DNA from: Bacillota bacterium
Lineage (GTDB): Bacteria; Bacillota; Sulfobacillia; JAJZYS01; JAJYTV01
Assembly (NCBI GenBank): GCA_021793645.1
Contig: JAJYSJ010000025.1
Location: forward strand, 1 to 35,387
Direction: 5' to 3'
Length of the DNA stretch: 35,387 nt
The notes under the pieces are model-generated. The model was not told the origin of the DNA and made no database searches. It saw only the letters and a list, made by a program, of their open reading frames with translations. The number at the start of each line of letters is the position of its first letter. The stretch's first letter is position 1. Both the position numbers and the translations under genes were made by a program. Below are positions 1 to 35,387 of this stretch, in pieces.

Positions 1-64
1 GTGAAACCCTCCAGCGCCGATGGTACTCGCCTCGCAAGGGGCCGGGAGAGTAGGACGCCGCCGG
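1..64 (+). rRNA. rrf: 5S rRNA, 3' portion
   Basis: The first 64 bases match the 3' half of a bacterial 5S rRNA: the conserved stretch CAGCGCCGATGGTACT is followed by GGGAGAGTAGGACGCCGCC, the usual 3' terminal strand. The 5' half lies outside the window. A strong terminator follows ten bases later, so this is the end of an rRNA operon. The exact 3' end is estimated from the usual end of the molecule. Confidence 0.93.
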
Positions 65-73
65 AAAACCTTT

Positions 74-101
74 GCCCCCCGCAGCCTTCGCTGCGGGGGG
101 C
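74..101 (+). terminator. rRNA operon terminator hairpin
   Basis: A perfect 12-bp inverted repeat (GCCCCCCGCAGC, loop CTTC, GCTGCGGGGGGC) lies just after the 5S gene. The following bases are only moderately T-rich. Position and stability make it the terminator of the rRNA operon. Confidence 0.88.
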
Positions 102-418
102 CTGCTGTGTTTGCTCCATGCGCTCGCGGAGCTGCCTCGCTTCCGGGCGAGTCCGACTAGGGCGGTGTCCAGAACGTAGTGGAACTTGAAGACGCCCGTT
201 TTCGCGGATTATCTAGCTCGCACGGGCTGTCGCATCGTCGAAGCCGGCGTCGCTGCGAGGCGCCTTTCGCTGCAACAGGTGCATGTGTTGGGCCTTGCCG
301 CCAGGTCGAGGCATTGCGTATTCCCGCTTTGGTTTCAGCCATGTTCGGTTTTTCCCTGCCGGGCTCACTTACCGGGCCTTGTTGCTGCCCGAGCGTGACG
401 CCTACCTCGCCTCCACAA
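102..418. other. gene-free stretch
   Basis: About 320 bases between the rRNA terminator and the terminator of the minus-strand sigma operon. Short reading frames occur on both strands, but none has a convincing ribosome binding site or a recognisable motif. I see no tRNA here. Confidence 0.5.
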
Positions 419-447
419 GCCAGCCTGCCCCGGCGGGGCAGGCTGGC
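419..447 (-). terminator. terminator of the ECF sigma operon
   Basis: A perfect 13-bp inverted repeat (GCCAGCCTGCCCC, 3-base loop GGC, GGGGCAGGCTGGC) lies 12 bases beyond the stop codon of the minus-strand gene ending at 459. It has no clear U-run, but its stability and position fit a terminator and it could act in both directions. Confidence 0.75.
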
Positions 448-458
448 GCGCGCCTAGT

Positions 459-1412
459 CTAATGCCACGTCGCGCCGTTATCTGTAGACGTGAAGACCCG
501 TGTTGAGTTGGAACCACCGGAGCCTTTGTTCACGACAGTCAATTTCCACTGCTGCGAACCTACGTTGGTTGGACCAACGAGTTGCACCGCACCCCAGTAC
601 GGCTGGAATTGAATCCTGGAAGAGGTCCAAGTCTTACCGCCGTTCATAGTGCGGTACACAATGACGGTCGTCGCCGAAGTGACCACGGGACTATCTGCAA
701 CTATCCATCCGGTACCGGTAGCGGAGAACTTCGTGACCACGGGAGACACGTCTCCGTAAAGGAAGGAAGCGCCTCGCCCCTGCTGCAAGGTCCAACGCGC
801 GCCTCCGTCCACTGTGTGGAAAAGGTACCAAGTCTCCTGACTCGCTGCTGGCATTCCTCCAACGAGAATCCAAGCTTCTTTCGAACTCACTGCGTACATG
901 TGCAGCGATGATGCGGCATCCGTTCCGGGTATGACGATTTGAGTGGATCCCCAGGTCTTACCGTTGTCATCGCTCTGGTACGCGACCAACGAAGACGGCG
1001 TAGCCGCCTTGCCCAAGACCACCCAATCGCTTTTGCCAGACTGAAAAGAAGCCGCCAGAACAGATCCTGGGTAGAGTTTCCCTGATTCTCCTGCGCCAAT
1101 GTATTGGTTGAGCTCGGCACTGTTCAGTCCCACGATACCTGTCTTAGTCCTCGGAGACGTGTTGTGCGTCTTTCCTTTGGACGCAGGATTCGTCCTCCCC
1201 ACGTGAGTGTTGGCAGGCTGGTGCATCGCCGCCGCGATGGCGACCACCGCCACGAGGAACGCCGCAGCGCTCGCAGCCCACCATACGCTCGATGGACGAC
1301 GGGACGCCTTGCGACCAAGCGACTGCAGTATCCGCACCTTGTCGGCTCGGAACCCTTCTCGCTGCAAGACATTGGGCAGATCGTTGAGCGTATCGTCTAT
1401 GGTGCTCCTCAT
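459..1412 (-). CDS. membrane-anchored Asp-box (BNR-like) protein, probable anti-sigma factor
   Basis: 317 aa. Residues 1-42 form a short basic cytoplasmic region, residues 45-63 one hydrophobic membrane segment (WWAASAAAFLVAVVAIAAAM), and the rest is extracytoplasmic. The outer part carries four Asp-box motifs of the S/T-x-D-x-G-x-x-W type near residues 147, 200, 255 and 309, which mark beta-propeller blades as in sialidase-like or Ycf48-like proteins. The start overlaps the stop of the upstream ECF sigma gene by four bases (ATGA), so the two are translationally coupled. Gene order and topology are those of a transmembrane anti-sigma factor, with the propeller as an external sensor. The cytoplasmic part is too short and divergent to recognise a zinc-binding anti-sigma domain. 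The Asp boxes and topology are seen directly; the anti-sigma role is inferred. Confidence 0.85.
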   Translation of the reverse strand: MRSTIDDTLNDLPNVLQREGFRADKVRILQSLGRKASRRPSSVWWAASAAAFLVAVVAIAAAMHQPANTHVGRTNPASKGKTHNTSPRTKTGIVGLNSAELNQYIGAGESGKLYPGSVLAASFQSGKSDWVVLGKAATPSSLVAYQSDDNGKTWGSTQIVIPGTDAASSLHMYAVSSKEAWILVGGMPAASQETWYLFHTVDGGARWTLQQGRGASFLYGDVSPVVTKFSATGTGWIVADSPVVTSATTVIVYRTMNGGKTWTSSRIQFQPYWGAVQLVGPTNVGSQQWKLTVVNKGSGGSNSTRVFTSTDNGATWH

Positions 1413-1936
1413 CCTTGCATCCCCTTTCCCAGGAGGTACCGGAGTCCTGACCGGGCCCTGGTCAGTCGACTTGCCACCGTCCCCTCAGCAATAGCTAGCA
1501 GTTTGGCGATTTCCCTACGCTTATACCCTTCGAAGTAGCTCAGGACGATCACCTCACGGAGCTCGTCCGGCAGAGAAAAGATCGCACTCACGATATCGGA
1601 TTGCTCGAACTGCAACTGCGGGTCGGCTTGGCCGTCTGGAAGATTCTCTGGTATCTCTGATGTTGGGTGACGCGACCTGTCTCGCAGGTGGCTTATGCAG
1701 GCGTTGCGCGTTGCCTCTGCGAGCCAGGCCCTTGGGTTCCTTATAGAGCGTTCGTGCTGTAGCGCGGACAGAAATACGGCCTGCACGATGTCCTCTGCCG
1801 CCGTACGATCCCCAAGATACAGGCACGCACGCTGAAGGACGGTGTCGCTGTACGCTTCCACCATCTCCTCAAGCTTCGTTGCATCCACCTCCGCACTAGA
1901 GACGCCGAAAGCGACCATTTTGATTGCTACGGCCAA
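1409..1936 (-). CDS. ECF-type RNA polymerase sigma factor
   Basis: About 175 aa, usual ECF size. Residues 22-90 look like region 2 (AEDIVQAVFLSALQH, then NPRAWLAEATRNACISHLRD). Residues 118-165 look like region 4, with the helix-turn-helix stretch REIAKLLAIAEGTVASRLTR. It would direct RNA polymerase to its own regulon, normally under control of the membrane protein encoded immediately downstream. The start is uncertain. The TTG at 1936 lies only a few bases after AAGGAG, and an ATG six codons later (1918) is too far from it. A broken IS256-type transposase gene ends about 50 bases upstream, so the native promoter may have been displaced. Confidence 0.92.
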   Translation of the reverse strand: MAVAIKMVAFGVSSAEVDATKLEEMVEAYSDTVLQRACLYLGDRTAAEDIVQAVFLSALQHERSIRNPRAWLAEATRNACISHLRDRSRHPTSEIPENLPDGQADPQLQFEQSDIVSAIFSLPDELREVIVLSYFEGYKRREIAKLLAIAEGTVASRLTRARSGLRYLLGKGMQG

Positions 1937-1987
1937 AACTCCTTATCCAAAACGCAGACAAGGGTTCTAGTCACCTGCGCGACCGGT

Positions 1988-3250
1988 CTAACTCGCACGG
2001 GCCGCAGCTTCGTCAAGGCGGCTGGCGTGGACGTCGAGAGCCTGCGCCAGCAGCGGCAGGTAGCGGAAGCCAGCGATGCGATAGAACCGGGGCTCGGCGC
2101 GCAGAGCTGCCACAGCCACCCAGCGCAGCGCTTGCTCGCCCTTGGTGAAGCGCGAGACGCGGCGGACGGCGGCTCGGAACTGCGAATTGGCGGCCTCGAT
2201 CGCATTGGTGGTACGCAGACCCCGGCGCAACTGCGCGGGGAGGCCAAGCTTCTGGACGGTGAGCGTCTCATCCAGGCCTTCGCGTAGGCTGGCGGCAGCA
2301 CCTGGCCACTGGACTTCGGGCTCCTTGGCGAGAGCCACAAGATCCTGTCTGGCACAGACGGCGTCGCTCTGCGCCCAGGCCGTGCTCAGCCGCAGGTTGA
2401 CCCACCCCTGCTCACGCTTCGGCAGGTGCTCCACGACATTTCTGCGCTTGTGCACTTGGCATCTCTGGACCAGGGCGTTCTCGCCGAAGACCTGCGCCAC
2501 CGCCGCCGCGATCGCCTTGGAGCCATCGATGACGAACAGCAGCCCCTGACGCGCGTGCAGGCCGCGCGCCGCTAGGTCCTCCACAGGGCGGCCGTCACCG
2601 CAGCGTTCTCGGTGGACCCCTCCCGGATGCCCAGGACGTGCTTGTGACCCGCCTCGTCCACCCCCAGCGCCACCAGGATGGCGTGAGAGCCAAGGAAGAT
2701 GGCGTCCACGTACACGACCAGCATCCGCGTCTCGATCGGGCGGCGCAGGAACTGCTGCAGCAGCTCCCCGGTTGCGCGGGCAAAGCGCACTCACCGCGCT
2801 CTTCGAATCGCCGTAGGCCTCAAGCTCTTCCGGCAGCCCGCCGTCCACTGCCCCATAGTGCCGGCAGGCCACACCGTACAGCATCCGCTCGAACGCAGCC
2901 TCATCGAGGATCTCAGCCTGTTGCAGGCCCTGATAGTTGCGCAGTTCGACCTCCTTACCGTCCCTCGTCCGCACCCGCGGCCGCTGCAACTTCACCTTGC
3001 GGCCGCCTAACACCACATACCCGCCCTGGTGCCCGTGTCGCGTTGCCTGACGATCGGTCTGGTGCTTGCCCTTAGCCCCTGCGATGGCGTCGACCTCTGC
3101 CAGCATCTGCTGCGCGATCACCATCGCGGCCTTCAGCCCTACGGCTGTCAGCCCCTCGCGCAGCGCTCCCGTCAGCTCGGCGACCTCTAGGCTGAATTCC
3201 CGTGGCAATACCCACTCCACGGACTGCTTCTTCTGGTACTCTGAACGCAA
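1988..3250 (-). pseudogene. IS256-family transposase, internally frameshifted
   Basis: The open frame is 420 codons, the usual length for an IS256 (Mutator-like) DDE transposase. N-terminal residues 1-155 and residues 222-420 are typical, with the second catalytic Asp in LLFVIDGSKA (about residue 242) and the Glu in TTNAIEAANSQFR (about 352). The middle (residues 156-221) is out of frame. The correct peptide, with the first catalytic Asp in MLVVYVDAIFLGSHA, is encoded in another frame at 2572-2790. There is a shift near 2785-2790 and a compensating loss of one base near 2582-2588. The product would therefore lack the first catalytic residue. A possible imperfect terminal inverted repeat (GGGTTCTAGTC at 1962 and its counterpart at 3280-3294) is too weak to define the ends. 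Confidence 0.88.
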
Positions 3251-3346
3251 GTGGCGTAACTCCTTTCTGTGTGCACCCCGAGTCTAGAAGACCCGGGGAG
3301 GAGGGCGCCACCCGCATTTCCCACTAAAATCCGGACCCTACCCCGA

Positions 3347-4228
3347 CTAGGCATCCGGCATGCGCCGCAAAGCCTTGCGGACAGCGCGCTGCACCTCGGG
3401 CCTTGGATCGGCGAGAAGGATGTCGAGGACGTCTCGCCCCGCCTTCGCCAGGCGCGCGCCGGCAGCGGCGGAGAAGATAAGCGCCACCTGCTGGCGCGCG
3501 TGTGCATCCTCGTCGTGGACCCACTCGCGCAGGCTCGCAAGAACGGCCTCGGGGAAACGCGCGGCGAGCACGCTGCCAATGGCGAAGGGGCCAAGATTCT
3601 TTTGAACGTATGGGGCGGGGTCGTGCAGCATCCTGCGCAACGCGTCGAGGACCATCTGCGCCTTCTCGGGTGCACAGACTTTACCGTACTCCATCAGGGC
3701 GATGACGACCCCGCGGCGCAGGAGGTCGGACGGGTCGGTCGCCCACGAATCGACGATAGGGAACACCGCATCAACGTGCGCGCTGAGTAGCGCTCCAAGT
3801 GCACTCGCCGCCCACTCGCGCACCTCCCAGTGCGGGTGCATGCAGGCCTGTTTCAGGGCGGAGGAGACCTCCTCCGGCCCAAGCGGATAGGCGGCGGGGA
3901 GAAGGAGCGCTCCCACCTCCTGGGCGCCTGGCTCCGTGCATGTTGACAGCTGTATCGCGACAGACAGAAGGCTCGCCCCGTGGAAGCGCTGCAAAAGCAG
4001 GCGAGCCATTTCACGCTTTGCGGCCGCCGGCGGCGTGCCAGCATGTGCAGTCGCGTGCTGACGAATAACGTCAAGAAGAGCCGCGATGGAGCCGTCCTCG
4101 ACCGCCGCGCGAACGGACTGCTTCCAAGGAGGTGCCGGGGGCAGAGCGATGCGCCTCCAATCGATGCGGCGTTGTGAGAACGTCGTACCTAGAACCCCGG
4201 AGGCAACGGCACCGTGGTGAATTGCCAC
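3347..4228 (-). CDS. HEAT-repeat-like helical protein
   Basis: 293 aa, almost all alpha-helical. Repeating units of paired helices with HEAT-style positions can be seen (HPHWEVREWAASALGALL; DPSDLLRRGVVIALMEYG; DPAPYVQKNLGPFAIGSVL; DPRPEVQRAVRKALRRM). This resembles HEAT/armadillo solenoids and, more loosely, the AlkD DNA-alkylation-repair fold, though I cannot point to AlkD catalytic residues. The open frame begins at a GTG (4228) that overlaps the end of the upstream membrane-protein gene by 40 bases and lacks a clear ribosome binding site, so the true start may be later. The two genes probably form one transcript. Function unknown; likely a protein- or DNA-binding scaffold. Confidence 0.75.
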   Translation of the reverse strand: MAIHHGAVASGVLGTTFSQRRIDWRRIALPPAPPWKQSVRAAVEDGSIAALLDVIRQHATAHAGTPPAAAKREMARLLLQRFHGASLLSVAIQLSTCTEPGAQEVGALLLPAAYPLGPEEVSSALKQACMHPHWEVREWAASALGALLSAHVDAVFPIVDSWATDPSDLLRRGVVIALMEYGKVCAPEKAQMVLDALRRMLHDPAPYVQKNLGPFAIGSVLAARFPEAVLASLREWVHDEDAHARQQVALIFSAAAGARLAKAGRDVLDILLADPRPEVQRAVRKALRRMPDA

Positions 4229-5094
4229 CAGTTGTGCACGGTCATCGGATGCTCCGATCCGATCTCCACCGGTCCTGCGATGTAGCTGTGAATGTGGCTA
4301 TTGACGACCTCCTGCAGAATTGGCTGCCACATGAAAAAAGTGTAGCTGTTTGGGATTTTCGCCGCGAGAACAATGGCCTTGCCTGTCTTCAGGCTACCGC
4401 ACGACTGTGCCTTCCCCGGCACACTGCCATGCAGCAATGCATGGCGTATGGCGAGGCTGCTTGAAGTGCTCGGAACTGCAACGCATTGGGCAGAACTCCA
4501 GGGCGAGAGAATGGGATACGGCGAGGAAAGTGAGATCACGTCGGGGTTTTGCGAAAGTGGCAGCTCCACTCCGACGCGGGACGCCGGAATCAACTGATTA
4601 GCCCACACGACTGCGGCACCGGGCGCCGCACGGCGGTCGGAGGCCGCAATCCAGAGTGCAGGCTCGGAAGCAGAGGAACTCCCTCCTTGCCACTGGACGT
4701 GGATGCCCACAATCTGGTTCGGCTGAACGGACGGCGCGTTCTCTAGCGTGAGTACGGCAGGCACCGCGCGACCGCTCAGCCAGCCAACCTTCGGTGCGGT
4801 GGCGCCCGCAGCGGCGCTTGTGTTTTTGCCGTTTGCGAAATCGAAGGTAACGCGCGCGACGGGCGGATTGGTCTGCCATGGCCAACTGCGGACCCAGAGG
4901 ACCGGCAGCCGGGAAGGCAGGGATGCGATCGAGCCGGAGATGCTAGGCACCGCATAGCCGGAAGCAACGCGGGCGGGCAGCCACCAGACGAGGAACAACA
5001 CAAGCAAAAAAGCGACCACGATGCCAAGCCAAGCGAAAAGGCCAGAGCCCACCTTTTCGTCTGCTGCGTGGCGCCCTGTCTGTCGATTCTTCAT
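4189..5094 (-). CDS. single-pass membrane protein of unknown function
   Basis: I place the start at the ATG at 5094 (MKNRQTGRHAADEK), which gives 301 aa; the open frame extends 24 codons further but without support. Residues 18-42 are one strongly hydrophobic segment (FAWLGIVVAFLLVLFLVWWLP), preceded by a charged N terminus, so the remaining 250 residues should be extracytoplasmic. The outer domain is Ser/Ala/Pro-rich, ends in PLPPGF and has no family I recognise. TACAAT on the minus strand at 5112-5117 is a plausible -10 box, which would make the leader very short. The downstream HEAT-like gene overlaps its 3' end. Confidence 0.72.
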   Translation of the reverse strand: MKNRQTGRHAADEKVGSGLFAWLGIVVAFLLVLFLVWWLPARVASGYAVPSISGSIASLPSRLPVLWVRSWPWQTNPPVARVTFDFANGKNTSAAAGATAPKVGWLSGRAVPAVLTLENAPSVQPNQIVGIHVQWQGGSSSASEPALWIAASDRRAAPGAAVVWANQLIPASRVGVELPLSQNPDVISLSSPYPILSPWSSAQCVAVPSTSSSLAIRHALLHGSVPGKAQSCGSLKTGKAIVLAAKIPNSYTFFMWQPILQEVVNSHIHSYIAGPVEIGSEHPMTVHNWWQFTTVPLPPGF

Positions 5095-5156
5095 GCCAAC
5101 CACGATAGCACATTGTAGTAGAATTTGGGCACGCTCGGCTGTGGAAGCCGGGCGCG

Positions 5157-5955
5157 ATGAACACAATCGGATGGGTCGGTCTTGGACTGATGGGTACGCG
5201 CATGTCCCAGGCTTTGCGCAGGCCTGCTCGTCTGGGATCGCACCGTGGCGAAGGCCGAGTCTTTACGCTCCGACGTCATCGTTCCCGCCAGGCTTGCGGA
5301 CCTGCGTGAAGCGCAGATTGTCGTGTTGATGCTGCGCGACCACTCCGCGACGATGGAGGTTCTCGAGGGCGGACTGCTTTCGGTGCTTGTCCCTGGGCAC
5401 GCTCGTGATCCAGATAGCTACGGTCGGTCAAAAGGAAGCGCTGGCGGAAGCGAGGCTGCTCTCGGCGCAGGGAGTGCGCTTCATCGATGCCCAGGCCTCG
5501 GGATCCATTGGACCTGCGGCAGCCGGCGAACCCGTCATCCTCTGCGGAGGTGCGGCGGAAGACGTGCAGGTGGCGGTTCCCGTGCTGGAACACCTGGGAC
5601 ATCCGCGTCATCTTGGACCGGTGGGAAGCGCAAATGCAGCGAAGATTGTGATCAACCACCTGCTCGGCGTAACGGTGGCAGCCCTTGCGGAGGCGTACAG
5701 CCTTGGGCAACACCTTGGCATCGACAGTCAGCCGCTTGCGGACCTCCTGCAGGACATGCCCACACTCTCGCCTGCCATGCGCGCAAAGCTTGGCGTCATG
5801 CGGTCAGCGGGCTACACGCTATCCTTCTACCTCGAACTGGTGCAAAAGGACATGGCCCTTGTGCAGGCCTCCCTCAACGACTTCCTCTTGCGGCCGCGGC
5901 AGCGGAGCTTTACACGAGGGCAAGGGCGTATTCTGACAGGGCGCACTACGGCGAT
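5157..5955 (+). pseudogene. 3-hydroxyisobutyrate/6-phosphogluconate dehydrogenase-family gene, frameshifted
   Basis: Translation in three successive frames rebuilds one dehydrogenase. It begins at ATG 5157 with the Rossmann motif GWVGLGLMGTRMSQAL. It moves to another frame near 5217 (AGLLVWDRTVAKAESLRS) and to a third near 5398, after an apparent extra C (TLVIQIATVGQKEA, then the QASGSIGP loop). The segment GSANAAKIVINHLLG carries the family's conserved Lys. A last shift near 5890 leads to the C-terminal helix LPLAAAAAELYTRA. With at least three frameshifts it cannot give a normal enzyme. Known members are NAD(P)-dependent beta-hydroxyacid dehydrogenases of about 290 aa. The 3' end runs in frame into histidine kinase sequence, so the exact boundary is approximate. 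Confidence 0.85.
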
Positions 5956-6393
5956 GCAGCCACGGAGATCGGTGAAGTGCACGATGTTGCACGCGCCCCA
6001 CTACAAGAAGTGCGCGAGGTGGTGACGGGTTACCGAATGGCCAGTCTCACCGCAGGACTCATGCAGGCCGAGACCGCGCTTGTGACGGCCACCATCCGCT
6101 GCACTGTGGAGAGCGAAACCGTCGAACTGCCAAAGTGCTCTGACGCCCCTGCTCCGGGAGGCCGTCACGACGTTGTGCGCCATTCTCACGCGCGAACCTG
6201 CATAATTCAGGTCGGGGCCACGGAGGGACGGGCCACCCTCCGGGTCAAGGACGACGGCCAGGCAAGCGGCCAGGTGGCTCCCGGCAACGGACTGCAAGGT
6301 ATGGGGGAGCGGCTGCGCCTGCTGGACGGAAGCCTGCACTGGGAGTGCATCTGCGGCATGACGCTGAAGGCAAGCGTCCTGACCGTACGCTAG
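5956..6393 (+). pseudogene. DesK/LiaS-type sensor histidine kinase, C-terminal remnant
   Basis: The segment reads like the end of the dimerisation domain of a NarL-family sensor kinase (EVHDVARAPLQEVREVVTGYR), followed by the ATPase domain (VVRHSHARTC, then GNGLQGMGERLRLLDGSL, the G box). The phosphorylatable His and all N-terminal sensor parts are missing. Between about 6141 and 6172 the frame is off: the correct peptide LTPLLREAVT is in another frame and returns with a missing base, which destroys the N-box Asn. No response regulator gene remains nearby. The 5' end is fused in frame to the dehydrogenase remnant, which points to a deletion that removed the kinase 5' end. Confidence 0.8.
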
Positions 6394-6585
6394 GCTCCTG
6401 GGCATCTTTCCAGTGATCCATTCCCCGACAAGCGCAAGGTGGCCTTCCCTTCCTGCGTAGTGTGATGCAGGGCCCCGCTTCGTTTGCGACGGGCCAGGGC
6501 AATACTGACTGGGTCGAGGCTTGGCAGGAATCGGTTTCCGGCAGGCAGAAAATGGCCTGCACACTCCGTCTGCGGGGGTGCGCGC

Positions 6586-6750
6586 ATGACTTCGGAGCAT
6601 CCGGTGGTCCAGAACGAAGCATTGCGCCTGTACGAGTTCGATATCGAGGATGAGTTTCACCGAAGGGGCACGGTGGCGCTGGACTCCAGTCTTGGCGTCC
6701 TTCCAGAGCCCAGCCCCAGTCCCGCGCGCGTGGACGCGCGCAAGCACTGA
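6586..6750 (+). CDS. small hypothetical protein
   Basis: 54 aa from ATG 6586, preceded by GGGGGTG at a good distance. The sequence starts MTSEHPVVQNEALRLYEF, is acidic in the middle and ends in a Pro/Arg-rich tail. No family recognised. It sits 20 bases upstream of the Gin-like gene in the same direction, so it may be the first gene of that operon. The ribosome binding site and position support it; there is no motif evidence. Confidence 0.45.
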   Translation: MTSEHPVVQNEALRLYEFDIEDEFHRRGTVALDSSLGVLPEPSPSPARVDARKH

Positions 6751-6770
6751 ACGAGCAGGAGGCGTCTCCA

Positions 6771-6944
6771 GTGGAACGTTGTCACATCTGTGGCCGTCCG
6801 GACGACGGCAAATCGCTGCACGTCTCCGGCCGCATCCTTTGCAGTGTTTGCGAGCGCATCACCGTTCGGATCCTGCCGCAGCACCCCCTGTATGGCTTCT
6901 GGGTGCAGATGCTGCACGGGATTTCGGGAGCGCAGGGCGCTTGA
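6771..6944 (+). CDS. csfB: Gin/CsfB-like anti-sigma-G zinc protein
   Basis: 57 aa from GTG 6771, with a perfect AGGAGG at 6757-6762, eight bases before the start. The first half has two CxxC-type pairs (CHICG near residue 4 and CSVCE near residue 24), as in the short Gin proteins that bind one zinc and inhibit the forespore sigma factor SigG, and SigE, during sporulation in Bacillus. In Bacillus csfB lies just upstream of the yaaO-tmk region, which matches the position here, directly before the decarboxylase-tmk genes. Its stop overlaps the next gene's start (TTGA). Family assignment rests on the Cys pattern, size and location. The C-terminal half (HPLYGFWVQMLHGIS) is lineage-specific as far as I can tell. 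Confidence 0.75.
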   Translation: MERCHICGRPDDGKSLHVSGRILCSVCERITVRILPQHPLYGFWVQMLHGISGAQGA

Positions 6945-8305
6945 CGGGCACCCCACTTACTGACGCAGTGCAGGCGTATCGCAAGTCCACCCTAGCTCGG
7001 CTGCACGTTCCCGCACACGGCGGGGGCCCTGGGAATCCTGCACTGGACACGCTGATCCCAGGGCTTTGTACGTGGGATGTTACCGAACAGCCGGAGCTCG
7101 ACGACCTCTCGCATCCGCAAGGACCGATCGCCAAAGCGCAGGGTGCGGCAGCCACACTGTACGGCGCGAAGGCTGCGCACTACCTGACCGGCGGCGCCAC
7201 CCAAGGCGTGCAGGCCGCGGTGCTGGCGAGCCTGCTCCATGGAGGGGCGCTGCTGGCAGCGCGGGACAGCCACCGCAGCCTTCTTGGGGCAGCGCTTCTC
7301 GCAGACGCCGACGTAGTACTTGCAGCACCGGACCGCGACCCGCTGTTCGACGTCTCGCTTGGGCTCTCGCCGCAGACGGTAGAGCGTGCATTTGCGGAGA
7401 ATCCCGATATCGCCGCGGTCCTGGTCCCGTACCCAACCTACCTCGGAATCGCCACGGACCTCGGGGGCATTGTCCGCGTCGCACATGAGCACGGTGCACT
7501 GACGATCGCGGACGCAGCGCACGGCGCGCACTTCGGCTGGCATCCGCAACTGCCAACGGCTCCGCTCGCGGAGGGTGCGGATCTGGTCATCGCCGGAATG
7601 CACAAGTCTGGCGGATCCTTGACCCAGACCGCTCTGCTGCTCGAAGGTGACGGTGCCGCTGACCGGCACGAAGAGGTGAACCTCGCGCTGCGGCTGATCG
7701 GCACCTCGAGCCCCTCCTACCTTCTGATGGTGTCGCTCGAGCAGGCGGTCCGCGTCGCGCTGGAAGACAGCGAGCGCCTGCTGGCGCCCGCTCTCGCAGC
7801 CGCACGAGAGATCCGCTCCGCGGCGCGTGTCCTCACTAAGCGGCCGCAGGACCCCCTGCGCATCGCACTGCAGTTCGAGGGGCCCGCTGCGGCAGAGGAA
7901 TTTTGCCGATCACTAGCCCTAGAAGGGGTGCGTGCAGAGTATCTTGAAGAAGGATTGGCACTCTTCATTGTCCCGTTCGGCACGCCGCCGCCGCTCGCGC
8001 CGCTGGCTAGGGCTGCAATAGACCTGGCCAGACCGGCTCCAGCGGCATTGCAGCCGCCGACTCAGGCCGTGCAGCGGATCGCACTGGGACGGGCACTCCG
8101 GGCCCGCCGCGTCCGTCGCAGACTAGCCGACGCGGAAGGGTGCGTCGCTGCCGATGTGGTGTCAGTTGTGCCGCCGGGCATTCCGGCACTATGGCCGGGC
8201 GAGGGAATCACGCGACAGGCGCTCGAGGGAGTCTCTCGGGCCCTCGAGCAGGGACGCAGAGTCATGGGGATCGATCAGGAATGGCTTTGGGTGGTGGCGG
8301 AGTGA
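6941..8305 (+). CDS. Orn/Lys/Arg decarboxylase-family PLP enzyme (YaaO-like)
   Basis: 454 aa from TTG 6941, which overlaps the previous stop codon; GGGAG lies about ten bases upstream. It is a fold-type I pyridoxal-phosphate enzyme. It shows the N-terminal HVPAHGGGPGNP loop, the phosphate-binding YLTGGATQGVQA, the cofactor Asp in TIADAAHGAHFGWHP and the Schiff-base Lys in VIAGMHKSGGSLTQ. The C-terminal domain is short, as in YaaO/SpeA-like enzymes of spore formers rather than the larger wing-domain enzymes. The likely reaction is decarboxylation of a basic amino acid, with the substrate not predictable. Its stop overlaps the tmk start. The upstream part of the long open frame (from 6650) is not part of the gene. 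Confidence 0.92.
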   Translation: MTGTPLTDAVQAYRKSTLARLHVPAHGGGPGNPALDTLIPGLCTWDVTEQPELDDLSHPQGPIAKAQGAAATLYGAKAAHYLTGGATQGVQAAVLASLLHGGALLAARDSHRSLLGAALLADADVVLAAPDRDPLFDVSLGLSPQTVERAFAENPDIAAVLVPYPTYLGIATDLGGIVRVAHEHGALTIADAAHGAHFGWHPQLPTAPLAEGADLVIAGMHKSGGSLTQTALLLEGDGAADRHEEVNLALRLIGTSSPSYLLMVSLEQAVRVALEDSERLLAPALAAAREIRSAARVLTKRPQDPLRIALQFEGPAAAEEFCRSLALEGVRAEYLEEGLALFIVPFGTPPPLAPLARAAIDLARPAPAALQPPTQAVQRIALGRALRARRVRRRLADAEGCVAADVVSVVPPGIPALWPGEGITRQALEGVSRALEQGRRVMGIDQEWLWVVAE

Positions 8306-8919
8306 GAGGACTGTATATCGCTCTTGAGGGCGCGGATCGTGTGGGCAAGTCGACCCAGGTGCAGAAGTTGGTGAAGCGCCTCAAGACACTTGAGCTTCAG
8401 GTGGTGGAAACGCAGGAACCTGGCGGCACGCCGCTCGGAGCGGAAATCCGCCGACTGGTGCTGCAAGAGGGAACCGGCTCCCCTCTTGCCGAACTCTTTC
8501 TCTTCCTGGCCGATCGAGCCGAGCACCAGCACCGCGTCCTCGAGCCCGCGCTGCGGCGCGGGGCGGTGGTCGTATCCGACCGCAGTGCATACTCTACCGT
8601 TGCCTACCAGGGGATCCTGGGAGGCCTGGGCGCCGACCGCATCCTGCACTTGCATGACGAGAGCGGCCTACTCCTGCCAGATCTCGCGGTGGTGCTGGAC
8701 ATGCCGGAAGATGCCGACCGTTGGGACGATCGGCCGATGGATGCGGTGGAGAGCCGCACTGCCCAGGAGGGCTTGCGCCACGCCTACCGGGAAATGGCGC
8801 ACCTGTGGCCGGATCGTATCCGCCTCATTGATGCTGACGGGTCTGCACGCGACGTTGCCCAGGAGATTTGGCAGGAAGTCTGGCAGACCGTGGTCACGTG
8901 GAGGGAGGGTCGCGGATGA
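8302..8919 (+). CDS. tmk: thymidylate kinase
   Basis: 205 aa from GTG 8302, overlapping the decarboxylase stop by four bases (GTGA). It phosphorylates dTMP to dTDP. The P-loop is EGADRVGKST near residue 7, the DRX motif is VVVSDRSAYSTVAYQG, and the lid region has RTAQEGLRHAYREMA near residue 150. The Arg-Val in the P-loop, where most have Gly-Ala or Gly-Val, is a mild deviation. Length and neighbours (cyclic-di-AMP receptor, holB) match the conserved Bacillota order. Confidence 0.96.
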   Translation: MRGLYIALEGADRVGKSTQVQKLVKRLKTLELQVVETQEPGGTPLGAEIRRLVLQEGTGSPLAELFLFLADRAEHQHRVLEPALRRGAVVVSDRSAYSTVAYQGILGGLGADRILHLHDESGLLLPDLAVVLDMPEDADRWDDRPMDAVESRTAQEGLRHAYREMAHLWPDRIRLIDADGSARDVAQEIWQEVWQTVVTWREGRG

Positions 8920-9245
8920 AACTGGTCGTCGCCATCGTGCAAGACAAGGATGCCGGCCGCATCCTGCAGGCACTTGTTAAGAAGGACTACCGCGCAACGC
9001 GCCTCGCAAGTACGGGTGGATTCCTGCGCGAGGGCAACACAACGCTGCTGGTGGGCGTTGAGGAGGATCAGGTCGACATTGCCGTTGCCCTGATCGGGGA
9101 ACTTGGCTGCTCGCGCGAGAAGCTTGTTACGCCACTTTCGGCCGTCGGCGGACCGATGGATTCCTACGTGCCGTATCCGGTCGAGGTCACGGTCGGCGGA
9201 GCCACGATCTTCGTCCTGCCGGTCGACGAGTATCACCGCTTCTAG
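8916..9245 (+). CDS. darA: cyclic-di-AMP receptor, PII-like (DarA/PstA)
   Basis: 109 aa from ATG 8916, overlapping tmk by four bases; GGAGGGAGG lies upstream. It is the same length as Bacillus DarA (YaaQ). Typical features are the N-terminal strand MKLVVAIVQDKDA, the loop LASTGGFLREGNTTLLVGV and the C-terminal ATIFVLPVDEYHRF. Family members are trimeric PII-like proteins that bind cyclic di-AMP at the subunit interface. The yaaR gene that follows in Bacillus is absent; holB begins right after the stop. Confidence 0.95.
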   Translation: MKLVVAIVQDKDAGRILQALVKKDYRATRLASTGGFLREGNTTLLVGVEEDQVDIAVALIGELGCSREKLVTPLSAVGGPMDSYVPYPVEVTVGGATIFVLPVDEYHRF

Positions 9246-10064
9246 ATGAATCATGCCTGGCTTCTGATCGGTCCGCCGGGTCCCCAGCGTAGGGAGGCCG
9301 CCCGCCGTAAGGCGGCCGCCTTGATTGGCGCCACGGACGAGCGCTTGCAGATGGTGCTCCTGGGTCGGCATGCCGATGTCGCCGAGTACCTGCAGCCGCT
9401 GCGCATCGACGACGTGCGCCAGGTCACTGCGGGTCTGGCAAGGGCGCCGCTGCTCGGCGAGAGCCGTGCGGTGCTGTTTGGGGAAATGTCCGGTACCACC
9501 CGCGAAGCCCAGAACGCTCTTCTGCGCGTCGTCGAGGAGCCACCCGTCGACCTAGTGTTCGTCGGAGAGGTCGCACGGACAACCGACCTTCTTGCGACCC
9601 TGCAGTCGCGCTTCGTGGCCCTGCGCCTGCCTCGTCTGCCAGCCGGCGAGGTGGAAGATCTCCTGCGTGCTGAAGCGCCGCAGGCCAAGGAGCAGCTCGT
9701 TCATGCGGCCGCGCGCTTCGCCAGGGGATATCTCGATCCGGCGCGCGAAACACTGGCTGCGCTGTCCGAGGTTGCCGAGAAGCTGCCTGCGGATGACGGA
9801 ACACCGGACTGGTTTGTCAGGGCAGCGGAGGCGGTTGAATCGGCCGGAGAAACGTGGCTAAATGGGCTTGCAGGTGCATTTTCTGCTTATTTTGAGTCCA
9901 CCGCCGAAATTCGCTACCTTTATGCCTGGGAAAAGGTCGAGCAGGCGCGTTCGGCTCTCCTGCGCAACGCCAATGCTCGCCTCGCGGCAGAAGCCCTATT
10001 CTCCGAACTGTCCGAATTGGGAGTGTTGCGCCATGGCGCAAGCGGTTGGGATCCGGTTCCGTAG
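9246..10064 (+). CDS. holB: DNA polymerase III delta' subunit
   Basis: 272 aa, starting immediately after the darA stop. It is the delta' subunit of the clamp loader. Seen in sequence: an eroded P-loop (LIGPPGPQRREAARRKAA), the segment LRIDDVRQVTAGLARAP, GEMSGTTREAQNALLRVVEEPP (the SRC-like region, with Glu-Glu-Pro) and TLQSRFVALRLPRL. The zinc-binding Cys residues common in this subunit are absent, and the protein is about 50 residues shorter than the Bacillus version. Its 3' end overlaps yaaT by 32 bases. Confidence 0.92.
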   Translation: MNHAWLLIGPPGPQRREAARRKAAALIGATDERLQMVLLGRHADVAEYLQPLRIDDVRQVTAGLARAPLLGESRAVLFGEMSGTTREAQNALLRVVEEPPVDLVFVGEVARTTDLLATLQSRFVALRLPRLPAGEVEDLLRAEAPQAKEQLVHAAARFARGYLDPARETLAALSEVAEKLPADDGTPDWFVRAAEAVESAGETWLNGLAGAFSAYFESTAEIRYLYAWEKVEQARSALLRNANARLAAEALFSELSELGVLRHGASGWDPVP

Positions 10065-10680
10065 CGCCGGCAAGGTGTTCGACTTTGACCCCGCCGGCCA
10101 AGCTTTACAGTATGGCGATCGAGTGGTCGTCTCTACCGTCCATGGCCAGGAACTCGGGTGGGTGGCACGTGAGCAGCGGGAGGTCGAACCGGAAGCCCCA
10201 CTTCGGCAGGTCGTACGGGAAGCGGACTATGCCGACATGGAGCAGGGAGCTCGGATGAGGGATAACGCCGAGCAGGCATTCGATGCCGCGCTTGAGACGG
10301 TCGACCAGTTGGATATCGAGATGGATCTCGTGGAAGCGGAATATACCCTCGACGGTCACCACCTGACGTTTTACTTCACAGCCGAGGGGCGTGTGGATTT
10401 CCGCGAACTCGTGCGGGAACTGAACGGGCGCTTCCCCTGCCGCGTCGAGCTGCGCCAGATCGGGGTTCGCGACGAGGCAAAGATTTTGGGCGGTCTTGGC
10501 ATGTGCGGGAGGCCGATGTGCTGCTCAACGTTCCTCACGGAGTTCCAGTCTGTCTCGATCCGGATGGCGAAGGACCAGGGATTGTCGCTCAACCCTTCCC
10601 GCATCACGGGGAACTGCGGCCGCCTGCTCTGCTGTTTGAGATTTGAACAGCCCGACGGGGCCGAGGCGGTCGCCGGGTGA
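10033..10680 (+). CDS. ricT: PSP1-domain protein YaaT/RicT
   Basis: 215 aa from ATG 10033, inside the end of holB, with GGGAG upstream. The PSP1 domain occupies most of the protein. It carries the conserved Cys-rich signature GGLGMCGRPMCCSTFL followed by GNCGRLLCCLRFE. In Bacillus RicT acts with RicA and RicF in a complex that carries iron-sulfur clusters and promotes RNase Y-dependent RNA processing as well as sporulation and competence. Its position between holB and the GIY-YIG gene is conserved. The open frame upstream of 10033 is a shadow of holB. Confidence 0.95.
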   Translation: MAQAVGIRFRSAGKVFDFDPAGQALQYGDRVVVSTVHGQELGWVAREQREVEPEAPLRQVVREADYADMEQGARMRDNAEQAFDAALETVDQLDIEMDLVEAEYTLDGHHLTFYFTAEGRVDFRELVRELNGRFPCRVELRQIGVRDEAKILGGLGMCGRPMCCSTFLTEFQSVSIRMAKDQGLSLNPSRITGNCGRLLCCLRFEQPDGAEAVAG

Positions 10681-10937
10681 GCGTGAATGCCGCCCACCAC
10701 GTCTACCTCCTGCGCTGCGGCGACGGGACACTGTACTGCGGCTACACAACGGACCTCCAGGCACGCCTTGCAGAGCATCGCGCAGGCCGCGGCGCACGAT
10801 ATACGCGGGGTCGAGGCCCGCTGGAGCTGGTCTACTCTGAGTGCCTGCCAGACCGGTCTTCTGCCTTACGGAGGGAAGCCGAACTGAAGCGGCAGTCCCG
10901 CGAGAAAAAGCTGCATCTAATCGCCGATGGCCGGTAA
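10677..10937 (+). CDS. yazA: GIY-YIG nuclease-domain protein (YazA-like)
   Basis: 86 aa from GTG 10677, overlapping ricT by four bases (GTGA). It is a single-domain UPF0213-type protein. HHVYLLRCGDGTLYCGYTTDLQ contains the GIY-YIG core in the form VYLLR...YCGYT, followed by the conserved Arg in RLAEHRAGRG and the Glu in LRREAELKRQSREKK. Biological role in bacteria unknown; a nuclease fold is clear. In Bacillus yabA and yabB lie between yaaT and this gene; both are missing here. Confidence 0.93.
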   Translation: MSVNAAHHVYLLRCGDGTLYCGYTTDLQARLAEHRAGRGARYTRGRGPLELVYSECLPDRSSALRREAELKRQSREKKLHLIADGR

Positions 10938-11766
10938 GCTCACCGTGGTCCCCACGCCGATCGGCAACCTTGGGGACATCACCCAGCGTGCAACGGACGC
11001 CCTACGTGCGGCGGACGTCGTGTTTTGCGAAGACACGCGACGCAGCGGTCTGCTCCTGCACCATCTCGGAGTCGAGCGGCAGATGCGCTCGCTGTTTCTC
11101 GGCAATGAACGCGAACGAAGCGCGGAAGCGTTGGCGATGATCGCCGAAGGGCACAGTGTCGCTCTGATTTCGGACGCCGGCACGCCGGCCATCTCAGATC
11201 CCGGAGCCGGACTCATCGCTGACGTGATCGCAGCGGGATATGCGCTTGAGGTGCTGCCTGGCCCTCAGGCGATCTTGCCGGCCCTTCTCCTCTCCGGACT
11301 GCCCCCTGCACCGTTTTCGTTCATCGGGTTCCTCCCTCGGCGGGGGACGGCCCGCCGTGGGGCACTGTCGGATCTCGTCCCGATTCCCTGGACACTTGTG
11401 CTGTACGAAGCGCCCCATCGCCTGCAGGACCTGCTAGAGGATGCATTGACCGTCCTGGGCGACCGCCCTGCCGCAGTCGTACGGGAGATTTCCAAACTGC
11501 ACGAGGAGACGGTGCGCGGTACCATCTCGATGCTGCTTGAAGCATTCGCTGCAAGGGAGGTGCGCGGAGAGATCGTTGTTGTCGTCTCAGGCAGACCACA
11601 AGAGGCGACTCCGATCGACAACCTAGAAGACTTCGTGCGCGAGGCCCTGGCACGCGGGCTATCGCCGAAGGAAGTCGCAGGCGAGGCGCGCGCTCGTGGG
11701 ATTAAGCACCGCGACGCGTACCGCGAAGCATTGCGACAAGGAAAGGGGCCGCTTTCCAAGCGTTGA
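10927..11766 (+). CDS. rsmI: 16S rRNA (cytidine-1402-2'-O)-methyltransferase
   Basis: 279 aa from ATG 10927, overlapping the previous gene by 11 bases. RsmI adds the 2'-O-methyl group to C1402 in the decoding centre of 16S rRNA using SAM. Seen: the N-terminal TVVPTPIGNLGDITQRA, FCEDTRRSGLLL, the SAM-site loop LISDAGTPAISDPG and LPGPQAILPALLLSGLP of the tetrapyrrole-methylase fold, with a C-terminal helical tail. The stop codon lies inside the -35 box of the abrB promoter. Confidence 0.96.
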   Translation: MAGKLTVVPTPIGNLGDITQRATDALRAADVVFCEDTRRSGLLLHHLGVERQMRSLFLGNERERSAEALAMIAEGHSVALISDAGTPAISDPGAGLIADVIAAGYALEVLPGPQAILPALLLSGLPPAPFSFIGFLPRRGTARRGALSDLVPIPWTLVLYEAPHRLQDLLEDALTVLGDRPAAVVREISKLHEETVRGTISMLLEAFAAREVRGEIVVVVSGRPQEATPIDNLEDFVREALARGLSPKEVAGEARARGIKHRDAYREALRQGKGPLSKR

Positions 11767-11791
11767 CTGGCCAAGATGGATTTGGTACTAT
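11763..11791 (+). promoter_or_regulatory. sigma-A promoter of abrB
   Basis: TTGACT at 11763-11768, a 17-base spacer, and TACTAT at 11786-11791: a near-consensus vegetative promoter. It lies about 48 bases before the abrB start and overlaps the rsmI stop codon. Confidence 0.85.
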
Positions 11792-11838
11792 GCCGACGTA
11801 AAGTGTCGACGTGGTTTGGCAAGGAGGGTTAAAGAATA

Positions 11839-12096
11839 TTGTTGAAGTCGACTGGCATCGTGCGCAAGGTGGACGACCTCGGCCGAGTGGTGCTTCCCAT
11901 CGAACTCCGTCGAACGTTGGACATCGCCGAGAAGGATTCCCTGGAGATCTATGTGGACGGCGAAAAGATCGTACTTCGCAAGTATGAGCCTGCATGCGTG
12001 TTCTGCGGCAACGCAGCGGATGTGCAAAACTTCCGCGGGAAGAATATCTGTGCAGACTGTGCGGCGGACATCGGAGCCACACAAAGCGCCGTATGA
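11839..12096 (+). CDS. abrB: AbrB-family transition-state regulator with Cys4 tail
   Basis: 85 aa from TTG 11839 (or the adjacent TTG at 11842), with AAGGAGG at 11821-11827. Residues 1-50 are a full AbrB/SpoVT swapped-hairpin DNA-binding domain (KSTGIVRKVDDLGRVVLPIE, then ALEIYVDGE-like DSLEIYVDGEKIVLRKYE). The Bacillus-type C-terminal multimerisation domain is replaced by a 30-residue tail with two CxxC pairs (CVFCG and CADC), probably a zinc ribbon. AbrB represses post-exponential genes in spore formers. It has its own sigma-A promoter upstream and a terminator at the stop codon. Confidence 0.93.
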   Translation: MLKSTGIVRKVDDLGRVVLPIELRRTLDIAEKDSLEIYVDGEKIVLRKYEPACVFCGNAADVQNFRGKNICADCAADIGATQSAV

Positions 12097-12125
12097 AATC
12101 GCCGGGAACGATCTTCCGGCGATTT
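12096..12125 (+). terminator. abrB terminator
   Basis: Inverted repeat AAATCGCCGG / CCGGCGATTT (10 bp, 10-base loop) starting at the last base of the abrB stop codon. The right arm ends in TTT followed by a mixed sequence. Confidence 0.75.
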
Positions 12126-12174
12126 GCTTGCCCTGAACGCTTTGCCAGGTAAAAGTAAAGCGCAGAAGTTATCA

Positions 12175-12205
12175 AAACGCCGCCCGCTATTTGCCGGCGG
12201 CGTTT
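12175..12205 (+). terminator. second hairpin before the lytic transglycosylase gene
   Basis: Inverted repeat AAACGCCGCC / GGCGGCGTTT (10 bp, 11-base loop) between abrB and the next gene. It may be a back-up terminator or part of a leader. It covers the TTG at 12191, which argues against that codon being the start of the following gene. Confidence 0.55.
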
Positions 12206-12223
12206 CCATTTGGACATATCCTA

Positions 12224-12763
12224 GTGCTTGGCCGCATAGCCTGGCTCGTGCTGATCTATCTCTTGCCGCGACGCCCCGTGCGCTGGCCCAACCCGCGGGT
12301 GGCCAGGATGATGCAATACGTCGCTTTGTGGGCGGTCGCCATGGCCATTGCCTACGGCCTCGGCCATGGGACCGGTACGGGCATTGCGGCGGATGAGCAG
12401 CAGGCGGCTCAGCGCTATGATGTACCGGTCGCATTGGTCAAGGCGGTCGTTCAGGTAGAGAGCGGGGGCAATCCCTACGCCGCAAGCGACAAAGGCGCCC
12501 TTGGGCTGATGCAAGCGACATCCGACAAGTTTCGCCCCGGGCAAGACCCGTTTTCGCCCGCTACCAACCTCGACGTAGGGACGCGCTATCTTGCGTCGAT
12601 GCTGCGCGAGTTCCACGGCAACCTGTCACTGGCACTTGCCGCATACAACGCTGGACCAGCGGCTGTAAAGTCCTATGGAGGGGTGCCTCCATACCCGGAA
12701 ACGAAGGCGTACGTGCGCCAAGTGCTCGCGACGTACCATAGGCTCCTGGGCAAGCGGCACTAG
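12224..12763 (+). CDS. membrane-anchored lytic transglycosylase (SLT domain)
   Basis: About 179 aa from GTG 12224; later starts at ATG 12308/12311 are also possible. An N-terminal part with one or two hydrophobic segments (LVLIYLLP; YVALWAVAMAIAYGLG) is followed by an SLT/Goose-lysozyme-type domain. It has the catalytic Glu in VKAVVQVESGGNPYA, then KGALGLMQATSDKF, NLDVGTRYLASML and LALAAYNAGPAAVKSYGGVP, all in the family order. Such enzymes cleave peptidoglycan glycan strands to 1,6-anhydro products, acting outside the membrane. The stop codon shares the four bases CTAG with the stop of the opposing gene. Confidence 0.88.
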   Translation: MLGRIAWLVLIYLLPRRPVRWPNPRVARMMQYVALWAVAMAIAYGLGHGTGTGIAADEQQAAQRYDVPVALVKAVVQVESGGNPYAASDKGALGLMQATSDKFRPGQDPFSPATNLDVGTRYLASMLREFHGNLSLALAAYNAGPAAVKSYGGVPPYPETKAYVRQVLATYHRLLGKRH

Positions 12764-13407
12764 TGCAGCCGCCACAACACCACGCGATCGGTGCCCTGGA
12801 TGGTCAGGCTGGTGTTGGCGGAGAGGGTGGTTCCGTTCAGGTCGTACTGCGCTGTCAGGGTATACGAGCCGTCGGCCGGTGAATTCGTCGTCCAGGGGAC
12901 CCAAACGGCCGTTTGCCATCCTCCGCTGCCAAAGACCCATGGCGTGTCGTTGATTGCAGCGTAGTCGATCGGTCCTGTTGGGAGTGTCACTGGGGCAGTA
13001 AAGGGCGGCGGCAGTTCAAGGCGGAGCGAGGACGCGTTGCTTGGGGCGGAGAGTGTCAGCACGACGCGGTCGCCCCGGGCAACAGAGGACGGTGCTGCGG
13101 TGAGCTGCGCCCCAGTGGCGACGGGAGGGCGGAGGGATCTGACGAAGATGGTCCGGCTTGTCTGCCCCCAAAGGCCGCGGTCGTCCTCGACCGCAAGGGA
13201 CACCGTGTGCGCTCCCGTGGTGTAGAAGGCGCTGGCCCGCCCGATCCAAATCTGCACCACGATGCTGTGTCCGGGCGCCGGGTCGTAGGAGTGATCCGCA
13301 TAACCTACTGACTGCCCGACCACGACGGAGGCGGGTGCCGTGAAGCTTGCAACGGGTGGCGGGAACGAGGCGGCGGAGGCAAGTGCTGCGATCAGCGCGG
13401 CAACCAT
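12760..13407 (-). CDS. secreted PKD-like domain protein
   Basis: 215 aa from ATG 13407. A short hydrophobic N terminus (VAALIAALASAASF) looks like a signal peptide. Residues 20-95 resemble a PKD/Ig-like domain (ASVVVGQSVGYADHSYDPAPG, then TVSLAVEDDRGLWGQTS). The C-terminal half (residues 100-215) is a second beta-rich region ending in TSLTIQGTDRVVLWRLH. It is the last gene of the four-gene pilin-like operon and overlaps the previous gene by 16 bases. Probably an exported partner or tip/adhesion component of the pilus-like structure; that role is inferred from context only. Confidence 0.75.
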   Translation of the reverse strand: MVAALIAALASAASFPPPVASFTAPASVVVGQSVGYADHSYDPAPGHSIVVQIWIGRASAFYTTGAHTVSLAVEDDRGLWGQTSRTIFVRSLRPPVATGAQLTAAPSSVARGDRVVLTLSAPSNASSLRLELPPPFTAPVTLPTGPIDYAAINDTPWVFGSGGWQTAVWVPWTTNSPADGSYTLTAQYDLNGTTLSANTSLTIQGTDRVVLWRLH

Positions 13408-13823
13408 CCGATGGTCACCTCCCCACTCAAGGGGATTTCGACCCTTCCGATCAGTGCCGGCAGGGGTACGCTCACGAGGATCTGTGCGGATAGGTCGCTA
13501 CCTTGCACTGTCGGACCGCTGGTGACCTGCACCTTTAGCGGATCTAGAACCAGGCGCGTCAGCGAACTGGAGAGAACCCGCGAGGCCGCGGACCCGGCGA
13601 TGGACGGGCTGCTCGACGCAATGGAGTCCGGGACGACGTCGTGCGCCGCTGCTCTGAGCGATGCGTCGAGCGCTGCCTGTCCCACAACCCGCGCCGATTC
13701 TGCCGCCGCGAGGTCAAGAGATAGCGCGAGCGCGGCAAGCAAAACGGCGGCTAGCGCGGACGCGGCGAACACTCCCCAGACACCATCTTCAGGGGCCAAC
13801 CGGCGGCAGATCGCTCGTACCAC
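13392..13823 (-). CDS. TadE-like pilin-related protein
   Basis: 143 aa from GTG 13823, chosen because GGAGGG lies seven bases upstream. A short charged N terminus (RRLAPEDG) is followed by a single hydrophobic helix (VWGVFAASALAAVLLAALALSL) and an extracytoplasmic domain that ends in VTIGWLPR. This layout, with an acidic residue and Gly before the helix, is that of TadE/TadG pseudopilins. Third gene of the operon; it overlaps the gene before it by 35 bases and the one after it by 16. No direct family signature beyond topology. Confidence 0.68.
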   Translation of the reverse strand: MVRAICRRLAPEDGVWGVFAASALAAVLLAALALSLDLAAAESARVVGQAALDASLRAAAHDVVPDSIASSSPSIAGSAASRVLSSSLTRLVLDPLKVQVTSGPTVQGSDLSAQILVSVPLPALIGRVEIPLSGEVTIGWLPR

Positions 13824-14202
13824 AGAACGACCCTCCAAACTGCAGGGAGAGAGTTGCCGTCGGCAGCCAAAGCTGCGACGGAGCATTCACCTGGAGACAA
13901 ACCGCTTTGCCCCAGGGTTGGCCGGGTGCAGTTCCGCCGACAGTCACGGCCGTGGAGCCGGTCAAGCGGTTCAGCGTGGATGAGAGGGACGAGGCCAGGG
14001 AGGGAGTGACCCCTCCCTGGTCTTCTACGACCCGCAGCGCCTCAAACGATGCTGCACTGACGGCCGAACGCAGACCGATCGCGTGCACGGTCTCGGCGCC
14101 GCCGTAGCCTAGGAGAAGGAGGAGCGGCAGGAGCATGGCGACCGCAAGGTATGCGCTGAGGTCGCCGCACTGGCTCAGGAATTGATTGGGACGGTGAGCC
14201 AC
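13789..14202 (-). CDS. TadE-like pilin-related protein
   Basis: 137 aa from GTG 14202, overlapping the pilin-like gene by 28 bases; GGGGAG lies 11 bases upstream. N terminus SQCGDLSAYLAVAMLLPLLLLLG: the Gly-Asp-Leu-Ser-x-Tyr-Leu signature before the hydrophobic helix is shared with the pilin-like protein encoded upstream (GDLSTYLAQGIL). The outer part has two Cys (KAVCLQV and GGSFCGT), possibly a disulfide. Probably a pseudopilin of the same assembly. The longer open frame that runs to 14439 is a shadow of the pilin gene. Confidence 0.68.
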   Translation of the reverse strand: MAHRPNQFLSQCGDLSAYLAVAMLLPLLLLLGYGGAETVHAIGLRSAVSAASFEALRVVEDQGGVTPSLASSLSSTLNRLTGSTAVTVGGTAPGQPWGKAVCLQVNAPSQLWLPTATLSLQFGGSFCGTSDLPPVGP

Positions 14203-14375
14203 TGGTTTACGATCTCCCCAAGCTTTTGGCCCGCGCCGGAGAAGGCGAACATCACGGCGCCGGTGAGGGAAAGGGCCGCGAGCGCCAGGATCCCCTGGGC
14301 GAGGTAGGTCGAGAGGTCTCCGCGCTCGTCGTGCAGGACGGCGGCGATCTTGACCCGCAGGTAGGTGTACCACAT
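14175..14375 (-). CDS. Flp/TadE-like small pilin (intact copy A of a dispersed family)
   Basis: 66 aa from ATG 14375, with a strong purine-rich ribosome binding site (AGAGGGGG) inside a hairpin. Residues 1-18 are basic, then G19-D20-L-S-T-Y-L and a 25-residue hydrophobic helix (AQGILALAALSLTGAVMFAF), ending in a short hydrophilic tail. Size and layout fit Flp-type pilins, cut after Gly by a prepilin peptidase. The usual Glu at +5 of the mature protein is replaced by Tyr, so processing is uncertain. It is the first gene of a four-gene operon. The 5' two-thirds of this gene and its upstream region recur at five other places in the window, always in the same orientation, and only this copy is open. 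Confidence 0.72.
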   Translation of the reverse strand: MWYTYLRVKIAAVLHDERGDLSTYLAQGILALAALSLTGAVMFAFSGAGQKLGEIVNQWLTVPINS

Positions 14376-14385
14376 CCAATTCACC

Positions 14386-14420
14386 CCCTCTCTGCCGTCG
14401 TTCGACGACAGGAGACAGGG
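14386..14420 (-). promoter_or_regulatory. leader hairpin that includes the Shine-Dalgarno sequence (copy A)
   Basis: In coding direction CCCTGTCTCCTGTCGT pairs with ACGACGGCAGAGAGGG around a CGA loop, with two mismatches. The 3' arm carries the purine-rich ribosome binding site, so the stem would hide it. The same structure with different, compensating bases occurs at 17344-17363, 18801-18833 and 22615-22650. Confidence 0.7.
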
Positions 14421-14436
14421 TTCTGCGGGTGAATGC

Positions 14437-14476
14437 CATATCCTACCAACAAGCGTTCCGAGCAACAGTTCTTTGG
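14437..14476 (-). promoter_or_regulatory. conserved upstream box (copy A)
   Basis: A 40-base block conserved in four copies. In coding direction its core is AAGAACT ... GGAACG-CTTGTTGG-TAGGATATG. It lies about 60 bases before the ATG and just upstream of the hairpin, as expected for a promoter. The elements do not match sigma-A well, so the responsible sigma factor is unclear. Confidence 0.55.
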
Positions 14477-14625
14477 GTGCTTCGCGTTTTTGTTGGCGCT
14501 GACAATTGCGGGAGGCAGTGGTGAGCCTGCACATGCGGAGTGGTCGTTACATGCTCGGTGCCGTGCTCAGCCCGATGGGATGATTGGGCGACTGCCGAAC
14601 TGGAGCGCCATGCTGACGTGAGGTG

Positions 14626-14778
14626 GTGCTCGTGCCGGGACAGGTGTCTATTCGGAAAGTGCGACTACCGGATGACGGCAGCGCTCTGGAGCAACTGGAC
14701 ACCTCTTTTGCGACCGATGTCATCAGTCATGTCGCAGCCGATCCCACAGGCTTCGAACCGAAGAGCGCAAGTTCATGA
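14626..14778 (+). pseudogene. GNAT acetyltransferase, N-terminal remnant
   Basis: 50 codons from GTG 14626 encode VSIRKVRLPDDGSALEQLDT and then SFATDVISHVAADPTGF before a TGA. This matches the start of the intact acetyltransferase at 23236 (ITIREVRLPEDIEALRRIDT, SFETDVILRVAAVPTGF) over about 40 residues. The acetyl-CoA-binding domain is entirely missing. It is the truncated end of a paralogous gene. Confidence 0.8.
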
Positions 14779-14888
14779 ACGCGGTAACGCTGACAGAAGT
14801 CCGCCATCGCTTCCATTCGAATGGGAACTTTCACATTCCCCGTGCGCTGCACCTACTCCGCTACGCTTGAGCGACAGCGCCCTGCGGC

Positions 14889-16055
14889 TCACTGCCGATG
14901 GCGCAGCACCGCGCATAGTCCGCCTGCGACGAGTGTCAGGCCACCCGCAAGCAGCAAGAAGGCCAGCGCGACCCCTTGCTGCGGTCCGGCGACCGCGGCT
15001 AATACTGGGAACACGACCATCATCGCGGCCATCTGCAGTGTATTGACGGCAGACAGTGCGGTCGCGCGGTGATCGGCGGGTGCTAGCTCCAGGAGCGTGG
15101 TGTCGACCAGCACGCTTGCGGTACCGCTGGCGAATCGCCCCGCGATGATGCCTCCGATGCCCGCGGTGGCGGCGAGAGCGCGACCCGGCTGGGCGAAGGA
15201 CCGGCCGAACGCAGAGATCGGGTAGAGCCAGACCACGCGCGCAGCGCCCGGGTGCGGGATGCGCTGGAGATGCGGCCGGAAAGCAGAGAACCAAGCCACG
15301 AAGCGCCGCCAGCAGCCGCGAATGCCAATGAGATTGCCATCGGAGACAGCCCGATGCGCTGCAAGAGTGCCTGAGTGTACTCGCTGCCGACTGACGCGAA
15401 TGTCCATAGCGGGACGATCAATGCGGCGAGGCGCCAGAAGGCGGGCTGCGCCGACCCAAGGGTGGCGAGCAGTCGGGGCACGGAAGCAAACCACGGGGTA
15501 TTGTGGGGGGCCGCCGCGCGGTGCGACCGCAGGGTGGGAAGGGAAAGCGCGAGAGCGGCCGCAAGCAGCCCGCCGAGGGCATCCAGCTGATAGAGCAGGG
15601 AGAAGGAGACCGTTACAAGAAGTCCGCCCATCAGGCCTGCGCCTAGCAAGGCGAGCGCTTGCATGCTCATATAGCCTGACATGCGGCGCTGCAAGCTGTC
15701 TGGATCGTTCGCTTGCCCAAAGCGTTCCGACAGGCTTTGCACGTAGGAGAGTTCGACGCCCGATGGCAATGTGAGTGCGAGGGCGGTCACCGCGAATCCT
15801 GCGACCACGAAGCCGAAGCCACTGCCTGCGACTGGGAAGAGCACTGCGGCGGCCATCTTTAGGAGACTGCCCAGCACCAGGATCAGCCGCTGCTCGAAAC
15901 GATCCGAGAGAAGACGGGATGTCGAAGACGAACAGAACCGCCTGCATAACGGCATAGCCGAGGCCTCCAGGGCCCAAGCCCAAGATTCGGTGTTGGCGCA
16001 CCCGTCGACGCGCAGGTGCGTGCCAGAAGGGGAGCGAAGGAAACCAAAGCCCCAA
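14889..16055 (-). pseudogene. MFS transporter, frameshifted twice
   Basis: The gene starts in one frame with ALGLWFPSLPFWH and LGYAVMQAVLFVFDIPS. It shifts near 15925 into a second frame (RLLSDRFEQRLILVLGSLLK, through many hydrophobic helices to GGASWLGSLLSGRI) and returns near 15255-15270 to the first (AARVVWLYPISAFGRSF, then GIGGIIAGRFASG). Together this gives about 390 residues with some twelve membrane helices, and the loop DRFEQR is the typical MFS A-motif region. No substrate can be predicted. Its 5' end faces the hydrolase gene at 16117 across a short shared intergenic region. Two indels break it, unless they are sequence errors. Confidence 0.85.
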
Positions 16056-16116
16056 CGCCGTCGCCAGATTATCAGAGACTAATATTGGTGGGGGTAAGGC
16101 TACGCACAGCGCATCG

Positions 16117-16875
16117 GTGACCGATGCCGGAGCTAAGATCCGGTGGGTCGAGCTACCCGGCGGTAATCCGGCACGGGTGTACTTACACGGCCTCGGAGCA
16201 ATGTCGGCCGCTTACTACGCGGCAGTAGCGCCCGATCCGCGCCTAGGAGGACATCGATCTCTGCTTGTTGATCTCCTGGGCTTTGGGCTCAGTGACCGCC
16301 CTGCCGATTTCGATTACACGCTCGACGGCCATGCCGAGGCCCTCTCGCGGGCGCTTCGAACTGCAGCGGTGGTCGGGGCCGAAGTGGTCGCCCATAGCAT
16401 GGGCGGTGCCGTCGCTATCGTACTTGCCGCCCGGTACCCCGAATTGGTTTCCAAGCTGGTGCTGGTCGATGCCAACCTCGATCCATATGTCCCCAAACGG
16501 ATGCCAGGCAGCAGCGGGATCGCAACCTACACTGAGGCGGAGTTCCTCGAAGGTGGTTGGGACGAGACCCGCGATCGGGTCGGTGAGCACTGGTGGTCCA
16601 CTATGCGCCTAGCAGGCAGTAAGGCGATCTACCGTAGCGCCGTCCACCTGGCCCACGGCACCACGCCGACGATGCGCCAGCAACTGCTGGCCTTAACCAT
16701 CCCGCGGACCTTCCTATTTCCGGAGACGGACGGCGCGCCCCTTGGTGCCGACGAGCTGCGCGCGGCTGGTGTGGAACTCGTCGCCATACCCGAGAGCGGG
16801 CATAACATCATGCTCGACAACCCCGAGTTGTTCGTCTGCGCTACTGCTGCGGCGTTCGCCCGATCCGGCTCATGA
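16117..16875 (+). CDS. alpha/beta hydrolase
   Basis: 252 aa from GTG 16117. It is a typical alpha/beta-hydrolase of the esterase/haloperoxidase type. Seen: oxyanion-hole HGLGAMSAAYYA near residue 25, the loop LLGFGLSDRPADFDYTLDGH, nucleophile elbow VVAHSMGGAVAIVLAARYPE near residue 90, an acid in LFPETDGAPLG, and the catalytic His in IPESGHNIMLDNPELF. Length is normal and the gene is intact. Substrate unknown. It stands alone between the MFS pseudogene and repeat copy B. Confidence 0.9.
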   Translation: MTDAGAKIRWVELPGGNPARVYLHGLGAMSAAYYAAVAPDPRLGGHRSLLVDLLGFGLSDRPADFDYTLDGHAEALSRALRTAAVVGAEVVAHSMGGAVAIVLAARYPELVSKLVLVDANLDPYVPKRMPGSSGIATYTEAEFLEGGWDETRDRVGEHWWSTMRLAGSKAIYRSAVHLAHGTTPTMRQQLLALTIPRTFLFPETDGAPLGADELRAAGVELVAIPESGHNIMLDNPELFVCATAAAFARSGS

Positions 16876-17228
16876 ACGAAGGCGACGACTACTAGCTAGA
16901 GTCTGGTACCGTCGTTGTCGAAGGGAGATCCTGGAGCGCCGTGATCGACGATCTGGAGTAATACTGGACATCTTGTTCAGGATCGGCTGCGGATGTAGGG
17001 CGATACTGGGTCAAGGCGGGCTTCGACTGCATCGTGGGCGTGTACGGCTACAAGCCACAGGCCCGGGACACGTTCACTGACCTGGCGCTCGAGAGGTCCT
17101 TGCCCCAACTCTGATAGCATCCCGGATCGCGGCGGCCCTTGGCGTGGCGTGTCTTCGCCAAAGCCGCCCATACGTTTCGGGACCGGATTGAAAACTTTAG
17201 TGACTGCCGAGCCGGTTACATTACGTTA
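16876..17228. other. gene-free stretch with a possible coding remnant
   Basis: On the plus strand around 16988-17116 a frame without start encodes ADVGRYWVKAGFDCIVGVYG and ends ...LERSLPQL before a stop. Composition looks coding-like but I do not recognise it. No other feature seen. Confidence 0.35.
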
Positions 17229-17375
17229 GAGCGGCGAGCGCCAGGATGCCCTGGGCGAGGTAGGTCGAGAGGTCGCCGCGCTCGTCGTGCAAGGACGGCG
17301 GCGATGCCGGTGCGCAGGTAGCTGTACCACATTCGATCACCCCCTCTGTCGTTCGACGACAGGAGACAGGGTTCT
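17229..17375 (-). repeat. repeat unit, copy B (truncated at both ends, frameshifted)
   Basis: Matches copy A from the leader hairpin (left arm TGTCGT, right arm ACGACA) through the ATG (MWYSYLR) to the codons for LALAAL. An extra T in the run before the HDERG codons (CTTGCAC for CTGCAC) shifts the frame. The upstream box and the last part of the unit are missing. Confidence 0.85.
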
Positions 17376-17806
17376 TTGCATTAAGGAGAACGAGGATGCT
17401 ACGCCTCAAGCCTGTCAGCGCGGGTAATTGGACCTCCGTTTTGCTCCTCCATCGCGCGCATCTGAGCTGGTCCGCTGGCTGATCTCACGGGTGGGCAGGG
17501 AACGGCGGGCCGGTCGCGCATCGCATCCCTGGCTGCCGCATGGTGGAGATTGTCGGAGCTTTTCACCTGCTCCCACTACGCAGCCCCGACGTTATCGCAC
17601 AGGCGATCACCGAGCACCTGAACCGGTGATGTAGTTGCGACGCTGCGATGGCGGACTTGTGGGCTCCATGCGGCACCGCTCCTTCGTTCTCCTCGTTGCT
17701 CCAGAGGGCATGAGGGAACAGACCTCCAACCCTGCACCGATGGTGTGACGACCCCATGGCGGGAGATCTGATCGTTGCACGGCCTCGGAGGGGATGGGCG
17801 TCGTCT
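17376..17806. other. gene-free stretch
   Basis: Lies between repeat copy B and the PIN toxin gene. A short plus-strand frame beginning with ATG at about 17540 encodes MVEIVGAFHLLPLRSPDVIA and stops soon after. It may be a gene fragment, but nothing identifies it. Confidence 0.35.
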
Positions 17807-18238
17807 TTAACGATTCAATACCGATACGTACTGCTCGGCGCCATAGGCCAGGATCCGTTCGTCATGGGTCACAATGCTAAGGTCATGAAGGCGTGCGCTT
17901 GCCGCGAGGATGCGATCCGCCGGGTCTCCGTGAAACTTCCCTGGCAGCCGACTGCTTGCCACGGAGATTTCCGGAGAGAGGGGCAGCAGAAGCACGCCAG
18001 GAGCATCCAGCGCTTGTCGCACCCAGTCCAAGCAGTCTCTGGAGAGCCGGATGCGACCTTTGCTCTCGAGCATGGCAACTTCCCAAACGGAAATTGCCGA
18101 GACGTACACCCGGCCGTGGGCCGCTGCCTGTTCAATGGCATGAATGGTTTGCGTATCAAGTCTGTCATCGTTGCCATTCATCAACCAGATCCAGATGTGG
18201 GTATCGAGAAGAAGCCTCGACGTGCCTTCACTCGCCAT
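17807..18238 (-). CDS. PIN-domain toxin (VapC-like)
   Basis: 143 aa from ATG 18238, which lies 11 bases inside the antitoxin gene. It is a PIN-domain ribonuclease of the Sll0205-like group. The first acidic residue is in LLLDTHIWIWLMNG near residue 12, the second site is VSAISVWEVAMLESKGRI, and GDPADRILAASARLHDLSIVTHDERI provides the C-terminal acidic cluster. Such toxins cut RNA and are held inactive by the antitoxin encoded upstream. The open frame extends further upstream, but the overlap fits the ATG. Confidence 0.92.
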   Translation of the reverse strand: MASEGTSRLLLDTHIWIWLMNGNDDRLDTQTIHAIEQAAAHGRVYVSAISVWEVAMLESKGRIRLSRDCLDWVRQALDAPGVLLLPLSPEISVASSRLPGKFHGDPADRILAASARLHDLSIVTHDERILAYGAEQYVSVLNR

Positions 18239-18464
18239 CGGCGTCAGCGTCCCATCGCTCACCGACCGGAAGTGTGATATCGCCGACAATGGTCACCGAT
18301 CCCCTAAGATACCCCAGTAGACCATCGAGCGCATCCTCCTCGAGAGGGACGAGTTTTGCCACCGGCTTGCCACGCTTTGTGACGATGATCTCAGAACGCT
18401 TCTCCTTGACCATGTTAATCAACTGAAGACAACGGGCCTTAAACTGCCCAGCAGGTATGTCCAT
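18228..18464 (-). CDS. Phd/YefM-type antitoxin
   Basis: 78 aa from ATG 18464, with GGAGG upstream. Residues 1-50 match the Phd/YefM fold (IPAGQFKARCLQLINMVKEK, then EIIVTKRGKPVAKLVPLEED), a DNA-binding antitoxin that represses its own operon. The C-terminal part (GSVTIVGDITLPVGERWD) should wrap the toxin. It overlaps and precedes the PIN toxin gene, the usual order. Confidence 0.92.
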   Translation of the reverse strand: MDIPAGQFKARCLQLINMVKEKRSEIIVTKRGKPVAKLVPLEEDALDGLLGYLRGSVTIVGDITLPVGERWDADADGE

Positions 18465-18636
18465 GATCCTTTTCCTCCAGTCATGGTCATTAGTATGTGA
18501 CTATTATGGCTTGGAGGGCCTAGTGAAGCAAGGGTGGGCGCTAATGTGGGCCCCCGCGCAGGACGGTCCCTCCTGGAAGCTCCACCAAAGCGCTAGACCC
18601 AGTGCCACGTGTGGTTAGTGTGAAAATATCCGGTCC

Positions 18637-18890
18637 CTTTTGGCCCGCGCCGGAGAAGGCGAACATCACGGCGCCGGTGAGGGAAAGGGCCGCGAGTGCC
18701 AGGATTCCTTTGGCTAGATAGGTCGAGAGGACTCCGCGCTCGTCGTGGAGCATGGCGGCGAGTTTGACGCGCGCAGATAGGTGTACCACATGCGATTCAC
18801 CTCCCTCTGTCGCCTTGGTGCGACGAGAAGGAGTTCGCTCGCGTAAATCCATATCCTCCCAACAGGTGTTCCAGACCAGTAGTTCTTTGG
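18637..18890 (-). repeat. repeat unit, copy C (full length, pilin frame broken)
   Basis: 254 bp with all parts of the unit: upstream box (18850-18890), leader hairpin (18801-18833), ATG with MWYTYL, and the coding part to CAAAAG. Two extra bases after the seventh codon (CTGCGCGCGTC where copy A has CTGCGGGTC) shift the frame, so the initiator ATG no longer reads the pilin. The second half (GVLSTYLAKGILALAAL) is still open in the other frame. Sequence after CAAAAG is unrelated to copy A. Confidence 0.85.
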
Positions 18891-19180
18891 AGCCTACGGC
18901 GGAGACTCGAGGCTCAGTTGTGCGGCAGGTGGGCGACTGGTGCTGCCTTAGGTCGGTGATGCATAGGCGCTGTCACCCGGTGGTCGCGCGGGTCAGCGCG
19001 CCGAAAACTCGCTTGAGGGGCTCGTCGAAGAAGCGAGGTGGCCCGTTCGGGGATCGCCCCAACCTCTCCTCGTACTGCCCAACGGCTCGCTTTGAGCGCG
19101 TCCCCCCGGGACGACAAGGGCCGCCGGCTTCGGGCCCGGCAGCCGTTGTGCGTCATCAGGAAAGAAAGCGCAACCTTCGT
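18891..19180. other. gene-free stretch
   Basis: GC-rich sequence between repeat copy C and the VOC gene. I see no coding region with a start signal, no tRNA and no strong hairpin that I could assign. Confidence 0.4.
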
Positions 19181-19528
19181 TCAGCCCACCGTGCCGTCGG
19201 TGCGCCGGTGGAGCATGATGAGGTTTCCGAAGGGATCCCGAATGCCAGCAATATCGCAGGGCTCATGGCCCAAGATCGGCTCGATGGCAGGCTCGATGCC
19301 CTTCACCCGAAGCTCCCTGACGGCGGCCTCGACATCCTCCACGGCTAGCCCGATGCGAATCTCACACTGCGGCTCTCCCTGTGGTGGCAGGAATGGTGCG
19401 CTGTCGAGCCCTATCGTGAGTGAGCCCGCCTGGTACTCGACCCAGTCCTCATTCGCGATTCCCTCCTTGGGCAGTCCCAGAACTCCGCCGTAAAACGCTT
19501 CCGCCTCGGCCATCCGGCCCTCGGGCAC
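19181..19528 (-). CDS. VOC (glyoxalase/bleomycin-resistance) protein, 5' end probably missing
   Basis: 115 aa from the GTG at 19528. The C-terminal 100 residues are a VOC fold: MAEAEAFYGGVLGLPKEG, then IRIGLAVEDVEAAVRELRVKG and AGIRDPFGNLIMLHRR with the metal-binding Glu position replaced or shifted. The first strand (GCSIGSVCVPEGRMAEAEAF) continues in frame upstream of 19528 without any start codon until it meets the TniQ gene on the other strand. The gene has probably lost its true start at a rearrangement junction near 19530-19545. Confidence 0.75.
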   Translation of the reverse strand: MPEGRMAEAEAFYGGVLGLPKEGIANEDWVEYQAGSLTIGLDSAPFLPPQGEPQCEIRIGLAVEDVEAAVRELRVKGIEPAIEPILGHEPCDIAGIRDPFGNLIMLHRRTDGTVG

Positions 19529-19554
19529 GCAGACGGAGCCGATACTACAGCCTC

Positions 19555-20424
19555 GTGCCTGCCGGAGTCGGAACGTCAGACGTCGAGAGCCTTACGAGCT
19601 ACACCGTCCGCTTGGCCGAGAGGCATGGTGTGAGCTTGCGCACCGTGATGGCGGAAGTGTTGACCGATGTGCACCCTGCATTCAGGACTCTCGATGGCCC
19701 AAAGCCGTGGTCGCACATGTTCGCAACGGCGCTGGAAGCGGACACCGCGAGGGACGATCTCCGCTACCTCACTCTAGGGTACTGGGCAGAAGTGGCCGCC
19801 TACAACGGCACAGCCCCAGCCCTGAAGGAACAGCAGGCGTACTGTCCCCTTTGCCTTGAGGAGATGCGCCGCTTGGGAGGACCCGTCTACGCTCCGCTCC
19901 TGTGGTCTCTTGTCTGGGTGCGGTCGTGCCCAAAGCATGGGATCAGTCTCCAACGCGGGTGCCCGCACTGCTCCCTAAGCTTCGGGTACCACGAGTACTG
20001 GCGAGCGATCGGGTACTGCAACAACTGCGGGAAATGGCTGGGCCAGTCGGACCCGCGAGGGATGCCTCGCCCGATCTTCACAAAGCGCGATCTCTGGGAC
20101 CTCGCGCAGATGGAGCACATTGTGCGGATTGCCCCAGACGTGCCGCATCGGCCGCAATCGACGCCATCGCTGTGGCGAGGCCTAAAAGAGCAGTACCTTC
20201 AGGAATGGGGGAAGAGGCATAGATTCGCAAAGCGCCTGGCGGCGGCAAGCGGCGTAGAAGCGCGGGATGCCGTATCCTACTGGCTGAGCCGGGGCGCGAG
20301 GCCGTCGATGCAAAGGCTACTCGACATCTCCTACGGGATGAAGGAACCTCTGCTCGGCCTGCTAGCTCCCGACTATGACCCTCGGGCGCTAGAGTACCTC
20401 ACGCGAATTGCCGTTAACGTCTGA
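19555..20424 (+). CDS. TniQ/TnsD-family protein, orphan and possibly 5'-truncated
   Basis: 289 aa if the GTG at 19555 is used. Family similarity already begins a few codons earlier (RSRYYSLVPAGVGTSDVESL), where no start codon is available; the open frame continues upstream only as antisense of the VOC gene. The TniQ domain is clear: SLTSYTVRLAERHGVSLRTV, then two zinc-binding pairs (YCPLCLEEM and SCPKHG with RGCPHC) and a third CxxC (GYCNNCGKWLG). A C-terminal helical part follows (residues 215-289). TniQ proteins choose target sites for Tn7-like elements. No TnsA, TnsB or TnsC gene is present in the window. Confidence 0.85.
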   Translation: MPAGVGTSDVESLTSYTVRLAERHGVSLRTVMAEVLTDVHPAFRTLDGPKPWSHMFATALEADTARDDLRYLTLGYWAEVAAYNGTAPALKEQQAYCPLCLEEMRRLGGPVYAPLLWSLVWVRSCPKHGISLQRGCPHCSLSFGYHEYWRAIGYCNNCGKWLGQSDPRGMPRPIFTKRDLWDLAQMEHIVRIAPDVPHRPQSTPSLWRGLKEQYLQEWGKRHRFAKRLAAASGVEARDAVSYWLSRGARPSMQRLLDISYGMKEPLLGLLAPDYDPRALEYLTRIAVNV

Positions 20425-20445
20425 GTAGGAAGGAGGCCTCGTGCC

Positions 20446-20583
20446 GTGAATATCACGGACGAGATACGGAAGGCCCTTACTGATAGGCGAGAGCCGCTGC
20501 CGGACGGTGCCAACCTGGAGGCACACCCCGCAGCGGCTCGTCGCTTGTTTCAGGATATCTTGATACCGTTTGGCCCTCGGTGA
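20446..20583 (+). CDS. small ORF after tniQ
   Basis: 45 aa from GTG 20446, with AGGAAGGAGG upstream and only about 20 bases after the tniQ stop. Sequence starts VNITDEIRKALTDRREPLPD. It may be a real small partner gene or the 5' stub of a larger transposon gene. Its end overlaps the opposing membrane-protein gene by 34 bases. Family not recognised. Confidence 0.4.
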   Translation: MNITDEIRKALTDRREPLPDGANLEAHPAAARRLFQDILIPFGPR

Positions 20584-21275
20584 GATTCTTGGCCAAGAGG
20601 GGGTAACTCTGCAATCTGAGCAACCTCATAACACGCCGCCATGACCGAGAGGCTGAGCGATCCTGCGAAGGTTAAGACATCATCGGACGCTGAGGCAGAT
20701 CGGAATTGAGACAGTGTATCCAAAAACGATAATAGAATCGCGTATTGCGGGTGTAGAGAAGGGAAACGATCGTAGATAGGGCGGTAGATGTCCCAAGTCC
20801 GCGACAAATCCGCTCGCAACGAACCTAAGAGGGGAATAAACGGAGCGGAGGGGGTGGACGTGTGCGGGCTTGGACCGTATTGTCGGAGCGCTAACGCTGC
20901 TTCATTCCAGAGACCTGAGTTGTGTGCTTCGGAGGCGCCTGCGTCCTGAAGAATGGTTGGACCGATAAGCACTCGGGCGAGTTGCCAGGCTTTATTCCAT
21001 AACTCAAACACTGCTCGTTGAACGTCTCTTTGATGTTTACGCAACCAAACTGTTGTCTCTATGGTTTCGTGGTTTTGTTCTTGAAACCACCAAAGAATGC
21101 TACCAAGGCCAATAGTCCCCCAAAAGGTCGTTGCTATGCTCCAACGATTCATTGGCGATAGAACGAAAGCCACAACAGCCACTCCAAGGACAACCATCGA
21201 CATTACCAAGGGGAAGGCGCGGCTGCTCAGCACGCGCCCTCTCAGGTTCGATCTGTTGGGAGTTCGCCTATTCAT
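20550..21275 (-). CDS. two-helix membrane protein of unknown function
   Basis: 241 aa from ATG 21275 (MNRRTPNRSNLRG), preceded by GAGGTGAT at a good distance; the frame upstream of this is not supported. Two adjacent hydrophobic segments lie near residues 20-58 (FPLVMSMVVLGVAVVAFVL and ATTFWGTIGLGSILWWF). The rest is a mainly helical soluble domain (ETIETTVWLRKHQRDVQRAV, then LLSFLDTLSQFRSASASDDV). No family recognised. AT content is higher than in the core genes, as in the next gene, which suggests a different origin. Confidence 0.7.
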   Translation of the reverse strand: MNRRTPNRSNLRGRVLSSRAFPLVMSMVVLGVAVVAFVLSPMNRWSIATTFWGTIGLGSILWWFQEQNHETIETTVWLRKHQRDVQRAVFELWNKAWQLARVLIGPTILQDAGASEAHNSGLWNEAALALRQYGPSPHTSTPSAPFIPLLGSLRADLSRTWDIYRPIYDRFPSLHPQYAILLSFLDTLSQFRSASASDDVLTFAGSLSLSVMAACYEVAQIAELPPLGQESHRGPNGIKIS

Positions 21276-21378
21276 GAGATCACCTCGCACGGCGCCAGAT
21301 CGCCGTCGTAGAACGCGGGCATCTGCGTGAGTACGTCTCTGCCGACGGCGGTGGTAGATGGCGAGGCAACCGCCGCTA

Positions 21379-22287
21379 TCACTGGGCAGTACACATCCTG
21401 ATGTGCGGCGCGGTGGTCGATTCTTGTAGCAAACCGAACGGCAATCCGTGCCTACCAAACCACGCAATCATATCTCCCCAACTCTGGGAGAGAGGAAAGT
21501 GTCCCCCTGGCTCAAAGCTAAAGGCAACGCTCTTTCCATCATGACTACGCAGGACGTCGTACGACATCTCCTCTATACCAGGCGGAAACACGGTATCTTG
21601 TCTGCCGGCGAGGAAGAGCACTGGTAAGTCCACCCGAAACTTCGTTCCCCATAAAGTATTTAGTCCTGGACTTATCAGCACTGCCGCTCGAATATCTGAG
21701 GCGCGCTCGGCCATATATATGGCAACAGCCCCGCCCATGGATCCGCCCAGGAGATATGTTTCATCAGCCTTCACATGGAGACCGCAAATCTGTTGTAACG
21801 CGCTCAAGCCATTTAGGGCATCGAGGGCGTTCTGGCGGGGGGTGCTGACAGCGCCTCCGCTGGGACCGTATCCGGCGAAGTTCGGCAGTACAACGATCAT
21901 TTTGTAGGAAGCCCATTGTGCTGCGAGTGGCAGCGTGGCGGAGGTTAGCACACCCTGCACTCGGTTGACGTGATGGAGTGGCATGGCTCCCATCCAGCCG
22001 CCGTGCAGGAACACGAGAATCGGAAACGGTCCTTTCCCTGAGGGAATGTCTAGGTACTCTTGGATCAGATGGCCGCGGCTCCAGTACTTGAGGCTGTAAA
22101 TGTTGAGGCCAGGAACTCCGTAGGCGGACTGGGACAGGGTAGTCATGGACGCGAGACGACCGTTAGGCCCGACTGAGTGCGGAGAGGCCTCTGAGGGGGC
22201 CGTATTCGCGGAGCAGCCACCAAGCAGGCCCGCCAACAGAAGAGACACACCAATAAGCGTCGCCTTGTTCTTTTCGAGTGCAAACAT
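21379..22287 (-). CDS. lipoprotein alpha/beta hydrolase
   Basis: 302 aa from ATG 22287. An N-terminal lipoprotein signal ends in LLLAGLLGGCSAN, so the protein should be anchored to the outer face of the membrane through Cys25. The body is an alpha/beta hydrolase of the prolyl-oligopeptidase/dienelactone type: oxyanion-hole FLHGGWMGAM, nucleophile YLLGGSMGGAVAIYMAERA, acid in LFLAGRQDTVFPPG and the His in EPGGHFPLSQSW. All three catalytic residues are present. Substrate unknown. Codon use is less GC-rich than in the housekeeping cluster, a possible sign of transfer. Confidence 0.88.
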   Translation of the reverse strand: MFALEKNKATLIGVSLLLAGLLGGCSANTAPSEASPHSVGPNGRLASMTTLSQSAYGVPGLNIYSLKYWSRGHLIQEYLDIPSGKGPFPILVFLHGGWMGAMPLHHVNRVQGVLTSATLPLAAQWASYKMIVVLPNFAGYGPSGGAVSTPRQNALDALNGLSALQQICGLHVKADETYLLGGSMGGAVAIYMAERASDIRAAVLISPGLNTLWGTKFRVDLPVLFLAGRQDTVFPPGIEEMSYDVLRSHDGKSVAFSFEPGGHFPLSQSWGDMIAWFGRHGLPFGLLQESTTAPHIRMCTAQ

Positions 22288-22380
22288 TCAATTCCATCTC
22301 TTTTGCCGAGGATGCCGGCCCGATGCTTAAGTTTAAGTCAGGCGGATCGTATTTGCCACTCTGATGCATCACTGCACTAA

Positions 22381-22398
22381 ATCCCCTGAACAGGGGAT
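22381..22398. other. short perfect hairpin
   Basis: ATCCCCTG-AA-CAGGGGAT, an 8-bp inverted repeat with a two-base spacer, located between the lipoprotein gene's upstream region and repeat copy D. It could be a small operator or part of a terminator. No T-run. Confidence 0.45.
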
Positions 22399-22560
22399 GT
22401 CGGTGACCTCTGAGGAAAGAGATCTAGCGGTGCGGATTTGCAGCCTGATCCAGAGGCTTGGGAAGCATTGCGTTTCGTCCGCGGGGAGATGCGAAAAGGC
22501 GCACCCAAACCCGTGGGAAGCATAATGTGTCGTTGCCGCCAATCCTTCTGACAAATGACA

Positions 22561-22708
22561 CGTGGAGTATTCCGGCGAGCTTGATGCGCAGGAACGTGTA
22601 CCACATTCGGACTTCCCCTCTTCTCGTCGCCTTGGCGACAAGAAGAGGGGTTCAAGCGCATGTTGGCATATCCCACCAACAAATGTTCCGGAGCAATAGT
22701 TCTTTTGA
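22561..22708 (-). repeat. repeat unit, copy D (5' half only)
   Basis: Contains the upstream box (22667-22708), the best leader hairpin of the family (22615-22650; 17 pairs, loop of two) and the first 15 codons (MWYTFLRIKLAGILH). Homology stops at CTCCACG. Read as RNA in coding direction, every base of the stem pairs (one G-U); on the other strand the same position is an A-C mismatch, so the structure is made for this strand. Confidence 0.85.
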
Positions 22709-23235
22709 GGATGCCCTCTAAGGAGCAGCCAACGGCACTACTGACCGGGCGGGACGACGCTTGGCGTCGGACTGCAGGCCAGCGGGGCCATCGGGTTTCT
22801 TGCTCGTACCCCTCCGTCGCGAGCAGGAGACCGTGGCTGACGGGCCGGCAAGATGGGGCAGCAACCGCTTGACGCGGAAGCGGTCTTGGCCCTCCTCTGC
22901 GCATGCCTGGCGTCCACCCAGCCACTGCGATGCTATCTTTGTGGCAGGATAAGGTAATCCGTGCCGCAATGCGAGGTGAGGCCATGCGTCTGATTGTCGC
23001 CAACAGGGAGATGGAGCGGCTCTCGGTGCGCGACGCGCTGTCGACAGCGCGTCGGGCGCTTGTGCTAGGCGATCCGGGAACGCACCGGGTACATCGGGGC
23101 GTTCGATGGTCATCTGGAGCGGACGTGGACAACATCCGGCGCGTGGCCGAATGGGACCTCCAGGCCGATGGGACCAGAGGATCGAGCTTGTGAGTCTTCT
23201 CGCCTTAGACCCTGGATTGCTGCAGGGAGGTCGGG
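22709..23235. other. stretch without a confident gene
   Basis: About 520 bases upstream of the acetyltransferase gene. A plus-strand frame at about 22903-23193 includes MRLIVANREMERLSVRDALS and is possibly coding, but has no family I recognise and no clear ribosome binding site. It may be a decayed gene. Confidence 0.35.
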
Positions 23236-23772
23236 ATGTTGGAGCAACGGATCACCATCCGGGAGGTGCGCCTGCCGGAGGACATCGAGGCTCTGCGGCG
23301 GATCGACACCTCGTTCGAAACCGATGTCATCCTGCGTGTAGCGGCCGTACCGACAGGCTTTCTCGTCGAACCGACGAAGACCGCCACCCTCGCGAAGGCG
23401 TTCCCGCCTGACGAATGGTTCGCCGAAGATCGGCTCTGGGAAGCTGGATGGGTCGCCATCGCCGACGGGCGTATCATTGGGTTCGCGGCGACGCGCTACG
23501 AGTCGTGGAACCGGCGCCTCGCGGTATGGCACCTTTACGTCGACAAGGCCGCGCGGCGCAGAGGCATCGGGCGTTCGCTTCTCGAAACGGCGCTGGCGCA
23601 CGGGCGCAGGCAGGGTGCGCGCTCCCTTGAGGTGTCGAACGTCAACGCGCCAGCGGTCCGGGCGTACGAGGCCCGAAAGTTCACTCTTGCGGGACTCGAC
23701 CTCTCCCTCTACCACCACACGCTAGCGAGCGGCGAGGTGGCGCACTTCATGGCGCGGCCGCTCAATGGGTGA
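23236..23772 (+). CDS. GNAT-family N-acetyltransferase
   Basis: 178 aa from ATG 23236, with GGGAGG upstream. A full GNAT domain is visible: strand 4 LAVWHLYVDKAARRRGIGRSLL with the acetyl-CoA-binding R-R-G-I-G loop, the following helix ETALAHGRRQG and the late SLEVSNVNAPAVRAYEARKF. Substrate unknown. A truncated paralogue of its first 40 residues lies at 14626-14778. Confidence 0.92.
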   Translation: MLEQRITIREVRLPEDIEALRRIDTSFETDVILRVAAVPTGFLVEPTKTATLAKAFPPDEWFAEDRLWEAGWVAIADGRIIGFAATRYESWNRRLAVWHLYVDKAARRRGIGRSLLETALAHGRRQGARSLEVSNVNAPAVRAYEARKFTLAGLDLSLYHHTLASGEVAHFMARPLNG

Positions 23773-24132
23773 CACGCGTCGGGACGGACAACCAGTGGGC
23801 GCCCGCTTTGCCGGATGACGGCCAGTTCCGCCCTGCGTGGGATGGATGTCTCCAGGTTTCCGGCCGAGTTCTGAGAAACGGACTTCTGGAACAATGTGCT
23901 AGGCCCCGAACATGTCGCATACTTGCCGGATCAGCTGGCGAGGCGAATTAGCTTTGGGGGACGAGCGGAAGGCGAAGGCCAAGTGCCCCGGTCGGCCCGG
24001 CGCACGAGACGATTTTCGTTCGTGACCCATACGCCTTGAGCGTAAGCCCTGTGCGTGACCCCTCCAAGAGGCCGCGAGCTAAAGCCGACCCAGTACGCTA
24101 CTCGCAAGAATGCTGAGGCTAGATCGGTATCA
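23773..24132. other. gene-free stretch
   Basis: Between the acetyltransferase and the MazF-type toxin gene. Short frames only, none with a ribosome binding site or motif; no structured element recognised. Confidence 0.4.
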
Positions 24133-24477
24133 TCAGCAACTCAAGCCGAGACTTCGGCATATGGCGGTGTCTACCTCAGCCATTTTGGTGTCAGGCAACT
24201 GGCCGACGCGGTTTACAAGTCGAGCTGAATCAACGGTCATGATCTGCTCACACTTGACGATGCTGTCTTCAGGCAAACCGCTCTCTGCAACAGAGATTAG
24301 CACCTGAAAGGGATATGCCTTTGGCGGCACCTTCGTGCTGATGGCAGCGACGATTGTTGTTGGGCTGTACTGATTTCCAATATCGTTTTGGATGATAAGC
24401 GCGGGTCGGAGGCCAGCCTGCTCGCTCCCTCGACCAGGTGACCAATTGACCCAGTAAATTTCACCTCGCCTAATCAC
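24133..24477 (-). CDS. MazF/PemK-family mRNA interferase toxin
   Basis: 114 aa from ATG 24477. Typical features: N-terminal RRGEIYWVNWSPGRGSEQAG with the Arg and the GSEQ loop, RPALIIQNDIGN, IVAAISTKVPPKAYPFQV, and SIVKCEQIMTVDSARLVNRVG. Such toxins cleave mRNA at specific sequences. The start overlaps the antitoxin gene by eight bases. Length and motifs are normal, so the toxin should be active. Confidence 0.94.
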   Translation of the reverse strand: MIRRGEIYWVNWSPGRGSEQAGLRPALIIQNDIGNQYSPTTIVAAISTKVPPKAYPFQVLISVAESGLPEDSIVKCEQIMTVDSARLVNRVGQLPDTKMAEVDTAICRSLGLSC

Positions 24478-24706
24478 GCAGCACTACCTCGGCCTGCGCC
24501 ATGAGAGCGCTTTGTGCCTCCGTTGCCTGTTCCTTAGCGAGTGCTGCATATCCCTCCGCCATCGCAAGGTCGAGTTGCCTTGAACGATAATCGGCGATCA
24601 ACCGAGCTACGGCGCCGCTTGATGTGGTGCCCCATTTCGTAGCAAGGTTCCTGAGCTCCCGGACGTCTGACTCTGGCAGGCTGAACGTGACTCGGGCCAC
24701 TGACAT
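24470..24706 (-). CDS. ribbon-helix-helix antitoxin of the MazF-type toxin
   Basis: 78 aa from ATG 24706 with GGAGG seven bases upstream (a GTG two codons earlier is less well placed). The N-terminal half is a CopG/RHH-type fold (MSVARVTFSLPESDVRELRN, then GTTSSGAVARLIADYRS). The C-terminal half is a helix rich in Ala and Glu that should bind the toxin. It is the first gene of the toxin-antitoxin operon. Confidence 0.88.
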   Translation of the reverse strand: MSVARVTFSLPESDVRELRNLATKWGTTSSGAVARLIADYRSRQLDLAMAEGYAALAKEQATEAQSALMAQAEVVLRD

Positions 24707-24887
24707 GCTCACCCCTCCTCATACTGTGCCCCCTACCAGCAATCATACGCTGAGGGTGTAGCAGTGTGAAGCGTCGAGACGAACGAACCCCTTCTACAAA
24801 CCTTGTCAACATCGGCCGAAGGGGTGGCGCACCAACCCGAAGGGGGCGATCGGCCGGCTTATGATCCGACGAACGCCTTCATCGTCC

Positions 24888-24927
24888 CATATCCTACCAA
24901 CAAGTGTTCCCGGCCACAAGTTCTTGG
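24888..24927 (-). repeat. repeat unit, copy F (upstream box only)
   Basis: A lone copy of the 40-base upstream box, with the core GGAACACTTGTTGGTAGG in coding direction. No hairpin and no pilin coding sequence follow. The sequence beyond is unrelated. Confidence 0.8.
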
Positions 24928-25178
24928 CGTCAGTGGAGCAGAGGTCTGGTTTAGCGTCGCCGAGGGGAAAAGCACCAGGGGAACCACGGGGTCGTGCTCC
25001 AGTCTTCCGCCTCCGAGGGAGCCCGGCTGAAGAAGAGGATCTGGACTACCTGGGGCCCCCGCTGGACGTTCCGGCCCCGCCGCCGGAGGCCGCTCCGGAG
25101 GGGATGCCACAGAATGCGATTGGGGGCGCGTGCTGGAGTGGGATCTCCCGACCCGGCTTGTGCTGGCGTGCCAGATAG

Positions 25179-25385
25179 ATGCGACGTATGGAGGCGGTGG
25201 CTGACTTCTGTCGGCGTCACAGTGTCCGGGAGTTTGCGCTCTTCGGCTTCGTCTTGCGGGAGGACTTCACTGAGCACAGCGACATAGACCGGAACCGTCT
25301 GATCCACGGGTATGCGAATATCAATCTTCGCGTCGTCTGGGACACTGTTCAGGAAGACCTGCCCGTGCCGGATCTCGCGTTCAGG
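25179..25385 (+). pseudogene. MNT nucleotidyltransferase fused to HEPN remnant (MntA-HepT-like)
   Basis: From ATG 25179 the peptide reads like the start of a minimal nucleotidyltransferase ([20 protein letters not shown], then SDID, where the usual GS motif is GF). Immediately after SDID it continues with [19 protein letters not shown] and [10 protein letters not shown], the C-terminal part of a HEPN toxin with its R-x4-H motif. In intact systems these are two adjacent genes: HepT is an RNase toxin and MntA the antitoxin that adenylylates it. About 450 bases appear to be deleted between them, joining the two in frame. Confidence 0.8.
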
Positions 25386-25869
25386 TCAGTACGAGTTCGT
25401 AGAAGTTCACATCCTGCCACTGATCGAACTTGCGTCCGACCTCCCGGAGGCGGCCGACGTGCTGGAAGCCGAGCGACGCATGCAGGCGTACGCTCGCGTC
25501 GTTCCCCTCGGTAATCCCCGCGATCACGACGTGATAGCCGATGTCGGAGGCCCTGTGCAGGGCCTCCCGCATGAGCTCCCTGCCGATGCCTCGACCGTGG
25601 AACGCGGCGTCCACGTACACGGACGACTCCACGGTACGGTCATAGCCAGGCTTTGTCCGGTAGCGTGAAATCGAACAATACCCGACCACGCGCCCTGATA
25701 TCTCGGCAACGAGGAGCGGATATTTGTCTCCATAATGCGAGAACCATTCACTTCGTTGCTCTAGCGTCTGCGCTTCGACGTCTAATGTCGCAGCAGTAGA
25801 CAAGACCGCCTGGTTGTATGTGCGCGTCAGGTCGGATAAATCCAAAACTGTCGCATCTCTAATAATCAA
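25381..25869 (-). CDS. GNAT acetyltransferase, phosphinothricin-acetyltransferase-like
   Basis: 162 aa from TTG 25869, chosen because AAGGAG lies eight bases upstream; the frame extends 14 codons further with AT-rich, unlikely sequence. It resembles the PAT/MnaT (YncA) group: [40 protein letters not shown] with the acetyl-CoA loop, [20 protein letters not shown] and [20 protein letters not shown]. Such enzymes acetylate phosphinothricin, methionine sulfoximine or similar compounds. A possible -10 box TACAAT lies just upstream. Its 3' end touches the MNT-HEPN remnant. Confidence 0.92.
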
Positions 25870-26180
25870 GGGCGTGGCTCCTTGCGCCAAATTGTATCTA
25901 AAAGATAACAAGTGAACATGCCTTTGGTCAATAATTTGTCAGGTATTAGGTGTCGGCCTCTCACGGGTCTCACGGGTGACTGCCGTCGCGCTGCGGTGAT
26001 TGGCCCGACCCGCACGGACTCAATCAGAGGTTCGCCTTGTAGCAGCGCCGAAGTGCGCGGCCTCTACGCTGAGTTCCTCTTCGTTCCGGAGCCCGATGTA
26101 TAAGTTGACGCGGTCGTGGCGTTGCATATCCGCGGGGGAGAGGTCACCGCACCAGCGGTTAGTGGTTCCGTATCATCCAC
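25870..26180. other. gene-free stretch
   Basis: AT-richer promoter region of the acetyltransferase, then GC-rich sequence up to repeat copy E. No coding sequence recognised. Confidence 0.4.
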
Positions 26181-26294
26181 CTTTTGCCTAGCGCCGCTGA
26201 AGGCGAACATCACGGCGCCGGTGAGGGAGAGCGCCGCGAGTGCCAGGATTCCCTGGGCGAAGTAGGCCGAGAGGTCGCCGCGCTCGTCGTGCAG
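26181..26294 (-). repeat. repeat unit, copy E (3' half only)
   Basis: In coding direction it begins at CTGCACGACGAGCGCGG, exactly where copy D stops, and runs to CAAAAG, where copy C also ends. It encodes HDERGDLSAYFAQGILALAA and TGAVMFAFSGA but has no start. Copies D and E are therefore complementary halves of one unit, with about 6-7 shared bases at the break. Confidence 0.85.
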
Positions 26295-26459
26295 TGTGAG
26301 TCTACCGACAACGATGCAATGGACGGAAGAGATGCTGGCGCAGACCCATGGCTAAAAGGCATCACGTGCCCCCTGACCTTAGCATCCATCGCGTGGACAG
26401 GACCGTACGTAGCTTCCACGGCCGGGCCGGCGTGCGGCGCCTGCCGAAAGCGTACGGCC

Positions 26460-27233
26460 CTATGGCGCCGAGCGGCTGCCGATTCGGCGAACATGGGCCT
26501 GTGCGAAGGTGAGTAGGCGGAAGCCGTACTTCTCGACGATCGGCCGACTCATCGGGCCCGCGTCAATCGTAAGAAATCGCGCGCCGCGGCGCTTCGCTTC
26601 CTGCAAGCGCACCGCGAGCAGCGCTGTGTAGAGGCCGCGTCCACGGTAGCCTGGCAAGGTGGCACCACCCCAGAGGCTTGCAAATGCGCTCCGGTCGGAA
26701 AAGTGGATACGCGCAGCGCTCACCGGCTCGCCGTCCATGTAGGCCGCGTATACGCTAAGTCGTGCGGAGTCATTGCGCAGGAGGTAGGCGAGGCGCTCTG
26801 CGAGCTTGGACTTCTTTTCGGGCCAGACCGCCTCGTGCACCCGCGTAGCGTCCTTCAGCATGTCGGCGTCCGTCAGCCGTCGGATGAACGCCGGGACAGG
26901 CTCGAGAAGTGCGGGCGGCACCTGCGAAAGGTCGAGCGCCATGATGGCGTCAGGCTCCTCCGCCGTAAAGCCCTGAGCGAGCAGTCGCTCGTGGAGGTCT
27001 TGCGGCTCGTCGTGGGCATAGAGCTTCCACTCGACGTTGTGGCCGAGGCGGTCAAAGTACGCCGCTTCCCGGCGGATCGCCGCGTCTGCGCCCAATGCGT
27101 CGAGGTGGGAGTGCACGACCATGCTGTCCGTACCGACTTGATCCACGAGGCGTACGACGCCGTCCTCGACCTCGCGGCGCATCCCTGGATCGTCGACGTC
27201 CCGGCGCTCGTCGCGATCGTAGAGTGCTAGCAT
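26460..27233 (-). CDS. GNAT-family acetyltransferase
   Basis: 257 aa from ATG 27233 (MLALYDRDERRDVDDPGM); the frame upstream is not supported. The N-terminal half is a degenerate GNAT-like domain (EWKLYAHDEPQDLHERLLAQ), and the C-terminal half a canonical one (LSVYAAYMDGEPVSAARIHF, then TLPGYRGRGLYTALLAVRLQ with the acetyl-CoA loop, and GPMSRPIVEKYGFRLL). Two-domain GNAT proteins of this kind occur in many Gram-positive bacteria. Substrate unknown. Confidence 0.88.
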   Translation of the reverse strand: MLALYDRDERRDVDDPGMRREVEDGVVRLVDQVGTDSMVVHSHLDALGADAAIRREAAYFDRLGHNVEWKLYAHDEPQDLHERLLAQGFTAEEPDAIMALDLSQVPPALLEPVPAFIRRLTDADMLKDATRVHEAVWPEKKSKLAERLAYLLRNDSARLSVYAAYMDGEPVSAARIHFSDRSAFASLWGGATLPGYRGRGLYTALLAVRLQEAKRRGARFLTIDAGPMSRPIVEKYGFRLLTFAQAHVRRIGSRSAP

Positions 27234-27704
27234 TTCTGAGGTTTCTATTGTGCTTCGCCTACTTTCATGAGGGGTTACCCACCGATGTTCGCGGTCACGG
27301 CAAGATGAGTACGGTCCTTCGAGCCAGCCGGCTCGCCGGAAATTGGGGATTGCTGGCGGCCCGCTCGATCGCCACCGTCGGTGCGTCTCCCCAGAGCCGC
27401 TCGAGGTCGTAGAACTGATGCGATTCTGGCAACATCGCGTGCACCGCGCTACACCGAACAATCATACGACAACGCGTGCTGACCGCTCTGAAAAGCCTAC
27501 GCAAGTTTCTGCCTGAGAGCAGTGGTGAAGTTTGGCTTGTTGCTCCACGGGGATCAATGACCTAGTGCAAAGCGGGCTGGGCAACGCTGCTGGAAAAGGA
27601 CGAAGGCATTGGCCTCTAGGCCAATCCGTGACGGCGCGGCAGGCGAAGGTACCCCCTCTGGGGAAGGATGCAGCCAACAAAGGGTGTGGAAGGGAGCGAC
27701 GCAT
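27234..27704. other. intergenic region upstream of tldD
   Basis: Contains a perfect small hairpin ATTGGCC-TCTA-GGCCAAT at 27608-27625 in the tldD leader, and a minus-strand frame at about 27298-27436 that starts MLPESHQFYDLERLWGDAPT and may be a gene fragment. No ribosome binding site or family supports it. No riboswitch class recognised. Confidence 0.4.
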
Positions 27705-29000
27705 GTGACAGGGGGGCAGGAGCTCTACGAGGTGGCCCGAGCGCAAGCGATCCCTAGCCGCTGGGTCTCCATGTCCCAGGCGGAGGGCCTGGTGATCGAG
27801 GCAATGGGACCGACTATTAGCATCACCCAACCGCCGCCGCGGAAGGGGACGGTCGTACGCGATGCACGCGGCGGCGAGCAGAGGGAGTGGGCGTTGCCGG
27901 GATGGCACGAGGAATGGGCCCCGACTGGCGCGCCAATCGAGTCCTTTGATTGGACCGGCGTGCGGCCTGTGGCAGGCGTATCGCTCGAGGAGAAGCTCGA
28001 GGCGGTGACCAGACTGCGTGATCGCTTGACGGGGCGGGACCCGCGCATCGTGCAGGTGATGGTGCGCTACGAGGAGGTCACCGAGGAGACCCGGATCGCG
28101 ACGGACGCCTTCGATCGGCGAAGCCGCATTGGCCGAGTGAATTTCTTGGCGCACGTCGTGGTACATCAGGACGGGCGCAGCGACCACGACTACGTCAGCC
28201 GCGGCGAGATCGGCGGGTTTGAGGTGGCGTCGATCACAGACGAGCAGTGCGACCGCCTCGTCGAGAACGCGCTCCGCCTTCTCGAGGCGGTGCCGGTCGA
28301 CCCCGGCGTCTACTGCGTGGTGACCCATCCGGAAGTCTCGGGGGTCTTGGCCCACGAGGCGTTCGGCCACGGCGTCGAGATGGACCTCTTCCTCTCGGAC
28401 CGCGCCCGGGCGCGGCGCTACATCGGCCAGAGGGTCGGCAGCGAGTTCGCCACGATCATCGACGATCCGACGCTGCCCGGCGGCTTCGGTGGCTACCCCT
28501 TCGACGACGACGGGGCGCTCGCCAAACCGCACGTCATCCTCGATCGCGGCACCCTCGTCGGCGGCCTTGCGGACGCGGACGTTTCCCAGGCGATCCCCGC
28601 TGACGGCGGCAACGGGCGCCGCCAGGACTACAGCCGCAAGGTCTACCCGCGGATGTCCAATACCTACTTTCAGCCGGGGCACAGATCCCCCGAGGAGCTG
28701 ATCGCTGGCGTGGAGCACGGGATCTATCTGCGGCGAGTGGAGTCTGGCATGGAGGACCCGCGCAATTGGGGGCTGCAGATCACCTGCCACGTCGGTGAGC
28801 AGATCGAGGGCGGTCGCCTGACCGGCAAGCTCTACCGCACCCTCGGCATGACGGGCTATGTGCCCGACGTGCTGCGCAGCATTGACGGCGCCGCGAGCGA
28901 TTTCGAGAAGTCTGCTGGCCACTGTGGGAAGGGGTGGAAGGAATGGACGACCAACGGGACCGGCGGACCGCATCTACGGATGACGGCGCGTATCGGCTGA
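27705..29000 (+). CDS. tldD: TldD-family metalloprotease
   Basis: 431 aa from GTG 27705, with AGGGAG eight bases upstream; codons before it in the open frame are not needed. The catalytic zinc site is VLAHEAFGHGVEMD near residue 217. Other family features are VYCVVTHPEVSGV just before, TLPGGFGGYPFDDDG (the usual GSYGFDDEG region) and RMSNTYFQPG. TldD acts with TldE as a heterodimer that degrades unfolded or modified peptides and matures some ribosomal peptides. The tldE-like gene overlaps its 3' end. No obvious precursor peptide gene lies next to it. Confidence 0.93.
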   Translation: MTGGQELYEVARAQAIPSRWVSMSQAEGLVIEAMGPTISITQPPPRKGTVVRDARGGEQREWALPGWHEEWAPTGAPIESFDWTGVRPVAGVSLEEKLEAVTRLRDRLTGRDPRIVQVMVRYEEVTEETRIATDAFDRRSRIGRVNFLAHVVVHQDGRSDHDYVSRGEIGGFEVASITDEQCDRLVENALRLLEAVPVDPGVYCVVTHPEVSGVLAHEAFGHGVEMDLFLSDRARARRYIGQRVGSEFATIIDDPTLPGGFGGYPFDDDGALAKPHVILDRGTLVGGLADADVSQAIPADGGNGRRQDYSRKVYPRMSNTYFQPGHRSPEELIAGVEHGIYLRRVESGMEDPRNWGLQITCHVGEQIEGGRLTGKLYRTLGMTGYVPDVLRSIDGAASDFEKSAGHCGKGWKEWTTNGTGGPHLRMTARIG

Positions 29001-30259
29001 TCCGCCCGCTGCAGGCGGAGCTCAGTGGTGTGGCCGAGTGGGTACTCGCGGGCAGCGAAGCCGAGGAACGGCAGTTCTACTGGCGGCTCGGCACGCTTCA
29101 CGCCGAGCGGGTGGCGGTCACGGAGACGAACGAACTGACGGTCTACCGCAACGTCGACGGCCAGCGCGGTGCGGCCTCCGCCTTCCTTGCCGGCGACGCT
29201 ATTGACCAAGAGCGGGTGCGTACTGCGCTGACCGCGGCGGGACTCGCGCCCAACCCGCCCTACCGGCTGCCGGAAGGTGCCGCGACCTACCCTTCGATCG
29301 CCCTCGGCGACCCGGTGCTACCGGGAAGCGAGGAACTCAAGGCGTGGGGCACGGAGGTGCAGGGGCAGGTGGCCAAGGCGGGTTGCCTGACCTCCCACCT
29401 TGAGATCTTTGCCGGCCGCCACCGGCAGAGGATCGCAGCATCAACCGGGCGGCAGCATGCCTGGCAGGGCGATCACTTGCTGCTCGACCTCGTCGTGGCC
29501 ACTGGGGAAGGCGACGATTCGACGGAGTTCCGCGTGCTGCGCCGCCATCGGCGGCTGGGGGACCTCCTGCCCGCGCGCGTCCTGGAGGACGCCGTCCGCG
29601 CTGTCAACGACCGGCGCGACGCGCAGCTCCCCCCGACTGGCCGCATGCCTGTGGTCATGCCGGCCAGCGAGATTGCTACGCTCCTCACGGCGATCCGCGT
29701 GCACACCGACGGCAAGTACCTTTTCACCGGCATGCTGCAGAAGAAGGTAGGCGACGCCCTCGTCAGCTGCCGCGGTGACGCGGTGACGATTGCGGCGAAC
29801 CCCCTGCGCGACCATGCCGAGGACTCTGCTCCCACGGACGCCTCCACTGTGCCGGCGGCCAGACTGCTCCTGCTCGAGGCCGGGGTGATCCGAGGCATGC
29901 ACGTCGACCCGCAGTACGCAGAGTACCTAGGCGCCGCCCCAACGGGCCCGGTTGGCACGCTGGAGTGGATGCCGGGGACGACGCCAGCCGCCGATCTCTG
30001 CGCCGACGGGCCGGTGCTCGAAGTCCTTGCCTTCTCGGCGAACATGCCCGACCCGATGTCCGGGGACTTTGCGGCGGAGATCAAGATGGGCTACCTCCAC
30101 CGCGGCGGCCGGCGCATCCCTGTCGCGCAGGGTAGTGTGACGGGCAACATCTTCGAAGCCCTCGCCGACTGCCGCCTCTCGCGCGAGACAGAGGAGGACG
30201 CCGGCTACTTCGGGCCGCGGCAGGTGCGCTTCGCGTCCCTGCAGGTGGCCGGAGCCTAA
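28943..30259 (+). CDS. TldE/PmbA-family partner subunit
   Basis: 438 aa from ATG 28943 with AAGGGG upstream, overlapping tldD by 58 bases; a GTG three codons earlier is also possible. No HExxxH motif, as expected for the non-catalytic TldE/PmbA-type subunit. Recognisable C-terminal parts are VIRGMHVDPQYAEYLGA, AFSANMPDPMSGDFAAEIKM and QGSVTGNIFEALADCRLSRE. It should pair with the TldD protein. N-terminal half is divergent. Confidence 0.9.
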   Translation: MDDQRDRRTASTDDGAYRLIRPLQAELSGVAEWVLAGSEAEERQFYWRLGTLHAERVAVTETNELTVYRNVDGQRGAASAFLAGDAIDQERVRTALTAAGLAPNPPYRLPEGAATYPSIALGDPVLPGSEELKAWGTEVQGQVAKAGCLTSHLEIFAGRHRQRIAASTGRQHAWQGDHLLLDLVVATGEGDDSTEFRVLRRHRRLGDLLPARVLEDAVRAVNDRRDAQLPPTGRMPVVMPASEIATLLTAIRVHTDGKYLFTGMLQKKVGDALVSCRGDAVTIAANPLRDHAEDSAPTDASTVPAARLLLLEAGVIRGMHVDPQYAEYLGAAPTGPVGTLEWMPGTTPAADLCADGPVLEVLAFSANMPDPMSGDFAAEIKMGYLHRGGRRIPVAQGSVTGNIFEALADCRLSRETEEDAGYFGPRQVRFASLQVAGA

Positions 30260-30443
30260 CGCCGCGCGCTTGGGGTCGCCGGTATGGCGGCCCGAGGCGC
30301 TGTCCAGAGTGCGACGTCAGATGGAGCAGTCTGTGCACCGTTTTGCGGCGAGTAAAGTCCCAACCAGCCGCCGTTCGTCCTATTACCCTCCGTCGTAGTC
30401 AAAGAGCTATCGAGGAGAGAGAGGAGAGAAGGGAAGGGCACGC

Positions 30444-31058
30444 GTGCCACATGAAGAGCTAGAACGCATCTGCTCGCTTTGCAGCGCCCGGGACATGGCG
30501 GAGGACCGCTACTTCTTCTGGTTTCTGCATGAGAACTACTACTCTTCGCCAACGTTGCGGTCGCTCGGCGATCGCCGGTTCTGCCGCCTCCACGCGGAGC
30601 GGCTGCTTCTCTCCGACAACAATCAGCTGAGCGCGACCTTCGAGTTCCTGCTCCAGGTTGAATGCACGCGACTGAAGGAGGCGGACCATCGGACGCCCCC
30701 GCGTCGCGTGCGTGAGCCAAAGACCCCCCAAGTAAACACCTGTCCTGTGTGCGAGGTCGGTGAGACCGCCGCCTTGGTGGAGGCGCGCCGCTTCCTGACC
30801 GAGATGGCAAATGAGGCCGCACGGAAGGAGTTCACAGACGGGCCGGGCCTTTGCAGCACTCACCTTTGGTCCATGCGGGTGCTCGCAGACGCAGGCGCGT
30901 GGAACTTTCTGCGGGCAGACGCTCTACAGCGCATGAGGCGCCTTAATGAAGAGATGGCACTCTATTTCCACCGCCTGGACTATCGCTTTCGGGATGAAGA
31001 GAGGGGCCAGGAGCAAACCGCGTGGCGCCGTGCCTTGCGATTCTTCTGGCTGGGCTAG
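30444..31058 (+). CDS. Cys-rich protein of unknown function
   Basis: 204 aa from GTG 30444, with GAAGGG upstream. The N terminus has ICSLCSARDMAEDRYFFWFL, and a second CxxC (TCPVCEVGETAALVEARRFL) lies near residue 100. Each is followed by a later Cys-x2-His (FCRLHAERLL and LCSTHLWSMR), so the protein looks like a tandem duplication of a zinc-binding unit with CxxC...CxxH. The pattern is like that of uncharacterised Bacillota proteins; I do not assign a function. The gene follows tldE by about 185 bases and may or may not be in the same unit. Confidence 0.78.
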   Translation: MPHEELERICSLCSARDMAEDRYFFWFLHENYYSSPTLRSLGDRRFCRLHAERLLLSDNNQLSATFEFLLQVECTRLKEADHRTPPRRVREPKTPQVNTCPVCEVGETAALVEARRFLTEMANEAARKEFTDGPGLCSTHLWSMRVLADAGAWNFLRADALQRMRRLNEEMALYFHRLDYRFRDEERGQEQTAWRRALRFFWLG

Positions 31059-31241
31059 GGGTGGAGCGTGCACTGTGCCCGCGCCATGCAGACAGGTAAA
31101 TTGGGAAAGGGCCACCCCATCCCTGCTTGCGGCACTAGACCGTTTCGAGTGGTCTTCGAGGGCAGCATGATCGTCACGTGCAAGGACGCGCAGTGACCGG
31201 GTCTGTGCAACACCAAACTATGGCTGCCTCTGGAGGGAACG

Positions 31242-31718
31242 ATGCTCACTTTTGAAGTTCCCGGCGGCGTCTTCAACTACCGCATTGTTGGCGTACTGAT
31301 CAGGGGCGGCGACGTGCTTGTCCACCGAACGCCGGAAGAAGACTTCTGGTCGCTCCCCGGTGGCCGCTGCGAATTCGGTGAGGCGTCGGCCAGCACGCTG
31401 GTCCGCGAGTTCATCGAGGAACTCGGTGCAGAGGTGCGCGTCGGACGCCTCCTCTGGGTTGTGGAAAACTTCTTCGACAAGCTAGGACCCGCCTACCACG
31501 AGATCGCGTTCTATTATGAGGTCACGACCGACGCTGCCTTGCCCCGCGAAGAGGTCTTCCGCGGGCGCGTCGAGGACCGGGATCCCCCGCTGATCTTCCG
31601 GTGGGTGCCACTCGATGCGGTCGGCGACCTACGGCTGTACCCGACCTTCCTCCGCGAAGGGCTTCGCGACCTGCCGCAGGAGATCACGCACGTCGTGCAT
31701 TGGGAGGTGGCGGAGTAG
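31242..31718 (+). CDS. NUDIX hydrolase
   Basis: 158 aa from ATG 31242. The Nudix box GGRCEFGEASASTLVREF continues into IEELGAEV and fits GX5EX7REUXEEXGU fully, so the metal site should be active. Such enzymes split nucleoside diphosphates linked to another moiety. The C-terminal part (LIFRWVPLDAVGDLRLYPTF) is usual for the family. Stands alone, with gaps of about 180 and 135 bases on either side. Confidence 0.92.
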   Translation: MLTFEVPGGVFNYRIVGVLIRGGDVLVHRTPEEDFWSLPGGRCEFGEASASTLVREFIEELGAEVRVGRLLWVVENFFDKLGPAYHEIAFYYEVTTDAALPREEVFRGRVEDRDPPLIFRWVPLDAVGDLRLYPTFLREGLRDLPQEITHVVHWEVAE

Positions 31719-31762
31719 CGAAGCGATCTGCGGCCTTGGCCAACCATACAGAGAGGGCGAAG

Positions 31763-31792
31763 CCGACACGTCAGGCAACCCATTGGTATACT
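31763..31792 (+). promoter_or_regulatory. probable promoter of the gdh-GH15 operon
   Basis: CCGACA at 31763-31768, an 18-base spacer and TATACT at 31787-31792. The -10 box is good and the -35 box moderate. It lies about 60 bases before the gdh start. Confidence 0.6.
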
Positions 31793-31853
31793 AGAGTTGT
31801 TGGGACGAGCGATTGCAATGCTCCACCATCGTCATTGCAGGGGAGTGTGGGGT

Positions 31854-32948
31854 ATGGAGGCGCAGACGTGCAGGGGGATCGCAGTCACGCCAGGCAAGGC
31901 GAACAGCGCACGGATACAGTCGGTGCCTGTCGACGAACTGGGTGCAGGAGAACTCATGCTGCGGGTGCTGGAGGTCGGCATCTGTGGAACCGATGAAGAA
32001 ATCAACGAGGGACTCTATGGAGCCCCTCCAACGGGTATGGACTACCTAGTTCCGGGCCATGAATCGCTGACGGAAGTCGTTGGCGTGGGGAGCGGACTTA
32101 CGGGCTGGCAGCCAGGCGACCTCGCGGTCCCGATCGTGCGTCGTCCGTGCCCCGAGAACTGCGCCGCCTGCGCACGCGGTCGCTGGGACATGTGTTTGAC
32201 GGGAGATTACCGCGAGCGCGGCATCTCCGGACTGCAGGGAATGCTGCGCGAGCGGATGACCGACCATGCGGACTTCGTCGTGCGAGTGCCGAAGACGCTG
32301 CGCGATTGCGCTGTACTGGTTGAGCCGCTAAGCATTGTCGAGAAGGCAATCGGAGAGACTCTGCGCCTGCAGCGCCGGTCTCCCGTGCCACCCCGCAGCG
32401 CTCTCGTCACGGGTGCCGGCCCGATCGGACTCCTCGCTACGCTCTTGCTTCGCTCACGCGGCATGGAAGTGCACTTGCTGGACCGACGCCCGAAGGAGAG
32501 CCTGAAGGCCCGGATCGCCACGGCGGCCGGCGCAAACTACATCGACGACAGCACGACTACACTCGAGGATGCGACGAAGGGGCTGACCTTCGACCTGGCG
32601 ATCGAGGCCAGCGGGTACGCGCCGCTGCTCTTCCGCGCGCTTGGCAAGCTTGGCCGCAACGCAGCCCTGGTGCTCACGGGAGTTACGGCCGGGCACCATT
32701 CGCTGAGCATAGACGTCGACCTCATGAATCAGGAACTCGTGTTGGAGAACCAGCTGCTGGTCGGGTCCGTGAACGCGGCACGCTACCATTACACAGCGGC
32801 GGTGGCAGACCTTTCCCGCTGGAAGAAGCGCTTCCCAGGTCTCCTGCCGCAGCTGATCACCGGACGGTATCCGCTTGAGCGTTTCACGGATGCCTTGCAG
32901 AAGTCACCGGACGGCATCAAGCCAGTGGTGGAGGTGTCGCAGGCGTGA
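31854..32948 (+). CDS. gdh: glucose 1-dehydrogenase (zinc-dependent MDR family)
   Basis: 364 aa from ATG 31854, with GGGGAG upstream; the longer frame has no support. It fits archaeal-type glucose dehydrogenases in length (Sulfolobus enzyme about 366 aa). Seen: catalytic zinc ligands in EVGICGTDEEI and VPGHESL, structural zinc-site Cys residues in RPCPENCAACARGRWDMC, the typical LVEPLSIVEKAI, and the Rossmann loop LVTGAGPIGLLATLLL followed by LLDRRP. The reaction is oxidation of glucose to gluconolactone with NAD(P). Co-transcribed with the glycoside hydrolase, its likely glucose source. Confidence 0.9.
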   Translation: MEAQTCRGIAVTPGKANSARIQSVPVDELGAGELMLRVLEVGICGTDEEINEGLYGAPPTGMDYLVPGHESLTEVVGVGSGLTGWQPGDLAVPIVRRPCPENCAACARGRWDMCLTGDYRERGISGLQGMLRERMTDHADFVVRVPKTLRDCAVLVEPLSIVEKAIGETLRLQRRSPVPPRSALVTGAGPIGLLATLLLRSRGMEVHLLDRRPKESLKARIATAAGANYIDDSTTTLEDATKGLTFDLAIEASGYAPLLFRALGKLGRNAALVLTGVTAGHHSLSIDVDLMNQELVLENQLLVGSVNAARYHYTAAVADLSRWKKRFPGLLPQLITGRYPLERFTDALQKSPDGIKPVVEVSQA

Positions 32949-34747
32949 GATTCCGCGGCTTCCTCTCGAATGGCGCCACTGCTGCCCTTGTGGACGCAGA
33001 CGGCACGATCGACTGGCTCCCTTTCCCGCGCTTCGACAGCCCGGCCGTGTTCTGCAAGCTCCTTGGCAATGCCTCGAACGGCTACTTCGCCATCTCGGCA
33101 GCTTCAGCAGACGCGACATCCGAACAGCAGTACCTCTCAGGAACGAATATCCTGCGCACCACTCTGCGCAGCGCGCAGGGTGTCGCCCAGATCGAAGACT
33201 ACCTGGCCATCGGGCGTCCCGAATTGCGTCGAAGGGTTCAGAGCGAGATTGCACTTACGATCGAACTGCATCCATCTTTCGGCTACGGATTGATCGCACC
33301 GTCGATCAAGCCAGTAGGCAACGGCGCCGTGTTCACTGATCCTTTGGGCGACGAAGCCCTAGTGTTCGTAATCTCTCGGCTCACCCGCGGGTCGGCCGAG
33401 GTTTCGTCGGAGCCATTCGCCGGGCGTTGGACCCTCCCCCCTGGTCGTCATGAACTCATCCTGCGCTACGTCGGCGACAGCCGGCGTGACCTGGCCGAGA
33501 CGACGAGCGCCCTCGAAAGGGAGACAGCGGAGGCGGAGGCAGATCTCTCTGCAGAGGATCGCAGCCCTCTTGCGCGCAATGCGGCCTACTGGCGCGATAT
33601 GCCTAGGCCGAAGTACGGCGGGCCGCATCGCGATGCGGTAGAGCGCTCGTTGCTCGTGCTGCGCGGCCTCACCTACCGAACGACGGGTGCAATCATCGCA
33701 GCGCCCACGACCTCGCTTCCGGAACTGCCCGGCAGCACCCGCCAGTGGGACTACCGGTTTTCGTGGATTCGCGATGGCTCCTATAGTGCCGAGGCGCTGC
33801 TGGCGGCAGGAGACACCGTGGCGGCGCGGCGGTTCATCGAGTTCACCTTGCAGTGCGTTGACGTTCAGGGCAAGCCGTTCCAGGCACCGTTCTTCCATGT
33901 TGACGGAACGCTGATTCGGGGCGAGCGCGAGCTTGGGTGGTTGAGCGGGTTCGAGGAATCCCGTCCGTGCCGCGAAGGCAATGCCGCGACGCAGCAGCTG
34001 CAGCTCGACGTCGAAGGCGACTTCCTCTGGCTTGTCTACCGCTACGTCCATGAGACGAACGACACCACCTCGCTGCGCGCCTGGTGGGACCTCGTGCAGG
34101 CGCTCGTCGGCTGGGTGGACCGCAACTGGCAGACGAAAGACGCGAGCCTGTGGGAGTTCCGCGGGCAGGATGCGGACTACACGCACTCCAAGCTGATGTG
34201 CTGGGTCGCCCTGCACTATGGGGCAGAGCTCGCGACGAGCATCGGGGACCAGGAATCGGCGCGGCGGTGGGCCGCTACCGCCGAGCTGGTACGCGATGCC
34301 ATCGAGCAGCATGGGTTTCATGCGGGGCTTGGGCACTACGTACAATCCTTTGAAGGAGAGAGGCTCGACGCGGCGCTGCTGATGATGCCGCTTTACGGTT
34401 ACATCGACGCGCGCGACCCGAAGTTTGCAGCGACTCTCGCGGCGATCGAGGAGCGCCTCGTGCACGGGAACTGGGTCTACCGGTACGCGGATGACATGCT
34501 CGGCGAAGCGGCGTACCCGTTCGTCCTGGCGACCTCGCTGCTGGCAAGGGTCCACCTCCGCCGGGGCGAGATCGGGCGCGCAAGGGAACTGCTTGAGGCA
34601 CTCCTTGGGGCCTCCACGGATCTCGGGCTTCTCGCTGAACACTTCGACATGGAAAGCGGCGAACCGCGCGGCAACTTCCCGCAGGCGTTCTCCCACCTCG
34701 GCATCGTGCTGACTGCACTGGAGCTGGAGGGGAGCACGGCCGACTGA
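32945..34747 (+). CDS. GH15 glycoside hydrolase (glucoamylase/trehalase type)
   Basis: 600 aa from GTG 32945, overlapping gdh by four bases (GTGA). The first 230 residues form the N-terminal beta-sandwich (GFLSNGATAALVDADGTIDW, then PFPRFDSPAVFCKLLG). The rest is the (alpha/alpha)6 barrel: RQWDYRFSWIRDGSYSAEAL, the general acid in KDASLWEFRG, the general base in GLLAEHFDMESGEPRG and the conserved NFPQAFSHLGIV. Bacterial and archaeal members release glucose from starch-type glucans or trehalose; the sequence alone does not decide which. With gdh it would feed glucose into a non-phosphorylated oxidation route. Confidence 0.93.
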   Translation: MRFRGFLSNGATAALVDADGTIDWLPFPRFDSPAVFCKLLGNASNGYFAISAASADATSEQQYLSGTNILRTTLRSAQGVAQIEDYLAIGRPELRRRVQSEIALTIELHPSFGYGLIAPSIKPVGNGAVFTDPLGDEALVFVISRLTRGSAEVSSEPFAGRWTLPPGRHELILRYVGDSRRDLAETTSALERETAEAEADLSAEDRSPLARNAAYWRDMPRPKYGGPHRDAVERSLLVLRGLTYRTTGAIIAAPTTSLPELPGSTRQWDYRFSWIRDGSYSAEALLAAGDTVAARRFIEFTLQCVDVQGKPFQAPFFHVDGTLIRGERELGWLSGFEESRPCREGNAATQQLQLDVEGDFLWLVYRYVHETNDTTSLRAWWDLVQALVGWVDRNWQTKDASLWEFRGQDADYTHSKLMCWVALHYGAELATSIGDQESARRWAATAELVRDAIEQHGFHAGLGHYVQSFEGERLDAALLMMPLYGYIDARDPKFAATLAAIEERLVHGNWVYRYADDMLGEAAYPFVLATSLLARVHLRRGEIGRARELLEALLGASTDLGLLAEHFDMESGEPRGNFPQAFSHLGIVLTALELEGSTAD

Positions 34748-34754
34748 TGCGAAA

Positions 34755-34796
34755 CGGCAGCGCTGCGGGCCTTTCGGGCCTGCGCAGCCGCTGCCG
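34755..34796 (+). terminator. terminator of the gdh-GH15 operon
   Basis: Stem formed by CGGCAGCG/CGCTGCCG extended by CTGCG/CGCAG and GGCC pairs around TTTC, with small bulges. It lies eight bases after the GH15 stop codon. No U-run follows. Confidence 0.65.
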
Positions 34797-34853
34797 CATG
34801 CCCCTTCTGTTGTCTGCGAAGATGCAGCAGAACGGAAACAGGGAGGGCTTACG

Positions 34854-35315
34854 TTGCCGGACATGACGATTCGCCTTCGCGATCGCAGGACGCTCGGCTA
34901 CGCAAAGTGGGGAGATCCTGCGGGACCGCCTGTCTTGGTATGCCACGGTGTTCCCGGTTCGCGCCACCTCGGCCGGACACTCGAAGTCCCTGCACGCCTG
35001 ATCGTGCCCGACAGGCCCGGGTATGGCCTATCCGACCCGAAACCCGGTCGGAGCGTGTCCGGTTGGGCTGAGGACGCTCTGGAACTGGTCGATCATCTTG
35101 GGCTGAGCCGCTTTCACACCTTCGGAATTTCCGGGGGGGCGCCCTACGTCTGTGCCGTTTGCGCCGCACTCGGGGCCCGGGTTCAGCAAAGCGCCATCTT
35201 CAGCGGCATCGGACCACTCTACCTGCCGCACGCCCTGGAGGGTATGGACCCGGTTCAGGCCTACGCATTACCCACATCCGCGCTGTCAGGGGTTAACAGT
35301 TTAAGCAGCGTTTAG
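34854..35315 (+). CDS. alpha/beta hydrolase, C-terminally truncated
   Basis: 153 aa from TTG 34854 with GGAGGG six bases upstream (an ATG three codons later is an alternative). The N-terminal half is a standard alpha/beta hydrolase: RRTLGYAKWGDPAG, oxyanion-hole CHGVPGSRHLG, the DRPGYGLSDP loop and nucleophile elbow FGISGGAPYVCAVCA. The family usually has 260-290 residues. Here the protein ends after about half the fold (ALSGVNSLSSV), without the acid and His. The sequence from about 35290 onward is more AT-rich and unlike the gene, which suggests that an insertion or rearrangement cut it. Confidence 0.75.
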   Translation: MPDMTIRLRDRRTLGYAKWGDPAGPPVLVCHGVPGSRHLGRTLEVPARLIVPDRPGYGLSDPKPGRSVSGWAEDALELVDHLGLSRFHTFGISGGAPYVCAVCAALGARVQQSAIFSGIGPLYLPHALEGMDPVQAYALPTSALSGVNSLSSV

Positions 35316-35387
35316 GAGCAAGGAGTTTCCAATTAGCCTGTCGAAGGGAGGATGCAGGGAGGGGTCCGCGATCAACGATTTGACATG

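Follow-up and report, generated by a model that had tools for sequence, protein, structure and literature searches.

Genes of Tad pili and of conjugation systems have been described together on several plasmids. In Sulfobacillus thermotolerans, the plasmids pL15 and pY0017 and the Kr1 plasmid region carry genes for MinD-like, CpaF/TadA-like, TadB/TadC-like, VirB4-like and TrsL-like proteins and a lytic transglycosylase, along with a relaxase and a TraG coupling protein, as described in the passages on these loci (PMC6803676). Likewise, on a linear plasmid of Cutibacterium acnes a tad locus lies beside VirB4 and other conjugation genes, and in the corresponding passages the authors leave a functional link open (PMC5696575). 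The Alicyclobacillus acidocaldarius plasmid pAACI01 (NC_013206.1) encodes a VirB4-like protein (DUF87), an SLT protein, a SAF protein and a T2SS/T4P/T4SS ATPase on one strand, while its other parts are annotated as hypothetical. On chromosomes, a VirB4-like ATPase and a VirB6-like channel are found alongside a pilus in the archaeal Ced/Ted import systems with their Ups pili (PMC9905601, in the parts dealing with these systems), and Patescibacteria possess a chromosomal, monoderm-type VirB4 system that mostly has no relaxase (according to the sections of PMC12102498 on this system). A literature survey by titles and the beginnings of abstracts, covering no preprints and few subscription papers, brought up no recognisable chromosomal Tad-VirB hybrid; of 76 places in PMC6668835, the 12 considered describe no VirB4 with Tad, and in PMC12857230 the terms CpaF, TadA, TadE and Flp are absent and a single general phrase refers to hybrid assemblies with type IV pili.

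The DNA considered here (the window) is the entire contig C18, 35387 bases in length, and carries a small pilin operon that we believe, with considerable confidence, to be the filament half of a chromosomal Tad-VirB hybrid machine, which is dedicated to this operon and is the second Tad system of the genome beside a canonical one on contig C28. This confidence applies to the machine and not to a role in DNA uptake, which is proposed from correlation and analogy.

The filament operon

On the minus strand at 12760-14375, four overlapping open reading frames encode the pilin and the proteins p2, p3 and p4, in agreement with what had been noticed in a sequence-only reading of this DNA. The Flp-like pilin (14178..14375, stop codon at 14175-14177) has 66 residues and is preceded by a conserved leader (14376..14476) that contains a hairpin overlapping the ribosome-binding site. 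Next follow the TadE-like p2 (13789..14202), the small protein p3 (13392..13823, with a GTG start and 143 residues), and p4 (12760..13407, 215 residues), an exported PKD/Ig-like candidate tip protein. A gene for an SLT lytic transglycosylase (12191..12763, plus strand; PF01464, E 3.1e-24) converges on the operon and is found in the same position at six other loci of the family. The pilin and p2 do share the motif GDLS-x-YL, as had been pointed out (RGDLSTYL in the pilin, CGDLSAYL in p2), and the pilin has no Glu at +5 after the Gly, unlike the other Flp of the genome (L018:10796-10984), which reads EGQGMVEYALI and thus has the Glu.

Profile matches to these proteins are faint. The pilin has no Pfam match, PF04964 included, and p3 has none either; p2 reaches 19.5 bits with TadE (cut-off 22.9) and p4 14.3 bits with PKD (cut-off 23.5). 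The p3 protein, with its one N-terminal hydrophobic stretch (EDGVWGV), was judged TadE/G-like by eye. None of the four proteins matched in PHROGs, NCBIfam has no family for p2, p3, p4 or for the VirB6-like and PrgI-like proteins discussed below, and the profiles of the pilin and p2 gave no meaningful match to PDB sequences. In its predicted structure (pLDDT 84.8), p2 combines a long N-terminal helix (2-54) with a further helix and three strands; Foldseek found nothing under E 0.001 in the PDB for this model, and in the VIA list the best Z was 7.9, with mostly unrelated enzymes. The start of p2 was read from the sequence. Between the pilin stop codon and the p2 motif the window has no ATG, GTG or TTG in the p2 frame, and a GTG in this frame overlaps the pilin codons Q58-W59. 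As both residues are invariant in all eight aligned pilins, the overlapping codon can only be ATG or GTG, and the GTG is therefore taken as the putative start, which would give p2 a length of 137 residues.

The operon is widely conserved. In the window's own family (f1, 10 genomes), the order pilin-p2-p3-p4 is kept in the window and in seven related loci (in G003, p4 is truncated by the contig end), where the pilins are 80-85% and the p2 proteins 52-75% identical to the window copies. The operon genes are under purifying selection, with dN/dS of 0.06-0.31 in the estimates obtained for 14 gene pairs (NG86 gave values for all 14 pairs, YN00 none for 4 of these). By tblastn the pilin was detected in 8 of the 10 family genomes, and eight matching contigs, from seven MAGs, all belong to uncultured Bacillota. 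A profile search found pilin homologues in 13 of the 15 genomes of the order and in each of the 11 good-quality ones, the two genomes without a match being G001 (82% complete) and G009 (76% complete).

Upstream of the operon and on the same strand, the window contains remnants of further pilin genes, namely three larger stubs, one stub of 15 codons and one lone leader, none of which the sequence-only reading had mentioned. A frameshifted stub with part of the leader (17214..17375) ends at codon 35 in the junction motif CTAACGTAATGTAACC, and a stub with leader (18613..18889) reaches about codon 51 and ends in junction A, which is present also in G003. These are followed by a leader with about 15 pilin codons (22561..22706), the lone copy of the leader repeat (24887..24927), and a stub without leader (26172..26316). 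Pilin stubs occur in G002, G003, G004 and G006 as well, and G008, in which about 1.1 kb separates the pilin gene from tldD, has none. A near empty/filled pair is formed by G006 and G004, which are about 96% identical over the 1.1 kb that ends at pilin codon 35; past this codon, G006 has the intact pilin and G004 has CTAACATGATGTGACC and a PIN-toxin cassette, after which a fresh leader and an intact pilin follow. A search of the 10 genomes for the pattern CTAACNNNNTGTRACC gave 7 matches, against one for its reversed control. With about 4 matches estimated from composition, it is the shared place and not the number of the matches that is telling, as each of the seven comes after a pilin stub, at one and the same base of it (in the seventh, G004:C219, the stub is down to about 11-14 bases). 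At least four cargoes share the junction motif and little else. This looks like a site-specific insertion into the pilin gene, by which each insert would bring a fresh promoter, leader and N-terminus; no recombinase was identified, and a homologous exchange between old stubs is a possible alternative. It appears that small cassettes have been inserted into the pilin gene time and again, several of them carrying toxin-antitoxin genes. Antigenic variation by silent pilin cassettes was considered and rejected, as the upstream copies retain the constant leader and N-terminus and have no 3' end. The attC consensus of integrons is GTTRRRY, and an attC reading of junction B was dropped as the motif does not fit it.

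The motor genes and their probable link to the operon

The statement in the sequence-only reading that no ATPase gene lies nearby holds true within the window, which ends with its contig, but not beyond it, as the machine is encoded on contig C82 and a gene cut by the window's end continues there. This gene, for an alpha/beta hydrolase, has its N-terminal part at 34854..35315 (plus strand), with residues 1-138 at the end of C18 and residues 133-283 at the start of C82. Synteny suggests that C82 continues C18, a join that no read spans; the distance between the pilin and TadC would then be at least about 25-26 kb (5 kb of C82 added to the roughly 20 kb that remain in the window).

The synteny comes from related genomes. 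In all three genomes of the sister family f3, VirB6, VirB4, TadA, TadC, the pilin, p2 and p4 form a single same-strand run, to which profile searches add PrgI and p3 in G011 and G012 (with E 1e-5 to 1e-3, the p3 matches are weak); for G013 the comparison was by tblastn only. The complete order on the minus strand is VirB6-PrgI-VirB4-SAF-TadZ candidate-TadA-TadB candidate-TadC-pilin-p2-p3-p4-abrB, in which the TadZ and TadB candidates are based on position and abrB was seen by eye to adjoin p4; in G013, metG follows past VirB6. In G014, which represents family f4, TadA-TadC-pilin-p2-p3 are contiguous, and a helicase-like ORF, recognised by eye, lies upstream of TadA, so that the VirB half is not adjacent there. 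An insertion hotspot interrupts this run in f1. The machine and the pilin share one contig in G002 and G008, with the machine further along; from the SLT gene onwards, G002 has the operon, then about 15 kb of variable sequence, then conserved genes, and finally the machine and metG. Loci that place the VirB half near the filament genes thus come from f3, and those with both on one contig from G002 and G008; none come from f2 or f4. G010 has the operon next to abrB, yet the stretch C100:5001-37000 of a contig of 41,024 yielded no confirmed machine gene; a VirB6 tblastn match in this genome (L103:76-586) was dropped, as profiles on L103 and the overlapping L156 did not confirm it. By this synteny link the motor genes lie just past the window's end, and the operon is no orphan, as C82 encodes a dedicated machine whose f3 counterpart directly adjoins the pilin operon. 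The end of a contig can make half a machine pass for an orphan pilus operon.

The genome contains more than one set of Tad genes, so the pilus machinery to be looked for elsewhere was found, on C28 as well as on C82. C28 carries a canonical Tad locus with an Flp over the Pfam cut-off, TadE, TadE/G, CpaB, TadZ, TadA, TadB and TadC (CpaB and TadZ identified by eye), C82 a second TadA and TadC, and C79 a further, more distant VirB4-TadA set. The C82-type TadA is present in all ten family genomes and forms a clade with 100/99 support that comprises these together with three f3 genomes and one f4 genome, apart from the C28 type; due to long-branch warnings, only the split between the C82 and C28 types is drawn from the tree. 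Judged from this clade, the machine is a distinct Tad-type branch. The earlier idea of such a branch that borrows a system encoded elsewhere is hence supported as to the branch, but not as to the borrowing, as the operon has its own machinery (on C82 and in all three f3 genomes). What is indeed encoded elsewhere is the prepilin peptidase, the single A24 match in the genome (C74:100630).

The components were identified with differing certainty. The C82 TadA is over the cut-off for T2SSE and TadC over that for T2SSF, and TadB, whose copy is under the cut-off, was assigned by homology. The best PDB match of VirB4 is the VirB4-like 4ag5 (E 4.2e-21), and its nearest NCBIfam family is the CD1110 conjugation family, with 124 bits below a cut-off of 325. 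In a sample of the phylum, the VirB4 profile matched 66 of 398 genomes, with E < 1e-200 only in four members of the order and 2.3e-27 in the next genome. The VirB6 of G011 matches TrbL_4 (37.1 bits vs a cut-off of 27), and the f1 copy by itself has no Pfam match. TrwI/VirB6 was the sole match of VirB6 among PDB sequences (E 0.0097) and accounts for the top four chains in a fold search (Z 11.0 vs 8.5 for the next fold), which points to a VirB6 fold with the caution due to a poor model (pLDDT 60.8, pTM 0.47). The PrgI/VirB3 identity is only suggestive, with 16.0, 20.7 and 17.0 bits vs a cut-off of 27 and no match for the G011 copy. SAF reaches 19.0 bits (G002) and 18.7 bits (G011) vs a cut-off of 21. 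As tblastn with CpaB gave many low-complexity matches, CpaB was assigned from profile or position only.

Possible functions of the machine

Observed are the genes with their order and conservation, as well as their contiguity in the sister family, and from these the following mechanism can be proposed. A Tad (type IVc) core of SAF/CpaB-like protein, TadZ-like protein, TadA, TadB-like protein, TadC, the Flp-like pilin and the TadE-like p2 would be joined to a conjugation-type inner-membrane core of a VirB6/TrbL-like channel, the PrgI/VirB3-like protein and the VirB4-like ATPase. The C74 prepilin peptidase would cleave the pilin and p2 at the Gly of GDLS, and TadA together with TadB/TadC would build and retract the pilus, in which p2, p3 and p4 would be minor components or form the tip. 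The cell wall may be opened by the SLT enzyme, and VirB4 and VirB6 would move a substrate, most likely DNA, through the membrane.

By analogy, DNA uptake by a chromosomal machine is the single function that we tentatively place ahead of others, and it is favoured because ComEC was undetected in the order and inspection of the locus by eye, in f3 and f1, revealed no relaxase or coupling gene from abrB to metG. A search for ComEC (PF03772), which was positive in 10 of 14 known genomes used as a control, found it in none of the 15 genomes of the order. Among 12 further genomes it was present in 10, namely in eight of the same class that have no VirB4 match and in G018 and G065, which have one, so that ComEC and VirB4 can coexist; it was absent from G172 and G339. 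This pattern fits a replacement inside the class, and it may likewise reflect a single loss. The fuller proposal, that this ComEC-less Bacillota order, known from MAGs, imports DNA via a domesticated VirB4/VirB6 core inside a Tad pilus operon, is doubtful in this form and is put forward as a possibility.

The gene content of related systems suggests other uses. The machine might be a conjugation system, fixed as an integrative element, that exports DNA and has its relaxase and coupling protein elsewhere. Tad, VirB4, relaxase and TraG genes are combined in the plasmid loci of S. thermotolerans as described (PMC6803676), the gene order on pAACI01 is comparable, and the VirB4 is nearest to a conjugation family, though below its cut-off; the abrB-metG interval with no relaxase or coupling gene noticed and the order-wide location between housekeeping genes speak against conjugation, which we regard as unlikely. 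Protein delivery, or a merely adhesive retractable pilus, in which pilin or effectors, instead of DNA, would be the cargo of the VirB part, would have parallels in the Tad-like contact-dependent killing apparatus of Myxococcus (as presented in parts of PMC8460266 and PMC12075869) and in the mostly relaxase-less chromosomal T4SS kept by Patescibacteria (the relevant sections of PMC12102498), and p4 as an exported PKD-like candidate tip protein would suit it; no gene of the locus stood out as an effector candidate, however, and we consider delivery or adhesion possible at best. That the operon feeds alternative or minor pilins to the C28 Tad pilus, with the C82 machine partnering something else, is very improbable. 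The genome does have a complete Tad locus, and close homologues of the C28 TadA occur in at least 8 of the 10 family genomes, with fragments in G004, but C28 already encodes an Flp and TadE-type proteins and the pilin operon is contiguous with the machine TadC in f3 and f4. Given this synteny, an orphan operon serving the C28 pilus was set aside.

Comparison with known systems

Related loci exist outside the order. G018, of another class, has the whole hybrid gene set and an M23 peptidase, with TraG P-loop, SAF (45.8 bits), RcpC (43.8 bits), T2SSE and TadE all over their cut-offs. G172 and G339, of the same class, have VirB6-VirB4-SAF-like-TadZ-like genes (SAF and TadZ by eye), and G339 has in addition an ORF of the group II intron reverse transcriptase type and, beyond, a TadA on the other strand. 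Four further candidates (G192, G334, G051 and G266) were treated as ordinary conjugation loci with VirB4, some with VirB6, and no TadA in the 15-20 kb read.

With the canonical Tad/Flp pilus of C28 the machine shares TadA, TadB, TadC and candidate CpaB, TadZ, Flp and TadE-type parts, but C28 has no VirB4/VirB6 as read, and its Flp has a Glu before the Tyr where the operon pilin has G-D-L-S-x-Y. The operon is ordinary as a pilin operon, not an orphan, and of interest as the filament half of a conserved chromosomal Tad-VirB machine in ComEC-less Bacillota. Tad pili and conjugation cores, two families of machines, are here tied in one conserved chromosomal locus, which lets one ask directly if a conjugation core can replace ComEC in bacteria. 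The Patescibacterial T4SS differs in that the word Tad never occurs in the text of the paper (PMC12102498), and the C. acnes locus in that it is on a plasmid and in Actinobacteria (PMC5696575, in its passages on this locus). pAACI01 is a plasmid, too, and its VirB4 is about 25% identical to the C79 VirB4 over 79% of the latter. The S. thermotolerans loci are plasmid-borne and have a relaxase and a TraG coupling protein, and their description mentions no pilin operon where these loci are treated (PMC6803676). The best reading is that the machine is related to these hybrid conjugation loci of Sulfobacillus plasmids, and plasmid loci of this kind are its likely source. In its logic, the proposed import would come closest to archaeal Ced/Ted, judged by analogy and from the parts of the literature on these systems, but Ced and Ups are two separate systems for which no Tad genes are named in the corresponding text (PMC9905601), and the CedB profile scored very weakly here, with 14.6 bits. 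If the proposed DNA import is true, the machine would be a bacterial single-locus counterpart of the archaeal pair of Ups and Ced.

Repeated 5' ends of the pilin gene and their junction

Partial 5' copies of the pilin gene, with the conserved leader segment that precedes it, are repeated in the window (14436-26316) and in two further stretches (L041:8214-10369 and L043:5881-9340). In a search of 10 genomes, CTAACNNNNTGTRACC was found to sit after pilin codon 35 in all seven of its occurrences, and the cargoes that follow it are of at least four mutually unrelated kinds. It is possible that the pilin gene is a target of site-specific cassette insertion. Judged by eye, the hotspot, the variable insertion region between pilin operon and machine, has an antitoxin-PIN pair (17807-18464), a TniQ-like ORF (19420-20424) and an RHH-MazF pair (24150-24700), and an IS256-like transposase ORF lies near the window start (1988-3250).

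Leader of the pilin gene and start of p2

A leader hairpin, present in the window (14376-14430) and in 12 copies related to it (alignment A8), covers the pilin's ribosome-binding site. Its consensus has 10 pairs, two of them with compensatory changes, and the covariation term is only -0.51. Upstream of the hairpin there is a conserved AAAGAACT..TTGGTAGGATATGG block, which is perhaps the promoter or an operator. The proposed start codon of the TadE-like p2 (14200-14202) is built from pilin codons Q58-W59, giving a gene overlap of 28 bases, and because these codons are invariant, the proposed start is ATG or GTG in every homologue.

Contig ends, ComEC and further VirB-Tad loci

An alpha/beta hydrolase gene is divided between the ends of the window (34854-35387) and of the machine-bearing contig C82 (1-583). 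Short stretches at both ends do not align to the hydrolase of the same-family relative G002, and the gap may therefore hold an inserted repeat.

Bacteria without ComEC are unusual, and ComEC (PF03772) was not detected in any of the 15 genomes that make up the order.

In G339, of the same class but outside the order, a group II intron-type reverse transcriptase ORF was seen by eye within the VirB-Tad region (L148:5413-6726), as was a TadA past it on the opposite strand. The TadA on contig C79 of the window's genome (L020, 7973-13893) is the third in that genome and is more distant than the others; it is accompanied by a VirB4 of its own and by a CpaE/response-regulator-like ORF, and this set is perhaps on a plasmid or an integrative element.
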